In this document: piece after piece, positions 1 through 64,000 of the stretch
Layout: the number at the start of each line of letters is the position of its first letter
Position numbering within the stretch: the first letter of the stretch is position 1
Assembly: GCA_030446715.1 (NCBI GenBank)
Contig: JAUJMU010000009.1
Coordinates: forward strand, 62,001 to 126,000
Source of the DNA: Cytophagales bacterium
GTDB lineage: Bacteria; Bacteroidota; Bacteroidia; Cytophagales; 172606-1
Reading direction: 5' to 3'
DNA: 64,000 bases
Notes under the pieces: generated by a model
Database searches by the model: none
What the model was told of the DNA's origin: nothing
Seen by the model: the letters and a program-made list of their open reading frames with translations, nothing else
Made by a program: the position numbers and the translations under genes

Positions 1-2394
1 ATTGCCCCGGTTGGCAGTGGCGCCGAAAATCTGCTCGGCGTCGGAACTCATGGAGAGCACCGTATTGCGGTTGAAGGTAATGTTGAAATTGGTATTCCAC
101 TTGAAAGCGCCTACCGCATTGCGGGTGGTAAGGGCCAGTTCAATGCCGCGGTTCTGGACTTCGCCCAGGTTTACCACCGCGCTGGTCAGGCCGGTGGCGG
201 CGGGTACGGAAACCACGAACAGCATGTCGGTATTGCGCTTGTCGTAGTAATCGGCGGTGAGGTCCAGGCGGTTCCCGAAGAGCGACAAGTCAATTCCCAG
301 GTCAAGCTGCTTCATGGATTCCCACCCCAGTTGATTGTTTGAGAAGGAACGCCGGCCCAGCCCGGGCGCCAATGCCTCCCCAATCACGTAGTTGGCATCC
401 GCCAGTTGCCCGATGGCGCGGTAGTTGCCGATGGCATTGTTGCCCGTCAGGCCGTAGCTGGCCCGCAGTTTCAGGTCGGAGATAAAAGTAAGCCCTTTCA
501 TAAAGCTCTCCTCCGATACCCGCCAGCCCACCGAGGCCGAAGGAAAAGTGCCCCACCGGTTATCGGCCCCGAACCGGGAAGAGCCGTCCCGGCGTACGGT
601 GGCCGTAATCAGGTACTTGTCGCGGAAACTGTAGTTGGCCCGGGCCAGGTAGGATAAGATGGTATATTCCTGGAATCGCTGGCCGCCGTTATTGACGACA
701 CCACCATTGATGTTTTCCACCAGGTTATCCGGAAAGTTGGTGGCAAGGGCACTCAAGCTGTCAATTGTAGCTTTTTGTGCCGTAAAACCGCCCACAACAT
801 CCAGGTTGTGCGAACCGAACGACTTCCGGTAGGAGAGCGTATTTTCGTTCAGCCAGTTGATGCTTTCTTCCCGGGCTGCGGCAGCCGAGGCAACCCCTAC
901 GGCACCGGAGGCACTTAACGTGGAAGGTATCCACCTCTGGCTTTTGGCGTAATTCAGGTCGGCGCCGGCCGTTACCCGGAATTTCAGATCTTTGATAATC
1001 TCGTATTCGGCGTACGCATTGCCCAGCATCCGGAACTGGTTCGCCGGGTTTTGGTACTCATTGGCAATTTTCACCGGGTTCTGCACGGGAAAGTAGCCGT
1101 CGGGGGGGGGCACCAGCGTGCCGTAGGAGCCGTCGGGGTTGTAAACGGGCACCGTGGGCGGCATGGACAGGGCCGACTGGATCACGCCGAGGTTGCCGTA
1201 GTGCCCCTCGGTCGGCAAGTTCTGCTGGTTTACGTAAGACGGCGCCAGGCTTACGCCAACCGAGAGCCGGTCGGTTAGTTTTCCGTCCAGGTTGGCCCGG
1301 AAGCTGTACCGCTTCAGCCCGGTGTTGAGCACAATGCCCTGCTGGTCGAAGTACCCGGCCGAAACCGCGTACTGGAGCCCTTCCGAGCCGCCGGAAGCCG
1401 ATAACTGGTAGTTGCGAATGGGCGCATTCCGGAAAATAGCATCCTGCCAGTCGGTGCCTTCCCCTAAGGCGGAGGGGTCCTGTAATTCTTCGGGAATGCG
1501 GTAGGAGGCCGGCCGGCCGCTGTTTGGGCGGGTAATATCCGCCGTCGGCACATTATCCACCCAGCCGTTGTTGCGGCCGTCAATGACAAACTGCGCGTAC
1601 TCCTGCGCATTCATCATCGGGATTTTCCGTGTCATCTGCTGGAAACCGGCGTATGCGTCCAGTTCAATGCGGGCCTTGCCGGCCTTGCCGCGTCTGGTGG
1701 TAATGATGATCACGCCGTTGGAGCCGCGGGAACCGTAAATGGCCGTGGCCGAAGCATCTTTGAGCACGTCAATGGATTCGATGTCGTTGGGGTTGATCGT
1801 GTTGAGCGGATTGCCGATGCCCGAATTGGTCACCGGAAAGCCGTCAATTACAAACAGCGGTTCGTTGCCCCCGGAAATGGAGCCCACGCCCCGGATCAGG
1901 ATGCTGGTGTTGGCTCCCGGCGCCCCGGTGGTATTTGATATCTGAAGCCCGGATACCTGCCCCTGCAGGGCCTGATCAAACCCCGACACGGGTACCTTCT
2001 GGATGTCTTTATTGCCCACGGAGGCTATGGCGCCGGTCAGGTCTTTCTTCTGCTGCGTACCGTAGCCCACTACCACCACTTCGCTCAGCGTCTTCAGGTC
2101 CGGTTGGAGGGAGAGGTCCACGGAAGTGCGGTTGCCCACCGTTATTTCTTCGCTCACGTAGCCGATGAAGGAGAATACCAGAACGGCCCCGGGAGTAGCC
2201 AGCCGGATGGAGTAACTGCCATCACCCTGCGTGGCCGTACCGTTGGTGGTGCCTTTTTCAACGATGCTTACGCCGGGCAGGGCTTGCCCCGTATTGTCGG
2301 TCACTCTTCCGGTGAGGGTGGTTTGGGCCAGGGCAAAACCCGGAAGGAGGAGGAAGAGGCAAGGAATCAGCCAGTGGTGGGGAAGCTTTTTCAT
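1..2394 (-). CDS. SusC-like TonB-dependent outer-membrane receptor, C-terminus cut by window edge
   Basis: Outer-membrane receptor that, with a SusD lipoprotein, imports glycan fragments using TonB energy. Translation from the ATG at 2394 gives a signal peptide (MKKLPHHWLIPCLFLLLPG, ending ALAQ), a carboxypeptidase-like regulatory domain at about residues 23-105 (GRVTDNTGQALPGVSI, FSFIGYVSEE), then a TonB plug beginning VVVGYGTQQKKDLTGA, with VLKDASATAIYGSRGSNGV near residues 205-225. The typical SusC beta-barrel follows. The frame stays open to base 1 (last residues ATANRGN), so about 200 C-terminal residues lie outside the window. It stays in frame through a run of nine G at 1102-1110. Its SusD partner is not in view and probably lies to the left. 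Its promoter segment is shared with the glycosidase starting at 11542. The call is secure; the substrate is unknown. Confidence 0.95.
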   Translation of the reverse strand, partial: MKKLPHHWLIPCLFLLLPGFALAQTTLTGRVTDNTGQALPGVSIVEKGTTNGTATQGDGSYSIRLATPGAVLVFSFIGYVSEEITVGNRTSVDLSLQPDLKTLSEVVVVGYGTQQKKDLTGAIASVGNKDIQKVPVSGFDQALQGQVSGLQISNTTGAPGANTSILIRGVGSISGGNEPLFVIDGFPVTNSGIGNPLNTINPNDIESIDVLKDASATAIYGSRGSNGVIIITTRRGKAGKARIELDAYAGFQQMTRKIPMMNAQEYAQFVIDGRNNGWVDNVPTADITRPNSGRPASYRIPEELQDPSALGEGTDWQDAIFRNAPIRNYQLSASGGSEGLQYAVSAGYFDQQGIVLNTGLKRYSFRANLDGKLTDRLSVGVSLAPSYVNQQNLPTEGHYGNLGVIQSALSMPPTVPVYNPDGSYGTLVPPPDGYFPVQNPVKIANEYQNPANQFRMLGNAYAEYEIIKDLKFRVTAGADLNYAKSQRWIPSTLSASGAVGVASAAAAREESINWLNENTLSYRKSFGSHNLDVVGGFTAQKATIDSLSALATNFPDNLVENINGGVVNNGGQRFQEYTILSYLARANYSFRDKYLITATVRRDGSSRFGADNRWGTFPSASVGWRVSEESFMKGLTFISDLKLRASYGLTGNNAIGNYRAIGQLADANYVIGEALAPGLGRRSFSNNQLGWESMKQLDLGIDLSLFGNRLDLTADYYDKRNTDMLFVVSVPAATGLTSAVVNLGEVQNRGIELALTTRNAVGAFKWNTNFNITFNRNTVLSMSSDAEQIFGATANRGN

Positions 2395-2402
2395 AGGCTT
2401 AT

Positions 2403-2497
2403 ATTCAATAATATTGAATAATACGTTTACATTACAATTATATGACAGTCTATTGGATAAATCAAGTTTTATATTGAATTTATTTATTATAATGTAG
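2403..2497 (-). promoter_or_regulatory. Promoter module of the SusC gene, shared with 11615-11709
   Basis: Read on the minus strand, a TTG (2463-2465) lies exactly 20 nt before TATAATTG (2435-2442). This matches the Bacteroidota -33 TTG and -7 TAnnTTTG arrangement with one mismatch. Predicted start is near 2430, giving a leader of about 35 nt. Just inside the transcript is the palindrome TTCAATAATATTGAA (2404-2418, 7-bp arms). Another TTCAATA lies upstream of the -33 box. The whole segment aligns without gaps to 11615-11709 (about 78 of 95 identical by eye). Promoter boxes are seen; regulator binding at TTCAATA is inferred. Confidence 0.7.
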
Positions 2498-2602
2498 TTG
2501 TATCTTGGTCCATTTTGTACCGATCAAATGCGCAATGGCAGATGCACCGGATTGGGTGCTACGCTGGTTGTAATAATCCTGGAGTCAGTTTACCGCAGGA
2601 GC

Positions 2603-2697
2603 AGACCTCACCCCCAACCCCCTCTCCCAGGGAGAGGGGGCTTAACATCGCTGATTTTTCTCCCCTCTCCGTTGGAGAGGGGCCGGGGGTGAGGTCT
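2603..2697. repeat. Composite palindromic element with three nested stems
   Basis: A 13-bp perfect outer stem (AGACCTCACCCCC at 2603-2615, GGGGGTGAGGTCT at 2685-2697) encloses two further perfect hairpins. These are CCCCCTCTCCC/GGGAGAGGGGG (2618-2628/2630-2640) and CCCCTCTCC/GGAGAGGGG (2662-2670/2674-2682). It can fold as a three-way junction. It sits between the 3' end of the GH2 gene and the SusC promoter, so it may end transcription. C-rich CACCCC...CCTCTCCC palindromes recur between genes in many bacteria, from memory; I found no second full copy here. Confidence 0.75.
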
Positions 2698-2743
2698 TCT
2701 ACCGTAGTATTAAAAAATAAAAAGCGGTTTTAGCGCAGCACAA

Positions 2744-5530
2744 TCAGAATGGATCTCCGAAGTAGAAATACAACGTGGCCTCCGGTTCGGGTTGCAGGGG
2801 ACTGAACTGATTCTGCTCACTGGCGGGGCCGGAGGCTTCCGGCACAGTAAATTTGGTACCAATGGCCGGAATGGCGTGCATGAATGAAATGGTTCCGGCC
2901 GGAAAGGGGGGTGCGGTATTGTTATTATTGCCGGCCCCCTGCTGCCGGGTAGGGGTAAGCATGCGCAGGTAAAGATTTTCCGTGGCCGACACTACCGTAA
3001 TGGGGGCTTCGGTGGTCTGAATAATGGCCCAGTAGAGGTCCGAGTGGTAACCCCTGAACTCGGGGTACTGCCAGGTCTCGCCGGTGCGGGTGTCGTTGTA
3101 TTTTTTCTCCCACACGCCCAGTTCTACTCCTTTCGTCCGGTTTTTCCAGACGCGGTAAGGACCGTCGCCCAGCCAGCGCATCCCGGTGATTTTGGCTTCC
3201 GGGTAGTCAAAATTGACTCCCGCAAAATCCACCGTGCCCTTGACCTGGTACCGGTAGTCGAGCCGCAGCCAGCCCCCGGGCAGCATCCGCCACCGGACCG
3301 GGCGCAACGCACCCTGGTAGTTTACCTCCACCACATAGTCATTGCCGTCGGCGTAGTGTCTCAGGTTTTCGAAGCGGGCCGTGCCCGGAGCCAATACCGG
3401 GCCGTTGGTCAGGGAAATAGCGCTTTTGCCGTTGTTTGCCCCGGCGAGTAAGCCCGTTTTCTTATCGAACTTAACGGCAATTCCGTGAGCCGTCAGGGTG
3501 ATAAAATCCACGTCTTCAGCCGCGGTGACTTTGCCCGTTCTTCCACCCGCAGCCGTAAGGGCGGCGGCCAGTTGGGCCGGACGTTTGACGGGAAATACCC
3601 AGGTGTAAATCTCCCGGCCGTGGGGATCGGTTGCCGTCAGGCGCAGGGCATCCGCCGCCTGCCAGCCGGCGGGCAAAGGGAGCTTGAGGTGTCCCTTGCC
3701 ACCGGGGGCCAGGTCCACGGGAGGCAGGCGACCGCCCGGATGGGTATTACCGGCAGCCGTACCCGCCCCGGCGGAGGCGGACGGGGCCGGAAAGGTCACC
3801 AAACTCCACCCGAACTGGCACTGGTTTAAGTTGGTATAGTGGTAGCGGTTTTCGAGGGTGATCTGGCCGGTAAAGGTGGGTGTAATGTGAAAAGGCTCCA
3901 CGTAAACCGGTGACCAGATTTGCTTGATGGTGTAGAAACTGCCCTCTTTTTCCCGGTATGGACCCACAATGCCGTCCGGGGCGTGGCTGCCGTCAGTATC
4001 CAGGCTGTCGTTTTTATCCCGGCGGACGATGCCCTCGTCGGAAAAACACCACAGGAAGCCACCCGCCGACAAAGGATGTTGCCACATGGCCGTCCAGTGG
4101 TCATCGAGTCCCGCGCCGTGGCCCCCGTCGTAGAGGCCGTGCAGGAACTCGGTGGGGAAAAAGATTTCGTTGCCATTGAACAGCGAACCGGTGCAGCAGC
4201 CGAAAGGCCGGTAGTGCTGCGTATCGGTGCCGTTGAATACTTCCCACGGGTGGATGACGTGTCGCCCCTGCGGGTCCCACCTGGCAAACTCACGGTCCAG
4301 TTCCCGGTTCCAGCCGCCTTCGTTGCCGTTGTCCCAGAGCACAATGCTGGGGTGGTTGACGTCCCTGATCACCAGTTCCCGCACCAGTTTGCGGCCTACT
4401 TCCGTGTCGTAGGCTTTCTGCCAGCCGGTCAGCTCGTCGAGCACGAACAGCCCCAGTGAGTCGCACACATCCAGAAAGTGCTGGTCGGGCGGATAGTGCG
4501 ACATGCGCACGGCGTTCATGTTCATGTCCTTCATCAGAAGTACGTCCGTGATGCTTAGCGCCTTGCTGGTCGTGCGGCCGGAGGTTGGCCAGATCGAATG
4601 GCGGTTTACGCCTTTGAACTTGATCTTTACGCCGTTGACGTAAATGCCGTCGCGGGGCCTTACTTCCACCGTGCGGAAACCGAACTTTTGGGTAAGGGTA
4701 TGCACGGTACCGGCCGCATTTTTCAGGCTGAGCCTGACCTGGTACAGGTTGGGAAACTCCGGGCTCCAGGGGTTGGGCGTCTTAACCCCTGTTTGCAGGC
4801 GGACGGAAGTGGCTTTTTTAGGAATGGCGGCCGAAAAAACTGCCCCCACCGGCTGGCCGTCGGGTGTCTCGATCTGTCCTTCCACCAGCCGGGCGTCTTT
4901 CACCCCTTGTAAAAATATGTCTGCCCTGAAAGTGCCATCGGCTCTGGCATCTACGGCCAGCCGTTCGATGAATTGGGCGGGGAACGCCTCCAGGTAAACC
5001 GGCCGGAAAATGCCCCCGAACACCCAGAAATCCGATTGCCGCTCGGCGCGGTTCACCGACGTGTCGGCCGACATTTTGCTCACGGTCACTTCCAGGAGGT
5101 TGGACCTGCTGGGCAGCAGCAGGCGCGTCACGTCGTAGCGGAACTGGTAGAAGGCCCCCTGGTGCACTGGCCCGGCCGGTTTGCCGTTCACTTTCACTTC
5201 CGTGTCGGTCATGGAACCCTCAAAGACCAGGTACACCCGCTTGTTGTTCCAATGCTGCGGCAGCGAAAAGGTGTGTTTGTAGAGCCCTTTCTCGTCGCCC
5301 TTCTTTTTATCGTGGCCGTAGTTATAGGTGCCGAACCCTTGCAGTTCCCAGCAGGAGGGAACGGGGATTGTCGTCCATTTGCCGCTGTTGCGACCGCCGG
5401 TGCAGTAGAAATCCCACGCAACCGTGTGATCTTTATCGGTGCCGGAGAGGTAAAGGGTTTCCGTTGGTTGCGCGGTAGCCGCCCCCAGAAACAGCAACGT
5501 AAACAGAAAACAAAAACAAAATTTTATCAT
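2744..5530 (-). CDS. Glycoside hydrolase family 2 (beta-galactosidase-like)
   Basis: Exported retaining glycosidase, probably acting on galactoside- or uronide-type linkages of the glycan imported by this locus. A signal peptide (about residues 1-20, ending GAATAQ) is followed by the GH2 sugar-binding domain (NYGHDKKKGDEKGLYKHTF region, 70-180), an Ig-like domain (185-290) and a TIM barrel from about 295 (GVNRHSIWPTSG; AVRMSHYPPD). The acid/base is probably Glu404 in WDNGNEGGWN and the nucleophile Glu461 in FPTEFLHGLYDGG. A beta-galactosidase small-chain-like region follows (MRWLGDGPYRVWKNR). Its length (928 aa) suits secreted GH2 enzymes. It starts 45 bp after the stop of the 5576-7231 gene, so the two are probably cotranscribed. 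Exact specificity cannot be read from the sequence. Confidence 0.9.
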   Translation of the reverse strand: MIKFCFCFLFTLLFLGAATAQPTETLYLSGTDKDHTVAWDFYCTGGRNSGKWTTIPVPSCWELQGFGTYNYGHDKKKGDEKGLYKHTFSLPQHWNNKRVYLVFEGSMTDTEVKVNGKPAGPVHQGAFYQFRYDVTRLLLPSRSNLLEVTVSKMSADTSVNRAERQSDFWVFGGIFRPVYLEAFPAQFIERLAVDARADGTFRADIFLQGVKDARLVEGQIETPDGQPVGAVFSAAIPKKATSVRLQTGVKTPNPWSPEFPNLYQVRLSLKNAAGTVHTLTQKFGFRTVEVRPRDGIYVNGVKIKFKGVNRHSIWPTSGRTTSKALSITDVLLMKDMNMNAVRMSHYPPDQHFLDVCDSLGLFVLDELTGWQKAYDTEVGRKLVRELVIRDVNHPSIVLWDNGNEGGWNRELDREFARWDPQGRHVIHPWEVFNGTDTQHYRPFGCCTGSLFNGNEIFFPTEFLHGLYDGGHGAGLDDHWTAMWQHPLSAGGFLWCFSDEGIVRRDKNDSLDTDGSHAPDGIVGPYREKEGSFYTIKQIWSPVYVEPFHITPTFTGQITLENRYHYTNLNQCQFGWSLVTFPAPSASAGAGTAAGNTHPGGRLPPVDLAPGGKGHLKLPLPAGWQAADALRLTATDPHGREIYTWVFPVKRPAQLAAALTAAGGRTGKVTAAEDVDFITLTAHGIAVKFDKKTGLLAGANNGKSAISLTNGPVLAPGTARFENLRHYADGNDYVVEVNYQGALRPVRWRMLPGGWLRLDYRYQVKGTVDFAGVNFDYPEAKITGMRWLGDGPYRVWKNRTKGVELGVWEKKYNDTRTGETWQYPEFRGYHSDLYWAIIQTTEAPITVVSATENLYLRMLTPTRQQGAGNNNNTAPPFPAGTISFMHAIPAIGTKFTVPEASGPASEQNQFSPLQPEPEATLYFYFGDPF

Positions 5531-5575
5531 GCGGGTGGCAAGTAGTAAGGTATGAAAATTCAGTTTTTGAATCCT

Positions 5576-7231
5576 TTACTGTACGACAACCTTGACTACT
5601 TCCGGCTTTCCGGTTGGGGAGAAAGCTTTGATCAAATAGGTGCCTGGACGGTATTTGGATAAGTCGATGGCAGCATCGGCACTGCTACTGAAATTTACAT
5701 CCGTTATTTTTTTCCCGGCCAGATCGTATACGGCTACCCGTAACGCTTCCGTTGGGTTGTGAATTCGGATGTGAACGATCCCCGATGCAGGGTTAGGATG
5801 TACGGACAACTTAGAGTTGCCGGCAACCGAAGCATTTTCTTTGGCTGATTCGGTTCCTTTCCGGGCACCGCTGGGAATAGTGGCGATAAATACAGTTACT
5901 GAGTTTGCCGGCGTGGAAAAGGTGTTTGTAGAGATGGTTTTGGCCCAGGAAATAGTAGTCTCCGCGTATCCGGCGGAAGAAATAACCCGCTTCAGTATCT
6001 GATCAGCGGATGGTGCCCAGGTTCCGGCTTTCAGGCTCACCCTTTGCGTATTCTGGCTACGGTTGATCACCACAAACATCATTTTCCCATCAGACGTGTT
6101 TCGTACAGTAAGCCCGTCAACCAGCGTATCAATGTCCGAAATTGTTCGCATTACGCTTCCCAGGGCATACTGACCAAAGAGTTTGAAAACGTATCCCCCC
6201 GGATTGAGACCGCTGAAATCACTTTTTATTTTTCCGTAGCGTCCGTCTTCCGCATTCCAGGCAAATACGGCGTCCGCTTTGCCGTTGTTGAGCAGATTCT
6301 TAAGCACCAGGGCATCAAATACAGCGCCTACGTGATTGGTCATATTCTGGTAGCCCGGCGCGTCCCAGGAGTAGTAAATATTCCATTCATCCAGCCAGAT
6401 CGGTACGGTACCAAAGCCCCTGGCATTTAACCTGGAACGAACGTTGTTAATGCCGCCGTTGAAATTAGCTTTCTTATAAATAACAGGAATGGACGTTTCG
6501 CCCCCGCTGCCGTAGTTGTGATGGCTCCATACGTCCAGGTATTGGCCGCCTAAATTGTAAAGAAAATGATCAATGTCACTGTCCCAGGGTTGCCGCCAGG
6601 CGCCGCCCACCAGCTTAATGGTGCTGTCTTTGGCTTTCATGGCATCGTGACATCTTTTAAAAATATCAGCCAGGTGCCACATGTCACTTGACCCCTTGTA
6701 GGCGCCGCCGTCTTTCTCGTTAAAAGGCTCCCAGTATTTTACTTTATAGCCCAGCCCGAGCTGGTTGTTAACGATATCCACCAGATCGGCGCAAAAGGAG
6801 GCATATTCCGTTTTTTTATCATCGTCCAGCTTGCCGTCATTATTGGTATCCATCCAGGTAGGCCAACCGGTAATGGTGATCAAGACATCCGTAGCGGAAG
6901 CGGGTTTGTTGGTGAGTACACTGCCTATTTTCGTTTTATTCCAGACTTTGTTGGTGTAGTCTATCCAGCTATAGGCATGACCCTCTTTAATTTGTTCGCT
7001 GGCGTGGTACCGTATTATTTTTGGTTTAAGTTCACCCACTCTGGCTTGGAAAGAGGCGTTACCAGCCACTACAGGATCAAGAGCCCGCTGGAAATTGAGG
7101 CAATAATATTCAGATCTGGCCGTGGAGACAATTGTATTCATGTCAACAGTAAGGGTAGTGGTAGTCTGCCCCTGTGCCATCCGGCAAAGAAATACGCAGT
7201 TGAGCAGGAAAATCCATAATCTGTTTTTCAT
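5576..7231 (-). CDS. T9SS-secreted clan GH-A glycosidase (GH39-like)
   Basis: Secreted glycosidase with a TIM-barrel catalytic domain. A signal peptide (MKNRLWIFLLNCVFLCRMAQG) precedes a barrel carrying the probable acid/base Glu172 in YWEPFNEKDGG and nucleophile Glu282 in PIWLDEWNIYY. These positions fit clan GH-A (GH39, GH30, GH79, GH86 are possible; I cannot choose). A beta-sandwich follows, and residues 472-551 form a type A T9SS sorting domain (LSVHPNPASG, GTYLIKAFSPTGK), so it should reach the cell surface or medium through the type IX system. It shares its architecture with the larger enzyme encoded upstream (7406-11542) and is probably in the same transcription unit as GH2 downstream. 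Confidence 0.88.
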   Translation of the reverse strand: MKNRLWIFLLNCVFLCRMAQGQTTTTLTVDMNTIVSTARSEYYCLNFQRALDPVVAGNASFQARVGELKPKIIRYHASEQIKEGHAYSWIDYTNKVWNKTKIGSVLTNKPASATDVLITITGWPTWMDTNNDGKLDDDKKTEYASFCADLVDIVNNQLGLGYKVKYWEPFNEKDGGAYKGSSDMWHLADIFKRCHDAMKAKDSTIKLVGGAWRQPWDSDIDHFLYNLGGQYLDVWSHHNYGSGGETSIPVIYKKANFNGGINNVRSRLNARGFGTVPIWLDEWNIYYSWDAPGYQNMTNHVGAVFDALVLKNLLNNGKADAVFAWNAEDGRYGKIKSDFSGLNPGGYVFKLFGQYALGSVMRTISDIDTLVDGLTVRNTSDGKMMFVVINRSQNTQRVSLKAGTWAPSADQILKRVISSAGYAETTISWAKTISTNTFSTPANSVTVFIATIPSGARKGTESAKENASVAGNSKLSVHPNPASGIVHIRIHNPTEALRVAVYDLAGKKITDVNFSSSADAAIDLSKYRPGTYLIKAFSPTGKPEVVKVVVQ

Positions 7232-7337
7232 AGTAGGTGAATAATTAAGGGTAAATACCAGAAAGCGGACTAATCAGCAGCAATGGAGGAACAGACAACG
7301 ATTCAAAAATCCTGGTCTCTTCGTGTAAGATGAAAAC

Positions 7338-7382
7338 AAACCTTTGTTCTACTCCCATTCGCGGGAAGCAGAACAAAGGTTT
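7338..7382. terminator. Inverted repeat between the two clan-A glycosidase genes
   Basis: AAACCTTTGTTCT (7338-7350) pairs perfectly with AGAACAAAGGTTT (7370-7382); an inner TCCC/GGGA extends the fold. It lies just past the stop of the 7406-11542 gene and about 105 bp before the next start. No T-run follows on the minus strand, so partial termination or mRNA end protection is as likely as a simple terminator. Confidence 0.55.
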
Positions 7383-7405
7383 ATTGGGCAGAAAGGGGGA
7401 AATAC

Positions 7406-10400
7406 TTATCGCCTCACCTGGAGTTTTTTGGTAGTAAGCCTGCCCCCGGAGGTTACCGTGACTAGGTAAAAACCTTCCGGCAACCCACTTACATTCACTT
7501 CCAGGCTATTTGAGCCGGCCTGCAACCAATAGTCTCTTTCCTGTACCTGCCGGGAAAAAAGATCGGTAAGCCTAATCCGGGCTGGTCCGGCCTCTATTGC
7601 CTGGATGCGCAGGGTAACCTGATCGGTAGTTGGATTGGGAAACAGGCTCAGTTGGACCGGTTCGGTTTCTGCCAACATCGGTGCTTCTGCTGAGGTAGCG
7701 GTTGTACGGGCCTGCGTTTGCGCAACCGGCTCTTTGGTTGGATCGGTAACCAGCAGGTAATCTACCTGCGGGGTGGCGCCTCCTACCGTAGTGAGCCTGA
7801 TGGTATTCGCCCCTTTCAGCAGGGAAGCACCCAGCGCTACGGTTTGCCAGCTCCCGGAAGAAAGCGTTGCCGGAAACGCCAGCCGACTGTTCACCACAGT
7901 TCCGTTAACCGAAAGACACAGATAGCCTTCTTCACCGGTATTGTCATCGTCGGCGCGGGTATACCGGAAGGTCAGGCGGTAACTGCCCGCGAAAATACCT
8001 TTCACATTCCACTCAAGGGAATTGCCTCTGGGAGCGGCTAATTGCACGTACCCACGGCCGGAGTAGCCCTTGAAGGCGGTTCTCACCTGGGCTCCGGATA
8101 AAGTTGCGTTTTCGGCTTCGTAGGTAGTGCTGGCCGGGGGCAGGGTCGTGACGCTCAGGGCGCTGGCGTCCGACCCGTTCCCGGCGGCGTCAAGGGCTTT
8201 TACCGTAAAGGTGTACCCGGTACCAGCCGTCAGTCCGGTAACGGACAGTTGCGTCCCCGTAAGCGCGGCCGCATTCACCTTTACGCCTTCCTGGTACACC
8301 TCATACCCGGTTACCGCTACGTTATCGGTGGAGGCCTGCCAGGACAGCGTCAGGCCGTACGGCGTCACGGAAGCAGCCGCTAGCTGGGCCGGGGCACTGG
8401 GCGGCACGTTGTCGGGGGTGGTAACCGTTACGGCATTGCCGGCCGGGGACGCATTACCGGATTCATCCCGGGCTTTTACCGAAAAGGTATACGTTTGGGC
8501 GGAGGTTAAACCAGCTACGGTAAACGTGGTACCCGTCGTAGAACCCACCCGCGTGGTGCCGTTGTAAAGATCATAGCCGGATACTTCCGTATTATCCGTA
8601 GAGGCAGTCCAGCTTAACTCTACTTGAGTAGGGGCAACGGAAGTAGCCGCCAGGTTACCCGGAATGGTGGGCGCCTGCGTATCGGGTTTGCCCAGCCGGA
8701 GGTGGTCCATAAACAGAACGGCGGCACTGTCGGCATTGCTGACGGACATGAGCCGTATTTGTTTGATGCGCTTGGGATTGATCGAACCAAAGCCCCCCGC
8801 GAAGTCGAGCGTAAAGGTTGCGTACGCATTGGTTCCCTTCACGTAGAGGGTAAACTTTGAATTATCCACCGATTCGCCCTGGTCATCCACCAGCTTCACC
8901 CGCAGGTTCACCGGAAAATTGCTTTTCAGGTCAACCGAAAATACCGCGTTGGCCGTCAGGTTAACGGGTCTTTGCAGCGTGGTCACGTACACGTTCTTGT
9001 ACTGGGCTACATCGTTCAGCGTCAGGCGTAATTCTTCGTTCTGCTTCAGACTGACGGGACTGTTGGCCGAAGTGGTTTGCACGGTATCGTTCACCACATT
9101 GCCGGAGAAATCATTCGCCAGTGAAGTAGGTGTGAGCACGGCCGCTCCGGGGCGGGCCACGAAAGGCAAGGTAGTAACCGCCAGGGGGGCGCTGCCGACG
9201 GATTCGTTCCCGACGAGGTCCCGGGCTCTGACGGTAAAGCTATACGTAGTATCAGACTCCAGCCACGTAGCGGTATAACTGGGAGTGGTCAGCAACGAAG
9301 GGTTCAGTTTGGTGCTGCCGGCGTACACGTCGTACCCGTCAACGCCTTTGTTGTCGGTGGCAGCCGTCCAGCGCAACGCAGCCGAGTGCGGGGTGATGTC
9401 CGACGCAACCAGGCCGGTTGGGGCCGTAGGAGGCTCCACGTCATCGAGCTTGATGCCCAGCTTAAGGTCATCCATGAAAATGACGGCATCGAGGGGGGCG
9501 CCGTTGAAGTTGGAAATTTTGATCCCCTTGATGCTCCGGGCGTTTACCGCTCCGAATCCGGCCTGGGCAAAATCAAGTCTTTGGGTACGGTACACATTGT
9601 CGCCGGCCAGGTACAGCGTGTTCTGTCCGTTATCTACCTCCTTGCCGGTGTCGTCAAACAATTTCACCCGCAAATTGACTTTTGCACTGCTTTTGATTTT
9701 TACCGAGAACGTGGCATTGGCGGCCAGCACGATGGACCTTTTGAACGTGGTCACGTATACGTGCTCGTACTGAGGCAGATCAGCCGCGGCCAGCCGCAGT
9801 TCTGCATTTTGCCGGATGTTTACCCGGCTGGCCGCCGTGGTGGTTTGCACGGTATCGTTCACCACATTTCCGGAGAAGGTATTCTCCAGCGAGGAAAGCG
9901 TAAGAATGGCCGACCCGGGCCGGGCTACGAAAGGGGCAGTCGTAACGCTCAGGGGAGCACTGGCGGGAGATTCCAGTCCCGTATTCCCTCTTGCTTTCAC
10001 CGTAAAGGTGTAATTCGTACCCCCATCCAGCCAGGAAGCCGTGTAAGCGGTAGTGGTCACAATGCCGGTGTTCATTTTGGTACTTCCGTTGTACACATCG
10101 TACCCGATAAGGCCTGCATTGTTGGTCGGAGCCGTCCAGGACAGATTTACACTGTTATCAGTAATGGTACCGGCCTTCAGAGCAGTTGGTGCCGAGGGCA
10201 CCTGGCTGTCTTCAATTGCCGTGGTAATCAGCGTCACGGAATAGGGAGCCAGGGCCAGGTCGCCGGGCGTTACAGTAATCGTCTCGGGCAGCATGCCACT
10301 CTCATTGATCTGCATGCTCCGCAGGGTTTCCCCTCCGGCAGGAATCAGCAGGTTTCCGCCACCCGGCACGGTGATGGTCTGGCTGGTTTTGTTCATCAGG

Positions 10401-11542
10401 AGCAATGACCGCTTTCCGTTGGCAAGTAGTACCGGCAACACTTCCACGGTAGAGTCCGGCACGCTGCTCCCGGCTAAACGACCGTGCAGGTACCGGTTGC
10501 CCCAATTGTAGAGGGAACCCGTTGCCCGCTGATTGTTATTGCCATCAATCAACCCGTAGGCATTGCCTTTCACGTGCCATACGTTGGTCCCGGTAACGTG
10601 ATTAACCGCAGCCCGGCGCACGACACAAGCCTGGAAAACGGCACCCACGTGATTGGTATGACGCACTTCAAACGGGTCCCACGTCCACTGCACGTTGAAT
10701 TCAGTCAGGAAAGTCTCTTTCTGCAAGCCCCTTTTCTGCAGGGAACTCATCATGTATTTGGCGTTTTTCTCAATTTGGTTGAGTAAGTTGAAAAAGATTC
10801 TATCATTGGGAGTAGAAGGATTGCCCGAGGCGTAGTTATGCCAGGTGACAAAATCCAGTTTGGGGGCGGAAATGTCCATGAAACTCTCCACCCAGAGCGG
10901 ATTAGGCCAGGTAAGCGCCGGACCTCCCACTTTGGTATTTGGATCAATGGCCTTGATGCCGGCCGCGATCTTATTTACCAGGTTCCACAGGTCGGGTAGA
11001 CGGCCGGCTTTTTCGTATAAACCCTCCCTTTCGTTGGTGATTTCCCAATAGGCCACTTCGCGCTTTACCGAATCACGCATGATAATGACCAGGTCGGTGC
11101 ATAGTTTGGTAAACTCTTCCTCATTAGCGGTTGGCAGGGGGCCACTGGTAGGAGCCAGCCAGGAGGGCCACTTGGGAATGTTCAGCAAAATCTTGGCGTC
11201 GCCGTAGCCGGTAGCATTCCCAAACCCGGCCTTGATCTTGGCTACATCCCAGGTTCTGGTGGTAGGATTGGTCCATAGGTCCGTTAAGCTTGCGTGGTGA
11301 ATCCGGATAAGTTCAGGGTTTAACTGGGTTACATACTGATTAAAGCCACTGTTGGCCGCAATGGTAGGGTTGCGGATCTGTTCATCGTTAACCCCCCATA
11401 GTTTGGGGCTGATCTCGCCTGCGGTAGTATTCCAGTCCACACTGACCCGGGCTGTTTGGGCAAAAACATGACCTTGTATCCCCACCAGGAAGGCACAAGT
11501 CAGCAGGAAGAGGAGTTGGTTAGGGGAGTAGTGTGTTTTCAT
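7406..11542 (-). CDS. Large T9SS-secreted multidomain glycosidase (clan GH-A, four FN3, CBM)
   Basis: Extracellular glycan-degrading enzyme of 1,378 residues. I start at the ATG at 11542 because MKTHYSPNQLLFLLTCAFLV begins a clear signal peptide; an ATG at 11620 falls inside the leader palindrome. The catalytic TIM barrel (about 30-360) has the probable acid/base Glu171 in AYWEITNEREG and nucleophile Glu281 in TFLTEFNVQW. Then come FN3 (447-536), a beta-sandwich (537-698), FN3 (701-792), a second copy of the sandwich (793-950), two more FN3 (953-1134), a CBM6/35-like domain (1141-1268, YEAENATLSG) and a T9SS sorting domain (1295-1378, LSLFPNPTTDQ). The FN3-sandwich unit is a tandem duplication still visible in DNA. 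It is expressed from the promoter module at 11615-11709. Confidence 0.9.
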   Translation of the reverse strand: MKTHYSPNQLLFLLTCAFLVGIQGHVFAQTARVSVDWNTTAGEISPKLWGVNDEQIRNPTIAANSGFNQYVTQLNPELIRIHHASLTDLWTNPTTRTWDVAKIKAGFGNATGYGDAKILLNIPKWPSWLAPTSGPLPTANEEEFTKLCTDLVIIMRDSVKREVAYWEITNEREGLYEKAGRLPDLWNLVNKIAAGIKAIDPNTKVGGPALTWPNPLWVESFMDISAPKLDFVTWHNYASGNPSTPNDRIFFNLLNQIEKNAKYMMSSLQKRGLQKETFLTEFNVQWTWDPFEVRHTNHVGAVFQACVVRRAAVNHVTGTNVWHVKGNAYGLIDGNNNQRATGSLYNWGNRYLHGRLAGSSVPDSTVEVLPVLLANGKRSLLLMNKTSQTITVPGGGNLLIPAGGETLRSMQINESGMLPETITVTPGDLALAPYSVTLITTAIEDSQVPSAPTALKAGTITDNSVNLSWTAPTNNAGLIGYDVYNGSTKMNTGIVTTTAYTASWLDGGTNYTFTVKARGNTGLESPASAPLSVTTAPFVARPGSAILTLSSLENTFSGNVVNDTVQTTTAASRVNIRQNAELRLAAADLPQYEHVYVTTFKRSIVLAANATFSVKIKSSAKVNLRVKLFDDTGKEVDNGQNTLYLAGDNVYRTQRLDFAQAGFGAVNARSIKGIKISNFNGAPLDAVIFMDDLKLGIKLDDVEPPTAPTGLVASDITPHSAALRWTAATDNKGVDGYDVYAGSTKLNPSLLTTPSYTATWLESDTTYSFTVRARDLVGNESVGSAPLAVTTLPFVARPGAAVLTPTSLANDFSGNVVNDTVQTTSANSPVSLKQNEELRLTLNDVAQYKNVYVTTLQRPVNLTANAVFSVDLKSNFPVNLRVKLVDDQGESVDNSKFTLYVKGTNAYATFTLDFAGGFGSINPKRIKQIRLMSVSNADSAAVLFMDHLRLGKPDTQAPTIPGNLAATSVAPTQVELSWTASTDNTEVSGYDLYNGTTRVGSTTGTTFTVAGLTSAQTYTFSVKARDESGNASPAGNAVTVTTPDNVPPSAPAQLAAASVTPYGLTLSWQASTDNVAVTGYEVYQEGVKVNAAALTGTQLSVTGLTAGTGYTFTVKALDAAGNGSDASALSVTTLPPASTTYEAENATLSGAQVRTAFKGYSGRGYVQLAAPRGNSLEWNVKGIFAGSYRLTFRYTRADDDNTGEEGYLCLSVNGTVVNSRLAFPATLSSGSWQTVALGASLLKGANTIRLTTVGGATPQVDYLLVTDPTKEPVAQTQARTTATSAEAPMLAETEPVQLSLFPNPTTDQVTLRIQAIEAGPARIRLTDLFSRQVQERDYWLQAGSNSLEVNVSGLPEGFYLVTVTSGGRLTTKKLQVRR

Positions 11543-11614
11543 ATCCGTTTTTTGTAAGTGAAGTGGGTAAACTGGATTATTTCTTTGGCTACTGCGGAAA
11601 TGGTTTAGTAATGA

Positions 11615-11709
11615 ATTCAATATAATTGAATAATAACTTTACCATACAATTATATGATGGTTATTTGGATATATCAAGCTTTATATTGAATTATTTTTTT
11701 ATATTGTAG
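11615..11709 (-). promoter_or_regulatory. Promoter module of the large glycosidase gene, shared with 2403-2497
   Basis: On the minus strand TTG (11675-11677) is followed after exactly 20 nt by TATAATTG (11647-11654). Next comes the palindrome TTCAATATAATTGAA (11616-11630), with the same order and spacing as at 2403-2497. Predicted start is near 11642, leaving about 100 nt of leader before the ATG at 11542. Sequence between the two boxes is less conserved than the boxes and palindrome. Confidence 0.7.
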
Positions 11710-12226
11710 AGGTGTGATTATATGAATTTGGACTTTCAGAAGCCTGATGGCAGAGACACTGCATGTGCTGCTCGTTTAATTGGAGTAATCCGTTGAGCAG
11801 CCGGCAGCCGGGGAAGGGAAGGGTGGGTTTCCCCCAAAATAATGGAGGGTTAGAAAAGGTCAGGCAGTCATAGAGTACCGCCGTATCCATGACTATACAG
11901 GCAAAGATTCACTAATAAGCCAGGCTGTTGCCAGGTTGAAAGCAGAGAAGCATCAAGAACATAAAGTATATACACGTTTATTTAATGAGAATAAAATCAC
12001 TCAACCTTTTCAAACCTTCTGCCCAAGAAAAGTTATATGAGCAGATTAATAAATACTTATGAGTCAAATCTTCTATATTTAAAGTTGACCGGATAGTAAC
12101 CATAAAGCAAGAGACGTAATTACCCGGCTAGGCAAACTGTCCGATCCGAACTTGATAACATTTAAAAGACCTTTTTAAAAAATCAGTAGATTAAAAGGGT
12201 AAAAACGGCTCATTTAATTAACCCTT
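11710..12226. other. AT-rich intergenic region without a recognised gene
   Basis: This 517-bp stretch separates the minus-strand glycosidase locus from the plus-strand genes. It is clearly richer in A and T than its flanks. I found no convincing ORF, RNA gene or strong hairpin. It may carry the old promoter of the decayed gene starting at 12227, but I see no clean TTG/TAnnTTTG pair. Confidence 0.5.
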
Positions 12227-12584
12227 ATGCCCCGTAAAATCAGCTCTATTGCCCCCGGCTGGTGGGATTACACTACCCTCGACAGCGCCATTATCGAAGA
12301 AGTGGCCCAGCTTACGCCGGAAAAAATGCTGGCGCTCCCGCGTCCGGGTTTCAAGGTAGTGTTCTACGATACGCCCGAAGATTTTTACCTGGCCGAAGCA
12401 CTCGAATACATTGCTGCCTGGAAGCAGTCCACGCACGACAATCCGTTCGGGCAGCGGCTGACCACCTTTTTCCCAAAAGATTCCGGATGCTGCCGTGCCG
12501 ATGTCACTGCTGGCGGACCATCCGAACGTGCAGTTCACTTTCTACCGGGGCGGCCTGGGCACCTGCGCCATTGAAATGCATTGA
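12227..12584 (+). pseudogene. Glucosamine-6-phosphate deaminase-like gene with internal deletion
   Basis: The first 75 or so residues (PGWWDYTTLDSAIIEE, FKVVFYDTPEDFYLAEALEY) match, from memory, the N-terminus of a Bacteroidota NagB-like deaminase of roughly 300+ residues. After [13 protein letters not shown] the frame shifts, and bases 12480-12584 encode the normal C-terminus of the same family ([18 protein letters not shown], ending CAIEMH and TGA). The catalytic middle is missing. The junction falls where a DNP-G motif occurs in both the N-terminal and C-terminal parts of the family, suggesting deletion between short repeats. An indel in the TTTTTCCC stretch then broke the frame. The remnant would not be active. 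Confidence 0.75.
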
Positions 12585-12726
12585 GTTTTTAACATTCCAC
12601 GGAAACCCGGCGCCGGGAATTGATAAAGCCGGCCGGCGTATTCAGCCGCTGGAGAATCCGGTTGCCGTTTTGGATTCCGCCCCTTTTTTCGTAGTATCAT
12701 AGGCCCGTATTGACACTGTAATAAAT

Positions 12727-12743
12727 CCGGTACGGCGTACCGG
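12727..12743. repeat. Short palindrome upstream of the isomerase gene
   Basis: CCGGTAC and GTACCGG (7-bp arms, 3-nt spacer) lie about 75 bp before the ATG at 12820, within a 235-bp stretch (12585-12819) that otherwise shows no gene. It could be an operator or a small hairpin. Confidence 0.35.
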
Positions 12744-12819
12744 CCTGCCGGTGTGAAGTATGGGCAAACGGCTACTCACTCCTATCGCACAACGACCCAC
12801 CAGCAACAAACCCCAAACC

Positions 12820-13833
12820 ATGAAGGAAGAATCCGCGTCCAATCATTCCCGCCGCCATTTTGTGAAAGCAGCTGCTCTGGCGGTCAGCGGTTTATCCACC
12901 GGACTTACCGGTTTTGGCAACGCGGGCCGTGCCGGCGCCTGGCAAACGCAACCGGGGGGAGCGGCTCCCAAAACGGCGGCAGGCAGTTCCCCGGTCTGCA
13001 TTTTCTCCAAGCACCTGCAATGGCTGGATATTCCGGAAATGGCCAAAGCCGCCGCCGATATGGGCTACGCCGGAATAGACCTTACTGTCCGGAAGGGTGG
13101 GCACGTAGAGCCGGAAAAAGCGGTTACCGAACTGCCCCGGGCCGTTGAACAAATCCGCAAGGCGGGCCTCGACGTGCCCGTGATTGCCACCAACCTGATA
13201 GACCCGAAAGACCCCTTAACCGGGGCCGTGCTCCGGACAGCCGGCAAGCTGGGCATCAAAAGCTACCGCACCGGGCCACTCACGTACGATGCGTCGCTGG
13301 GCGTAGCCAAATCGCTGGAGAAATTTAAAAAGCAACTGACTGAACTGGCTGCCCTGAACAAAAAACACAACATTCAGGGCGCCTACCAGAATCACTCCGG
13401 CGTGCGGGTAGGCGCTTCCGTCTGGGATTTGTGGGTGCTCCTGAAAGACGTTGACCCGCGCTGGATGGGCGTGCAGTACGACCCCAAGCACGCCACGGCC
13501 GAAGGCGGCATGTCCTGGGTACACGGGCTGGACCTGCTCAAAAACCACATTAGCAGCATGGACATCAAGGACTTTTACTGGGAGAAGCGGGAGGGCAAAT
13601 GGCGGCACCGCCAGGTCCCGCTGGGGGAGGGCATGGTGGATTTCAAGCAGTTTTTCGGTCTGGTCAGGCAGTACAACATCACCGGGCCGATGTCCATTCA
13701 CTTCGAGTACCCGCTGGGGGGCGCCCAGGAGGGAAATAAGCAGCTTACCGTGCCGGCCGAAGAAGTGCTGGCGGCCATGAAAAGGGATTTGCAGACGCTG
13801 CGCACGATGCTGCGGGAAGCGAACATCGGCTAG
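12820..13833 (+). CDS. Tat-type sugar phosphate isomerase/epimerase-family TIM-barrel protein
   Basis: Probable periplasmic protein of the xylose isomerase-like (AP endonuclease 2) TIM-barrel family, which isomerises or cleaves sugars and inositols with a divalent metal. I start at 12820 (MKEESASNHSRRHFVKAAAL): SRRHFVKAAALAVSG is a twin-arginine type signal, whereas the earlier in-frame ATG at 12760 adds unstructured residues. The barrel runs from about residue 45 (CIFSKHLQWLDIPEMAKA) to the end. Metal-site candidates are in YQNHSGVRVG, QYDPKHA, SMDIKDFYWEK and HFEYPLGG. It is followed on the same strand by the dehydrogenase fusion at 13997. Secreted relatives sit beside Gfo/Idh-type dehydrogenases in many Bacteroidota; activity on a free or oxidised sugar is inference. 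Confidence 0.85.
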   Translation: MKEESASNHSRRHFVKAAALAVSGLSTGLTGFGNAGRAGAWQTQPGGAAPKTAAGSSPVCIFSKHLQWLDIPEMAKAAADMGYAGIDLTVRKGGHVEPEKAVTELPRAVEQIRKAGLDVPVIATNLIDPKDPLTGAVLRTAGKLGIKSYRTGPLTYDASLGVAKSLEKFKKQLTELAALNKKHNIQGAYQNHSGVRVGASVWDLWVLLKDVDPRWMGVQYDPKHATAEGGMSWVHGLDLLKNHISSMDIKDFYWEKREGKWRHRQVPLGEGMVDFKQFFGLVRQYNITGPMSIHFEYPLGGAQEGNKQLTVPAEEVLAAMKRDLQTLRTMLREANIG

Positions 13834-13896
13834 CCGGCGTACAAAATAACATGCGAATTGTATAAAATAGTACCGGAAAAGGCGGGCCGGGTCTTA

Positions 13897-13904
13897 TACT
13901 TTTG
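13897..13904 (+). promoter_or_regulatory. Possible -7 box for the sugar dehydrogenase gene
   Basis: TACTTTTG fits the Bacteroidota TAnnTTTG box exactly and lies 92 bp before the start at 13997. No TTG occurs at the expected distance upstream, so the assignment is tentative. Confidence 0.35.
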
Positions 13905-13996
13905 TCCGGGCAGCGCCGGGGAAAGGCAGAATACGCCAAGGTGTTTTACTGGCTTTAAGCGAACCGGACGCCTGATAATTCCAATTCTTACTCCTG

Positions 13997-16846
13997 ATGA
14001 TCCGTAGAAATATGACAACTCTTCCGTCTGTTCCCCCGGCCGGCCGGTTCCTGCGCAAAGGCGCCCTGATCGGTCTTGCCGGCCTGCTGGCCTGCGTGAG
14101 CGGCAAGCGAACGGATCTGAATACGAGTACTGCCGCCACTGCCACCACCACTGCCGCCCCCGCCCCGGAAGCCATTCCGCTTCCGCTGCCGGAAGAAAAC
14201 CGCTTTGTCAGGGAAATCCTGGTGCCCGGCCTGCGGGAGCCGATGGAACTGACCGTAACCCCGGACCACAACGTGTTCTGGATAGAGCGGAAAGGATGGC
14301 TGCAATATTACCGGGCCGGGACCCGGAAAGCATCCCGCGTAAAAGTCCCCTTCGACGTGTTTACGGGCATCAATGACGGCCTGCTCGGAATTACGCTGGA
14401 CCCCCGCTACGGGGAGAATAAATTCGTGTATCTGTTTTATTCGCCGGCCGGCGAGACACCGAAGCAGCACGTTTCCCGGTTTGTGTTTGACGAAAATGCC
14501 CTTGAACTGACTGGCGAGAAGATTCTGCTGCAGATCCCCACCCAACGGGAGGTATGCTGTCATTCGGCGGGCAGTCTGGCTTTCGGCCCGGACGGCAATC
14601 TGTACATCGGAGTGGGCGACAACAGCAGTCCGCGTACCGAACCCGCCTACGTCCCGGTGGATGAACAACCCGGCCGGTCGGCCTGGGACGCCCAGCGGAC
14701 GGCCGGCAATACCAATGATTTACGGGGAAAAGTACTGCGCATCCATCCCGAGCCGGACGGCACCTATACCATTCCGACAGGGAACCTGTTCCCGAAGGGC
14801 ACTCCGGATACCCGGCCGGAAATTTACGTGATGGGGGCGCGTAATCCTTTCCGCCTTTCGGTAGACGCCAAAACCGGCTATCTGTATTTTGGCGATATCG
14901 GTCCGGATGCAACCAAGGCGGATTGGTACGGCCCTGAGGCGTACGACGAGATAAATCTGGTGAAAAAAGCGGGCAACTACGGCTGGCCGTATTTTGTGGG
15001 AGACAACAAAGCGTATCCCAAGTACGATTTTGCCACCAAAACGGCCGGCACCTTCAATCAGCCGGAGGCTCCCGTCAACACTTCTCCTAACAATACCGGG
15101 GCCAGCATCTTGCCGCCCATCCAGAAACCCATGATCTGGTATTCCTACCAGGCCAGTCCGGAGTTTCCCGCGTTGGGCACCGGGGGCCGTTCGGCGGTAG
15201 CCGGTCCGGTGTACCACTACCAGCCGTCGGATACCCGTTCGAACCAGTTCCCTGAATACTACGACAACACCCTGTTCATTGCCGAATGGATGCGCGACTG
15301 GATCAAGGCCGTACGACTGGACGCCGATGGCAATTACCAGAGCATGGAGCATTTTATGCCGGGCAGTACCTTTTCCTCGCCGATGGACATGGAATTCGGT
15401 CCCGACGGCGCCCTGTATCTGCTCGAGTACGGCAAAGGCTGGTACAGCGATAATCAGGATGCGAAGCTGGTACGCATTTCGTACGTGAGCGGCAACCGTC
15501 CGCCGGTGGCCAAAGCGGCCGCTTCCGTGCGTACCGGCGCCGTGCCCCTGCGGGTAAGTTTCTCCAGCAAAGGAACCGGCGACCTGGACGGCGACGCGCT
15601 GACCTGCGAATGGCGCCTGCTCAATACCGATGAGGTAACTTCCCGGGAACCGGATCCGGTTTTTGAGTTTGTTCAACCGGGCATCTACCAGACCCGCCTG
15701 ACCGTAACCGACAGCCAGGGCAACAAAGCCGAATCGGTGGTGGAAGTGATTGCCGGCAACACCCAGCCGCAGATTGCGGTGGAAGTGGCGGGCAATACCA
15801 CCTTTTACTGGCCCGCCGAAAAAGTAAAATACCAGGTGAAGGTGCAGGATCACGAGGACGGCGCCTTTCCGGGCGGCAAGATCAAGCCAGCTGACCTGAA
15901 AATATTTCTTGAATACTCGGCCGGGGGAGATAACCTGTCGCCCCTGCTCACGGCCCAGCAACACGAAACGGCCGCTCAGGCAGAAATGCTCAACCATCCG
16001 GGCAAGGTGCTCATGGACCAGAGTGACTGCCGGAGCTGCCACGCCCCCGATAAGAATTCCATCGGGCCCAGTTACCGGGATATTGCCCGGCGCTACAAGG
16101 ATGATCCTACGGCGGCAGACCGCCTGGCAGCCAAGATCATCAACGGCGGCGGCGGCGTCTGGAAACGGGAGTTTGTCATGGTAGGTCACCCTTCGCTGTC
16201 AGCCAAAGCGGCCAGCGAAATGGTCAGATACATTTACACCTTTGCCGAAGAAAAACCCGCGCCGCGCCAGTTGCAGCCGGGTGGTACGCTTACGCTGGCC
16301 GCGCCGGCTTCCGGCCCCGCGGACGGTTCCTTTCTCCTCATGGCGTCTTACGTGGACAAGGGCGGTCCCGGGGTAAAGCCGCTGGAAGCCAAAGCGGTAC
16401 ATACGTTCCGCTCCCCGCGCATCCAGGCCGAGAACTACTCCGGCTACGGCCGCTTTCTGAAGGTGATCGGCAAGATCGAGGACGGCGACAGCCGGTACAT
16501 TGGCGAAGTGCTTAAAAACGGCTTCGTCTACTACAACGACCTTGACCTGACGCACATCGGCTCGATCACGTTGCAGTACGCCGGTACCAAATCCGGCACT
16601 ACGGTAGAGGTCCGGCTGGGCTCGGACACCGGCGAACTGATTGGTTCGGTGGCTATTACGCCCACCGGCGGGAAAACGAACTGGCAGCAGGGCCGGATTG
16701 AACTGAAAGAAACCCGGGGCCGGCAAAACGTCTTCCTGGTTTTCCGGAACGAAGAAAAAGGCGGCAGTCTGCTGAGCCTCGACTGGATTGCCTTTAACAA
16801 GGGCAAAGCCGTGGTGCCGGCCGGTGCCAAAGCCAACACTGAATAG
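13997..16846 (+). CDS. Sugar dehydrogenase-PKD-cytochrome c-CBM fusion lipoprotein
   Basis: Likely outer-envelope lipoprotein that oxidises a sugar and passes electrons to its own heme. The N-terminus ends in a lipobox-like GLLAC with Cys33. Residues about 65-500 form a glucose/sorbosone dehydrogenase beta-propeller (GLREPMELTVTPDHNVFWIE, GSLAFGPDGNLYIGVGDN, GARNPFRLSVD, MDMEFGPDGALYLLEYG). This is followed by a PKD domain (about 508-590), a beta-sandwich, a cytochrome c domain with the heme motif CRSCH (Cys678, Cys681, His682), and a C-terminal CBM6-like domain (RIQAENYSGYGRF, about 813-935). It lies between the isomerase-like protein and an esterase on the same strand. PQQ as cofactor is known for the family but cannot be read here. 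The substrate is unknown. Confidence 0.9.
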   Translation: MIRRNMTTLPSVPPAGRFLRKGALIGLAGLLACVSGKRTDLNTSTAATATTTAAPAPEAIPLPLPEENRFVREILVPGLREPMELTVTPDHNVFWIERKGWLQYYRAGTRKASRVKVPFDVFTGINDGLLGITLDPRYGENKFVYLFYSPAGETPKQHVSRFVFDENALELTGEKILLQIPTQREVCCHSAGSLAFGPDGNLYIGVGDNSSPRTEPAYVPVDEQPGRSAWDAQRTAGNTNDLRGKVLRIHPEPDGTYTIPTGNLFPKGTPDTRPEIYVMGARNPFRLSVDAKTGYLYFGDIGPDATKADWYGPEAYDEINLVKKAGNYGWPYFVGDNKAYPKYDFATKTAGTFNQPEAPVNTSPNNTGASILPPIQKPMIWYSYQASPEFPALGTGGRSAVAGPVYHYQPSDTRSNQFPEYYDNTLFIAEWMRDWIKAVRLDADGNYQSMEHFMPGSTFSSPMDMEFGPDGALYLLEYGKGWYSDNQDAKLVRISYVSGNRPPVAKAAASVRTGAVPLRVSFSSKGTGDLDGDALTCEWRLLNTDEVTSREPDPVFEFVQPGIYQTRLTVTDSQGNKAESVVEVIAGNTQPQIAVEVAGNTTFYWPAEKVKYQVKVQDHEDGAFPGGKIKPADLKIFLEYSAGGDNLSPLLTAQQHETAAQAEMLNHPGKVLMDQSDCRSCHAPDKNSIGPSYRDIARRYKDDPTAADRLAAKIINGGGGVWKREFVMVGHPSLSAKAASEMVRYIYTFAEEKPAPRQLQPGGTLTLAAPASGPADGSFLLMASYVDKGGPGVKPLEAKAVHTFRSPRIQAENYSGYGRFLKVIGKIEDGDSRYIGEVLKNGFVYYNDLDLTHIGSITLQYAGTKSGTTVEVRLGSDTGELIGSVAITPTGGKTNWQQGRIELKETRGRQNVFLVFRNEEKGGSLLSLDWIAFNKGKAVVPAGAKANTE

Positions 16847-16927
16847 GTGCCAAAGCCGGGCGAGGAGCTTTGAAAACAGGTTGTTTGCAATACGAATGGA
16901 CGGTTAAAAAATATGGGTCATTGAGGT

Positions 16928-18133
16928 ATGAACAAAATGCGCTTTCTCCTGCTGATTATTGTCCTGGCCACCTTCAGCCACGGGTGGCATTCGGCCGCAT
17001 TGGCGCAACCCGGCGTTGCTGCCTCCCTGCTGTGCCGGGCCGACTATTTTACGGAAGCCGAAGGCAAAGCGGCCCTGGAAAAATTTGCCGCTACCTACCA
17101 CGACCGGAAGAGCTGGGAACAAAGGGCGGAAATGATCCGGCAGGGCATCCGGTCGGGCGGCGGACTGACGAACTATCCCCTGAAAACGCCCCTGAAACCC
17201 ATCATGCACAGCAAAAGGACGTATGATGGGTACACCGTAGAAAATGTTGCTTTTGAGAGCTTTCCGGGCTTCTTCGTAACGGGCAATTTGTACCGCCCCA
17301 CCCGGCCGCAGGCTTCTTACGCGGCGATTCTGGCGCCCCACGGCCACAGCCGTACGGAAATCCCGCGGTACGGCGAAGCCGTGCAGAAGCGTTGCGCGAC
17401 CCTGGCCCGCATGGGTGCCATTGTGCTGGCCTACGACATGATCGGGTTCGGCGAATCCGGCCAGTGTTCCCACCAGCATCCCCAGGCGCTTACCATCCAA
17501 ACCAACAACAGCCTGCGGGCAGTGGATTTTCTGCTTTCCCTGCCCCAGGCCGACCCCCGGCGGATCGGGGTAACCGGCGAATCCGGCGGCGGTACGCAAA
17601 CTTTTTTACTCACGGCCCTGGATAAACGAATTGCGGTTTCGGTGCCGGTGGTGATGGTATCGGCGCACTTCTTCGGTGGCTGCGTTTGCGAGAGCGGTAT
17701 GCCGATCCACAAAAGTCAAAGCCACCAGACCAGCAACGTCGAAATTGCGGCGCTGGCCGCCCCCCGCCCCCTGCTGCTGGTGTCGGACGGCAATGACTGG
17801 ACCAAAAACACCCCCGAAGTAGAGTATCCCTACATCCGCAACGTTTATAAACTGTACGGCAAAGAAAACCTGGTGGAAAATGTACACCTGCCCGACGAAG
17901 GCCATGACTATGGCATTAACAAAAGAAAAGGCGCCTACGTTTTTCTGGCCAGGCACCTGAAGCTGGATTTAGGGAACGTGCAGAATGCCAGGGGCGAAAT
18001 TGACGAAAGCTTCGTTACCGTCCAGACTGCGCCTGCCCTGCTGGTCTTTGATGCGGCCCATCCCCGGCCTGCCTACGCCGTCAAAGGCGATGAAGCCGTC
18101 AGCCGGATGCTGGCATCGGGAAGTAAAAATTAA
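16928..18133 (+). CDS. Secreted alpha/beta-hydrolase, acetyl xylan esterase-like
   Basis: Probable periplasmic carbohydrate esterase or dienelactone-hydrolase-like enzyme. A signal peptide ([19 protein letters not shown]) precedes an alpha/beta-hydrolase fold with nucleophile Ser219 in GVTGESGGG, acid candidates Asp286/Asp290 in VSDGNDW, and His326 in EGHDYG. The oxyanion region may be in APHGHSR. These are the expected triad elements in the right order. It lies 81 bp after the dehydrogenase fusion and before a sulfatase, so it may remove acetyl groups from a decorated glycan. The substrate is inferred from context only. Length (401 aa) is normal for the family. Confidence 0.82.
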
Positions 18134-18270
18134 TTCATTGTCAATAAGTAGTTATTGGTTATTCGTTGCTGGAGATGATTGTTGATGAGTTACATAAATG
18201 AATAGTCTGAAATAATTTGTCTGAGTACTTATCTTGTCTTTTGATGCTAAAATATAGTCTCTCCCTACTG

Positions 18271-19878
18271 ATGCGGAAGCAGTACGTTCTCCTTGCCTTT
18301 TTGCTGCTTACGGCGGGTGGCTTCCTCAGCCTGATCCCGCCGTCAACCAAACCATCCGCCAAACCCAATATCATCATCATCCTGGCCGACGACATGGGGT
18401 ATTCCGACATTGGCTGCTTCGGCTCGGAAATCAATACCCCCAACCTGGATGCCCTGGCCGGGGGCGGGCTGAGAATGACCCAATTCTACAATGCCTCCCG
18501 TTGCTGCCCGACGAGGGCCTCTTTGCTGACGGGTTTGTATCCGCACCAGGCAGGCGTCGGCGAAATGGTGGACCGCCGGCCGCATCCCTCCTACCAGGGC
18601 TACCTGAACCAGCACTGCGTCACCATTGCCGAAGCCCTGAAGGCGGGCGGCTACCGGACGCTGATGGCCGGCAAGTGGCACGTAGGGGGCAAACCGGAGC
18701 ACTGGCCGCGCCGGCGGGGCTTTGACCGGTACTTCGGACTGATTGACGGCGCCAGCAGTTACTTCAACAGCAAACCCTACCGGCCCAACCAGCGCCTGAC
18801 CATTGCCCTGGATGACGCCCCCTACACGACGGGCGAAAATTTCTATGCAACCGATGCGTATACCGATTACGCCCTGAAGTTCCTGTCGGAAAAGAATACC
18901 CAAAAACAGCCCTTCTTTCTCTACCTGGCGTATACGGCGCCGCACTGGCCCCTCCACGCCCTGCCGGAAGACATTGCGCGGTACAAAGGAAAGTACCGCC
19001 GGGGTTGGGACACCCTGCGGGCCGAACGGTACCGGCGCATGCAGGCGATGAGGCTCCTCGACAAAACCACCCGGCTGTCGCCGCGGGATGAAAATGTGCC
19101 GGCCTGGGAATCGCTGACGGAAAGCGAAAAAGAAGCGTGGGACGAAAAAATGGCCGTGTACGCCGCCATGGTTGACCGCATGGACCAGAACATCGGCCGG
19201 CTGCGGCAGCACCTGAAGAAAACCGGTGCCGATCAAAACACCATCATCCTGTTTTTATCCGACAACGGGGGCAGCCACGAAAGCATCGCAGGCAAAAATT
19301 TTACGCCGGAAGTGCTGGCCAGCCACACCCAACCGGTCGGCAGCCCGGCTTCTTTTACCGCTTACCAATACCCCTGGGCCAATATGAGCAATACCCCGTT
19401 CCGGTCGTTCAAGCACTGGGAGTACGAAGGCGGCACCGCTACGCCCTTCATTGCCTATTTTCCGGGAGTGATCAAAGCCAACACCCTAGACCACCGGCCG
19501 GCGCACGTGGTTGACCTGATGGCGACCTGCCTGGACCTGGCCGGCGTTGCCTATCCGGCTGCCTTCCGGGGAAACCCGGTCACGCCAACCGAAGGCGTAA
19601 GCCTGACGCCCCTGTTCAAAGGACAGCCCTGGACCGGACACCAAGCCATTTTCTTTGAACACGTGGGCAACCGGGCCGTACGGCAAGGCGACTGGAAGAT
19701 AGTTTCCAGCCATCCGGAGACCACCTGGCACCTGTATAACCTCAAAAATGACCGTTCCGAACTTACCGACCTGAGCGCCGGGCAACCGGAAAAAGTAAAA
19801 GAATTGGCGGCCCTCTACGAGGCCTGGGCCAGCCGGGCCGGGGTGCTGCCCCGGGAACAGGTAGCCCGGAAGGAGTAA
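18271..19878 (+). CDS. Sulfatase (type I, arylsulfatase-like)
   Basis: Formylglycine-dependent sulfatase that hydrolyses sulfate esters, probably from a glycan. I prefer the ATG at 18271 (MRKQYVLLAFLLLTAGG, a good signal peptide); ATGs at 18217 and 18244 are possible. Metal ligands appear in IIIILADDMGYSDIG, the modified cysteine is Cys78 in RCCPTRASLLTG, GKWHVGG carries the Lys/His pair, and FLSDNGG the later Asp-Asn metal ligands. The C-terminal subdomain (ATPFIAYFPG, RQGDWKIVSS) is complete. No maturase gene is in the window. It is the last intact gene of the plus-strand cluster starting at 12820. Confidence 0.93.
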   Translation: MRKQYVLLAFLLLTAGGFLSLIPPSTKPSAKPNIIIILADDMGYSDIGCFGSEINTPNLDALAGGGLRMTQFYNASRCCPTRASLLTGLYPHQAGVGEMVDRRPHPSYQGYLNQHCVTIAEALKAGGYRTLMAGKWHVGGKPEHWPRRRGFDRYFGLIDGASSYFNSKPYRPNQRLTIALDDAPYTTGENFYATDAYTDYALKFLSEKNTQKQPFFLYLAYTAPHWPLHALPEDIARYKGKYRRGWDTLRAERYRRMQAMRLLDKTTRLSPRDENVPAWESLTESEKEAWDEKMAVYAAMVDRMDQNIGRLRQHLKKTGADQNTIILFLSDNGGSHESIAGKNFTPEVLASHTQPVGSPASFTAYQYPWANMSNTPFRSFKHWEYEGGTATPFIAYFPGVIKANTLDHRPAHVVDLMATCLDLAGVAYPAAFRGNPVTPTEGVSLTPLFKGQPWTGHQAIFFEHVGNRAVRQGDWKIVSSHPETTWHLYNLKNDRSELTDLSAGQPEKVKELAALYEAWASRAGVLPREQVARKE

Positions 19879-19941
19879 TGCTGCCGTAAAGAAACCACTC
19901 TGCTTGCTACGGACCCGGGGCAAATGCATAGTTTTACCGCA

Positions 19942-20548
19942 ATGGCGCAGGATTACGACAAGATTTTCCGGGAAGTACTGAAGGACATTTTTCCGGCCGT
20001 AGCCCGGAAAGTACTGGGCATTCCCGAGGGGCAGTACAAACCTTTGCCGGTGGATTTGCAGTATACTTCCGAACGGGAAGCCGATCAACTCTGGGAAGTC
20101 ACTCCCACCACAGGAGAGCCTTTCGTGCTGCACTGCGAATTTCAGAGCACAAATGACAAGCAGATGCTTGCCAGGATGCTCCTCTACTACGGCTTTTTGT
20201 ACTACCAGAAGAAACTGCCGGTCCATCAGTACGTGCTTTACGTAGGCAGGGACAAGCCGCAAATGGACCATCAGCTGCAAGTCAGGAGCCTGATTTTCTC
20301 CTACCGGTTGGTAGACCTGAAAACCTTTCCCCTACCAGACCTTTCTCCAGTCGGATCACAGCGAAGAGGTACTGCTGGCCATCCTGGCCGACTTCCGGGA
20401 CGAGTCCGGGGAGTTGGTTGCCGAAAAGATAATTGCTAAATTGGAGGAACTGTCCGGCGGAAAGCTGGAGTTATCGCAACGTCAGGCGAGAGCAAAAGAA
20501 ACAAATAAAGTATTAACTTTTCCTGAAAAACTCATACCCTTTGGCTAA
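19942..20548 (+). pseudogene. Rpn-family nuclease/transposase-like gene, N-terminal part, frameshifted
   Basis: The Rpn (PD-(D/E)XK, recombination-promoting nuclease) family N-terminal domain is recognisable from MAQDYDKIFREVLKDIF through FVLHCEFQSTNDKQML and LPVHQYVLYVG. After VDLKTFP one extra C in the CCCC run at 20329-20332 shifts the frame. The other frame then continues with the conserved QTFLQSDHSEEVLLAILADF to about KLEELSGGKLELSQ, after which homology is lost and a stop comes at 20546. The matching C-terminal part appears 0.9 kb downstream at 21413-21674, with the AT-rich Rpn gene 20541-21329 in between. Start at 19942 is chosen because it matches MANDYDKI of the neighbour. Probably inactive. 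Confidence 0.75.
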
Positions 20549-21329
20549 CGATTACGACAAGATACTTAAAGAAAATATTGCTGCTTTACTTTTACCGCTG
20601 ACAGAAAAGTACCTGAATATTAAAATCAAGGATAGCCGCGAACTGAAAGACAAGCTGCAAACTACCATAGAAAAAGAGCCAGACTTTATACGGATTGTGA
20701 AGTCCGATACTGAAGAAGAGTTCATCCTGCACATAGAATTTCAGAGCCAGGATGAAGAAGGGATGATTTACCGGATGCAGGAGTATTATGGATTGCTGCG
20801 CAGAAAGCATCAACTACCGATAAAGCAATTTGTCATCTATTTGGGTAAACAGGCATCTAAAATGCCAACCCGGTTGACACCGGACGAGGTATTTACCGGC
20901 TTTACCCTGAAAAGCTTACGTGACTATTCTTACGAAAACCTGTTGAATTCGCAGATTCCAGAGGAGATAATCTTAGCTATTCTGAGTGATTTCAACAAGC
21001 AGAAATCCACAGAAGTAATCCGGCGGATATTAGAAAAGTTAAAAGAAATCGGAGCAGAAGAAATTACGTTAAGAAAATTTATCCGCCAGTTGGCTGTTTT
21101 AGCCAGGCTACGCAACTTGACAAAAGAAACACAAAAACAGATACAGGATATGGGACTTACCTACAATATTACTGAAGATTACCTTTTCCAGGAAGGCCAG
21201 AAGAGTAGAGAAAAAGCTATGATTATTAAAATGCTGAAAGATAAAACATTAAGCGTTGAGAAGATTGCTGAGATTGCAGAAGTAACAGTGGATTATGTGA
21301 AACAAGTAGAAAAAGAGTTGAAAAAATAA
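20541..21329 (+). CDS. Rpn-family PD-(D/E)XK nuclease/transposase-like protein
   Basis: Full-length (262 aa) member of the Rpn recombination-promoting nuclease family, often annotated as a putative transposase. It begins with TTG (MANDYDKILKENIAALLLPL) overlapping the last codons of the preceding remnant; no in-frame ATG fits better. The nuclease core is at about 45-110 (PDFIRIVKSDTEEEFILHIE, HIEFQSQDEEGM, QLPIKQFVIYLG) with the typical acidic and EFQ residues, followed by IPEEIILAILSDF, RQLAVLARLRNL and a helical C-terminal tail (VEKIAEIAEVTVDYVKQVEK). Its codon use is much more AT-rich than neighbouring genes, which suggests acquisition. It appears to lie inside an older Rpn gene. Confidence 0.85.
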   Translation: MANDYDKILKENIAALLLPLTEKYLNIKIKDSRELKDKLQTTIEKEPDFIRIVKSDTEEEFILHIEFQSQDEEGMIYRMQEYYGLLRRKHQLPIKQFVIYLGKQASKMPTRLTPDEVFTGFTLKSLRDYSYENLLNSQIPEEIILAILSDFNKQKSTEVIRRILEKLKEIGAEEITLRKFIRQLAVLARLRNLTKETQKQIQDMGLTYNITEDYLFQEGQKSREKAMIIKMLKDKTLSVEKIAEIAEVTVDYVKQVEKELKK

Positions 21330-21412
21330 AGCCCTCGCCTAACGCCTGACATTAGCTATTCCAGTCACCAGGCCGCCAACGCGCAGAGCTCGAACAGGAG
21401 GCCACGGCGCTG

Positions 21413-21674
21413 TATAACCATGTCCAGGCCCTGCAACTGGTACGTTTAGCTGTACTGAGAAATTTAGGCAAAACCGTATTTAACCTGTCAAAGAAGATGG
21501 CCATTACCATTGACATTAAAGAAGACGCCCTCGCTAGGTCAGGAGGAAGGCAAACAAGAAACGGCCTTGAATATGCTCAAAGAAGGCTTTCCGGAAGAAG
21601 TCGTGGCGCGGATCACCGGACTGCCCCCGGAGCGCATTGCCCAGCTCAAACAGCAACTGGAAGCCGGCCGGTAA
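21413..21674 (+). pseudogene. C-terminal remnant of the GC-rich Rpn-family gene
   Basis: The frame from YNHVQALQLVRLAVLRNLGK through MAITIDIKEDAL matches the part of Rpn proteins just after the nuclease domain (compare RQLAVLARLRNL of the intact neighbour). A small indel near 21536 then shifts to a frame reading EEGKQETALNMLKEG and ending TGLPPERIAQLKQQLEAGR plus TAA at 21672, the usual tail of this family. GC-rich codon use matches the 19942-20548 fragment, so the two pieces are probably halves of one gene. Confidence 0.65.
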
Positions 21675-21760
21675 GGGGAATGGTGTATAGGGTATTTTTG
21701 ATATGCCATCACTTAAAATTTTAAGATTCACAATTTAAAATTGCGCAGCTACCCGGCGGT

Positions 21761-23215
21761 TCACCGGCGGGCCGGCTGACCGTAGGCCGGGTTGGGCACG
21801 GGCATCCGGGCGTTGACTGCCCGACGCCAGTCTTGCAGCCGCCGGTGCAGTTCAGCGGCTTTGTCCGGCATTTCTCCGGCTAAATCCCGCGTTTCGCCTA
21901 TGTCTTCCCGCACGTTATACAGTTCCAGACGGCCGTCTTCGTAAAATTCGATCAGCTTATAGTCTCCCTGCCGGACGGCGCCGCCCGGTTTGCCGCCCTG
22001 GTTGCTGTAGTGCGGGTAATGCCAGAAAATAGCCTCCCGTTCGCCCTGCCTCCCCTGCAGGAGCGGCAGAAAACTTTTCCCGTCCACGGGCGGAGTACCG
22101 GCCGTGATTCCGGCTATTTCCAGCAGGGTCGGATAAAAGTCTACGCTGCTCACCGGCACGCGGCACTCCGAACCCGCTTTGATCCGGCCGGGCCAGGCCA
22201 CAATGAGGGGCTCGCGGATGCCGCCTTCGTAGAGGTGTCCCTTGCCCTTCCGGAGCGGCGCATTGGAAGTAGCCGGCGTATGAGGCCCCTCCCTGACGGA
22301 AAGTCCGCCGTTGTCGGACATAAAAATAAATACGGTATTCTCCGATAGCCCCTTTTCCCGCAGGGCCCGGGTGATCCGGCCTACGCTGTGGTCCACGCTC
22401 CCGGTCATGGCGGCGTAATGGGGGTTGAAGGCAGCCGTATCGGAGCCGGCTTTCTGCCGGTACTTCTGCAGCAGATCCGGCCTGGGCTGGATGGGGATAT
22501 GGACGGCATAGTGCGCCAGGTACAGGAAAAAGGGCTTTTCGCGGTTGGCTTCGATAAACTGAATGGCTTCGGTGGTGAGGCGGTCGGTCAGGTATTCACC
22601 TTCCCGGCCACCCGCCCGCAGTTCCGGCAGGCTGAAACCATCATTCACGTGGTAGGGATAGAAGTAGCCCGGCGGCGTACCGTAATGGTAGCTGGCGATG
22701 CTGGTATCAAACCCATGATTTTTGGGCAGAAAAGGTGCCTTGCCCAGGTGCCACTTGCCGATGCTGGCCGTGGCGTAGCCGTTTTTCCGCAGGATTTCCG
22801 CCAGCGTGTGCTCCTCAAGGGGCAGTTCCAGCCGGAAATCCGGCGGCAGCAGCTTATCCGTGGGTTGCGGGCCTTTGGTGTGCTGCCGGCCGGGGATCCA
22901 GTCGGTGATGTTCAGCGTAGCCGGATACTTACCCGTGAGGATGCTGGCCCGGGTAGGCGAACAAACGGGACAGGCCGCGTAAGCATCGGTGAATTTCATG
23001 CCCCGGGCGGCCAGTTGGTCAATGGCCGGCGTTTCGGCGAAGCGGTTGCCGAAGCAGCCCACGTCACTCCAGCCCATATCGTCCACCAGCAGGAACACGA
23101 TGTTCGGGGGACGCCTGCCCTGCTTTTGTTCCGGGCGGTTGACCTGACAGCTGGTCGGTGACAGCCAGATTACCGTTAACAGAAAAATAAACAGGCAGTC
23201 TGTCCGTAGCGTCAT
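21761..23215 (-). CDS. Sulfatase (type I)
   Basis: Formylglycine sulfatase, third gene of the sulfatase / PLP-enzyme / sulfatase set. I start at ATG 23215 (MTLRTDCLFIFLLTVIWLSP, signal peptide); upstream in-frame ATGs overlap the end of the 23337 gene region. The N-terminal metal site is VFLLVDDMGWSDVG, the modified cysteine is Cys85 in CPVCSPTRASILTG, the Lys/His pair is in GKWHLGK, and the later site is in FMSDNGGLS. C-terminal elements HLYEGGIREPLIVAWPG and RQGDYKLIEF are present. The TSC near residue 23 could be a weak lipobox. It resembles N-acetylgalactosamine-6-sulfatase-like enzymes, but the site attacked cannot be told. Confidence 0.92.
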   Translation of the reverse strand: MTLRTDCLFIFLLTVIWLSPTSCQVNRPEQKQGRRPPNIVFLLVDDMGWSDVGCFGNRFAETPAIDQLAARGMKFTDAYAACPVCSPTRASILTGKYPATLNITDWIPGRQHTKGPQPTDKLLPPDFRLELPLEEHTLAEILRKNGYATASIGKWHLGKAPFLPKNHGFDTSIASYHYGTPPGYFYPYHVNDGFSLPELRAGGREGEYLTDRLTTEAIQFIEANREKPFFLYLAHYAVHIPIQPRPDLLQKYRQKAGSDTAAFNPHYAAMTGSVDHSVGRITRALREKGLSENTVFIFMSDNGGLSVREGPHTPATSNAPLRKGKGHLYEGGIREPLIVAWPGRIKAGSECRVPVSSVDFYPTLLEIAGITAGTPPVDGKSFLPLLQGRQGEREAIFWHYPHYSNQGGKPGGAVRQGDYKLIEFYEDGRLELYNVREDIGETRDLAGEMPDKAAELHRRLQDWRRAVNARMPVPNPAYGQPARR

Positions 23216-23336
23216 AAAGAAAAATTTACTGAAGTGCAGGAATAATTCACAGAACTTACGTACCTGTGCCAGCCCGGCCCTGGCAAGGGCACGGACTATA
23301 CTATACATAAACACCCGGTCACTTTTGCCCGGTTGC

Positions 23337-24434
23337 TCAGATGCTGATGGCCCGGTCCCGGGCAATTACCTTCCAGCTTTTTACGCACCGGTGATCTTCC
23401 ACCACCCACACGGAATCGTACAGCGCCACCGTGGGGCAAATGTGCCAGGGAACGCCGTACCACACCTGCCCGACCGGGTGTTTGTCCGCATCGGGCACCC
23501 GCACCACCAGGTGCTCCTCACTCTGGCTGAGCGGTTTTGCGTCCGCCACGTTCAAAAATCTGATCCGCGGCAAGGGATTCTCGGCGGCTACCGACTTATG
23601 CCCCACGTCAAGGCACAGGGTATGGGCGTCCACTTTGGAAATCACTCTCACCAGCAGCACGGCGGCAACGGCAAAAAGCAGGTCCGGCAGCGTGGTCCGG
23701 TACCCTTCGTCCCAGAAAACGAACGTGCCCGGGCTTACTTCTACCCCGGGCTGCCCCGCGTACCGGGGGAAGGTGGGGGTGCCGCCCATTACCAGTTTTA
23801 GGGGGGCGCCGGTCAGGGCTTCGAGGCTTTCTCTGACGGCGGCTACCCGCGCAAACACTTCGTCGGCCTGCCGCTGCCGGACCGCCAGATCGGTGTCGTG
23901 AATGTGGCCGTCGTAGGCGTGCAGCCCAACTACGCCCAGGGACGGCAGGGTTTGCAGATACCGGTACAGGGCTACGGCATTTTCCGGCGGCACACCGGTC
24001 CGGTTCATGCCCACGTTCAGGTCCACGTAAACGTTCATTGTCCGGCCGGCAAAAGCGGATGCCAGTTCCCGGGCGGTCTGTTCGTTGTCAACCAGACAGG
24101 CAAACTGCACCCGGGGGAATGCCCCCACCAAGGCAGCCAGTCGCCTGATTTTTGGTCCGGCCGGCTGATAAGCGAGTAAAACATCGGCGGCGCCAGCCCC
24201 GGCCAGCATCTCAGCTTCGGCAATGGTGGCGCATTTGAATCTGGTAATTCCTCCGGCCAGCAGCAGTTGCGTGACTTCCGCCATCTTGTGCGTTTTTACG
24301 TGCGGCCGCAGCACCGCGGCATCCGGCACCAGCGCCTTAACCAGCGTGATGTTAGACCTGATCCGCCCGGGGTACACCAGCAGGGCCGGGGAGTCCACCT
24401 CGTGCTCATTCGCAATCCGGTACCATTCTTCCAT
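23337..24434 (-). CDS. D-threonine aldolase / D-serine dehydratase-like PLP enzyme
   Basis: Fold-type III PLP enzyme of the alanine racemase N-terminal superfamily acting on D-amino acids (aldol cleavage of D-threonine types or dehydration of D-serine). RPHVKTHK near residues 43-50 carries the PLP lysine. MNRTGV, GLHAYDGHIHD and VMGGTPTFPRY line the barrel, and the C-terminal domain has WHICPT near residue 325. The HxC pair resembles the zinc site of eukaryotic-type D-serine dehydratases (HxD in the D-threonine aldolases I recall), so the exact reaction is open. The start is 1 bp past the stop of the upstream sulfatase, so translation is probably coupled. No signal peptide is visible: cytoplasmic, unlike its neighbours. 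Confidence 0.85.
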   Translation of the reverse strand: MEEWYRIANEHEVDSPALLVYPGRIRSNITLVKALVPDAAVLRPHVKTHKMAEVTQLLLAGGITRFKCATIAEAEMLAGAGAADVLLAYQPAGPKIRRLAALVGAFPRVQFACLVDNEQTARELASAFAGRTMNVYVDLNVGMNRTGVPPENAVALYRYLQTLPSLGVVGLHAYDGHIHDTDLAVRQRQADEVFARVAAVRESLEALTGAPLKLVMGGTPTFPRYAGQPGVEVSPGTFVFWDEGYRTTLPDLLFAVAAVLLVRVISKVDAHTLCLDVGHKSVAAENPLPRIRFLNVADAKPLSQSEEHLVVRVPDADKHPVGQVWYGVPWHICPTVALYDSVWVVEDHRCVKSWKVIARDRAISI

Positions 24435-24435
24435 G

Positions 24436-25920
24436 CTACGGCAAAGGTTTTACGGCGGCTGACTGATTGTCTTTCAAACGCCAGATGCCGGACGGCGTAC
24501 GGGCCTTTTGTAAATACTCCTCCAGTTGCGCTACCACCGACGGATGCGCGGCTGCCACGTTTTGCCGTTCCCCGGCATCCGGTTGCAGGTTATACAGCTC
24601 CAGGGGCTGCGACGGACCCGGCCGGAAGCCTTTCCAGTCGCCCATCCGGATGGCCTGGCTGGAGGTTTTGTTCTCGTGGAACTCCCAGTACAGGTACGGG
24701 TGCTGTGGCTGCTGTTTGCCCAGTAACTCGGGCAGGTACGAAATCCCGTCGGTTGGCGGGGCCTGGATGCCCGCCAGCTCGGCAGCGGTCGGCATAAAAT
24801 CCCAGAAGGCGGATACGTGGTTACTCACCGCACCGGCTTTGACCGTGCCCGGCCAGCGCACAATAAAAGGGACCCGGATGCCGCCTTCGTACAAATCCCG
24901 CTTCACGCCCCGCAAGGGACCGGCACTGTTGAAAAAGGCCGGATCGGCACCGGCTTCCTGATGCGGTCCGTTGTCACTGGTGAAGATGACAATCGTATTT
25001 TCATCCAGACCCAGTTTTTTCAACTGGTCTAATACCCGTCCCACGTGCTGGTCGAGGCGGGTGACCATGGCGGCAAAAGCCGCGCGGGGAGTTGCCTGCG
25101 AATTGTACGTGCCCAGGCTGTCGTCTATCCGCTTGCCCTGCGAAGGTTTTACGTAGGGTTTCTCGGGAAACCTGCCCTTGAACTGCGCCAGAACTTCGTC
25201 GTCCGGATGCAGCAGTTCGGCGTGGGGGATGGTATAAGCCAGGTACAGAAAAAATGGTTGTTTGTTTTCCTTGTTCTTCTCCAAAAACGTGAGGGCTTCT
25301 TCCGTGAACAGGTCCTGGACGTATTGTTCCCGTTTTCCGTTCCGGTTGCCGGGCAGTTCTACTTTCCCGCCGTTGCGCCACAGGTATTCGGGGTAAAAGA
25401 AATGCGCGTGGCCCTGGTTGAGAAAACCGAACGAATAATCGAAACCCTGCCGGGTGGGTTCGCCGGTGGTCCCTTCCACGCCCAGGCCCCATTTGCCCAC
25501 CAGCCCGGTGGTGTATCCGGCTTTTTTCAGGACTTCGGCCAAGGTACTATCCGCCGGCCTCAGTTCCACGCCGGCGCCAAAACCTTTCGGCCCGGTTTCG
25601 TAATTCCCGCGGATCAGCGCGTGGCCGGTATGCAGGCCGGTCATGAGGGCTGCCCGGGAAGGGGCGCACACCGGGCTGCCGGCGTAATGCTGGGTAAAAC
25701 GCATCCCTTCTGCCGCCATCTGGTCCAGGTGGGGCGTGCTGAACCTGGTCTGGCCGTAGCAGCTCAGGTCGCCGTAGCCCAGGTCGTCGGCCAGGATGTA
25801 AATGATGTTGGGCCGAACCGTTCCGGTTGCTTTTGTTTCCGCGCCTTCCCTGACTTTGCCCGAACACGCCGGCAAAATCGTACCCAGCAGTAAAATGAAA
25901 AGAAACCTCCGGATAGTCAT
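24436..25920 (-). CDS. Sulfatase lipoprotein (type I, arylsulfatase-like)
   Basis: Formylglycine sulfatase with a lipoprotein signal: ILLLGTILPAC places the lipid cysteine at Cys19. The metal site is IIYILADDLGYGDLSC, the modified cysteine is Cys85 in GSPVCAPSRAALMTG, the Lys/Gly region is VGKWGLGVEG (Trp-Gly where others have Trp-His), and IFTSDNGPHQEAG carries the later metal ligands. DLYEGGIRVPFIVRWPG and RMGDWKGFR complete the C-terminal subdomain. It is the first gene after the SusC/SusD block and is separated from it by a strong hairpin, so it may have its own promoter. It is tightly coupled to the PLP enzyme downstream. Confidence 0.92.
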   Translation of the reverse strand: MTIRRFLFILLLGTILPACSGKVREGAETKATGTVRPNIIYILADDLGYGDLSCYGQTRFSTPHLDQMAAEGMRFTQHYAGSPVCAPSRAALMTGLHTGHALIRGNYETGPKGFGAGVELRPADSTLAEVLKKAGYTTGLVGKWGLGVEGTTGEPTRQGFDYSFGFLNQGHAHFFYPEYLWRNGGKVELPGNRNGKREQYVQDLFTEEALTFLEKNKENKQPFFLYLAYTIPHAELLHPDDEVLAQFKGRFPEKPYVKPSQGKRIDDSLGTYNSQATPRAAFAAMVTRLDQHVGRVLDQLKKLGLDENTIVIFTSDNGPHQEAGADPAFFNSAGPLRGVKRDLYEGGIRVPFIVRWPGTVKAGAVSNHVSAFWDFMPTAAELAGIQAPPTDGISYLPELLGKQQPQHPYLYWEFHENKTSSQAIRMGDWKGFRPGPSQPLELYNLQPDAGERQNVAAAHPSVVAQLEEYLQKARTPSGIWRLKDNQSAAVKPLP

Positions 25921-25988
25921 GGATATAGCTTGAGTTTGAGACTGGAGACGTTAGGTAATGACTGCTGCGCAAGATACTACTTTAACCA

Positions 25989-26033
25989 GTGTTTCCCCCT
26001 CTCATTCCCGGAGGGAATGAGAGGGGGAAACAC
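25989..26033. terminator. Perfect 21-bp inverted repeat after the SusC/SusD block
   Basis: Bases 25989-26009 and 26013-26033 are exact reverse complements with a 3-nt loop (GGA); the core is CCCCCTCTCATTCCC/GGGAATGAGAGGGGG. It lies between the stop of the SusD gene (26130) and the sulfatase start (25920). Stem length and position suit a terminator or a palindromic repeat. It shares the CCCCTCTC theme with the element at 2603-2697. Confidence 0.75.
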
Positions 26034-26129
26034 ACCTTTTTAACCGTTGCCTGACTGAGAATAAGCTAAACGCATTCCGCTCAGCTACTCAACGTGATTG
26101 TCTCACATTTCCTGTCTGAAATCTGTCTT

Positions 26130-27887
26130 CTAATTCCATCCCGCGTTTTGTTCCAGGTTCGGGGTGAAGTTCAATTCGGTCTGGGGGAACGGAAAACGGT
26201 ACATTTCCGGCCGGAAAACCCGGGTCTGCACCACGAACCTGGTGTAGGTCAGGTTCGTGCCGCTGCCGGTGATCCGCATGCCCGTGACGGGTTTATTCAA
26301 AAACTCTTCCCCTTTCTGCCAGCGGCGCACGTCAAAGAACCGGTGGTCTTCAAAACACAGTTCCACGCGGCGTTCATTCTGAATCCGTAACCGCATCGCC
26401 TCTTTGCTGCGCTCTACGTAAGCCGGCCCGGCCGGATTGGTGCTCTGCAGGGGAGGGTTCTGGGAAGCGGCTGCCGACCCCGGTCTTTGCCTGACCAGGT
26501 TGATGGCGGCATATACTTCCGGAACCGGTCCCTGCGCTTCGTTCAGCGCCTCGGCGTAATTCAACAGCACTTCGGCGTACCGCAGGTATACCCAGGCTTT
26601 CCGGTTGGCGCCGGTACCCGTGCTCATGTACTTGCCCAGGTAGTAGCCCGTCTGGGTGACCCGGCCCACCTGGCTGGAAGGGTTGTTATCCTTCTGCCCT
26701 TCTATCACATTGATGGGAACGTTTCTGAAAACCTTGCCGTGGTAGTTGATGAACAGGGCCAGCCGGGAATCCCGGTTGGCGTACGGGTTGGCCGGGTTGT
26801 AGCCGGAAGAGGGGTCTGCCACGCCATCTACCACGGGTACTTTCCCGGTCGTCCGCATTTCAAAGGCATCTACCAGTTCCTGGGTTGGGTTGGTGCGTCC
26901 CAGGCCGTTGTTGTAGCTGGGCGGGGCATTGGTGTTGTCAATAATGGCGGTGTTCACCGACTGGGCCGCAAAAATAACTTCCTGGTTGAAGGGCAAGCTT
27001 CCGTAGTTCCACAAATTGGGCAACTGGGCGTAGGTCAGCAGTCCGTGGCCGGCACCTGCTCCATCCATTACTGCCTCGGCTGCATCCGCCGCGGCCTGCC
27101 ATTTCTGCGGATCACCGGCGGGATTATTCAGGGGGCTGGCTGCGTAAAGCAAAGCCCGGGCTTTCAGGGCCAGGGCCGCTGCCTTGGTGGCTCTCCCCTT
27201 ATCGGTACCGGATTGCTGGGCGGTGGTGGCGGCCGGAATTCTGGCGGCGGCTTCGTCGCAGTCGGCCACAATCTGGGCAACCACTTCTTCAAACGTGTTT
27301 TTAGGCTGGTTCAGATTGTCTTCGATGCTGAAGGAACGGGGGGCCAGGATAATGGCTCCGTACCGCTTCATCAGTTCAAAATGAAAAAAAGCCCTCAGGA
27401 AATAAGCCTCTCCCATCAGGGAAGCAATGTCGGAATTGCCGATGGGTCGGATGGCGCTGGTGGGCGCGTTTTCCAGAAACAGATTGGCCCGGCGCAGGAA
27501 GTGATACCCTTCGCCGTAGAAAGGATCATACGTGCGGGTCGGGCCCCAGCTGCCGTTGTTGAGAATGTTGATCCGGGAACCAAGGTTGGCGCTGACGGCC
27601 TCATCGCTGCCCGCCGCAAAGCTGAGTTCGCGGTTCAGTTCCCCGAACCGGCCTACTGCCAGATCCACATCAGAGGAGGATTCGCCGAACCGGTTGATGC
27701 TGTTCCCCGCCCCGAAATAAACCGTATTCAAAAACCCCCGGGCGTGTTCATTGGACCGCCAGATTTCGGGCCCTCCGAGGGTGCCGTCTATCACGTGATC
27801 GTATTCCAGGTAGTCCTGTTTACAGGCCGGCAGGCTTAGCAACAGCAGGCAGAAACAGGCTGCTATTTTTACAGATATCTTTATCAT
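26130..27887 (-). CDS. SusD-like glycan-binding lipoprotein
   Basis: Surface lipoprotein that caps the SusC barrel encoded just upstream (27966-31010) and captures glycan. LLLLSLPAC places the lipid cysteine at Cys22, followed by KQDYLEYD. Helical SusD/RagB repeats are evident: FFHFELMKRYGAIILAPRSF, ATKAAALALKARALLYAASP, RYAEVLLNYAEALNEAQG, and the C-terminal ERRVELCFEDHRFFDVRRW ending in FPFPQTELNFTPNLEQNAGW. The length of 585 aa is typical. The gap to SusC is 78 bp, so they form one unit. Confidence 0.95.
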   Translation of the reverse strand: MIKISVKIAACFCLLLLSLPACKQDYLEYDHVIDGTLGGPEIWRSNEHARGFLNTVYFGAGNSINRFGESSSDVDLAVGRFGELNRELSFAAGSDEAVSANLGSRINILNNGSWGPTRTYDPFYGEGYHFLRRANLFLENAPTSAIRPIGNSDIASLMGEAYFLRAFFHFELMKRYGAIILAPRSFSIEDNLNQPKNTFEEVVAQIVADCDEAAARIPAATTAQQSGTDKGRATKAAALALKARALLYAASPLNNPAGDPQKWQAAADAAEAVMDGAGAGHGLLTYAQLPNLWNYGSLPFNQEVIFAAQSVNTAIIDNTNAPPSYNNGLGRTNPTQELVDAFEMRTTGKVPVVDGVADPSSGYNPANPYANRDSRLALFINYHGKVFRNVPINVIEGQKDNNPSSQVGRVTQTGYYLGKYMSTGTGANRKAWVYLRYAEVLLNYAEALNEAQGPVPEVYAAINLVRQRPGSAAASQNPPLQSTNPAGPAYVERSKEAMRLRIQNERRVELCFEDHRFFDVRRWQKGEEFLNKPVTGMRITGSGTNLTYTRFVVQTRVFRPEMYRFPFPQTELNFTPNLEQNAGWN

Positions 27888-27965
27888 AAGAAGGGAGACA
27901 TTGGATTTTAGACATCAGATGCAGGATAAGAACCTGACAGTGTAGGGGTTGCCTTGATGAAATGA

Positions 27966-30900
27966 TTATAGTTCGGCGCTTAAGCCCACGGAGAAAGTCC
28001 GGGTGTACGGATACGCACCACTGAGCCGGCCGGCGTACGGCAACTCAGGGTCTACATTCAGGTTGAGTTTCGTAAAGGTAAAGGCGTTGTAGGCACTCAG
28101 GTACAGGCGCACCCCCTGGGTTCTGATTTTACTGGCCAGGGTACGGGGCAGGTTAACGCCCAGCTCCAGGGTCCGGAGCTTCACGTAATCACCGTCCCGC
28201 AGCCAGAAATCGGACGGAGCCCGGTTATGGCCCTGATCAGCCAGTCCCAGCCGCGGGTACTGCGCCGCAGCGGCCGTAGCCGGGGTCCAGCGGCCAAAAG
28301 TTTCCCGGTTAAAGCCGTTGGGACCGGCAATCACCACGTTGCTGATGTCTATGGTCCGGCCGGCAACGCCCGCAAACTGGGCATTCAGATCAAATATGCC
28401 GTACCGGAGCACGGTCCCGAAGCCAAAATAACTGCCCGGCGTGAACCTTTTATCCAGCCGTACCCGGTCAAAGGCGTCAATGACCCCGTCGCTGTTCTGA
28501 TCCATGTAGCGGATGTCTCCCGGCACTAGGTTCGCGGATAGAGTAGAGGTGACCCCGTGCGCCGCAATTTCGTCGGTGTTCTGGTAAATCCCGTCGGAAA
28601 TGTAGTACAATGAAGTGCCCACCGGATGTCCGATGGAACTCTGGTACGCGGGCAGACTCGACTGGCCGCCCTGGTTCACGATTTTGTCCGCTGACAGCAG
28701 CAGGTTGGCGTTCAGGGAAAGAGCCAGCCGGCCGAGCTGCCGGTTGTAGAAAAGGGAACTTTCAATCCCCCTGTTCTCTACGATTCCTTCATTGACATCG
28801 CTGATCAGCGCCTCTTCATTGCCGGTAAACTGGCCCAGGATGGAGGGGACGGAGGGAGCCGTCAGAATCCCGGTGCGCCGGTTCTGAAACACGTCCACCG
28901 TAGCTGACAGGGCACTCTTGAACAGATCAAAATCAACGCCGGCGTTGGTGGTGGTGAGGGTTTCCCAGGTAACCAGCGGGTTGCCGATGCTGAACTCCCG
29001 GGCCGAATTGGTAGTCGAAAAACTGTTGCCGAATTGGTAACCGCCCCCGGTAAAACTGCGGACGTACGAAGTCCGGTACGGAAATCTCCGGCCGAAATCC
29101 ACGTTGCCGTTGCCGCTCTGCCCGTAGGAAGCCCGCAGTTTGAGGTAACTCAGGACCCGGTTGCCGGCCAGAAACTTCTCATCCGACACGATCCAGCCCG
29201 CCGACACGGCCGGAAAGAAGCCGTAACGATCTCCAGGCGGCAGATTGTCTACCCCCGAGTAGCCCGCTGTGAGCCCCAGCAGGTACCGCTGCCGGAAGCT
29301 GTACTCCACCCGGCCCGACAACCCCTGTACCCGTTCGTCAATGGTGCTGAAAGGAATCCGCGTTGCCCGCATGCCCCGCACGGAGGCGTTTATCTGATGG
29401 TCACCGAAAGCCCGGTCGTAGTCAAACCCGGCCCACAGTTCATTGGAGCGGAAGGCGGCATTGAAAGGCGTGTTCAGGTACCCCAGCCTTATCTCTGTTC
29501 CGTACACCAGGGGGGCATTTTCGTTTCGCTGGTCAACCACCTCGTAGTCTTGCCGCCGGCCGTGGGTGTAGTCGCCCTGGGCGTCGTAGGTAGCCAGCAC
29601 GTGGGCCGACAGGCCCTTGAGCAGGTTATCCAGCTTCTGCCGGGCCGTAACCGTAGCCAGCCCTACTCTTTGAATGTTCGTCCGGAAGCCCCGGGAGGTG
29701 AGTTCGCCCAGGATATTACTCTGGAAATCAACGTTGCCGCCGAAGCTTCCGTCCGGGTTGCGGATGGGATATGCATCGGGCCGGGTGTTGTAAATCATCC
29801 CCAGTATTTCTCCGGTATTGCTGTCCTGGTGCGGGTTCTTCCGGAGTTCGGACCGGCCGGCCAGGTTCACCGAAACCGTAAGCGAGTTGGTTACGTCAAA
29901 ATCAATCGTGCCGCGGAAATTGACCCGGTTATAGGTGTTGTTGGTATTGAAGTTAGGCGTGCTGGTCTGCGCAAACAGGCCCTGCTGGTTCAGGTAGCCC
30001 AGCATGGCGTAATAGCGGACCCGGCTGCTGCCTCCGCTGGCCGATACCACATGACGGCTGATGGGCGAAGATTTCCGCAGGAACTGGTCTACGTAGTTAT
30101 TATCCGGAAACCGGTATGGATCGGTCCGGTTCCGGAAGGCGTCCAGTGCGTTCTGGTCGTACACGGGGCTGGCATCCGGGTTGTCGTTCAGTTGTGCCTC
30201 ATTGTAGAGGGTAGCGTAATCATACGAGTTCAGCGGCTCAATGAGGTGGTCGGGCCGCTGAAAACCAACCTGCGACTGGAAGCGGATGCCGGACTGGGTG
30301 GCGCTGCCTTTTCTGGTCGTAACCAGTACCACCCCGTTGGCGCCCCTCATGCCGTACCACGCCAGCGAGGCGGCATCTTTCAGTACGGTAATGTTTTCAA
30401 TTTCACTCAGGTCCAGGTCCTGGAGCTCACGCTCCGCACCGTCTACCAATACCAGCGCATCCCTTCCACCGAAAGCGGAGAGCCCCCTGACCTGAAAAGT
30501 GCTGAAGTCGGACCCGGGCCGGGTATCAATCTGCAAAACATTGAGGCCGGCCAGCCGGCCGGAAAGCACGTTGGTGAGGGCGCTGGTGGAGGGCTGCGGC
30601 AGGTCGTCGGCTCTGACCGAAGAAACGGCCCCCGTCAGGTACCGCCTTTTACGGGTGCCGGAAGGAATTTCCACCTCGTCGGCATCGCCGGCGTGGACTT
30701 TGGCCGGCTCCAGCACGGCCTTCAGATCGGTGATACCCCGGCTGAGGGGAAACAGGGTGGTCAGATAGCCCGGCTTTTTGAAGACAAGCACGTCGGTCGG
30801 TTCGGCCGACAGGGTAAACCTGCCTTCCGCATCAGTTACCGTGGAAATGTCCTTCTCCTGTACTTCCACGGTTACTCCGGCCACGCCGGCATTGTTTTTA

Positions 30901-31010
30901 TCGGTCAGTATGCCGGTATACGTTTTTTCTCCCTGGGCGCTGGCCATCATGCTGACGGACAGGCACAGCAGGAGGCATACCCATTTAAGTGTTGTACATG
31001 GATGCTTCAT
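27966..31010 (-). CDS. SusC-like TonB-dependent receptor
   Basis: Outer-membrane importer paired with the SusD at 26130. A signal peptide (MKHPCTTLKWVCLLLCLSV, ending ASAQ) is followed by a carboxypeptidase-like domain (GILTDKNNAGVAGVTVEVQ, 30-105) and a plug with RGLSAFGGRDALVLVDG and ITVLKDAASLAWYGMRGANG. The 22-stranded barrel follows, ending TRTFSVGLSAEL. The usual VVVGYGTQ stretch before the plug is replaced by EIPSGTRKRRYLTGAVSSV, and the first domain is divergent, so this is a distinct SusC subgroup from the one at 33003. It follows the other SusD by 56 bp, so four genes may be cotranscribed. Confidence 0.95.
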   Translation of the reverse strand: MKHPCTTLKWVCLLLCLSVSMMASAQGEKTYTGILTDKNNAGVAGVTVEVQEKDISTVTDAEGRFTLSAEPTDVLVFKKPGYLTTLFPLSRGITDLKAVLEPAKVHAGDADEVEIPSGTRKRRYLTGAVSSVRADDLPQPSTSALTNVLSGRLAGLNVLQIDTRPGSDFSTFQVRGLSAFGGRDALVLVDGAERELQDLDLSEIENITVLKDAASLAWYGMRGANGVVLVTTRKGSATQSGIRFQSQVGFQRPDHLIEPLNSYDYATLYNEAQLNDNPDASPVYDQNALDAFRNRTDPYRFPDNNYVDQFLRKSSPISRHVVSASGGSSRVRYYAMLGYLNQQGLFAQTSTPNFNTNNTYNRVNFRGTIDFDVTNSLTVSVNLAGRSELRKNPHQDSNTGEILGMIYNTRPDAYPIRNPDGSFGGNVDFQSNILGELTSRGFRTNIQRVGLATVTARQKLDNLLKGLSAHVLATYDAQGDYTHGRRQDYEVVDQRNENAPLVYGTEIRLGYLNTPFNAAFRSNELWAGFDYDRAFGDHQINASVRGMRATRIPFSTIDERVQGLSGRVEYSFRQRYLLGLTAGYSGVDNLPPGDRYGFFPAVSAGWIVSDEKFLAGNRVLSYLKLRASYGQSGNGNVDFGRRFPYRTSYVRSFTGGGYQFGNSFSTTNSAREFSIGNPLVTWETLTTTNAGVDFDLFKSALSATVDVFQNRRTGILTAPSVPSILGQFTGNEEALISDVNEGIVENRGIESSLFYNRQLGRLALSLNANLLLSADKIVNQGGQSSLPAYQSSIGHPVGTSLYYISDGIYQNTDEIAAHGVTSTLSANLVPGDIRYMDQNSDGVIDAFDRVRLDKRFTPGSYFGFGTVLRYGIFDLNAQFAGVAGRTIDISNVVIAGPNGFNRETFGRWTPATAAAAQYPRLGLADQGHNRAPSDFWLRDGDYVKLRTLELGVNLPRTLASKIRTQGVRLYLSAYNAFTFTKLNLNVDPELPYAGRLSGAYPYTRTFSVGLSAEL

Positions 31011-31066
31011 TTCATTCCTTTTTAAAAGTTGTCTGATACTAGAGTAAGAAAGTAGCCCGGCCGGGG

Positions 31067-32899
31067 TCAGAACACCGGCCAGCCGGGATTCTGCTGTACC
31101 TGGTTGCCTTTCACCATTTCGCTCCGGGGAATGGGATAAAGGTGCATGTGGTCTTCAAAGACCCGCTGGTATCCCTGCCCCATCAGGGTAGGTGTATAGG
31201 TAAAAGTATTGCCGGTTTTTTTCACATCCATCCGGTAAATGGGCTGCGCCACGATCTCTTTGCCCTTTTTCCAGCGTAAAATATCCCACCACCGCATGTC
31301 CTCGAAAGCCAGTTCCACGGCGCGTTCATTGTGAATCAGTTCGCGCATATTGTTCTGACTGAGGGCCATGCCGCGGTTGGCGAAAGTGACGGCTACCGGA
31401 GGCATGCCCACCCGTGCCCTGATCTGGTCAAGGTAGGGGACGGCGGCGGCAAAATTGCCGGTTTCGTTGACCGCTTCGGCGTAGTTGAGCAGCACCTCGC
31501 CGTAGCGGAAGAAGACATAGTTGAGCAATGCCCCGGCGTTGGGCGTACTGCTTTTGAGTTCTTCCGGCCACATCTTCCGGCAGTAATAACCGGTGCTGGT
31601 AAACCGGGCAGGGCTGGCGCCGGCGTCTATGCCGTAGGTAGTCTGGCCGCCGGCCGCCGCGGGCGGCGTGTACCAGATCTGCATTCCGCCGGTGCGGTCC
31701 GGCCAGGGATGCGTGTTGTACAGGACGTTATGGGCCAGGCGGTCGTCCCGGTTGGCGTAGGGGTTGGCCGGATTATAAGCAGAGCGCGGGTCGGTAATGC
31801 GCCGGCCGCTCTTCATCTCGTACAGGTCCACGTGGTTTTGCGTGGGATTGAGTACCCCGGCCGTCCCACCCGAACCCGGTGATATGACGTACTGCCCGAA
31901 GAAGTTATTGTCCGCAAAGGCCCGCGGCCCCCGGATGTAGGCCATGATGTACTCGCGCGAGGTGGGCACTTCGAGCAGCCGGCGGTAATCCGGGTGCAGG
32001 CTGTATTTGTTCATTCTGATCACATCCATGGCTGCATCCGCGGCCTTCTGCCACTTGCCCGGATCATTGGCAGGGTTATGCAGGGGGCTGGCCGCCAGCA
32101 GCAGCAATCTGGCCCGCAGGGCCCGCACGGTACCCAGATCCGCCCGGCCATTGTTGCCGCTGATATCGCCGACGGCTTCGTTGGGGTTCCAGCCCGTTGC
32201 GGTGGTGTACACCAGTTCTCCCTCGGGGGTTTGGAACTCGGTTACCCCCATGAAAAGCTGTTCGGCTTCATCCAGATCTTTTTTAATGAAGGCTACTGTT
32301 TCTTCAAAGGTGCTTCTGGGCACATTCAGGTCCGGATTGGTGCCGGTGGCGTCAAGGTACACGGCTTTGTCAGCCAGGATTACGCCACCGTACCGCTTGG
32401 CCAGTTCAAAGTGAAAAAATGCCCTCAGAAAGAGCTGCTGCGCCTTGATGAGGTCTTTGTTCAGCCGGGGTTCCTTCTCCCAGGGCACCTTGTCGAATTG
32501 TTCCAGCGTCACGTTGACCTGCCGGATGCCCTGGTAGGTGCGGATGTAGGGTGGCACGCTCCGGCTGTTGGCGGTCGTCGCGGTGACGTCGGTGGCGTTG
32601 ATGGGATTCATCCAGTCACCCTTGTTCATGGCTACAATCGCCACGTCGAGGCTGCCGGATACGGCTTCGTCGGTAAACTCGGAAATCGTGCCCCGGAAGG
32701 GCTGGCCTCCGGCACCCAGTCTGCCGTAATCGTTTACTGTGAAGGTGTAGGAGCGGTCGGCAAAGCGGCTGGCCAGCATCGGGTCGGCAAACACATCTTC
32801 TTTGGTCTGGTCCACCCCGGGGTCCCGCTGCAGGTAATCTTCCCCGCAGGCACTCAGCAATAGAACGGCGGGTATGACTGCAATATGAGCAAACTTCAT
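31067..32899 (-). CDS. SusD-like glycan-binding lipoprotein
   Basis: Partner of the SusC at 33003. IPAVLLLSAC gives lipid Cys18, followed by GEDYLQRDPG. SusD motifs: FFHFELAKRYGGVILADKAV, LGTVRALRARLLLLAASPLHN, FRYGEVLLNYAEAVNETGN, ERAVELAFEDMRWWDILRW and YPIPRSEMVKGNQVQQNPGW. At 610 aa it is slightly longer than its neighbour at 26130. It lies 103 bp after SusC. The N-terminal DPGVDQTKEDVFADPMLASR is typical of the family. Confidence 0.95.
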   Translation of the reverse strand: MKFAHIAVIPAVLLLSACGEDYLQRDPGVDQTKEDVFADPMLASRFADRSYTFTVNDYGRLGAGGQPFRGTISEFTDEAVSGSLDVAIVAMNKGDWMNPINATDVTATTANSRSVPPYIRTYQGIRQVNVTLEQFDKVPWEKEPRLNKDLIKAQQLFLRAFFHFELAKRYGGVILADKAVYLDATGTNPDLNVPRSTFEETVAFIKKDLDEAEQLFMGVTEFQTPEGELVYTTATGWNPNEAVGDISGNNGRADLGTVRALRARLLLLAASPLHNPANDPGKWQKAADAAMDVIRMNKYSLHPDYRRLLEVPTSREYIMAYIRGPRAFADNNFFGQYVISPGSGGTAGVLNPTQNHVDLYEMKSGRRITDPRSAYNPANPYANRDDRLAHNVLYNTHPWPDRTGGMQIWYTPPAAAGGQTTYGIDAGASPARFTSTGYYCRKMWPEELKSSTPNAGALLNYVFFRYGEVLLNYAEAVNETGNFAAAVPYLDQIRARVGMPPVAVTFANRGMALSQNNMRELIHNERAVELAFEDMRWWDILRWKKGKEIVAQPIYRMDVKKTGNTFTYTPTLMGQGYQRVFEDHMHLYPIPRSEMVKGNQVQQNPGWPVF

Positions 32900-33002
32900 A
32901 AGAGAGTTGTTGGTTATTCGTTGTCTGTTGTATCATCCACTGCCGGTTATCACGGTATTACCTCAAGTCTGAGGTCTCCCGTCTCCTGCCTTACCCTTTG
33001 GA

Positions 33003-36000
33003 TCAGAGGGTAAGGCGCAGGTTAAACTGGAACGTCCTTACGTTGGGGTAAGTCACCCCCCGGATGACATAGTAGCCCACATCGCGGTCATCGTTGTTCT
33101 CCGGGTCCAGGCCGAGGAACCGCGTCCAGGTGTACAGACTCTGGCCGGTTACGCCGATGTTGGCGCTGCTCACGCCCAGCCGGGAAGTAAACACGGCCGG
33201 CAGCTGGTAAGACAATTCGACGTTGCGCAGTTTGATGAAACTGGCATCCTGGAGATTGAAGGCATTGAGCCCTCCGTTGCCGCTGGAATAAAATATATTT
33301 CTGCCCGAGGTGGGCGTCCGGACGGCCGGGTACCTGGCATCCCGGTTGTCGGGCGTCCAGCGGTCCAGCTGGTGGGGGAACCACTGCACCGTATTGTCAT
33401 TGGGATTGAACTCGGAACTGACTTTGTCCACGGCCTGCAGCAGGAAGCTGAAGCGGAGGCCTTTAAAGGCGATGTAAGGCTCCAGGCTGTACTGATCCTG
33501 CGGAATGTCGCTGTACCCGATGTTGGTGAAATCCAGGTAATCAATGGCGCCGTCCCGATTAATGTCCACCAGCCTGATGTCGCCGGGCATGAACGGAAAC
33601 CCGGCGTATTTGGGGCCTGCGTCTACTTCTTCCTGACTCTGGTAGAAGCCGTCGGTGGCGTACCCGCGGAACTGATTGATGGCCGTACCGGTCAGCCGCA
33701 GGTTCGGGAGGGTCTCGTTTACGGGATCGTCGGCGATGAGGCGTTTGTTCTTGATGTGGCTGAACTGGAAGGTCAGCCCGTAATCAAATGCCCCGCTCCG
33801 GTTGGCCAGCCGCAGTTCCAGTTCAATGCCGGCGTTGTAGTTCTTCCCGTAATTGTAATTGGGCAGGGGCTCCCCGTAAGTCACCGGGGTGGAGTTCACC
33901 CGGGTGAGCAGGATGTCGCTGCGGGTTTCGTCAAACACGTCAGCCGTGATCTGGATCCGGTTGCTGAAGAAATTGGCTTCGATGCCCAGGTTGCGCTTGA
34001 GTGATTTTTCCCAGGTTACGTTCGGATTGCCGATCTGGGTGTGGGCGTAGGTTTGCGTAAAAGGCACCCCGGACGCCGGGGTCGGCAGCGGCTGGCGCGG
34101 GTCGTAGTTGTTTCGGGGAAAAGCACTCGGATTGCCAAAATAGAAGTTGCTGAAATGCCCGGTAGCCGGGCCGTACCCGTCCAGGTATATGAACCGGCCC
34201 GGCGAACCAAAGCCGACCATGCCGTACGAACCGCGGATTTTCAGGTAATCCAATCCCCGTTGCCGGAGGCCGCGCATGAAGTTCTCCTCGCTGAGGGTGT
34301 AGCCCAGGCCCACCGTCGGGAAAAATCCGTACCGTTCATTCTGGGGGTAGTTCTCCGAGCCCTGGTAAGCACCGTTGAACTCGGCGTAATACTTGTCTTT
34401 GAAATTATAGGCCGACCGGTACACCAGGCCCTGGAAGGTCCGGGGCGCGGCCCCGCCCGCCAGGGCGTCGTATTCGCGGGTGGCCACCGTGGCCGCCGAA
34501 ACTTTGTGGGGCCCGAACTGGCGGGAGTACTCCAGTCGCAGTTGCAGGTTGGTTTTCAGCTTGCCTTCGGTATTACCGCCCCGGGCGTTCAATCCGTCTT
34601 CAATCTGGTACACGTCCGGGTTGGGGAAAGCCGGCACGATTTCCCGGGTATCCCGGTCCACCAGATACCGGGCCGCCGAGCCGTTTTGCAGCCGGATGGT
34701 GTTGGAGATGTGGTCATAGGCGAAGGTCCCGACCAGGTTCAGGCCCTTGGTAATGAAGTCCAGTTTCTGGTTCAGGAGAATCGTGCTTTCCAGCACGTTT
34801 CTTTCCTGCGCGGTATACCCGCCCCTTTTGAGCCCGGCGTACGGGTTTGACCGGATCAGTCCGCCGAAACCCACGCCGCTGATCTGGTTGTAGAGGTCGT
34901 CCAGTTCCCGCATTTCGGGGGTGCTCCGGTCGGTGTATTCCGGGAAAAACGGCATGGCCCAGGAGGGCGTGGTATAAATGGTCCGGAATAATCCTTCCGA
35001 GCCGGTGGCAAAACCATCGGCCGGATTGAGTTGACCGTTTATCTGCCGGGGGGTGTATTCATTCTCTACCCGCCCGGCCAGGTTCAGGGACAACGTGGTG
35101 GTACGGGTCAGGTTAAAATCAAGGTTGGAACGGAAGTTGGTCCGGTTGGCGGAGGGCGTCGTCCGGTAACCGGCCGGCGTATCGAAATTCTTGTACAGCC
35201 CGTCTTCGAACATGTAGCCCAGGGATATGAAAAAAGAGGCTTTTTTGGTGCCGCCCCGGAAGGAAAGATTGTGCTGCGTCCGGAGCCAGGATTTGCGGAT
35301 CATTTCGTCCATCCAGTTCACGTTCGGGTACAGCAGCGGGTCGTCGCCCCGCCGGAAAGCTTCAATGTCTTCGGGGGTGAAAAACTTGGGGTGGGTCAAC
35401 TGACCGATGGCGGCCATATTGTCTTCGGCTTCGCTCTGCAGCATGGCGCTTTCGTAGGAGCCCAGCGGTTGCGGAACCTGGGAAAAGTTTTGTACGCCCA
35501 CGCTGCCGCTGTAGGCAATCGCCGTTCTGCCCGGTTTGCCCCGTTTGGTGGTCACCACGATCACGCCATTGGCACCCTTCAGACCAAACAGGGCCGTGGA
35601 AGCGGCATCTTTCAGGGTGCTGATTGATTCAATGTCATTGGGATCAATGTCGCCAAAGGTTTCTCTTTCTACTCCGTCCACGATAATGAGCGCCTGTGAG
35701 TTGGCCGAAGCCCGCCCGCGGATGTAGATCTGGGCGGCGCTGTTGCCGGGCCTGCCCTGGGGCTGGCGGGTTATTACACCCACCATCCGCCCGGTGATCG
35801 CATTGGTCACATCGCCCACCGGCGCTTTTACAATGTCTTCCGCCTTAATGGTGCTGATGGCAGCGGTCTGTTCGGCTTTTGTCTGCGTACCGAAGCCCAG
35901 CACGACCACTTCGCTGAGGGCTTTCACGTCGGACTCCAGGGAAACGTTGAGGACAGTCTGATTACCTACCGGCACTTCCCGGGTTGTGTAGCCGATAAAT

Positions 36001-36242
36001 GACATGATCAGGGTATTCCCGCCATCGGGCAACTGCAGGGTATACTTGCCGTCCGAATCCGTAGTCGTGCCGATCGTGGTACCTTTGACCAGGATACTCA
36101 CCCCGGGCAGCGCCTCGCCGGCTGCACTTTTCACTGTACCGCTGATGCTCCGGGCCTGCTGAGCAGACACCTCTGCAGCCATCAGGCACAACAGAAGCAG
36201 CACGTGCTGCCGGATCAGTTGCTTAAGTATTGCTTTCATCAT
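33003..36242 (-). CDS. SusC-like TonB-dependent receptor
   Basis: First gene of the two-pair import block. I start at the ATG at 36242 (MMKAILKQLIRQHVLLLLCL; 36239 is equivalent) because this gives a signal peptide ending EVSAQ; the longer frame to 36332 adds 30 residues unlike a signal. The carboxypeptidase-like domain (ISGTVKSAAGEALPGVSILV, FIGYTTREVPVG) leads into VVVLGFGTQTKAEQ, the plug (IYIRGRASANSQALIIVDG, STLKDAASTALFGLKGANGV) and the barrel, ending VRTFQFNLRLTL. No STN domain, so it is not a sigma-linked transducer like the receptor at 42676. Confidence 0.95.
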   Translation of the reverse strand: MMKAILKQLIRQHVLLLLCLMAAEVSAQQARSISGTVKSAAGEALPGVSILVKGTTIGTTTDSDGKYTLQLPDGGNTLIMSFIGYTTREVPVGNQTVLNVSLESDVKALSEVVVLGFGTQTKAEQTAAISTIKAEDIVKAPVGDVTNAITGRMVGVITRQPQGRPGNSAAQIYIRGRASANSQALIIVDGVERETFGDIDPNDIESISTLKDAASTALFGLKGANGVIVVTTKRGKPGRTAIAYSGSVGVQNFSQVPQPLGSYESAMLQSEAEDNMAAIGQLTHPKFFTPEDIEAFRRGDDPLLYPNVNWMDEMIRKSWLRTQHNLSFRGGTKKASFFISLGYMFEDGLYKNFDTPAGYRTTPSANRTNFRSNLDFNLTRTTTLSLNLAGRVENEYTPRQINGQLNPADGFATGSEGLFRTIYTTPSWAMPFFPEYTDRSTPEMRELDDLYNQISGVGFGGLIRSNPYAGLKRGGYTAQERNVLESTILLNQKLDFITKGLNLVGTFAYDHISNTIRLQNGSAARYLVDRDTREIVPAFPNPDVYQIEDGLNARGGNTEGKLKTNLQLRLEYSRQFGPHKVSAATVATREYDALAGGAAPRTFQGLVYRSAYNFKDKYYAEFNGAYQGSENYPQNERYGFFPTVGLGYTLSEENFMRGLRQRGLDYLKIRGSYGMVGFGSPGRFIYLDGYGPATGHFSNFYFGNPSAFPRNNYDPRQPLPTPASGVPFTQTYAHTQIGNPNVTWEKSLKRNLGIEANFFSNRIQITADVFDETRSDILLTRVNSTPVTYGEPLPNYNYGKNYNAGIELELRLANRSGAFDYGLTFQFSHIKNKRLIADDPVNETLPNLRLTGTAINQFRGYATDGFYQSQEEVDAGPKYAGFPFMPGDIRLVDINRDGAIDYLDFTNIGYSDIPQDQYSLEPYIAFKGLRFSFLLQAVDKVSSEFNPNDNTVQWFPHQLDRWTPDNRDARYPAVRTPTSGRNIFYSSGNGGLNAFNLQDASFIKLRNVELSYQLPAVFTSRLGVSSANIGVTGQSLYTWTRFLGLDPENNDDRDVGYYVIRGVTYPNVRTFQFNLRLTL

Positions 36243-36458
36243 AACGTATTGAGTTGGTTGGCAATGGTGATATTGAAAAGAAATGTATTCAACCCGCCGC
36301 ACGGCAGGCAGGATATAATTAGTAGTAAACAAACAGGCTTGCGTTTATTCAGGATCAGCCAATTGAGCACCCCGGTCGCCCGGACGGGTCGGCCCCCTCA
36401 TGCTCTTATCCCGCTGGCAGCTAAAACTTTTCCTGCTCAGGGGCGGCTGTCATTTTAT

Positions 36459-36466
36459 CAAACCTA
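36459..36466 (-). promoter_or_regulatory. Possible -7 box for the SusC/SusD block
   Basis: On the minus strand TAGGTTTG fits TAnnTTTG and would start transcription about 210 nt before the SusC ATG. No TTG is found 19-21 nt further up, so the call is weak. The rest of 36243-36660 shows no gene. Confidence 0.3.
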
Positions 36467-36664
36467 TCCATTCCGGGCTCCGGATGCTATTACTATTCTT
36501 TACATTTATAATACTATTTTTCAGAAAGGCCGGACAGGGTTGCTAATTTTTGGCCATCCGGCCGTCCAGCGCTTTCTTGCAACGTAGTTGCTTTTCCGGA
36601 CCGCTGAGCGTATGTGCGGATGGGCAGCAACCGCTGCTACCCGCCCACTTACCCTTCTCCCCCT

Positions 36665-36953
36665 ATGTCCAGAGTCTGTAAGCTGCTGCTGCTGTTTGGT
36701 TTGCTGAGCGGCGCCTGCCGGCAATCCCCGCCGTTCGACATCATCATTAAAAACGGCACGGTTTACGACGGTACCGGCACGGCTCCCGTGCGGGCCGACA
36801 TCGGCATCAGCGGGGATAAAATCACGGCGGCGGGGGATTTAGCAGCCGCCAAAGCCGGTACGGTCATTGAGGCCGAAGGCCTGGCCGTGGCCCCCGGTTT
36901 CGTTGATCTGCACGTCCACCTGGAGCCCATTTCTGAGTTGTCCAGTGCCGGTC
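36665..36953 (+). pseudogene. Truncated N-acyl-D-amino-acid deacylase-like amidohydrolase
   Basis: Only the first 95 or so residues remain. A lipoprotein signal (MSRVCKLLLLFGLLSGAC) is followed by the amidohydrolase beta-sandwich (FDIIIKNGTVYDGTGTAPVR, IGISGDKITAAGDL) and the metal motif APGFVDLHVHLEP. After ELSSAG the family sequence stops and the sequence of a degraded transposase begins. The rest of the enzyme (normally about 500 residues) is not found on the far side of the insertion, so the gene lost its 3' part. Start at 36665 is chosen for the signal peptide. Confidence 0.75.
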
Positions 36954-37511
36954 GGGGTGAACTATACTTTAAACGGGGTGGATCACCGATTTGTCAAAGA
37001 GTTGGAAGTAAAGGGTTAATAAGGCTTGGCGTTGCTTCTGGCGGGTGGCGTTGGCCTCAGGCAAGGTTTGCTCAATGGCCAAGGAGAAACCGGGAAAGTC
37101 TTCGTGGAAGCCCGCATAGAGGCACGTCTTCCTGAGCCACTTCCATAAGCGTTCAATAATATTGAGATCAGGCCGACAGGCAGGAACAAAAGGTGAATGG
37201 ATAGCTTTTGGTCCGCCTGACGAGCCGGCAATGCTGATAACGGGCGTTGTCCAGGACAATACAGAGGGGCGGATAAACAGGCGTGAGAATGACCACAAGC
37301 AACAAACACGCCCATCACAAAGTGAGCCGGGTCCATAAACAACAAGTGTGCTTTGCCTTGCCGGATAATGGGGGTGAACGTGTCGGTTAACCAAACCGAT
37401 ATAGTCAGTATCTGTGTCGGGATGAACTCCGGCTGGTTGGGCAATCTGCTGACTGGTCAACCGCGTCAGATCGCATAAGTGGATTACCTCCATACGTTTC
37501 TGTACTAGCAA
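36954..37511 (-). mobile_element. Degraded IS630-family transposase remnant
   Basis: Minus-strand frames together spell an IS630-type DDE transposase: a helix-turn-helix region (LTRLTSQQIAQ, GVHPDT), HLLFMDPAHFVMGVF with the first Asp, VLDNARYQHCRLV with the second Asp, and PDLNIIERLWKWLRKTCLYA with the Glu. The end LLTLYFQLFDKSV precedes a stop at 36969. The pieces are in at least three different frames and the middle is shortened, so it cannot encode an active enzyme. GGGGTGAACT at 36954-36963 recurs in direct orientation at 37812-37821; I could not find matching terminal inverted repeats. It interrupts the amidohydrolase gene. Confidence 0.75.
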
Positions 37512-37729
37512 ACAAGGGTAAAGATATTTTTCGCAGGCTCGCTACTGCCATTGCCAACGCCAAAGCGTTGGTGGAGTTCTAACGGGTAAAAGACCAGACC
37601 CCGCCGATCCAGACCGGGCAGCTGCAGGCGCAGTTCCGGCTGGCCATTGACACACAACTGGGTGATCCTTACAGTCTGCACCGTACCGGCGGGCTTGCGG
37701 CGCTTTTTGTTGATTGTTTTCCCGGTCAT
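37505..37729 (-). CDS. Unrecognised short ORF beside the IS remnant
   Basis: A 74-residue frame (MTGKTINKKRRKPAGTVQTV, then ITQLCVNGQPELRLQLPG) has codon use like genuine genes here but no family I recognise. It overlaps the start of the transposase remnant by a few bases. It could be part of a second decayed mobile element reaching to about 37830, whose outer part reads GTTCACCCCAAAAAGCGGAC on the minus strand. It may not be expressed. Confidence 0.25.
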   Translation of the reverse strand: MTGKTINKKRRKPAGTVQTVRITQLCVNGQPELRLQLPGLDRRGLVFYPLELHQRFGVGNGSSEPAKNIFTLVC

Positions 37730-37842
37730 ATTTTTGCCAGGCTAAGCAACTCCACTGTCGGGATTTTGGGGACCATCTCAAAATCAGCTTTTTACCAAAT
37801 GTCCGCTTTTTGGGGTGAACTCCCCTCCCGCCGGTGGCGTGG

Positions 37843-38763
37843 TTACTGCGCTGAAAAGCGAAAGGCGGACGGATTCATGCCGGTCTTGCTTTTGAACAGG
37901 CGGCTGAAGTACTGCGGATACCCGAAACCGAGTTGAAAGGCGGTTTCGTTGATGGAAAGCGAAGTCGTCAGCAACAGCCGTTTCGCTTTTTCGATCAGGT
38001 GGTGGTGAATGTGCTGCTGCGTATTGTGTCCCGTCAGCGAACGCAGCATGTCGCTCAGGTAAGCCGGCGATACGTTCAGGGCATTGGCAAAGTAGTTCAC
38101 GGCAGGCAGCGACACCTGGCCCTCCTGCGCGAAATAGCCGGTCAGCAACGCCTCGAAGCGGCTCAACAGGTCGTTCCCGACGGTTCTGCGCGTCATGAAT
38201 TGCCGGTGGTAAAAGCGATTGGCGTAGTTAAGCAGCACGTCCAGTTGGGCCACCAGTACATCCTGCGTGAAAGCATCAATGGGCCGTTCGTATTCAGCCC
38301 GGATGCCCTGTAGCAAGTGGTCTGACGTGGCTTCCTCCTGCGCCGGCAGATGCAGGGCTTCGTGCACCTGGTAGGAGAAAAACCCGTAACCCAGTATCTT
38401 TTTGCCCAGTGGGTACCTGGTAAGCAGATCGGGGTGGAAGACCAGCATCCAGCCACTCACGGCCGAAATGTCGAGTGTATCACTGACGGCAAATACCTGA
38501 CCGGGGGCCGAAAAGCCCAGCACTCCCTCACTGAAGTCGTAGGGCTGGTGCCCATAGTAGAGCAAACCCTTCAGGTTCCGCTTCAGAAAGATCGTGTACA
38601 ATTGTGGTACCACCGGGGGTATGGGCAGATCAATAGCTGCCGAACGGGTGCCGCCCAAGTCAATGAGCGTGAGCAGGGGATGCGCCGGAGCGGGCAAACC
38701 GTAAAAGCGGGTATACTCCGTGACGGTGTGCAGAACGCGGATGTTTTTAAAGGAGGGTTTCAT
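37843..38763 (-). CDS. AraC-family transcriptional regulator
   Basis: DNA-binding regulator of 306 residues. The N-terminal half is a cupin-like sensing domain (LIDLGGTRSAAIDLPIPPVV, GVLGFSAPGQVFAVSD). The C-terminal half has two helix-turn-helix motifs: VNYFANALNVSPAYLSDMLR and INETAFQLGFGYPQYFSRLF, then KSKTGMNPSAFRFS. It lies 79 bp downstream of the aldo/keto reductase gene on the same strand. In many bacteria such pairs are regulator and target, so it may control that gene; this is inferred. It is intact although it lies between decayed genes. Confidence 0.9.
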   Translation of the reverse strand: MKPSFKNIRVLHTVTEYTRFYGLPAPAHPLLTLIDLGGTRSAAIDLPIPPVVPQLYTIFLKRNLKGLLYYGHQPYDFSEGVLGFSAPGQVFAVSDTLDISAVSGWMLVFHPDLLTRYPLGKKILGYGFFSYQVHEALHLPAQEEATSDHLLQGIRAEYERPIDAFTQDVLVAQLDVLLNYANRFYHRQFMTRRTVGNDLLSRFEALLTGYFAQEGQVSLPAVNYFANALNVSPAYLSDMLRSLTGHNTQQHIHHHLIEKAKRLLLTTSLSINETAFQLGFGYPQYFSRLFKSKTGMNPSAFRFSAQ

Positions 38764-38842
38764 ACCGCAAGGTGGTTACAGATGATCGTCAGGCAGCCAC
38801 CGGGCAGCCGTCCGGGGGTGAATGAGTGGCCGGAACCGCCGT

Positions 38843-39835
38843 TTACCCGAACTCCGGATAGGCCGCACCGGCAACGCTGCCTGCGGGTAGAATGGCATCC
38901 AGTTCGTCCAGTTCCTGCCCGGTTAGCGTCAGGCTGGCCGCGGCGACGTTTGCTTCCAGGTACTTTCGGCGTTTTGTGCCGGGAATCGCCACCACGCCCT
39001 GCGCCAGCACCCAGGCCAGTGCCAGTTGCGCAGCCGTAACTCCCTTAGCCGCAGCCAGGGTTTTCAGCTTTTGAACCAGTTCCAGATTCTTGTAGAAATT
39101 CCCGCCCTGGTAACGGGGGAAGTTCCGGCGGGAATCCGTCGGCTCAAAATCGTCCGGCGTTTTGATTTCGCCCGACAGAAAGCCCCGGCCCAGCGGTGAG
39201 TAGCCCACAAAACCAATGCCCATCTCCCGGGTAACCTGCAAGACGCCATTCTCTTCTACTCCCCGGTCAAAGAGTGAATATTCGGTCTCCAGCGCCGTGA
39301 TCGGGTGTACGGCATGTGCCCGGCGGATGATCTCAACCGGTACTTCGGAAAGCCCCAGATACCGGACTTTGCCTTCCTCCACGAGCCGGCTCATGGCGCC
39401 TGCGGTGTCTTCAATGGGTGTGTTCGGGTCGGGGCGGTGCAGGTAGTAGAGGTCAAGGTAGTCGGTTCGCAAATGCTGCAGCGACCGCTCAATGGACTTG
39501 CGTACGTACTCCGGCCGGCCGTTGAACCCATACGTCCACTGGCCGTTGTCGTCGATCCCGAAGCCAAACTTAGAGGCAATGATAAACTGATTCCGCTTGC
39601 CGCTGACGGCTTTACCGACTAATTGTTCGTTTTCAAAAGGGCCGTACACATCGGCGGTGTCGAGCAGGTTTACGCCCAGCTCCAGTGCCCGGTGAATGGT
39701 AGCAATGCTCTCGGCTTCGTCGGGGGTTCCGTATACGGTTCCGCCCGCAAAATTGGTCATGCCCATGCAACCGAGCCCCTGAGCCGGTACGTGCAGGCCC
39801 TGGCTACCCAGGGCAATTTGTCTGATAGTGGTCAT
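38843..39835 (-). CDS. Aldo/keto reductase
   Basis: NADPH-dependent aldehyde/ketone reductase of the AKR13-like group. TIM barrel of 330 residues with catalytic Asp/Tyr in LLDTADVYGPFENE, Lys in FIIASKFGFG and His in YYLHRPDPNTP. The cofactor-binding C-terminus has GVVAIPGTKRRKYLEAN. The N-terminus (IALGSQGLHVPAQGLGCMGM) is standard for the YghZ/YakC type. It is probably cotranscribed with the AraC regulator downstream. A decayed second aldo/keto reductase lies just upstream (39955-40185), so this region may have held a duplicated pair. Confidence 0.92.
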   Translation of the reverse strand: MTTIRQIALGSQGLHVPAQGLGCMGMTNFAGGTVYGTPDEAESIATIHRALELGVNLLDTADVYGPFENEQLVGKAVSGKRNQFIIASKFGFGIDDNGQWTYGFNGRPEYVRKSIERSLQHLRTDYLDLYYLHRPDPNTPIEDTAGAMSRLVEEGKVRYLGLSEVPVEIIRRAHAVHPITALETEYSLFDRGVEENGVLQVTREMGIGFVGYSPLGRGFLSGEIKTPDDFEPTDSRRNFPRYQGGNFYKNLELVQKLKTLAAAKGVTAAQLALAWVLAQGVVAIPGTKRRKYLEANVAAASLTLTGQELDELDAILPAGSVAGAAYPEFG

Positions 39836-39954
39836 CGGTTGGGATTGGATAGTTTTGAATTACTTTATTTTGACTGCAAAGATCAGTTCTCCATCCTGAT
39901 GGAGAGCTATACAAATCGCAGGTATTGCAACACCAAATGCCGCTGAGATGAATT

Positions 39955-40185
39955 TTACCGGTAGCCCTCAACCGTGGCGCCACCGAAAATGCCTTTTTTG
40001 AGGCCGGGTGTAAAGAATAAGTCAGGTGCACTGACTTCATTGAGCATCTCCAGCTGCCCGGGCAGGAAATCAATGCCGGGCGAGGCCAGGTTATCATGCA
40101 GGTGCTCAGGCCGGCCCCAATGATGGGTGCCGTAACGCCCGGCTGGGCCGAGACCCAGGGCAAGCTGCGCCAGTGGCCGGTTCAT
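39955..40185 (-). pseudogene. C-terminal remnant of a second aldo/keto reductase
   Basis: The frame ending at 39955 reads PEHLHDNLASPGIDFLPGQL, then LEMLNEVSAPDLFFTP and GGATVEGYR, the typical end of an aldo/keto reductase. Just upstream another frame reads SAQPGVTAPIIGA, the cofactor-binding part that should precede it, so an indel near 40120 separates them. The first three-quarters of the gene is absent. Confidence 0.65.
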
Positions 40186-40290
40186 CTGCCAGCAGAATTT
40201 GTCTACAGCTAAACAAGGGGGTAAAAAAGTAGAATGCGACTAAAAGCGGTCAGAACGTCCCAGCCAGCCAGCGAGGATAAGGAAAGATAC

Positions 40291-40400
40291 TCACTCTTTA
40301 GGAATCTGAATGAAAAACCGGCTGCCTTTGTTTTCCTGGCTTTCTACCCAGATCCTCGATTTCTGAACAATCCAAATAGGGCTTTGCCGGTAATCAGCTA
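40291..40400 (-). pseudogene. Histidine-kinase C-terminal fragment
   Basis: The end of this frame reads KSRIWVESQENKGSRFFIQI and PKE plus stop. This resembles the last G2-box region of HATPase domains (GRIWVES..GKGS.F). No H-box or N-box is found upstream, so only a relic remains. The match is short and the call tentative. Confidence 0.4.
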
Positions 40401-40570
40401 TCAACTGTGCCGGATCATGATGCAAGAAGCGCAAGCAGGAAATACTTCCCATCCTGCTTATTGCACGAATGTTGATTGGAGTACATGGACGTGTTCCTGA
40501 ATGGGTCTCCCTGATGAGGCAATACAACAGGAATACACGCTTTTGATGAGCGGCAACCCTGACTAACCGG

Positions 40571-40615
40571 TACAATATATCTGAATTATTTTAGAATTAA
40601 TTTAGATATATTGTA
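40571..40615. promoter_or_regulatory. Perfect 12-bp inverted repeat before the ECF sigma gene
   Basis: TACAATATATCT (40571-40582) and AGATATATTGTA (40604-40615) are exact reverse complements separated by 21 nt that include a GAATTA direct repeat. The right arm is followed by ATTTTT and ends 25 bp before the sigma factor ATG. The site is very AT-rich in a GC-rich area. It could be a dyad operator for autoregulation, or an AT-rich terminator of the decayed gene upstream. Confidence 0.6.
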
Positions 40616-40640
40616 ATTTTTACCAGAAATTGCTTTCCCA

Positions 40641-41204
40641 GTGGACCAGCCCCATTCTCAAAATAGCGATGCAGAAGTCTGGAGTGACTTTAAAAGAGGG
40701 AGTCAGGAGGCATTCTCATACCTGTACCGTACGCATTACCGGAAGCTGTACAATTATGGGTACAGCATCATTGCCGATAAGGAATTATTGAAAGACGCCC
40801 TGCAGGAATTGTTTCTGGAGTTGTGGCGGGACCGGGAAAAATTGGGACAAGCGCAATCCATTCAGGTATACCTGCTCGTATCGTTTCGCCGGAAAGTGTT
40901 TGGCAAAATCCGCTCCATCCGTAGAAAGCGGCTGGAGAGGGAAGACCCGCCCGGCGCGGAAGATTCTTACGAGACCTCTGTTATTGCCCGGCAGGAAGAG
41001 GAGGCGCAGGGGAAACGGCTCAGCCAGGAGCTTAACTGCCTGCCTAAGCGGCAAAAAGAAGCCATCTATTTACGATTCTACCAGGAACTGACCTACCAGC
41101 AAATCACCGAGATCATGAACCTGCAGTACCAGACAGTGCGGGATTTGATCTGTAAAGGCTTGAAAACCCTGCGCCAAAATTTAAAAACCCTGCTGCTGTT
41201 CTGA
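40641..41204 (+). CDS. ECF RNA polymerase sigma factor (FecI-like)
   Basis: Extracytoplasmic-function sigma factor of 187 residues. Region 2 is at about 20-90 (EAFSYLYRTHYRKLYNYGYS, LKDALQELFLELWRDREKL) and region 4 at about 130-180 (LPKRQKEAIYLRFYQELTYQ, then QQITEIMNLQYQTVRDLICK). It is followed by a FecR anti-sigma gene and an STN-bearing SusC gene, the usual cell-surface signalling cassette: ligand at the receptor signals through FecR to free the sigma factor, which transcribes the SusC/SusD pair. A 12-bp inverted repeat stands directly before it. Confidence 0.93.
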   Translation: MDQPHSQNSDAEVWSDFKRGSQEAFSYLYRTHYRKLYNYGYSIIADKELLKDALQELFLELWRDREKLGQAQSIQVYLLVSFRRKVFGKIRSIRRKRLEREDPPGAEDSYETSVIARQEEEAQGKRLSQELNCLPKRQKEAIYLRFYQELTYQQITEIMNLQYQTVRDLICKGLKTLRQNLKTLLLF

Positions 41205-41576
41205 ATACGGCCCAGGTAACCGGATCAGACTCCCGGAAAGAAAATAACTATTTCGGTCCAGACCCGTAACCGAATGTAAATGAACAGGTTATCTGGGCTG
41301 GGGCAAATGACGTACTGTCTTAACCCGACCGGCAGCACTACCCGTCTGCCTGAAGCCGGGAAACTGGCAGGTGAAAATCGGGATGCATAAAAAATGCCCG
41401 GAGGGTGCGGTAAAGCATCGCGTACCGGAGGCAGATGCCAGCCCGGACTTGCCAGGTAAAATTTTTTTCAAAATCAACACTACAAAACCTCCGCTGCCTT
41501 CTCTCTACCAACGCAATCCAATATAGGTACTAAACCGGCTGCGGATTGACTTATTCAAAGGATAAATCGGATTTCA
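41205..41576. other. Intergenic region between sigma and anti-sigma genes
   Basis: This 372-bp gap is longer than usual for a sigma/FecR pair. I see no convincing ORF or strong hairpin. Just before the FecR gene it turns AT-rich (a run around AAATTTTTTTC at 41459-41469, then CAATCCAATATAGG), a likely place for a sigma-dependent promoter, but no consensus can be assigned. Confidence 0.4.
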
Positions 41577-42617
41577 GTGAAATTGCCAAGACCTACGGTA
41601 GAAAGACTAGCCATGAACCGCCGCTTCCAACGCTGGGTAAAGCGTCCTACTCCAAAGCGGGATGCCTTCTGGGTGGAGTGGATGGCAGGGCAACCGGAGC
41701 GGAAGCAACTGGTAGAAGAGGCCCGGCGGCTGGTGCGGGCGGTACACTTTGCCGATGATCTGACGGAGGCTGAAATTGCCGAAGAATGGACTGCCCTGCA
41801 ACATCTGGCCGGGACAACGGAACAACCGGAAGCAGCTACCGCTCTCCGCCGTTCCCTTCGCCTGGGCGTATCGGCGGCGTGGCGTGCAGCGGCCGTTTTT
41901 ACCGGCTTACTCGTATCGGTTGCGCTGTTGTACGCCTTCCTGAAAGAGACGCCGTCCACGGAGCAGACGACCGGAAGCGGTGAAATCAAAACGGTGCACC
42001 TGCCCGATGGCTCCCTGGCGGTGCTCAATGCCAACTCCCGGCTCGTCTATCCGGCCGCCTGGGAAGGGGACAAGCCCCGGGAAGTATGGCTGGAGGGAGA
42101 AGCTTACTTTTCGGTTACCCACCGGGCAAACAATCAGCGGTTTATCGTCCGCTCAGCCGATGCCTTCAACATTGAAGTACTGGGGACCACTTTCACGGTG
42201 CTCAACCGGCAGGACCGGAACCGGGTGGTCCTGAACTCCGGAAAAGTCCGGCTCCAGACCGGGCCGGCCGGAGCGCGGGAACCTATCGTGATGAAACCCG
42301 GCGAATTGGTAGAGGTAGCCGGACGGGCCGGCAAGGCCCAAAGAAGGTACGTAAATCCGGCAACCTATCTTGCCTTCAAGGACCACAAACTGGTTTTTGA
42401 CAATACGACGCTGGCGGAAGTGGGCCGCCAGGTCCGGGATACGTACGGGTGGCAGGTGACGTTCACGGAAGCCCCGCTGCTGACAAAAGAATTTACGGGC
42501 ACCTTTCCGCTCGAAAACCCGGATTTGCTCCTGCAGGCCCTCCGCCGGACGTATCACCTGGACATGCGCCGGGAGGGGAATCAATTGCGGCTGCATTCGA
42601 AGACAACTACGCCCTGA
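41577..42617 (+). CDS. FecR-domain anti-sigma factor
   Basis: Inner-membrane anti-sigma factor linking the receptor at 42676 to the sigma factor at 40641. The N-terminal cytoplasmic part (FQRWVKRPTPKRDAFWVEWM) precedes a transmembrane helix near 100-122 (AAAVFTGLLVSVALLYAFL). A periplasmic FecR domain follows (IKTVHLPDGSLAVLNANSRL, EVWLEGEAYFSV, IEVLGTTFTVL), then the C-terminal secretin/TonB-like domain (TTLAEVGRQVRDTYGWQV). The start is uncertain: GTG 41577 or ATG 41613. An upstream TTG frame (YSKDKSDFS) resembles the usual N-terminus but is out of frame; removing about 19 nt near 41578-41597 would join DFS to VERLAMNRR, so a small insertion may have damaged the start. Confidence 0.88.
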   Translation: MKLPRPTVERLAMNRRFQRWVKRPTPKRDAFWVEWMAGQPERKQLVEEARRLVRAVHFADDLTEAEIAEEWTALQHLAGTTEQPEAATALRRSLRLGVSAAWRAAAVFTGLLVSVALLYAFLKETPSTEQTTGSGEIKTVHLPDGSLAVLNANSRLVYPAAWEGDKPREVWLEGEAYFSVTHRANNQRFIVRSADAFNIEVLGTTFTVLNRQDRNRVVLNSGKVRLQTGPAGAREPIVMKPGELVEVAGRAGKAQRRYVNPATYLAFKDHKLVFDNTTLAEVGRQVRDTYGWQVTFTEAPLLTKEFTGTFPLENPDLLLQALRRTYHLDMRREGNQLRLHSKTTTP

Positions 42618-42675
42618 TGGGGGTAATAACGCATAACCTGATCACGTAACGCTTCTCTCTTTTCCTTTACCGTAT

Positions 42676-45600
42676 ATGAAAAAGTTTCTACTCCCGGGGA
42701 AACTGCTGGCAACGCTTTGGCTCATCCTCAGTAGTTTTTCCGCTGCTTCCGCCCAAACCCTGGCCTCTTCCGGCGAAGCGGGGCCCACTGCTCCCCCCAC
42801 CGGCGCGCAGCAATCCCGAAGCCTGAAGGAAATTTTATCCGATTTGGAAAGCCGGTACCAGATTTCCTTCTCGTACGACCGGCTCACCGTCGAAAACAAG
42901 GCCGTGAAGCCTCCCAGGCAGAAATTCAGCTCCGTGGAAGAAGAGTTGACCCAGTTGCTGAAGCCGCTGGACCTGGGGTTTGAAAAGCTGGGCGAAAACC
43001 TGTACCTCATTCTGCCCGCTCCCGGCAAACCCGCTCCCCGGTCTTCCGTGCCGGAGCCGAAGTCACCCGCGCCGGCGGCACTGGCCCCCGTCAATATTTC
43101 CGGCACCGTCAGAGACGAGGCCGGAAGCGGATTACCCGGCGTAACGGTGCTGGTCAAAGGAACTACCGTGGGGTCTTCCACCAATCCCGAAGGAAAATAC
43201 TCCATTGCCGTACCCGAACCGAATGCAGCGGGTACTCTGGTGTTCTCCTCCATCGGCTACACTACGGAAGAGGTACCCATCAGCGGCCGCACCACCATTG
43301 ACGTTACCCTGCTGTCCGACGTCAAATCCCTGCAGGAAGTGGTGGTGATCGGCTACGGTACCCAGAAGAAACGGGACCTGACCGGGGCAATCAGTTCGAT
43401 TTCCCCCGAAAAAATCAACCAACTGCCCATCAGCCGGGTGGAGCAGGCGTTGCAGGGCCGGATTTCCGGGGTAAACGTAACGTCCAATTCGGGTGCTCCG
43501 GGAGGTTCAGTGGCCGTGCGCATCCGGGGGATCGGCACCATCAACAACAATCAGCCGCTCTACGTCATTGACGGTATTCCGGTATTCGGGGACGGTGCCC
43601 TGAACTCCATCAATGCCAACGACATTGCCTCCATTGAAGTGCTCAAAGACGCTTCGGCCACGGCTATTTACGGCGCCCGGGCCGCCAACGGGGTGGTGAT
43701 TGTCACAACCAAACGCGGCAAAGAAGGCAGAGTAAGCCTGACGTACGACGGCTACACGGGCCTGCAGCAACTGGCCCGGCAATATGATATGCTGAATGCC
43801 ACCCAATGGGCCTTGTTGAGCAATGAGATGCGTTCAGCCCAGCGTACCGACCCGCTGACGCCGGAATGGGGTGACCCGGCCAACATTCCCGGCGGCGTGG
43901 ATACGGATTGGCAAAAGGAAATTTTCCGCTCCGCCTTTATGCAAAACCACGCCCTTTCCCTGTCCGGCGGGGGCGAAAATTCCCAGTACCTCGTTTCGGG
44001 TAGCTACTTCGATCAGGACGGAGCCGTAAAAGGTTCCAATTTCAAACGCTATTCCATACGGGCCAACACGGATGCCAATATCTTCGGCCGGGTAAAACTG
44101 GGAACCAGCCTGCTGTTCTCCCGCACGATGGAAAATTCGACGGGCAATGGCGGCCGGATCGAAACGGCGCTGCGGCAGCTGCCCACCGTTCCGGTGAAAT
44201 TTGCGGACGGCACCTGGGGCGGACCGCAGGGTGCCAAGGAGTACTACAATGACCAGAGCAACCCGGTAGCCGAAATTGAATTATTCAGCAACCGGCTGGA
44301 CCGGAACCGCTTTTTAGGCAACCTGTTCGGGGAAGTGGAACTGCTGAAAGGTCTCGCCTTCCGGTCCAGTTATTCGGCGGATTTAAGTATGCTGGAGGAG
44401 AAAGGATTCATTCCTACCTACCAGTTCGGCGTGCTGTTCCGCAATACGGCCGGGCTCACGCAGGTAAACGCCCGGAACATCACCCAGATTCTGGAAAACT
44501 CCCTTTCCTATAACCGCACCTTTTCCGGGCAGCACAACCTGTCGGCCGTGGTGGTGTATTCGGCGCAGGTATCTGAATCCAACTCCGAATCCGCTTCGGC
44601 CAACGGCCTGATCAGCAACGCCCTGCCTTACCTGAACGTGAACACCGGCCTGGTGACCATCAACAACGGCGATACCTACGCCAATGAGTGGTCGTTGCTT
44701 TCCTACACGGGCCGGCTCAACTACACATTTGCCGATAAGTACCTGTTTTCGGCTACCGTGCGCCGGGACGGCTCTTCCCGGTTCAGCCGGAGCAACCGGT
44801 ACGCCACTTTTCCGGCTTTCTCGGTGGGCTGGCGGCTTTCGGATGAAGGTTTCATGAAGGGAATCCGGTTTATCAACGAACTCAAACTGCGCGGCAGCTG
44901 GGGCCGGTCGGGTAACCAGGAAATTGGTTTGTATCCCTACTTTGCCAACCTGGCCATTGACCGCCGTTACGTATTTGGTCCGGGTGGCGCCGGACAAACC
45001 ATCGTACCCGGAGTAGCCCCGGTTTCGCTGGCCAATCCGGATCTGAAGTGGGAAACGGCTACGCAAACCAACGTAGGCCTTGATGCCGGCCTGCTGAACA
45101 ATCAACTATCCCTTTCGGCCAATTATTTCATCAAGAAGACCACGGACATGCTGGTGCGGGTTCCCATTCCGCAAACCTCGGGCATTGCCAGCGCGCCGTT
45201 TGTAAACGGGGGCAGCCTCGAAAACCGCGGCGTGGAACTGGAACTGAATTTCCGGAAAACCGCGGGGGCGCTTACCTATGAACTGGGCGGCAACCTTTCT
45301 ACGGTCACTAACAAAGTGCTCAGTCTGGGTGGCGGCCGGCCGATCTTCGGCGGCGAGTTTCGTCAGCCACCAACGGCCGGGGCGGGCAAAATGTAACCAT
45401 TACCCGCGAAGGCGACCCGGTAGGCTCTCTTTCTACGGGTACATCGCCGAAGGCATTTTTCAGAATCGGGCCGACATTGAGGCCCACGCCACGCAAGGCA
45501 CCGCTACCCGGCCGGGCGACGTGAAGTTCCGGGACGTAAACGGTGATAATGTAATCAATGCCAATGACCGGGTCCTGATCGGCAACCCCATTCCGGACCT

Positions 45601-46093
45601 GACCTACGGGATGAACGGCAGCCTGACTTACAAGAGCCTTGATTTTAATCTGTTCTTTCAGGGCGTGCAGGGCAACGAAATTTACAACGGAACCCGCACC
45701 CGCATTGCCGGCATGTTTGCTGTCGAGAACCAGACTGCCGAAGTACTGGCCCGGTGGCGGGGCGAAGGCACCAGTAATACCGTACCAAGGGCGGTACAAC
45801 TGGACCCCGCCGAGAACGGCCGGAACTCCACCCGCTGGATTGAAGACGGGTCGTACCTGCGCCTGAAGAACATCACCTTAGGGTATACCCTTCCCCAGGC
45901 ACTGACCCGGAAAATACAAGCCCAGAAGGCCCGTCTGTACCTGTCGGGCACCAACCTGCTTACGTTCACCGACTACACGGGCCTGGACCCCGAAATCGGG
46001 GAACGGAACCAGACTACCCTGTCGTACGGGGTTGATTACAACGTGTACCCTGTGGCCTGCACCTTCACCCTCGGTTTGAACGTGAGTTTCTGA
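42676..46093 (+). pseudogene. SusC-like receptor with STN signalling domain, frameshifted near its end
   Basis: TonB-dependent transducer that would import glycan and signal to FecR. The first 900 residues are intact: signal peptide, STN domain (RSLKEILSDLESRYQISFSY, about 40-115), carboxypeptidase-like domain (ISGTVRDEAGSGLPGVTVLV), plug (VVVIGYGTQKKRDLTGAISS, EVLKDASATAIYGARAANGV) and barrel. Near 45359 the frame is lost and a stop appears at about 45396. The expected sequence continues in another frame (VSSATNGRGGQNVTITREGD), then after a CT duplication near 45428 in a third frame (SFYGYIAEGIFQNRADIEAH to TLGLNVSF, stop at 46093). Two small indels therefore break an otherwise well-preserved receptor: recent loss or sequence error. 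Confidence 0.88.
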
Positions 46094-46130
46094 TTTTCTC
46101 CATGCCTGAATCTGCCTCGCTATTCACCTT

Positions 46131-47599
46131 ATGAAAAAGCCCAACACACCCAAGCCCATCCAACTGATTGCCCTGCTCTTCTGCCTGGTTCCTTCGGGGC
46201 TGCGGAGAGATTTTCGGACCGGGCTCCCCTGGACACGCCAACGGAGGCTACTTTCTACAAAACTCCGGGAAGACGCCGTGTACGCGGTCAATGCTGCGTA
46301 TGACGTACCGCAGCAGCAGCCTTTGTACCGGCACGCCGCCTACCGCTGGGGCGCCAAAACCGACGAAATGTTCCGGGCCAGCGACTGGTACAACTATACC
46401 TATTCGCCCACTGATCCCAATACGGGCTCGAACCCGGCCTGGGGGAGCGGCCTACCAGGGCGTACTGGCTACCAACGTACTTTTCCAGCAGGTGCCGCGC
46501 ATGTCCATTGACGAGAACGTGAAAAACCGGATTCTGGGCGAAGCGGCTTTCCTGCGGGGCTTTTACTACTACTTTCTGGTGCGGTGGTACGGCGACGTTC
46601 CCCTGATTCTGGAAGTGCCTACCACCAAAACCAATTTCCTGGTGGCGCGGGACCCCGCCGGCAGCGTGTACGAACAGGTGATTGCCGACTTTACGCTGGC
46701 TATTGAAAACCTGCCGCTCAAATCCGCGTACGGTTCGGCGGATATCGGAAGGGCAACCAAAGGGGCAGCTCAGACGATGCTGGCCGACGTGTACCTGTAC
46801 CTGGCCGCTGACGGGATGAAAACGGAGTACTACGAAAGTAAGAGACTCCGTGCCAGGCCGTAATCAGTTCGGGGCAGTACCAGCTGGAAGCCAACTACGC
46901 GGATATTTTCAGGCTGGCCAACGAAAACGGCCGGGAATCCATTTTTGAGGTGCAGTTTCAGAAGGGCGGCCCTGGCGGAGATGGGGCCAACGCCAATACC
47001 TGGATTACCCGGTTCAACAGTACCTCGGTGCAGGACGCGTTCTTCACCAGCTGGAACGCGGCCGACAGACGCCGCGCCGTATCGGTAATTGCCCCAGCGA
47101 GACGCAGGGCGACTGGACGAATACGACGCCTAATTATCACCAGCGCAAGCCGATTCTGGGCCGGGAGAATGCCGCGGGTGAGGCCGGCGGCAACGTGGAT
47201 TCGCCGCTGAACTACATGGTGCAAAGCGGTACGCCAATGTGCTGCTGATGTACGCCGAGGCTTTGAACGAACTAAACAGCACGCCTCCCGCGCCGGCCAT
47301 TGGCTACGTTAACCAGCTCCGCAGCCGGGCCGGTTTGCCGGCTTTGCCTTTAACCCTGACCAAAGCGGAATTCCGGCAGGCCATCCGGACGGAACGCAGG
47401 TACGAACTGGCCTTTGAAGGACACCGCTGGTTTGACCTGGTCCGTTACGAACGGATGGCCTGGGGGCGACGGATGTACCGTAATCCGGGCTTCGCCGCAC
47501 TACAATCCCAACTTCCGCTGGCCCAAACACGCCATACAACCCATTCCGCAGACTGAGATTGATCTTAATCCCACACTGACGCAGAATCCGGAGTATTAG
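46131..47599 (+). pseudogene. SusD-like lipoprotein gene broken by many small indels
   Basis: All parts of a SusD protein are present in order but spread over the three frames: LDTPTEATFYKTP, then AVYAVNAAYD, WGAKTDEMFRASDWYNYTYS, YQGVLATNVLFQQVPRMSID, FLRGFYYYFLVRWYGDVPLI, ATKGAAQTMLADVYLYLAAD, VISSGQYQLEANYADIFRLA, ANVLLMYAEALNELN, ERRYELAFEGHRWFDLVRYE and PIPQTEIDLNPTLTQNPEY. By eye at least seven indels are needed (near 46200, 46266, 46443, 46840, 47085, 47220, 47465), several in G or C runs. Amino-acid similarity stays high between them. It is the partner of the receptor at 42676. Confidence 0.88.
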
Positions 47600-47683
47600 G
47601 CAAATTACTTGATCACCCGCTGAATATTTTAACGAACCATTTGTTCACGCATAAGATGAAAAAAGCTATTTCTTCCAATACTC

Positions 47684-48124
47684 ATGCTGTTGTTTGTCCT
47701 TACGGCCTGCTCCGGGGACGACGCCCCGGCCCGGCCCCCGGCTACTCCCGAGTTTCTGCTTGCTGCTTCTGATTACAAAAAATGGGAGATGATAGACCCG
47801 GCCGTAACGATAGAGATGAACAAACCCCTGCCGGTAACGGGACCAGCCTGCTCCACCGGGGAAGTGAAAAACGGCATGGGCTACTTTTACCACATCTATA
47901 CCAACGGCAACATTGAATTTCAGGACGGGTGCGGCAGAACCACTTCCGACAAAACGTTACTGAAAGGAACCTGGGCCTTTAATGAAGGCAAAACGGCGAT
48001 AACGGTTTCGCTTGACGGCTTTCCGCAACAGACCTGGACCATCACCGAACTCACCGTGTCCCGGCTGGTGGTTACGGCCAATGGAACTACCCTCACCTTC
48101 GCCCCAACGCCTTTCCGCAGCTAA
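47684..48124 (+). CDS. Small lipoprotein of unknown function, start probably frameshifted
   Basis: A 146-residue product starting MLLFVLTAC would have an unusually short lipoprotein signal. Extending upstream in this frame gives KKLFLPILMLLFVLTAC, a perfect signal. The ATG at 47656 is out of frame by one base because the following A-run has six As (47659-47664) where five would join it. The mature part (TYKGTW-like lipocalin features: CSTGEVKNGMGYFYHIYTNG, GTWAFNEGKTAITVSL, TVSRLVVTANGTTLTFAP) looks like a small beta-barrel lipocalin-type domain, which is inferred. It follows the SusD remnant. Confidence 0.6.
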   Translation: MLLFVLTACSGDDAPARPPATPEFLLAASDYKKWEMIDPAVTIEMNKPLPVTGPACSTGEVKNGMGYFYHIYTNGNIEFQDGCGRTTSDKTLLKGTWAFNEGKTAITVSLDGFPQQTWTITELTVSRLVVTANGTTLTFAPTPFRS

Positions 48125-48234
48125 AGCGGCATTGGTCAGCAGTCATTGGTAAAACCTGGCTTTCTAAAACACGCCCGGGTATCCTTTTTTGAACGACCAC
48201 CGGCCATTTACTCAACTTATAACCCATACTCCCA

Positions 48235-50163
48235 TTGAAACGACGTAAATTTTTAGGTGCCGGTACCCTGGCGGCCGGAGCCGGTCTGGTGCTGTCGCCG
48301 GCCGAAGTCCGGGCTGAAAGCGCCAAAACCAGTAAGGCAGCCGCCAAAAAAACACTCTGGCTTTTTCTGTCCGATATTACCCATCCGGACATTCACCTGG
48401 TGATTCCTTCCCTGGCCTGGATTGCCGGAGAAGCAGGCGTTGAATTTGAGTGTTACCTGGAAGCCGAACGCAACGGCAGACTCTTTGCCCGGACCGGGAG
48501 TACCGTAATCGGCGGGTTTCAGCACCAGCAATTCAACTACCTCAATGCGGTATTCGATGTCCGGTACATCATTCTGGGGGAGGCGCCTTTGTTTAAGTCT
48601 TCCATTGCTTTGTTTGGCCACTCGGTGCTGGTGGAATCCGACGATACCGTAGCCATCTACCGGGCTGCCCTCAAACAGGCCAATATCCGGAAGGTATCGG
48701 AAGCCGTTTTCGGCTTTGCCGGAACCAAAAAAGTAAAGGATAAAACGCTGGAACTGGGGCCGTATCTCTATCCGGAAATCTACTTCCGCAAGGCCCTGGC
48801 TTTCCCGGCTTCGGCAGTTAAAACGGCGGCTGCCTTGCTTAAAGAAGTGGGAGCCGGACAAGTAGGTACCCTGTTTCTGGAAGGAGACGAGAAAAAGAAC
48901 GTTACGGGCCAGTTTGCCGGAGCCAGGGAGATTGACACCCTGAAAGGCGACGAAAGTTACGATGCCATCAGTCTCCGCATTGCTGAACGCTGGAAGAAAA
49001 GCGCCAAAGGCATTGTATTCGGCGACCCGGCCGCTATTCTTTCCCAGTTGCCCAAGCTGTGCCGCGAAGCCCGGATTCCGCTGTACGGCGAAAAGAACAA
49101 GCTGGCTCCCGCCCAAGTGGTCGTGACGGCCTACACCGAGCAGAAGTCTTCCGTAGCCGATGATGTCATCCGGTTGGCGGGTGAAATCGGCAATAAGGTA
49201 ATTGTAGGCCGGCAGACCGGGGACGGCGATTTGTTTCACTGGTCGAAAGGTGGCGTTTGCATTCAGATCATGGACCCCAACCGGCCTCCGTTCCCCATTG
49301 TGGAAACTTTGCCGCACACCTGGACCAGGACCGGCAAAACCCTCTTTGATGAAGAACCAGACGATGCCACGCTGGAAAAATACGCCGGAGAAGGCAAAGT
49401 ATTGGGTACCCTGCTGTGGCACTCCGGAGAAATGGCCCACAACGAAGCCATGATCAATCTCTTCGAAGTGGTGCAGTTTTCGGGGATTAAAATGGGCATG
49501 GGTGTACACGCAGCCCGCTACGAAACGGCTCCGCAACTGTGGGAGTTGATCAACATTCCCCGGAGCAAAGGCGGGGTGAAAGGTTACATAGAACCCGTAC
49601 TCCACTCGGGCGGCATGGGCGTACTGGCCGAAATCAACTGCCCGCCCGACGAACTGAAAAAGCATTGCACCGAAGCCCTGGGCCGCATCCGGAAGCTGGC
49701 CGGAGCAGAGGCAACGCCCCGTGGCTACTACGCCTTTATGGATTCCGATTATAAAACGCTTTCGGAGGTTAAGCCCAAAACCTACCAGGCCATCAGTGCC
49801 AACGGACTGGAATACGTCGTCTCGTCCGTCACCCCGGGCCGCAACCGGATCGTTCACAAGGAGAACAATTGTGTGGTCATCAACCAGTCGGCCCGGAGCA
49901 TTTGCGGCGCCTCGCCCTTTGTGCGGGTCACCACCGTCGAGGATCTGAAAGAAAGCAGTCCGGTGCGGCCCGGCTGGATGATCGGTACGCTGGATGCGCC
50001 GGTGATTTCTTTCAATGACTACATCTGGCGGCACGGGCCCCGGTTTATGGAACTGGTGGATTACATGACCAAAAACAACAACGTGATCAATGTACTGCCG
50101 CACACCATTGCGCGGTATGCCCGGATTCTGGAGCAAAAGGGCTTTTTGCCCAAGGTTGGCTGA
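48235..50163 (+). CDS. Unrecognised Tat-type secreted protein
   Basis: A 642-residue protein I do not recognise. It begins with TTG at 48235 (a stop lies 15 nt upstream and no ATG is available) and has a twin-arginine-like leader, KRRKFLGAGTLAAGAGLVLS, ending near VRAES. The first half alternates hydrophobic strands and helices (TLWLFLSDITHPDIHLVIPS, QVGTLFLEGDEKKNVTG) like an alpha/beta domain. The second half has HSGEMAHNEAMINLFEVVQF, MGMGVHAARYETAPQLWELI, GYYAFMDSDYKTLSEVKPKT and WRHGPRFMELVDYM, suggesting a TIM- or NodB-like barrel, but no catalytic motif I can name. It lies 46 bp before a Tat-type Gfo/Idh oxidoreductase, so the two probably act together in the periplasm. Confidence 0.8.
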   Translation: MKRRKFLGAGTLAAGAGLVLSPAEVRAESAKTSKAAAKKTLWLFLSDITHPDIHLVIPSLAWIAGEAGVEFECYLEAERNGRLFARTGSTVIGGFQHQQFNYLNAVFDVRYIILGEAPLFKSSIALFGHSVLVESDDTVAIYRAALKQANIRKVSEAVFGFAGTKKVKDKTLELGPYLYPEIYFRKALAFPASAVKTAAALLKEVGAGQVGTLFLEGDEKKNVTGQFAGAREIDTLKGDESYDAISLRIAERWKKSAKGIVFGDPAAILSQLPKLCREARIPLYGEKNKLAPAQVVVTAYTEQKSSVADDVIRLAGEIGNKVIVGRQTGDGDLFHWSKGGVCIQIMDPNRPPFPIVETLPHTWTRTGKTLFDEEPDDATLEKYAGEGKVLGTLLWHSGEMAHNEAMINLFEVVQFSGIKMGMGVHAARYETAPQLWELINIPRSKGGVKGYIEPVLHSGGMGVLAEINCPPDELKKHCTEALGRIRKLAGAEATPRGYYAFMDSDYKTLSEVKPKTYQAISANGLEYVVSSVTPGRNRIVHKENNCVVINQSARSICGASPFVRVTTVEDLKESSPVRPGWMIGTLDAPVISFNDYIWRHGPRFMELVDYMTKNNNVINVLPHTIARYARILEQKGFLPKVG

Positions 50164-50209
50164 TGGCAGGAGTAAAAGAGTTTGTCCGTGAAACCGGAGG
50201 AATGATACT

Positions 50210-51451
50210 ATGAACACTGACTTTTTTTCCCGGCGGAGGTTTATCCAGGCAGGTAGCCTTGCTTCGGCGGGCCTGGCGTTGGGCTTCCCGGACTGGGCAA
50301 AAACCGCCGCTGCACCTGGTGATACGATTGGAGTAGGCATCATCGGTACCGGTTCGCGGGGAACGTATCTGACCAAATTAAGCCAGGGTGTACCCCAGCT
50401 GAAAGTGCTGGCCTGCTGCGACATTATTCCTGAGCAGTTATCAGAAGGCTTGAAACGGGCCGATAAAAAAGCCAGAGGCTACGCCGACTACCGGAAACTG
50501 CTGGAAAATAAAGACGTAGAGGCCGTGGTGGTAGCCACGCCGCAGTCCTTCCATACCGATATTGCCCTGGCTGCACTGGATGCCGGCAAGCACGTGTACT
50601 GCGAAAAAACCCTTACCTACAACGTAGCCGAAACGCGGAAACTGGTGCAGGCGGTGAAAAACGCCAAACCCGTTTTTCAGGTGGGTTTTCAGGAGCGGGT
50701 CAATCCCCTGCACCACAAGATCCGGGAAATCATTCAAAATGGCACGGCGGGCGAAATCACCCACGTGGCGGCGCAATACAGCTACCACACTTCCCAGCGG
50801 AAAAAGGTGGAAAACCCCAAATGGGAACGCATCCTGAACTGGCGGCTGTACCGGGAGTTCACCGGCGGCCCGCTGGATGAACTTTCGGCGCACCAGATTG
50901 ATATTGTGAGTTTTATTCTGGGCAAATCACCCGTCAAGGCAACCGGAATGGGTAGTACCAGTTTCTACCCGAAGGAACGCGAAACCTACGACAACGTGCA
51001 GGTGCTGTACGAATATCCCGGGGGCCTGAAGGGAAACTTCACCTGCCTGATGACCACCGGATACATGGGCTACAACATTCTGTTTTACGGTACCAAAGCC
51101 ACCATTGAAATCTGGAACGTAGACGGCAACCGGGGCAATCTGTACTTTGAATCTGACCCTTCCCGGCAACCGCCACCGCCGCCCGAAAACGTGGACGGCA
51201 TTTCCGGGGCTACCCGCCGCATCTGGGCCCGCGCCGAACCCGTTCCGATTCTGGTGGAAGGGCAACCCCGCTGGGATACCGAAACCTCAACCCTGTCGCT
51301 GAAACATTTTGCGGAATGCGTACTGGCGCATAAAACCCCGCTTTCGGACGTGGAAACCGGCGGCACCTCGGCCAATGTCATCCACATGGGCAATGCGGCC
51401 ATGCAAAACGGCACGCTGGAGGTGTGGGATGAAAAGTACAAGATTCAATAA
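50210..51451 (+). CDS. Tat-type Gfo/Idh/MocA-family oxidoreductase
   Basis: Probable periplasmic NAD(P)-dependent sugar or glycoside oxidoreductase. The twin-arginine leader SRRRFIQAGSLASAGLALGF means it is exported folded with its cofactor. The Rossmann motif is GVGIIGTGSRG (near residues 40-50), the lysine of the EKP-like motif is in HVYCEKTLTYNVAE, and the substrate domain includes QVGFQERVNP, WRLYREFTGGPLDELSAHQI and the C-terminal TLSLKHFAECVLAHKTPLSD. Secreted relatives include GH109-type NAD-dependent glycosidases and dehydrogenases that make 3-keto-glycosides; which applies here is unknown. It lies between the unrecognised protein and a terminator-like hairpin. Confidence 0.9.
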   Translation: MNTDFFSRRRFIQAGSLASAGLALGFPDWAKTAAAPGDTIGVGIIGTGSRGTYLTKLSQGVPQLKVLACCDIIPEQLSEGLKRADKKARGYADYRKLLENKDVEAVVVATPQSFHTDIALAALDAGKHVYCEKTLTYNVAETRKLVQAVKNAKPVFQVGFQERVNPLHHKIREIIQNGTAGEITHVAAQYSYHTSQRKKVENPKWERILNWRLYREFTGGPLDELSAHQIDIVSFILGKSPVKATGMGSTSFYPKERETYDNVQVLYEYPGGLKGNFTCLMTTGYMGYNILFYGTKATIEIWNVDGNRGNLYFESDPSRQPPPPPENVDGISGATRRIWARAEPVPILVEGQPRWDTETSTLSLKHFAECVLAHKTPLSDVETGGTSANVIHMGNAAMQNGTLEVWDEKYKIQ

Positions 51452-51519
51452 GGCAGCACGAGTCAAAAAATGGATTGCACAGGAGGTGCGCAAATATCAA
51501 GTAACTACCGGATAACCGG

Positions 51520-51559
51520 TTTTCAGTAGGGCAGGTTTTAAACCCTGCCCTACTGAAAA
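51520..51559 (+). terminator. Strong hairpin after the Gfo/Idh gene
   Basis: TTTTCAGTAGGGCAGG (51520-51535) and CCTGCCCTACTGAAAA (51544-51559) are perfect complements with an 8-nt loop. It stands between the Gfo/Idh stop and the next start (51586) and can act in both directions because each arm carries an A/T tail. It may separate expression of the FAD oxidoreductase from the two genes before it. Confidence 0.75.
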
Positions 51560-51585
51560 GAAATTGTATTAAACCTGATTGTATC

Positions 51586-53511
51586 ATGAAGTCCCTTCGT
51601 CTGATTCCCTTGCTGTTATTCTTTCTCTTCGTAACTACCAAAGCCTCTTTTGCCCAGCGCAAAGATATGGTGCTGGTCGAAGCCGAGTCCTTCAAAGACC
51701 CCGGCGGCTGGTTTGTGGATGCTCAGTTCATGGATTTTATGGGTTCTCCCTATATGCTGGCGCACGGACTGGGAGTGCCGGTGAAAGACGCCAAAACCAC
51801 CGTTACCTTTCCGGCCAAAGGCAAATACCGGGTGTACGTCCGCAATAAGGACTGGGTAGCCAACCAGGGCCCCGGCAAGTTCCAGCTTCTGATTGATGAT
51901 AAACCACTTCCCGATACCTTCGGCGTAAAAGGCGGAGGAAACTGGTTCTGGCAGGATGCCGGCATGGTAACCGTTGCCAATACCCAGGTTGAATTAACCC
52001 TGCGTGACCTGACTGGTTTTGACGGACGCTGCGATGCGGTTCTTTTCGTGAAGGATGGCAAACCTTCCTTTGCGCCGCCCAATGACCTGGCGGGCATGGA
52101 ACCGTTCCGGCGGAAGATTATGGGTTTTCCCGACCAGCCGAAGGATCAGGGAGAATACGACTTAGTAGTCGTAGGAGGCGGGTTTTCGGGCATTTGTGCG
52201 GCCGTGGCAGCCAGTCGTCTGGGACTGAAAGCCGCCCTGGTTCAGAACCGGCCCGTGCTGGGGGGTAATTCCAGCTCCGAAATCAAGGTGAACCCCATCG
52301 GGGAAATGTTTGCCCCGGAGGGTCCCTATCCCCGCAATGCCGACATCGTGCAGGAGTTATTGGCGCAGGAAGCCCAGATGGCCCATACCGACATGCGGGC
52401 CATGGACGAAAAACGGCTGAAGGTAGTGCAAGCCGAAAAGAACGTTTCGGTATTTCTCAATACCCACGCCAACCGGATTGAAACGGAAGACGGCCGGATT
52501 ACAGCCGTCATTGCCCGTAATACGATGACGGGAGAAGACCATAAATTCCGGGGCCGCTGGTTCGTGGATTGCACCGGGGACGGCACCATTGGCTATCTGG
52601 CCGGTGCCGATTTCCGGATGGGCCGCGAAGGCCGCAAGGAAACCGGCGAGTCACTGGCGCCCGAAATCGGAGACGCCGAGTCGGGTGATACCTTGCTGAT
52701 GGGAAATTCACAATACTGGTACGCCAGCCAGGGCTACGAACCCTCGGCGTTTCCTGTCTGTCCCTGGGCTTTGCAGCTGAACGGGGAATCTTTTGAAGTG
52801 CCTACCCCAAAATGGCCCCAGAAACTGAAGCCCGGCGTGATTGCGGCCGGTGGCTGGAACTGGGAAAGCGGCTTCCGTAAAAATACGATTTATGAAGCCG
52901 AATACATCCGGGACCATATCTTCCGGGCGGTTTACGGGATGTGGGATTACCTGAAGAACAGAAGCCAGGACAAGGATAAGTACGCGAATGGCAAGCTTAG
53001 CTGGGTGGCCCACGTGGTAGGCAAGCGGGAATCGCGGCGGCTCATGGGAGATGTCGTACTAAGGCAGCAGGACATTCAGGAGCAGGTCCCTTACCCGGAC
53101 GGCTGCGTCATCACGACCTGGTACTTTGATCTGCACTTTCCGCACCCGGAGAACAGTAAATTTTTTCCCGGCGAAGAATTCCGCTCCGTGGCTTACGATG
53201 ACCCGAACTGGGAAAAGTACCGGCCTGAGGGCATTCCGGGTGAATACACCAAAATCAAGCCGTACCCGATTCCATACCGCTGTTTCTATTCGCGCAACGT
53301 GCCTAACCTGTTCATGGCCGGCCGTAACATCAGTGTTACGCACGTGGCCCTGGCCTCTACCCGGGTGATGAAAACCACGGCCATGATGGGGACCGTAGTA
53401 GGCCGGGCTGCCTATATCTGCAAAAAGTACAACTGCGATCCTCGTGAAGTCTACACCAGATACCTCGACGAGTTCAGGGCCCTGCTGACCAACCCAGATG
53501 TTCAAAAGTAA
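51586..53511 (+). CDS. Secreted FAD-dependent oxidoreductase with N-terminal carbohydrate-binding-like domain
   Basis: Signal peptide (MKSLRLIPLLLFFLFVTTKA), then a jelly-roll-like domain at about 25-165 (VLVEAESFKDPGGWFVDAQF, KGKYRVYVRNKDWV, GGGNWFWQDAG) of the kind that binds sugars. An FAD_oxidored (PF12831-type) domain follows from about 185: YDLVVVGGGFSGICAAVAAS, VLGGNSSSEIKVN, RGRWFVDCTGDGTIGYLAGA, and the end FMAGRNISVTHVALASTRVM. The substrate is unknown; the fusion suggests it oxidises a polysaccharide-bound or glycosidic group in the envelope. It follows the Gfo/Idh gene by 134 bp including a hairpin. FAD is usually loaded before export, yet the leader has no twin arginine, which is odd. 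Confidence 0.88.
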   Translation: MKSLRLIPLLLFFLFVTTKASFAQRKDMVLVEAESFKDPGGWFVDAQFMDFMGSPYMLAHGLGVPVKDAKTTVTFPAKGKYRVYVRNKDWVANQGPGKFQLLIDDKPLPDTFGVKGGGNWFWQDAGMVTVANTQVELTLRDLTGFDGRCDAVLFVKDGKPSFAPPNDLAGMEPFRRKIMGFPDQPKDQGEYDLVVVGGGFSGICAAVAASRLGLKAALVQNRPVLGGNSSSEIKVNPIGEMFAPEGPYPRNADIVQELLAQEAQMAHTDMRAMDEKRLKVVQAEKNVSVFLNTHANRIETEDGRITAVIARNTMTGEDHKFRGRWFVDCTGDGTIGYLAGADFRMGREGRKETGESLAPEIGDAESGDTLLMGNSQYWYASQGYEPSAFPVCPWALQLNGESFEVPTPKWPQKLKPGVIAAGGWNWESGFRKNTIYEAEYIRDHIFRAVYGMWDYLKNRSQDKDKYANGKLSWVAHVVGKRESRRLMGDVVLRQQDIQEQVPYPDGCVITTWYFDLHFPHPENSKFFPGEEFRSVAYDDPNWEKYRPEGIPGEYTKIKPYPIPYRCFYSRNVPNLFMAGRNISVTHVALASTRVMKTTAMMGTVVGRAAYICKKYNCDPREVYTRYLDEFRALLTNPDVQK

Positions 53512-53816
53512 TATTTGCCTGATACTCAGTATTGGTGACGCGTTATCCTGAGCCCTGGGGTGTCATCGGTATTCTACTCTGATAGGAATGCTGTGCAATA
53601 CATTTAAAATTTCCGGTAGTGGCAAGGTTGGAACTGAGGGATGAGTTGGGTAAATCATTCAATCGGCTTTTAAAGACTGCGCAGAAAAGCTCTCTTTCGC
53701 CAGGTCCTGGATCAATAACATCTGGAATACCGTCTTTGAGAATAATCCTATTCCCTTTTCCGACAAGTTGTGACGCCCTCTATAAATTCCTGCAAAAAGT
53801 AATTCGTAATTATTTT
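53512..53816. other. Intergenic region between convergent genes
   Basis: Between the FAD oxidoreductase (plus) and the UbiA-family gene (minus). No gene-like frame is supported and I saw no strong terminator hairpin, though transcripts from both sides should end here. Confidence 0.45.
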
Positions 53817-54812
53817 CTACGTTACTGCAAAGGCTTTGGCCAGCAGGCGCGAAACCGGCAGCAGGGCCAGCACCCCAAGGCCGTACAGCCAGCCGGCAAA
53901 GGAGGCTGCAATGGCCGCATCCATCACAATCAGTGAGATAACTCCGGCTTTTACAGCCAGCCCGATGTTGCGGGGCAGCGGTTCGCGGAGCGCCTTGAAG
54001 AGAGGCGGGAAGATGAAATAGCCAAACAGTAGCAGAAACGGTACTGCCTGCCACAAAGACGGTCCGTTGGTAATGCTCAGGCCAGTGATGGCGAGAATGA
54101 CAAGTCCGTACAGACCCACGGCCAGCTTCATGGTTTTCTTATCGCCACCGTGTACCTCTCCCCGGCTGATCATGGTGATGGCGGCAATGTATACGATGGG
54201 AATCAGGGCAATGGGCCAGTGTTTTTCAAGGGGACTTTGGGCGTAAAGTAGCCCGCCTATCCCGGCCGCGTCTCCGGAAGGCAGCGCTTCGTGAATACTT
54301 ACCCCGAGCAGCAGGTTAAGCCCGCGGCACAAGCCCATGTTGATGGGTCCTAAAGGAGTATGCTTGCCATATTTATCGTAGACTAAGGCCAGAACAGCAA
54401 TTCCGATAGCAATTACCCCGCTGAACGGCGAGACAATGAAGGCAGCAGCAACGCCCGCCGTCAGCAGCGAAATACCCAGCAGGATGGCGCCGCGCAAGGT
54501 GGCCCGGCCGCTGGGAATAGGCCGTTCAGGACGTTCGGTTGCATCAAGACGGGCATCGAAAACGTCGTTGAAGACCACGCCTCCACCGTACAGGCCGATG
54601 GTAGACAGGAGCAGGAGCGGAAGATTGGTGTAGTAAAAACTGGCCGGATAAATGGTAGAGTGCCAACCGGGTATAATGCTGAAGGAAGTAATCACTGAAG
54701 CCCCCGCCAGAATATCCGCCATGGCCGTTACGATATTAGCTGGACGCATCAGTTGCAGATACGCTTTCACGGAAGAATTATTCCTTGCCGGTTGGGAAGG
54801 GGCTGCGGCCAT
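53817..54812 (-). CDS. eboC: EboC-like UbiA-family prenyltransferase
   Basis: Integral membrane protein of the UbiA superfamily with about eight helices. The first Asp-rich motif is NDVFDARLDATERPERPIPS and the second is YDKYGKHTPLGPINMG. The sequence MRPANIVTAMADILAGASV, GLYGGGVVFNDVFD and MGLCRGLNLLLGVS is what I recall for EboC, encoded in the ebo cluster linked to export of precursors in algae, cyanobacteria and other bacteria. None of the other ebo genes (eboA, B, D, E, F) is visible here. It lies 32 bp after a YjjG-like gene on the same strand. A menaquinone- or heme-type prenyltransferase is the alternative; the N-terminal motif argues against it. Confidence 0.82.
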   Translation of the reverse strand: MAAAPSQPARNNSSVKAYLQLMRPANIVTAMADILAGASVITSFSIIPGWHSTIYPASFYYTNLPLLLLSTIGLYGGGVVFNDVFDARLDATERPERPIPSGRATLRGAILLGISLLTAGVAAAFIVSPFSGVIAIGIAVLALVYDKYGKHTPLGPINMGLCRGLNLLLGVSIHEALPSGDAAGIGGLLYAQSPLEKHWPIALIPIVYIAAITMISRGEVHGGDKKTMKLAVGLYGLVILAITGLSITNGPSLWQAVPFLLLFGYFIFPPLFKALREPLPRNIGLAVKAGVISLIVMDAAIAASFAGWLYGLGVLALLPVSRLLAKAFAVT

Positions 54813-54844
54813 AGAACAATGGAATTGCTGGATTTGCCCCGATA

Positions 54845-55540
54845 TTACAAAATCTTCATCAACTCGCTGAGGCAGGTGATCTCATAGGTAGGCCTTTCCG
54901 TGTGCCCGATGCCTTCGCAGTTATAAAATACCTGATCCATGCCTGCCCTCTGAGCACCGATTACGTCGGCTTCCAGACTGTCACCGATCATCAGGCTGGT
55001 GGCGGTATCGGCAGCCGCAAGCTGCAGGGAGTAGCTGAAAATCCGGCCGTCAGGCTTATAGCAGCCCGCTTTCTGCGCCGTGATGATGTGGCTGAAGTAA
55101 TCCGTAATGCCCGAACTCTGCATTTTGATCATCTGGACATCATCAAAGCCATTTGTGAGGATGTGCAGGGTGTATTTGTGGTGCAGGTAGTCCAGCACCT
55201 CCCGGGCGTAGGGCTGCAGGTGCGGTTTGCGGGAGCAGCGGTTCATATACTGCTCCGTCAGGCTGGCGGGTATGTCGGTCTGGGGCAACCCCAGTTCGTT
55301 CATCACCAGCACGAAGCGGGTATCGCGGAGCTGCTGCTGGCTGATCTGGCCGGTGCCGTACTGCAGCCAGAGGCTGCGGTTGATGGTGCGGAAAGTTGAA
55401 ACAAACGACTGGGCGCATACATCGCCCAGCGATTCCATCTGGTATTCGTGGAACAATTCCTCCAGTGTTTCGCCGGAGCAACGTTCAAAATCCCAGAGGG
55501 TATGATCCAGATCAAAGAAAAGATGCCGGTACAGGGGCAT
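54845..55540 (-). CDS. yjjG: YjjG-family HAD noncanonical pyrimidine nucleotidase
   Basis: Cytoplasmic HAD-superfamily phosphatase that removes phosphate from noncanonical pyrimidine nucleotides in the family's characterised members. Motif I is FFDLDHTLWDF with both aspartates, motif II is HILTNGFDDVQ, the Lys is in AQKAGCYKPDGRIF, and motif IV is SLMIGDSLEADVIGAQRAG. Length 231 aa is normal. It precedes the EboC-like gene and is probably cotranscribed with it. Confidence 0.9.
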   Translation of the reverse strand: MPLYRHLFFDLDHTLWDFERCSGETLEELFHEYQMESLGDVCAQSFVSTFRTINRSLWLQYGTGQISQQQLRDTRFVLVMNELGLPQTDIPASLTEQYMNRCSRKPHLQPYAREVLDYLHHKYTLHILTNGFDDVQMIKMQSSGITDYFSHIITAQKAGCYKPDGRIFSYSLQLAAADTATSLMIGDSLEADVIGAQRAGMDQVFYNCEGIGHTERPTYEITCLSELMKIL

Positions 55541-55743
55541 AAAAAGTTATTGGGTTATTGAGTTTCTTATTCCGGATGATCTCTGCCTGGGGTCAGTCGG
55601 GCGGGGTTTGGTGAATGGCCGGAGACGGATCGTCAGTCGTCAGGCCCGGAAGCAGTTCCTTTTCTTTGAACGAACGGCCGGACCTTTTGTTGGCCCGCTC
55701 CCTCCATGCTTCTGCCCCCCTCACTTACCACTTACGACTTTCC

Positions 55744-55809
55744 GGGCAGGCACATGGGCCTGCCCCTGCGGACGGCTGACCACTGGTACAGACGCCATGC
55801 ATGGCGTCT
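55744..55809. repeat. Hairpin and 20-bp perfect palindrome between convergently oriented remnants
   Basis: GGGCAGGC/GCCTGCCC (55744-55751/55758-55765) forms one hairpin; AGACGCCATGCATGGCGTCT (55790-55809) is a perfect palindrome. Both are flanked by CTTACGACT repeats (55731-55739 and 55811-55819). It lies in the 286-bp gap between the yjjG and arsR genes, just past the arsR stop. Similar GACGC..GCGTC palindromes are dispersed in many genomes, as I recall. Confidence 0.6.
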
Positions 55810-55826
55810 CTTACGACTTACGACTG

Positions 55827-56216
55827 TTATACATACCTCCGCTGCCGCTGACGGTGCAGGTTACAGATGGCCAGTTCGCGGTTGGAGTACAGGATGCGGT
55901 AAGTTTCCAGGTCGTTGAGCAGCACCGGGTCGCGGCTCATGTAGCCAAAAAGCTGGCCGATCACATCCGACACTTCGTCTTTGATGGAATAATACACCCA
56001 CTGGTCCGTTTTCTTGAAGCTCACCAGACCCGCATTTTTCAGGTACACCAGATGGCGGGAGGTTTTGGCCTGCGTAAAATCCAGCACCTGCTCCAGATCA
56101 GAAATGCACATTTCGCCATTTTTATAGATCAGGTGTAAAATACGAATCCGCGACTCGTCACCGAAAGCCCTGAAAAGCTGACCCGCGAAAGGCAGGTTGA
56201 AATGTTTGAGTTTCAT
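55827..56216 (-). CDS. ArsR-family transcriptional regulator
   Basis: Small winged-helix regulator of 129 residues. I start at the ATG at 56216 (MKLKHFNLPFAGQLFRAFGD); the upstream extension is not conserved-looking. The HTH is ISDLEQVLDFTQAKTSRHLV and the wing KKTDQWVYYSI. No Cys pair of the CxC metal-sensing type is seen in the recognition helix. It is transcribed away from the GH13 gene starting 100 bp away, so it may control it; that is inferred. Confidence 0.9.
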   Translation of the reverse strand: MKLKHFNLPFAGQLFRAFGDESRIRILHLIYKNGEMCISDLEQVLDFTQAKTSRHLVYLKNAGLVSFKKTDQWVYYSIKDEVSDVIGQLFGYMSRDPVLLNDLETYRILYSNRELAICNLHRQRQRRYV

Positions 56217-56314
56217 AGGGCAAAGGTAAGCAGGAGCGGTGGCAATGCGGCTGTGAGCCGGCATCCGGAATAGCTAAATTTTAAGTACTATTGTTATTCA
56301 AATACATCCTGCTG

Positions 56315-58186
56315 ATGCGCCTGCTGCCACACGCCTGGATCATTACAGTTACACTCCTGCTCGTAAACTGCAATCCCGGAGAAAAAAAAGACCAGAATAT
56401 GATTGACCAGAACGACGAAAACCTGCTCAGGGAAGAGGTTGCCGATCATAAGATTACCGTTTATCAGGTTTTTACCCGCTTGTTTGGCAACAGTAAATCC
56501 AAAAACGCCACCTACGGCACCATTGAGGAAAACGGCGTTGGCAAGTTCAACGACATCAATCCGGAGGCACTGGAAGAAATCCGGAAAATGGGCATCACGC
56601 ATGTATGGTACACCGGCGTGATCGAACATGCCACCATGACCGATTTTTCCCAGTATGGCATACCCGCCGATGACGCCGACGTGGTGAAAGGCCGGGCTGG
56701 TTCGCCGTACGCCATCAAGGATTATTATGATGTAGCCCCGGCGCTGGCCGTGGACGTGCCCAACCGGATGCGCGAGTTTGAAGCCCTGGTGAAGCGTACC
56801 CACGACAAGGGCCTGAAAGTGCTGATTGATTTTGTGCCCAACCATGTGGCCCGCCAATACCGTTCCGATGCCCGGCCGGCCGGCGTGAAGGACCTCGGGG
56901 AGAACGATGACAAAACCAGGTCTTTTACCCCCGGTAACAATTTTTACTACCTGCCCGGCACCTCCTTTGTGGTGCCCCGCGAATACCAGCCGCTTGGCAA
57001 CCTGCCGCACCCCACCAAGGACGGCCAGTTCAGCGAATCGCCGGCCAGGGTTACCGGAAATGACCAGTTTACCAACTCCCCCGGCATCAATGAGTGGTTT
57101 GAAACCGTAAAGCTCAACTACGGAGTGGACATCCGGAACGGCCGGGCTCCCCACTTCAATCCCGTGCCCGATACATGGAACAAAATGCGGGACATTCTGC
57201 TGTACTGGGCAGGCAAGGGCGTGGATGGATTCCGCTGCGACATGGCCGAGATGGTGCCCGTAGAGTTCTGGGGCTGGGTGATTCCGCAGGTGCAGCAAGC
57301 CCGCAAAGACATCCTTTTCATCGCCGAAATTTATAATCCGGCCGCCTACCGCTCCTACATTGAAGACGGCCGCTTCGATTACCTCTACGACAAGGTGGGC
57401 CTGTATGATACGGTGAGGGCAGTCATGGAAGGCCGGGCGGAGGCCAACTATATTTCGCAGAACTGGAAGCAAACCCAGGGCCTCAACAACCGCCTGCTGC
57501 GTTTCCTCGAAAACCACGATGAGCAGCGCATTGCCTCCCGTTTCTTCGCCGGCGACGCCCGGAAAGGTATTCCCGGCATGACGGTAACAGCTACGCTGAA
57601 CTCCGGTCCGGTGATGGTGTATTTCGGTCAGGAAGTAGGCGAACCGGCCCCCGGAACGGAAGGCTTCAGCGGGGATGACGGCCGTACTACCATTTTCGAT
57701 TACTGGGGGGTAGAAAATCACCAGCTCTGGATGAATTTCGGCCTTTTCAATGGGGTCGGGTTAACGCCGGAAATGAAGAAGCTGCGCGATTTCTACAGCC
57801 GGCTGCTTAACCTTTGCCGCGACAATGAGGCCATCCGACGGGGAGGGTTATACGACCTGCAGCAGTTCAACGTTCAGAATCGTACCGCCGGCTACGACGG
57901 CCGGTTTATCTACAGCTTTCTGCGCTTCACGGAGAAGGACCGGGTAATGGTACTGGTCAATTTCGACCCGCAGCACGCCAAAGAGGTGAACATCCGGATT
58001 CCGGCCAATGCCTTTGCCGCCATGGGGTTGCCCCGCGACCAGCGGTACGAGCTGAAGGAACTGTTGTACGGAAAAACCGAAATTGCTTTTGATGCCGCTC
58101 AGATCACCGACAAGGGCAATATGGTATCCGGAATTCCGGTTTCCCTGCCGCCACTAAGTGCTTTTGTGTTCCGCATCGGGCAGTAA
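56315..58186 (+). CDS. GH13 alpha-amylase-family lipoprotein
   Basis: Periplasmic or surface glucan-active enzyme of family GH13. I start at ATG 56315 (MRLLPHAWIITVTLLLVNC) because it gives a lipoprotein signal; TTG 56291 adds eight residues. Conserved regions in order: GLKVLIDFVPNHVAR (I), VDGFRCDMAEM with the nucleophile Asp (II), FIAEIYNP with the acid Glu (III) and FLENHDEQR with the transition-state Asp (IV). A C-terminal beta-domain (MVLVNFDPQHAKEVNIRI) closes it. It stands alone without other starch genes. Its loop with FYYLPGTSFVVPREYQPLGN is long, which may mark a special subfamily. Confidence 0.93.
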   Translation: MRLLPHAWIITVTLLLVNCNPGEKKDQNMIDQNDENLLREEVADHKITVYQVFTRLFGNSKSKNATYGTIEENGVGKFNDINPEALEEIRKMGITHVWYTGVIEHATMTDFSQYGIPADDADVVKGRAGSPYAIKDYYDVAPALAVDVPNRMREFEALVKRTHDKGLKVLIDFVPNHVARQYRSDARPAGVKDLGENDDKTRSFTPGNNFYYLPGTSFVVPREYQPLGNLPHPTKDGQFSESPARVTGNDQFTNSPGINEWFETVKLNYGVDIRNGRAPHFNPVPDTWNKMRDILLYWAGKGVDGFRCDMAEMVPVEFWGWVIPQVQQARKDILFIAEIYNPAAYRSYIEDGRFDYLYDKVGLYDTVRAVMEGRAEANYISQNWKQTQGLNNRLLRFLENHDEQRIASRFFAGDARKGIPGMTVTATLNSGPVMVYFGQEVGEPAPGTEGFSGDDGRTTIFDYWGVENHQLWMNFGLFNGVGLTPEMKKLRDFYSRLLNLCRDNEAIRRGGLYDLQQFNVQNRTAGYDGRFIYSFLRFTEKDRVMVLVNFDPQHAKEVNIRIPANAFAAMGLPRDQRYELKELLYGKTEIAFDAAQITDKGNMVSGIPVSLPPLSAFVFRIGQ

Positions 58187-58225
58187 CCGCTGTAGTTGGC
58201 GTCAAAATAACTTTATGTATGCAGC

Positions 58226-58270
58226 CTGATTACCTGATCGTATATAATTGGTATGTAATACGGTAATCAG
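58226..58270. repeat. Inverted repeat between GH13 and GT2 genes
   Basis: CTGATTACC (58226-58234) pairs with GGTAATCAG (58262-58270), with GCAGC flanking the left and right copies. The 27-nt loop is AT-rich. It could be a weak terminator of the GH13 gene or a regulatory site before the glycosyltransferase, which starts 19 bp later. Confidence 0.4.
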
Positions 58271-58288
58271 AATGCAGCATGTAATATT

Positions 58289-59377
58289 ATGATGAACATT
58301 GCACCCAAAGTGACCGTGTTTATTCCCGTCTATAATGGCGAGAAGTACCTGAAGGAATGCCTGGAAAGCATCCTGGCCCAGACCTTTACGGACTTCGAGT
58401 GCCTGGTGATTGACGACGGTTCCACTGACAGCAGCCGGGAGATCGTGCAGTCTTTTACTGATCCGCGTATCAGGTTTTTGCGGAATGAACAAAACCTGGG
58501 CGTCGCCCTTACGCGCAACAAAGGCCTTGACCTGGCCCGGGGACAGTACGTGGCTTTTATTGACTGCGACGACGTCAGCGTGCGCGACCGGCTTGGGAAG
58601 CAGGTAGAATTTATGGATGCCCACCCGGGCATTGGTATCTGCGGCAGCTGGATGCAGGAAATATATGCGGATGGTCAGTACATCAGCGGACAATTACACC
58701 AGTATCCGGCCGGCGATCAGGAGATCAGAGAGATGATGCTGTGGAGTTGTCCGATCTGGAACCCCACGGTGATGATCCGCCTTGAAACAGTCCGTAGGTT
58801 CAAAGTCAGGCACGACGCAAACTTTGTTTCGGCGTCGGATTTTGATTTTATGGTAAAGATGTCAAAGGTGAGTCAGCTGGCAAACCTGCCCGAAACACTG
58901 CACCACTACCGCCGGCATCAGTGCCAGATCACCACGCGACGCACCTTTGAAGCCAACCGCAACGCCAGCCTTGTAAGGTCAGGCCTGATTGCCGACGAAG
59001 TCCGGAAATTCCTGCCTGGTATTTCTTTCCAGCCGCTGGAAGGACTGCAGTTATCACAGCTTTCCGCAGCAGATTTTTTTGCAAAGCTCTTGCAGGCCGA
59101 CCAGGTGCTTGAAAAACTGTCTCTGTCCGGTGACCCGGAGAAGCAGTCTGGATATGTGCGTCTGAGACGATACCTGGATATAATCTGGTTTGATTCTCTG
59201 GCAAACCTGCCCCGCTACGAAATGCCAGTACTTTGCCGGCTGCGGGAGAGCAGTTTTTACCACCGTTTACCGGCTGGTAGCCGGCTGGCTTTGCGGGCCA
59301 AAAGCTTGCTGAGGCTGAAGCCCGAATGGATCAGGCAGCTTCGTACCGCGATAGAGAGAAGGAAAGCCGTGGCATGA
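58289..59377 (+). CDS. Glycosyltransferase family 2
   Basis: Inverting GT-A glycosyltransferase of 362 residues that moves a sugar from a nucleotide donor to a cell-envelope or exopolysaccharide acceptor. The N-terminus VTVFIPVYNGEKYLKECLES is standard; CLVIDDGSTDSSREIVQSF carries the first Asp pair, VAFIDCDDVSVRDRLGKQV the DxD metal site and SASDFDFMVKMSKV the later Asp. No membrane segment is evident, so it is cytoplasmic. Donor and acceptor are unknown; no other polysaccharide synthesis gene is nearby. Confidence 0.92.
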   Translation: MMNIAPKVTVFIPVYNGEKYLKECLESILAQTFTDFECLVIDDGSTDSSREIVQSFTDPRIRFLRNEQNLGVALTRNKGLDLARGQYVAFIDCDDVSVRDRLGKQVEFMDAHPGIGICGSWMQEIYADGQYISGQLHQYPAGDQEIREMMLWSCPIWNPTVMIRLETVRRFKVRHDANFVSASDFDFMVKMSKVSQLANLPETLHHYRRHQCQITTRRTFEANRNASLVRSGLIADEVRKFLPGISFQPLEGLQLSQLSAADFFAKLLQADQVLEKLSLSGDPEKQSGYVRLRRYLDIIWFDSLANLPRYEMPVLCRLRESSFYHRLPAGSRLALRAKSLLRLKPEWIRQLRTAIERRKAVA

Positions 59378-59433
59378 CCATATAGTATATATTCCGCCGT
59401 CATTTGCCTTCCGTCTGAGCATTGTTATTTTAC

Positions 59434-59441
59434 TAACTTTG
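59434..59441 (+). promoter_or_regulatory. Probable -7 promoter box of cysS
   Basis: TAACTTTG matches the Bacteroidota TAnnTTTG box exactly, 48 bp before the ATG at 59489. A TTG at the ideal distance is not seen (nearest at 59404, slightly far). Confidence 0.5.
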
Positions 59442-59488
59442 CCCACTTTCAGCGTCGGGCCTGCCCGGGCGGAGTAACTGCGCCAGTC

Positions 59489-60979
59489 ATGCGAAACCAC
59501 AACCTCAAAATTTACAATACCCTTTCCCGTACGAAGGAGGTTTTTCAGCCCATTGATCCGCCCTATGTGGGCTTATATGTATGCGGCCCGACGGTTTACA
59601 GCAATGTGCACCTGGGCAATGTCCGCACCTTTCTCGCCTTTGATGTGCTGTGCCGTTACCTGCATTACCTTGGCTATAAGGTACGGTACGTGCGTAATAT
59701 TACCGATGTGGGGCACCTGGAAAGTGATGCCGACGAAGGCGAAGATAAGATTGCCAAAAAGGCCCGCCTGGAGCAGCTGGAGCCGATGGAAATCGTACAG
59801 CGGTACACCAATGACTTCCACAACGTGCTGGACCAGATGAACTTCCTGCCGCCCAGCATCGAGCCGTCGGCCACGGGTCACATCGTGGAGCAGATTGAAA
59901 GTGTAAAAACTTTGATCAGCAACGGATTAGCCTACGAAGCAAACGGTTCGGTCTATTTCGATGTGTCCAAGTACAACCAGACGCAGCCTTACGGCAAGCT
60001 GTCGGGACGCGTAGTAGCCGACCTGCTCAACGAAACCCGCGAACTGGACGGACAAGCCGAAAAGCGCAACCCGCTGGACTTTGCGGTCTGGAAAAAAGCG
60101 TCTCCCGAACACATCATGCGCTGGCCTTCTCCCTGGGGAGTAGGTTTTCCCGGCTGGCACATCGAATGTACCTGCATGAGTACCAAGTACCTGGGCAAAC
60201 ACTTCGATATTCACGGCGGCGGCATGGACCTTAAGTTTCCTCACCACGAATGCGAAATTGCCCAGGCTGTAGGCGTCAACGGACAAGACCCGGTTAATTA
60301 CTGGATGCATACCAATATGCTCACGGTGAACGGCGAAAAGATGTCCAAGTCAAAGGGTAACTCTTTCCTGCCCGCCCAGCTGTTCGCGGGAGATCATCCC
60401 CTGCTGCAGCACGCTTTCAGCCCCATGACAGTGCGGTTTTTTATGCTGCAGGCTCATTACCGCAGCACGCTGGACTTCTCCAACGAAGCTTTGGTGGCAG
60501 CCCGTAAAGGGTACAGGCGGCTGGTGAACGGCCTGCTGGTGGCCAAAAAGCTGAAGTACGAACCCTCGGCCGCGGCCGAAGACGGGAAGGCAAAAGATGA
60601 GGTGATCAAGCTGACAGAGGCGGTAGGGGCCGCTATGGACGACGACCTGAATACGGCCGTGGCCATTGCCCACCTGTTCAGCCTGCTCAAAAGTATAAAC
60701 AAAATTCACACGGGTAGCCTGCCGCCTGCCGCCCTTGGGGAAGAGGTGTTTACGCAACTGACCCGCACGTTTGTCGTTTTTACGGAAGATGTGCTGGGGC
60801 TGAAGGAGGAGAAACCCGACGCCGTGGATCACCTGGTGGGTTCGATGCTCGAACTTTACACGGAAGCAAAGGTCAATAAAGCCTACGACAAGGTAGACCA
60901 GATACGGGCCCGCCTCCGTACGATTGGCATCACTGTAAAGGATATGAAAACCGGCATCGAGTGGGCTTACGAAGAGTGA
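59489..60979 (+). CDS. cysS: Cysteinyl-tRNA synthetase
   Basis: Class I aminoacyl-tRNA synthetase that charges tRNA-Cys. The HIGH-type motif is in [18 protein letters not shown]; zinc ligands are Cys in YVCGPT, then in WHIECTCMS and HHECEIAQ. The KMSKS loop is [16 protein letters not shown]-type anticodon region follows ([20 protein letters not shown]), and the C-terminus [20 protein letters not shown] is standard. Length 496 aa is usual. It is a single-copy housekeeping gene and a good marker for placing the organism. A terminator follows. Confidence 0.98.
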
Positions 60980-61024
60980 GAAAGGCACCGGGAATCTGAA
61001 ATTTAAAGTTATTTAACACATTTT

Positions 61025-61057
61025 GCCGCCTGCGACTGTCCGGGCGGCTCATTTTTT
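61025..61057 (+). terminator. Intrinsic terminator of cysS
   Basis: GCCGCC (61025-61030) pairs with GGCGGC (61043-61048), followed by TCATTTTTT. Stem plus T-run fits a rho-independent terminator 45 bp past the cysS stop. Confidence 0.75.
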
Positions 61058-61095
61058 GTGCCGGTAAAGCTTTTTAAAACCAGAAAGATCAGCTT

Positions 61096-62109
61096 ATGAA
61101 GAATAAAATATGGGCCGGGCTTTTTCTGTTACTGGCCCTGTGTGCCTGTGACGACAGAAAAAAAACCACAGCGGTTCAGGAAGAGCAGGCACCGGTAGTC
61201 ACCGTAAAAGCGCCGGCCTTCAACGCCGACTCGGCGTACTTCTTTGTGGAGAAGCAGGTGCGTTTCGGCCCCCGCGTTCCCAATACCCCGACCCACCGCC
61301 GGTGCGGCGACTACCTGATCAGCACTTTACGCCGGTACGGGGCCCAGGTGACGGTGCAGGAGTTTGTGGCCGAAGCCTACAATGGCACCAGACTACAGTC
61401 GCGCAACATCATCGGGTCTTACCTGCCCACCGCTTCCAAACGCATATTGCTGGCCGCGCACTGGGATACGCGGCACGTGGCCGATAAAGACTCCACCCGG
61501 AAGAGAGAGCCTATTCCCGGTGCCAACGACGGGGCCAGTGGTGTAGGCGTACTGCTGGAAATCGCCCGTATCCTGAACACTGACACCACGGGGCCGCGGG
61601 TGGGCGTAGACATTATTTTCTTTGATGCTGAAGATTACGGCATTCCTGATTTTGAGGACCACAGCAAGTACCCCGACAAGCAATTTTACTGCCTTGGCTC
61701 CCAGTACTGGGGCAAAAACCTCCATAAGCCGGGCTATTCGGCCTACTTCGGCATTCTGCTCGATATGGTGGGTGCCCGCAATGCTACTTTCTTCAAGGAA
61801 GGGCTGTCGATGCAATACGCCGGGGGCATCGTAAACCGGGTGTGGGACGTTGCCAATTACCTCCAGTTCGGGCAGTATTTCCTGAATGACGTAAATCACC
61901 AGCTGGGTACCGACGACCACGTGTACATGAATACCCTGGCGCGGATTCCCTCCATTGACATCATTGACCTGAAGCCCGACACTGGTTTTGGTCATTACCA
62001 CCATACCCACCGCGACGACATGAGCATCATTGACCGCAACGTACTCAAAGCTGTCGGCCAGACCGTGCTCCAGGTAGTCTACGATGAAGACGCCCCGGTG
62101 GTGCAGTAG
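61096..62109 (+). CDS. M28-family peptidase, glutaminyl cyclase-like lipoprotein
   Basis: Zinc enzyme of the M28 peptidase fold. The signal LLLALCACDD marks a lipoprotein. Zinc ligand motifs are ILLAAHWDTRHVADKD, GANDGASGVGVLLEIARIL (Asp) and IIFFDAEDYG (Glu-Asp), with the late His in FGHYHHTHRDDM. Substitution of the usual catalytic pattern and the HWDTR motif make it closer to glutaminyl-peptide cyclotransferases than to aminopeptidases, so it may form pyroglutamate at protein N-termini; T9SS cargo often carries this, as known in Bacteroidota. That role is inferred. Confidence 0.85.
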   Translation: MKNKIWAGLFLLLALCACDDRKKTTAVQEEQAPVVTVKAPAFNADSAYFFVEKQVRFGPRVPNTPTHRRCGDYLISTLRRYGAQVTVQEFVAEAYNGTRLQSRNIIGSYLPTASKRILLAAHWDTRHVADKDSTRKREPIPGANDGASGVGVLLEIARILNTDTTGPRVGVDIIFFDAEDYGIPDFEDHSKYPDKQFYCLGSQYWGKNLHKPGYSAYFGILLDMVGARNATFFKEGLSMQYAGGIVNRVWDVANYLQFGQYFLNDVNHQLGTDDHVYMNTLARIPSIDIIDLKPDTGFGHYHHTHRDDMSIIDRNVLKAVGQTVLQVVYDEDAPVVQ

Positions 62110-62175
62110 GGTTGTGGGGTTATCAGGCGGAATAGGGTTTATTTGCTTGTTAGCCTCAATAGAACAAAACAGACG

Positions 62176-62604
62176 ATGCTTGATTTGAACGATCCAAGGT
62201 GGAAGACATTTAAAGGAGGGTATCAGATACCCTGCGATGCTTCGATTCCCCTGAAAGTGCTTGAGAAAACGGATGATCCGGCCCGGGTGGAGAAGATTCT
62301 GAAAGAGTTCTGGCAGGAATTGCATCATCAGGGCGATGTGAATATAGCATCATACATGACTTTGCCCCATCTGATTCGAATTGCCAAAGAAAAGAAACTG
62401 CCCCAAGCTGATATACCTGCTTTAGTGGCCGTAATTGAAGTGCAAAGGCATATCAACAGTGAGCCTATCCCAGCAGAATTTGAAGCGGAGTATGAACAGG
62501 AGATTAAACAAATCATTGATGTGATCCAGCTTAATCAGACCAGAAAGTTGGATAAAGACTACACTACCTATGCCGCTAGACTACTACAGCATCCGGATCA
62601 ATGA
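62176..62604 (+). CDS. Conserved Bacteroidota protein of unknown function, possibly 3'-truncated
   Basis: Start at ATG 62176 (MLDLNDPRWKTFKGGYQIPC); the TTG at 62143 is unlikely. FWQELHHQGDVNIASYMTLP and VAVIEVQRHINSEPIP resemble a small conserved Bacteroidota protein of unknown function that I recall as somewhat longer. Here the last residues (YAARLLQHPDQ) overlap, out of frame, the relic of a HigB toxin, so the natural end was probably lost by a rearrangement. No signal peptide or catalytic motif is visible. Confidence 0.7.
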   Translation: MLDLNDPRWKTFKGGYQIPCDASIPLKVLEKTDDPARVEKILKEFWQELHHQGDVNIASYMTLPHLIRIAKEKKLPQADIPALVAVIEVQRHINSEPIPAEFEAEYEQEIKQIIDVIQLNQTRKLDKDYTTYAARLLQHPDQ

Positions 62605-62674
62605 CCAGTGGCGGATCATTTTCAAGTGGGAAACCGGCCAGGCCTTTAACGTAGAAATCACCGATTATCACTAA
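62570..62674 (+). pseudogene. HigB-type toxin C-terminal remnant
   Basis: The short frame PLDYYSIRINDQWRIIFKWE, ending FNVEITDYH and stop, is the typical C-terminal third of HigB/RelE-superfamily toxins (YSIRINDQWRI). The first 60 or so residues are missing, replaced by the end of the preceding gene in another frame. The remnant lacks part of the RNase core. The antitoxin gene follows 8 bp later. Confidence 0.8.
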
Positions 62675-62682
62675 TTCAGACT

Positions 62683-62981
62683 ATGGAAAGACTAGCCAAT
62701 ATTCACCCCGGAGAAGTATTACTGGAGGAATTTCTCAAGCCCTGGAAGTTTCAGCCTATAAACTTTCCAAAGACATTGGCATCCCTCAGACTCGCATCAG
62801 CGAAATTCTGAAAGGCCGCCGCCGAATTACTGCCGATACAGCTTTGCGGCTCAGCTACTACTTTGGCACTACGCCTAAGTTTTGGCTGGGCCTTCAGGAT
62901 GATTATGATCTTGAAGAAGAGGAAAGAGCCAAAAAGAGCGAGTTTGAAAACATTAAGAGATTGGAAAATAACGCAGCATAA
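62683..62981 (+). pseudogene. HigA-type antitoxin with a one-base frameshift
   Basis: The gene starts MERLANIHPGEVLLEEFLKP, the standard HigA (XRE) beginning. In the run after AAG, CCC stands where CCCC is expected (about 62740), shifting the frame. The other frame continues VSAYKLSKDIGIPQTRISEI and GRRRITADTALRLSYYFGTT, PKFWLGLQDDYDLEEEE, to the TAA at 62979. With the truncated HigB before it, the module is dead: loss of toxin would remove selection for the antitoxin. Confidence 0.85.
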
Positions 62982-63091
62982 CCCCAAGGGTTACGGTCAG
63001 CAGGCCCCCTCACCGCATAGTCTGAGACAATGCCGTCATGTGCTTTCGAGCCGTTATACGGCAATAATACTGAAACCATTCTACCCTCCAC

Positions 63092-64000
63092 CTAAGGCAC
63101 ATCCTGCCCGGCGGAGGCTTTCAGGATACTGAACCACTGGTCGCGGGTGAGTTGCAGGTCTGCGGCTTTGGCGGCTTCCTGCAGACGTTCCGGCTGGCCG
63201 GTTCCCAGCACCGGCATTACCCCCGCCGGATGCTTCATGATCCACGCAACCGCTACCTGCTCCACACTGGCCCCGCCCAACGCTGCCCCAACCTCCTGCA
63301 AAGCCAGCCCCACCCGGGTAGATGGTTCGTCGGTGTTGGTAAACAACTTACCGCCGGCCAGCGGCGACCAGGCCATGGGCGGTACGCGTAACTGCTGGCA
63401 TTGGTCCAGGGTGCCATCGTACAGCGGCGGCAGGTGCACCACCGAAAACTCAATCTGATTGGTCACCAGCGGAAAATCGAGCCGCGACTGCAGCAGCGCA
63501 AACTGGTGCGTGGTGAAATTGGACACCCCGAAGTGTTTCACCTTTCCTGCTTCTTTCAGTTGCCCGCAAGCCCCGGCTACTTCGTCAGCGTTCATCAGCG
63601 GATCGGGCCGGTGCAGGAGCAGCACGTCGAGGTAATCCGTGTGAAGATTGCGCAGCGACGTATCGACCGAGTTTACAATGTGATCTTTACTGGTATCGTA
63701 AGTCTTCAGGCGGTGCTCCGGCCGGTTCTCCGAAACCAGCCGGATGCCGCATTTGGTCACCAGTTCCAGCCGCTGCCGTAGGGAAGATTGCCGGCCTAGG
63801 GCCCGTCCGAAGATTTCTTCTACCGTATAATTGCCGTAAATGTCAGCGTGGTCAATGGTAGTAATGCCTTCCTGCAGGGCAGTCTCCACGAGCCGGATCA
63901 CTGCTTCGGGCCGGGTACGGTCCGGGTCACCGGAAAGCCTCCATACGCCAAGGATGATGCGCGATAAGGTATCCGGAGAGCCGGGCAGGAGAGTGCGGGA
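63092..64000 (-). CDS. Aldo/keto reductase (YdhF-like), 5' end outside the window
   Basis: NADPH-dependent aldo/keto reductase. The frame is open to base 64000; residues TLSRIILGVWRLS at the edge are the usual N-terminus, so only 10 or so residues are missing. Asp/Tyr lie in TTIDHADIYGNYTVEE, Lys in LELVTKCGIRL, His in VLLLHRPDPLM, and the cofactor end is GVMPVLGTGQPERLQ. A GTG at 63901 is internal, not the start. It differs clearly from the aldo/keto reductase at 38843 and belongs to the Rossmann-facing YdhF/Tas-like group. Confidence 0.92.
   Translation of the reverse strand, partial: SRTLLPGSPDTLSRIILGVWRLSGDPDRTRPEAVIRLVETALQEGITTIDHADIYGNYTVEEIFGRALGRQSSLRQRLELVTKCGIRLVSENRPEHRLKTYDTSKDHIVNSVDTSLRNLHTDYLDVLLLHRPDPLMNADEVAGACGQLKEAGKVKHFGVSNFTTHQFALLQSRLDFPLVTNQIEFSVVHLPPLYDGTLDQCQQLRVPPMAWSPLAGGKLFTNTDEPSTRVGLALQEVGAALGGASVEQVAVAWIMKHPAGVMPVLGTGQPERLQEAAKAADLQLTRDQWFSILKASAGQDVP

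Follow-up and report, generated by a model that had tools for sequence, protein, structure and literature searches.

The window analysed here is a stretch of 64,000 nt from a Cytophagales genome of 6.4 Mb in 25 contigs, and corresponds to C17:62001-126000. It begins with a susC gene on the minus strand (1-2,394; protein of 1030 aa), which continues outside the window and is followed there by genes for SusD, a GH39-like protein, an SSS symporter, an SDR, an RraA-like protein, a heparinase II/III-like protein and a Zn-dehydrogenase. Further left of this susC operon lie kduD and then a divergent gene of the IclR family. Immediately upstream of susC is an enzyme operon with the same orientation, the first gene of which (7,406-11,542, likely ATG at 11,542) encodes a GH39-like glycosidase bearing fn3 repeats, a CBM35 and a T9SS sorting tail according to Pfam. 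This is the glycosidase gene that an earlier note, made from the sequence, had called distant from susC, a description that the layout of the locus contradicts. Its GH39 Pfam match is below the cut-off, while that of its homologue in G001, a relative of the same genus, is above it. A second secreted enzyme-like protein with a T9SS tail is encoded at 5,576-7,231 (minus strand), and its homologue stands behind the GH39-like gene in G001 as well. The last gene of the operon, at 2,744-5,530 on the minus strand, encodes a GH2 glycosidase (Pfam). When the lyase-like and GH39-like proteins were searched against solved structures, only weak matches were obtained. Taken together, the locus resembles a PUL that serves a uronate-containing glycan. 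Elsewhere in the window, three sulfatase genes and a susD (26,133-27,887) form a separate PUL at 18,217-27,887, which has no copy of the module described below and is probably devoted to a sulfated glycan. No tRNA genes were found in the window.

The two transcription units share a 95-bp module. Module 1 (2,403-2,497), before susC, and module 2 (11,615-11,709), before the surface glycosidase operon, both lie on the minus strand and align ungapped with exactly 78 of 95 identities, in agreement with the approximate figure given earlier. The GH2 gene ends just upstream of module 1, and CTCTCC...GGAGAG inverted repeats at 2,600-2,700, between this gene end and the module, are probably the terminator of the enzyme operon. 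BLAST of the own genome with module 1 returned module 2 (82%, E = 9.8e-21) and a next match at E = 0.19 only; no third copy was found in the 6.4 Mb, either by BLAST or by a 26-base pattern with 3 mismatches allowed. When module 1 was slid ungapped over 237 kb of the own and related loci, module 2 scored 78/95, the modules of two relatives scored 70 and 63, and no sequence outside the modules exceeded 52/95. On the BLAST, pattern and slide results, the likeness of the modules is far above chance.

Such a pair of direct copies flanking an operon resembles a duplicated target, and the 95 bp might be read as a mobile repeat or an insertion scar with no regulatory role. We consider this highly improbable, as only two copies exist genome-wide and no dispersed ones, so that module occurrences in a mobile repeat or before unrelated genes, which the earlier note had named as grounds for abandoning its proposal, did not appear. 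Across the order, all matches to module 2 outside the own genome were short (roughly 24-42 bp) and A/T-rich, and no full copy was found in the other genomes outside susC orthologues. Furthermore, the susC copy is ancestral, being present in G001 and in G006 (another genus) where the enzyme operon is not adjacent, and the boxes and palindrome described next have been kept despite 18% divergence. The 95-bp element is real, conserved and regulatory.

Read on the minus strand, each module contains a TTCAAT half-site, a TTG, 20 nt, the box TATAATTG, 16-17 nt, and the dyad TTCAAT-N3-ATTGAA. The primary promoter of Bacteroidota consists of a -33 TTG or TTTG and a -7 TAnnTTTG with about 20 nt between them. 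The TTG-N20-TATAATTG arrangement follows this pattern with one mismatch in the -7 box. Both boxes and their 20-nt spacing are present in the two modules as first reported: the -33-like TTG is located at 2,463-2,465 in module 1 and at 11,675-11,677 in module 2, and the -7-like TATAATTG at 2,435-2,442 and 11,647-11,654, respectively (all minus strand). In an alignment of four modules, the common elements are the dyad arms, the TTG, TA-nn-ATTG (4/4) and a following TA..GTAAA. The conserved upstream parts, i.e., the TTCAAT half near the -33 box and the TA..GTAAA after the -7 box, could be a site for another factor.

The palindrome was previously described as TTCAATA/TATTGAA and placed at the transcript start. 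It is indeed present; it is better described, though, as a 15-bp dyad, TTCAAT-N3-ATTGAA, and it lies downstream of the predicted start. Putative operator 1 occupies 2,404-2,418 and is centred 17 nt ahead of the susC ATG; putative operator 2 occupies 11,616-11,630 and is centred about 81 nt ahead of the glycosidase ATG. Neither is assigned to a strand. The two dyads read TTCAATATTATTGAA and TTCAATTATATTGAA. We take the 95-bp module to be a duplicated promoter together with a putative operator.

A third dyad, TTCAACAATATTGAA, was detected outside the window, 13.7 kb off, at C17:50700-50714, between kduD and the divergent IclR-family gene, and it is conserved in four genomes. The genome was scanned with the 17-bp profile WTTCAAYWWWRTTGAAW, allowing at most one mismatch. 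Four sites were obtained in 6.4 Mb, namely the three promoters of the locus, which span 23 kb, and one site within a response-regulator-like coding frame; at the off-locus rate, the expectation for the 23-kb locus is about 0.004 sites. As the motif was defined from two of the three sites, the independent result is the third one, before the regulator gene. The genome search proposed in the earlier note thus yielded promoter sites only before genes of one glycan locus, the kduD/iclR promoter region included. Its statement that the element is absent from the remaining SusC genes of the window was likewise borne out, for their promoters, by the dyad scan and the 17-bp profile. Several other dyads were set aside. 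The one-mismatch dyad at position 37,152 of the window lies in transposase-fragment-like sequence and fails the 17-bp profile, the exact dyads at C18:281738, C18:795034 and C23:46221 are attributed to chance, all being within open frames, and the one in G002:C153 is within coding sequence. A second iclR-kduD-Zn-dehydrogenase cluster of the own genome, at C18:1663-4152, has a kduD 79% identical and no dyad; its iclR and dehydrogenase frames are broken by apparent frameshifts, representing either pseudogenes or assembly errors.

That the promoter sites are confined to a single glycan locus, and that one of them lies between kduD and iclR, indicates the likely regulator. The IclR-family gene (C17:50765-51508) lies beyond the window, at a distance of 13 kb from susC. 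Its product carries both family domains, HTH_IclR (PF09339; 34.1 bits, curated cut-off 22) and IclR_C (PF01614; 80.1 bits, curated cut-off 24), and the palindromic site before the regulator's own gene and its divergent neighbour is a further feature of the family found here. Against the KdgR model NF011671 it scores 66.9 bits (E = 1.6e-18) where the cut-off is 275, so the protein is KdgR-like and not a KdgR equivalog. The kduD gene, the SSS symporter, the RraA-like protein and the heparinase II/III-like lyase suit a regulator that senses uronates. We conclude that the 15-bp palindrome is most likely the binding site of the nearby IclR-family regulator; the suggestion that a common regulator acts at the TTCAATA sites is thus supported by the site distribution and by the kduD/iclR dyad.

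The dyad might instead be bound by a different regulator, such as the AraC-type protein encoded in the window (37,846-38,763) or one encoded elsewhere in the genome. In favour of this alternative, hybrid two-component systems frequently control the PULs of Bacteroides (PMC11253607). However, the iclR promoter region contains the dyad, conserved in four genomes, a symmetric 15-bp dyad with an A/T-rich spacer fits IclR dimers, and a position downstream of the promoter fits a repressor and not an activator of the AraC or HTCS type; we therefore regard another regulator as unlikely. Even less probable is that the dyad works in the leader, the second option of the earlier note, as an RNA hairpin that affects the stability or translation of the two mRNAs. 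The dyad would be transcribed in susC, in the enzyme operon and possibly in kduD, and folding does yield a hairpin. Nevertheless, the bare 17-mer reaches only -2.1 kcal/mol, dyad and start codon are separated by anything from 9 to about 73 nt, the iclR dyad lies in the -33 region and hence not in the iclR leader, and the dyad is built like a DNA operator to which the adjacent regulator would bind.

Comparison with related genomes revealed two relatives, with SusC proteins 61-63% identical, that have kept both the dyad of the susC promoter and the one between kduD and iclR. In G006 (SusC 61%), a module with 76% identity over 87 bp precedes the orthologous susC, a dyad precedes iclR, and the susC module is 15 kb from iclR on the same contig. 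In G001, the module before susC (70/95, ungapped) and the dyad before iclR are on two unjoined contigs. Among IclR orthologues of at least 69% identity the dyad was found 42-50 nt before the ATG in 4/4, and among homologues below 60% identity in 0/28, an association that is phylogenetically confounded as it partly rests on synteny within one family. In a 96% relative (G002:C192; L019:6000-6250), the kduD side of the iclR intergenic region has been replaced by transposase-like foreign sequence and the dyad is intact. Paralogous IclR genes (40-46% identical) in many Cytophagales (L070-L081) have a common TTTTRCATTATAAAA-like near-palindrome 10-20 nt before the start, which is perhaps the operator of that clade.

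Two Spirosoma-type loci, with an IclR 55% identical and susC beside it, bear a perfect dyad of another sequence, TTTATC-N3-GATAAA, just before susC (L020:9604-9618 and L090:6529-6543). This suggests that regulator and operator may have changed together; it is only a lead, since the two genomes are closely related and chance alone produces a perfect 6-3-6 dyad about every 4 kb. The Spirosoma-type dyads sit in a larger TTGATAAAT...ATTTATCAATGATAAAT array, which resembles three-box IclR sites (PMC8222616).

IclR proteins can also act as activators. At this locus, the dyad just past the predicted start of susC and of the enzyme operon, by the kduD ATG and over the iclR -33 region suits a repressor that limits itself. 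RNA polymerase would use TTG-N20-TATAATTG in both modules, and an IclR-family dimer would bind the 15-bp dyad, 16-17 nt downstream of the promoter boxes and just inside the predicted transcript. Without substrate, the protein on its dyads would block susC, the enzyme operon and kduD, and it would also limit its own gene, because the dyad covers the iclR -33 region. A breakdown product of uronate would then release it; the gene content of the locus is what suggests a uronate intermediate as the inducer. Binding, repression rather than activation, and the effector are what we infer from the sequence. This predicted circuit would allow joint switching of the uptake receptor and the surface-enzyme operon, both belonging to one locus for sugar-acid degradation. 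To the reading as a whole, i.e., a duplicated promoter-operator with a dyad bound by a local KdgR-like IclR repressor and released by a uronate product, we assign a probability of about 0.8.

Regarding the origin of the second copy, the susC module is the older, ancestral one, as judged from its occurrence before susC in G001 and G006. The GH39-like gene and the next T9SS gene have homologues in G001 (59% for the former) that stand behind another SusC/D pair and a FecR gene, and no dyad was found at that locus. Module 2 is probably a duplicated promoter that placed the surface-enzyme operon under the same regulator, and most simply the enzymes would have arrived at this locus and acquired a copy of its promoter-operator. 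Insertion into the old promoter was considered as well, and no homology was found between the flanks of module 2 and the region upstream of susC in G001 or G006. More tentatively, and at somewhat less than even odds, PULs may grow by promoter capture. In that case the enzyme pair of a FecR/SusC/D locus would have moved beside the IclR-controlled PUL, received a duplicate promoter-operator and joined the regulon at once, and sequence changes in the IclR protein and in the susC operator (TTTATC-N3-GATAAA, Spirosoma-type) would have gone hand in hand in more distant Cytophagales. The locus is a likely example of a new enzyme set wired into an existing glycan regulon by promoter copying. Little is known about PUL regulation outside Bacteroides, and here sequence alone yields a small, full and testable circuit, comprising a regulator, three operators and their target operons. 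No prior description of IclR operators in PULs was found in the literature searched.

Among described systems, there is a close likeness with the IclR-family operators of group 1 (Suvorova and Gelfand, 2021; PMC8222616), whose motif is GKTYCRY-W3-4-RYGRAMC. Both have symmetric half-sites with TTC outward and RY inward, a 3-nt A/T spacer and a site near gene starts, also before the regulator's own gene. IclR-family site centres are mostly at -20 to -80 (PMC8222616), a preference that the dyad centres found here (-14 to -81) suit. Compared by eye, arrangement and spacer agree, whereas each half differs at its outermost position and at one inner position, ATTCAAT-N3-ATTGAAT having A/T at the inner C/G and the outer G/C of the consensus. 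The motif is probably not catalogued, since the share of Bacteroidetes/Chlorobi in that survey is at most about 1.6% in any group (PMC8222616). Gamma-proteobacterial KdgR, the regulator of a pectin/uronate regulon, is likewise of the IclR family and has uronate genes as targets, but its site, RWWGAAACGNCGTTTCAKKA, has another half-site order, and the target set predicted here includes SusC/SusD. As with the PUL regulators of Bacteroides (hybrid two-component systems, ECF-sigma/FecR), a SusC/SusD pair would be coordinated with the enzymes of one locus; the likely regulator here, in contrast, is a cytoplasmic ligand-binding IclR protein, with its operator downstream of the promoter. The circuit is a new instance of an already known regulatory kind, and its most interesting aspect is the likely promoter duplication.

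Follow-up and report, generated by a model that had tools for sequence, protein, structure and literature searches.

A predicted ApbE flavinylation motif in a clade of exported-type Gfo/Idh/MocA oxidoreductases, one of them encoded with an orphan protein and an FAD oxidoreductase in a Cytophagales SusCD locus

The locus analysed here lies in a 64,000-nucleotide stretch of contig JAUJMU010000009.1 from a Cytophagales bacterium (assembly GCA_030446715.1, positions 62,001 to 126,000), which we call the window. As the initial annotation had placed them, three intact open reading frames follow one another on the + strand: a gene for a 642-aa orphan protein (48235..50163), a gene for a 413-aa, putatively exported Gfo/Idh/MocA oxidoreductase, assigned by Pfam and by its position in a tree (50210..51451), and a gene for a 641-aa secreted FAD-dependent oxidoreductase (51586..53511). 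Upstream of them, also on the + strand and in this order, are an ECF sigma factor (40641-41201) and a FecR anti-sigma factor (41577-42614), which are the probable regulators of the SusCD locus, a SusC-type TonB receptor (42676..46093), and a SusD-type gene (46131..47600). A small protein encoded at 47684..48124 (+) has a weak match to Lipocalin_4 (17.9 bits, cut-off 22.4). As sequenced, SusC is split between two frames and the SusD fragments lie in three different frames, which could mean that the whole neighbourhood is decaying and that the three genes are its remnants. We regard this as highly improbable, since assembly indel errors account equally well for the broken SusC and SusD frames, while the three genes are open and evolve under purifying selection. 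Their dN/dS values against the sister MAG are 0.045, 0.063 and 0.031 for the 642-aa, Gfo and FAD genes, respectively; the first figure comes from the 406 of 642 codons that were comparable in frame and is lowered by the restriction of the comparison to stretches at least 75% identical.

The same value of 0.045 identifies the 642-aa ORF as a real gene. It starts with TTG, with no in-frame ATG upstream before a stop, and this start context is conserved in the sister MAG, where the gene sits in the same operon. The protein had been described as lacking a nameable family, and indeed searches of Pfam, NCBIfam, PHROGs and the PDB gave nothing that reached a cut-off. It is also rare. It was found in two of the eight genomes of its family, but only in the window's own genome among 345 genomes of its class and among 296 Bacteroidota genomes, and no relative was found in phages or viral contigs. 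In G297, a genome of the same genus, neither the 642-aa gene nor a close relative of the FAD gene was found (best match to the latter, 39% identity). The remaining relatives belong to an Azospirillum group (1 of 337 Alphaproteobacteria and 16 of 82 Azospirillaceae genomes) and share approximately 28% identity (27-30%; for example WP_174757017.1). These hypothetical proteins are true homologues, with 131 invariant positions common to the 642-aa protein and 17 Azospirillum rows, but they differ in that they have no twin-arginine leader and are encoded in exopolysaccharide synthesis clusters with no Gfo or FAD partner annotated. The twin-arginine leaders attributed to the 642-aa and Gfo proteins are recognizable by eye (MKRRKFLGAG; SRRRFIQAG), whereas their scores of 13.8 and 15.4 bits stay below the curated Tat cut-off of 16.7 bits.

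The fold of the 642-aa protein could be approached only through poor models. AlphaFold2 gave a pLDDT of 42.5 for the whole protein, which appears to comprise an N-terminal alpha/beta part (residues ~38-360) and a C-terminal part (~371-642), and of 48.7 for the C-terminal part, probably owing to the lack of divergent relatives. A PDB profile search with the protein returned chance-like matches only, and the fold search that the initial annotation had called for gave a divided answer: Foldseek with the C-terminal model found nothing at E up to 0.001, while a second fold comparison with that model returned mostly CE4 and GH57 barrels, all with Z under 8. CE4 polysaccharide deacetylases carry an Asp-His-His metal site; no histidine is among the 131 positions invariant across the 17 Azospirillum rows, and no conserved site of this kind was found. 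As modelled, the C-terminal half may adopt a CE4/GH57-like barrel fold that lacks conserved metal ligands. After these barrels, the second type of match was 3sgg (Z 6.3 over 205 residues), the structure of BT2193 (BT_2193) from the GxGYxYP family. According to PMC4071793, BT2193 combines an alpha/beta half with a seven-stranded barrel and lacks the key catalytic residues found in related barrels, and we counted both features in favor of a shared plan. The 642-aa protein would then act as a glycoside hydrolase or a binding protein, its site lying in the cleft between the two halves. The resemblance extends to a possible alpha/beta half and seven-stranded barrel without CE4 catalytic residues and to the SusCD-type context. 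Against it stand the low Z scores and pLDDT of the model, the lack of any Pfam model above its cut-off (for PF16216 and PF14323, nothing even with E limits of 1 or 10), and the absence of the GxGYxYP motif, both as the exact pattern and in one relaxed form, and we consider this assignment doubtful.

The FAD oxidoreductase is firmly assigned by PF12831 (FAD_oxidored; 259.3 bits, cut-off 27), with the FAD part starting from residue 192. The sugar-binding-like N-terminal domain proposed for it was not borne out, the only match being to Golvesin_C below threshold (13.8 versus 31.6 bits). Nor did the three families prove to be repeatedly linked, as had been expected: in 14 loci surveyed around relatives of Gfo or FAD, no relative of the 642-aa protein was present, nor did any locus hold Gfo and FAD together. 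A recurring trio was therefore rejected, the 642-aa protein being rare and its Azospirillum homologues lacking both oxidoreductases. In five of six loci, FAD relatives adjoin a protein with the same motif as the Gfo protein described below or a near version of it, and in one of these loci ApbE adjoins the FAD gene. These loci indicate a second, unnamed family of motif-bearing proteins beside the FAD enzyme.

The central enzyme of the locus belongs to the Gfo/Idh family as annotated, with PF01408 at 76.2 bits (cut-off 24) and the C-terminal domains PF22725 (74.3 bits, cut-off 27) and PF02894 (67.8 bits, cut-off 22.9). EK and H-x-x-D/E, which we take to be the catalytic motifs of Gfo/Idh/MocA oxidoreductases, are both present in 15 of 15 Gfo rows. 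The proposal of an oxidative sugar pathway in the envelope is supported: the genes follow an ECF sigma/FecR/SusC/SusD series, and in nine of 13 loci a Gfo relative has the 3-keto-disaccharide hydrolase PF06439 as its neighbor. The closest known counterpart is the BT_2158 family of glycoside 3-dehydrogenases, Tat-type Gfo/Idh enzymes, as this one appears to be, which act with PF06439 in the 3-keto pathway; relatives of the window's Gfo are found in operons that also encode PF06439 and another Gfo of BT_2158-like type. The window's Gfo itself does not reach the cut-off of the corresponding model NF058561 (100 versus 750 bits). It also differs from that family in bearing a flavinylation motif and in that no relative of PF06439 was found in the window when it was compared with two PF06439 proteins.

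This motif, which the initial annotation did not mention, is DGISGAT at residues 329-335 of the Gfo protein (codons 51194..51214, + strand), and it fits exactly the recognition motif of the ApbE FMN transferase, given in PMC10722498 as D-[GAIQ]-[IALVF]-[ST]-G-A-[ST]. PMC12052999 describes seven residues as sufficient for ApbE. A tree was built from 38 Gfo/Idh rows; in it the 13 exact carriers group with a near match (L049, DGVAGAT, with Ala at the fourth position) as a single clade with support of 100/99, and the motif is found in none of the 24 Gfo rows outside it. For other Gfo loci of the window's own genome, the best eight of 28 matches were searched, and [ST]GA[ST] does not occur in their open frames of 250 residues or more. 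A looser pattern, applied to open frames in all six frames with a total of 547,950 residues, additionally matched SusC of the window in an antisense frame, and one frame of L017; these extra matches are chance. Within the Gfo alignment, the conservation of the motif is 0.82, compared with 0.42 in the 15-residue flanks. Because the alignment contains 371 seven-residue windows and 27 of them equal the motif in conservation, the heptapeptide may, judged by sequence, be structural. It would then be a structural or substrate-binding loop, in an ordinary exported NAD-dependent dehydrogenase or a GH109-like NAD-dependent glycosidase. The three PDB entries that matched with E values up to 1e-20 include none named as a GH109 enzyme. 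Sister rows with an adjacent ApbE but no motif likewise speak for a loop, but 13 rows fit the ApbE motif exactly, in contrast to their variable flanks, and ApbE linkage is in excess across the wider clade, so we judge this explanation possible but rather unlikely.

The excess is seen in seven of 19 rows of the wider Gfo clade, in which ApbE lies within ~4 kb (G296, G179, G183, Spirosoma oryzicola, Bacteroides finegoldii, Persicobacter psychrovividus, and Persicobacter sp. JZB09), with the sister genome among them; at one to four ApbE per genome, a rough estimate predicts fewer than one such row by chance. Five ApbE-linked sister rows lack the motif (L054, L055, L102, L103, and L107), so that linkage and motif coincide in two loci only, those of the sister MAG and Spirosoma oryzicola; in the latter the Gfo and ApbE genes are adjacent. 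These are also the only ones among the 13 exact carriers with ApbE within ~4 kb, and the idea that ApbE lies beside every motif-bearing Gfo was rejected. In G080 the distance is ~11 kb, and ApbE was not found in the stretch around the plasmid Gfo matches of Granulicella, Parabacteroides, Spirosoma sp. KNUC1025 and Gemmatirosa. The window's own genome encodes one ApbE (G000:C18:773865-774701, 241.5 bits), on a contig other than the window's. ApbE in these loci may serve another protein, either the dedicated carrier of FMN or some partner that escaped detection, with the Gfo motif modified by chance or never. ApbE is known to serve FMN carriers (PMC8238504), the usual neighbor of the FAD enzyme bears a motif of this kind, and in G190 ApbE adjoins the pair of FAD enzyme and motif protein without this Gfo. 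However, the Gfo is the sole motif carrier among the proteins scanned in the sister genome and Spirosoma, and no carrier relative was seen beside the FAD gene in the window, making a different client of ApbE unlikely in our assessment.

Extracytosolic oxidoreductases described as ApbE-flavinylated in PMC8238504 and PMC12052999 include fumarate and urocanate reductases, NqrC and RnfG. The window's Gfo resembles them as a redox protein of exported type (by its leader as read by eye), in carrying D-x-x-[ST]-G-A-[ST], and in having ApbE in the genome, but it differs from known ApbE substrates in having a Gfo/Idh NAD-type fold rather than an FMN-binding domain. The word 'gfo' was absent from the ApbE papers searched, and the literature searched held nothing tying Gfo/Idh to ApbE; the co-mentions were, by title, a red-alga RNA study and an Enterococcus proteome study.

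Taking these observations together, we propose that SusC/SusD would import a glycan or glycoside for oxidative processing in the cell envelope, where the Tat-type Gfo/Idh enzyme would oxidize a sugar hydroxyl, most likely at C3, with NAD tightly held. As its clade carries the ApbE recognition heptapeptide, T335 is predicted to bear an attached FMN. NADH would pass electrons to the covalent FMN, from which they would move on to the neighboring FAD oxidoreductase or the respiratory chain, a relay that would free the exported Gfo from the need for NAD turnover outside the cytoplasm. We infer for the 642-aa protein the role of a lineage-specific glycan-handling partner, in the slot that 3-keto hydrolases occupy in the relatives; the lyase, hydrolase or binding step suggested for it in the initial annotation may be its contribution. 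We give roughly even chances to 3-keto-type sugar oxidation in the envelope with covalent FMN and the FAD enzyme as the exit route for electrons. More tentatively, and with the balance slightly against it, the exported Gfo/Idh clade may consist of dual-cofactor enzymes, with a Rossmann fold that holds NAD and a C-terminal domain that bears FMN attached by ApbE, and glycoside C3 oxidation would thereby feed a flavin relay and the respiratory chain.

To our knowledge, exported Gfo/Idh enzymes have no obvious route to reoxidize periplasmic NADH, and a conserved flavin-attachment motif in a Gfo clade provides a specific and cheaply testable handle on this puzzle. If the proposal is true, it would explain the turnover of NAD-type sugar oxidation outside the cytoplasm and couple 3-keto glycoside breakdown in Bacteroidota to flavin electron transfer. 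The known ApbE substrates would gain an NAD-type enzyme family, and these proteins would represent an unrecognized kind of flavin-bearing enzyme, a new class of covalent flavoproteins.

The three genes of the trio lie consecutively on the + strand, each as an intact open reading frame, and encode a 642-residue orphan protein (48235-50163), a Gfo/Idh/MocA oxidoreductase (Gfo; 50210-51451) and a secreted FAD oxidoreductase of PF12831 (FAD enzyme; 51586-53511). Because genes for an ECF sigma factor, FecR, SusC and SusD are located upstream, the locus is of the glycan-uptake type. SusC and SusD (42676-47600) are broken across several reading frames in the sequence, reflecting either assembly indel errors or a locus in decay; a small gene 3' of them is probably split too, with a frame break at its start seen by eye. 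Unlike the frame-split SusC and SusD, each gene of the trio has an open frame and has evolved under strong purifying selection: in comparison with a sister MAG, dN/dS is 0.045 for the 642-residue gene (406 of 642 codons comparable), 0.063 for Gfo (391/413) and 0.031 for the FAD gene (583/641), values biased downward because well-matching stretches alone were kept. The TTG start of the 642-residue gene is common to both genomes. After the FAD gene, the sister operon continues with ApbE, an FMN transferase (L019:2267-3262), and also holds a Tat-type fragment (L019:1542-1892) resembling, by eye, a sugar epimerase-type protein; the window has neither there, the next gene being UbiA on the opposite strand.

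A motif scan of the trio revealed an ApbE recognition heptapeptide, D329-G-I-S-G-A-T335, in Gfo and none in the 642-residue protein or the FAD enzyme. ApbE, a flavin transferase, is described as linking FMN to the final Thr/Ser of D-[GAIQ]-[IALVF]-[ST]-G-A-[ST] (PMC10722498); these seven residues are reported to be sufficient, and the motif has been transplanted into unrelated folds (PMC12052999, PMC10722498); the Asp is essential according to PMC10722498 and of minor importance in a study cited by PMC12052999. Among 13 Gfo relatives found in 198 Bacteroidota genomes at E up to 1e-60 (the window's own left out), ten carry the exact motif and one carries DGVAGAT (L049), while two lack it (L054, L055). 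We built a Gfo/Idh tree of 38 rows comprising these relatives, the window and sister MAG enzymes, plasmid matches, second Gfo proteins encoded in these loci, and eight further Gfo proteins of the window genome. In this tree, whose deep part is unsure owing to several long branches, the 13 exact carriers and L049 form one clade (support 100/99), and the motif occurs in none of the 24 rows outside it. The motif scores 0.82 for conservation, its flanks 0.42 and the whole protein 0.56; 27 of 371 seven-residue windows reach the value of the motif, which is thus a conserved island, yet not a unique one. A predicted flavin-attachment site, here on T335, is a conserved feature of the clade in which the window Gfo lies; among the literature matches listed, we found no paper tying Gfo/Idh enzymes to ApbE.

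ApbE was detected in 19 of 20 genomes searched, so that its presence says little and its closeness counts; the window genome has a single copy, on a different contig. Within the wider clade (95/93), 7 of 19 rows have ApbE within about 4 kb of Gfo: after the FAD gene in the sister MAG, directly 5' of Gfo in genomes G179 and G183, directly 3' in Spirosoma oryzicola, between two Gfo genes in Persicobacter psychrovividus, and nearby in Bacteroides finegoldii and Persicobacter sp. JZB09. Motif and linkage coincide in only two of them, the sister MAG and Spirosoma, and the ApbE-linked sister enzymes without the motif are the strongest argument against flavinylation of Gfo. The ApbE relatives encoded with motif-less Gfo enzymes in the Bacteroides and Persicobacter loci (L103:8024-8809, L102:13341-14156, L107 about 5148-5729) lack an obvious signal peptide on inspection by eye; DUF1080 proteins are also encoded with those of L102 and L103.

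In 9 of the 13 relatives' loci, the Gfo gene has as neighbours a second Gfo gene and one for a PF06439 3-keto-disaccharide hydrolase (the PF06439 model was run on four of these, the other five being found by similarity), and the best NCBIfam match of the second Gfo is BT_2158, under the model's cut-off. PF06439 (DUF1080) proteins have been linked to hydrolysis of 3-ketoglycosides (PMC9007349). In Spirosoma, a beta-N-acetylhexosaminidase gene precedes and overlaps the Gfo gene, hinting that some clade members may act on N-acetylhexosamine glycosides. The window contains no PF06439 relative; the 642-residue gene sits where the PF06439 gene sits in relatives.

That protein has zero above-cut-off matches among Pfam, NCBIfam, PHROGs or PDB sequences. 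It occurs in 1 of 296 Bacteroidota genomes and 1 of 345 genomes of its class (the window's own in both cases) and in 2 of 8 of its family, the second being the MAG Cytophagales bacterium YX2bin28, with identical gene order and a frameshifted copy. The remaining relatives are Azospirillum proteins with 27-30% identity (three plasmid records; 16 of 82 Azospirillaceae genomes). The three annotated plasmids host the gene in an exopolysaccharide cluster (flippase, glycosyltransferases, O-antigen ligase) that holds neither a Gfo nor a FAD partner. Linkage of the three families as a recurring unit is not supported. The Azospirillum homologue (L016, L017, L018 about 9896-12067) is a hypothetical protein of 714-723 aa, and its gene overlaps that of the glycosyltransferase just before it. 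The theme common to these contexts is polysaccharide rather than oxidation. The fold check yielded a lead from poor AlphaFold2 models (pLDDT 42.5 and 48.7 in two runs): the best structural matches of the C-terminal model are CE4 deacetylases and GH57 enzymes, with 3sgg (BT_2193) ranked second (Z 6.3 over 205 residues). With every Z below 8, the resemblance of this part to CE4/GH57-type barrels or BT_2193 can serve only as a lead. In the GxGYxYP family the structure solved is that of BT2193, described as an alpha/beta half plus a seven-stranded barrel in which the catalytic residues key to related barrels are missing (PMC4071793); by sequence and by motif, the 642-residue protein falls outside that family. 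No histidine is found among the 131 positions invariant between it and 17 Azospirillum rows, making a CE4-type metal site unlikely.

In five of six loci of FAD enzyme relatives, the FAD gene adjoins a gene for a motif-bearing protein of 359-390 aa (L056:8056-9225, with DAKAGAT in place of the motif; L058:7977-9080; L059:11052-12128; L060:7891-9006; L061:10801-11886), and L057 has none beside it. Run against Pfam, none of four neighbours (L056, L058, L059, L061) matched a model for an FMN-binding domain; those of L056, L058 and L061 gave zero matches of any kind, and that of L059 gave none either. This unnamed, secreted-looking family (D-x-x-[STA]-G-A-T) is a candidate new ApbE substrate family. 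In the genome of L056 (G190), an ApbE gene lies 3' of the FAD gene. In the window, as in the sister MAG, Gfo takes the place of the motif-bearing neighbour, and because of this gene order we propose that electrons may be exchanged between Gfo-bound FMN and the FAD enzyme. The gene context supports, in outline, the envelope oxidative pathway suggested by the initial annotation.
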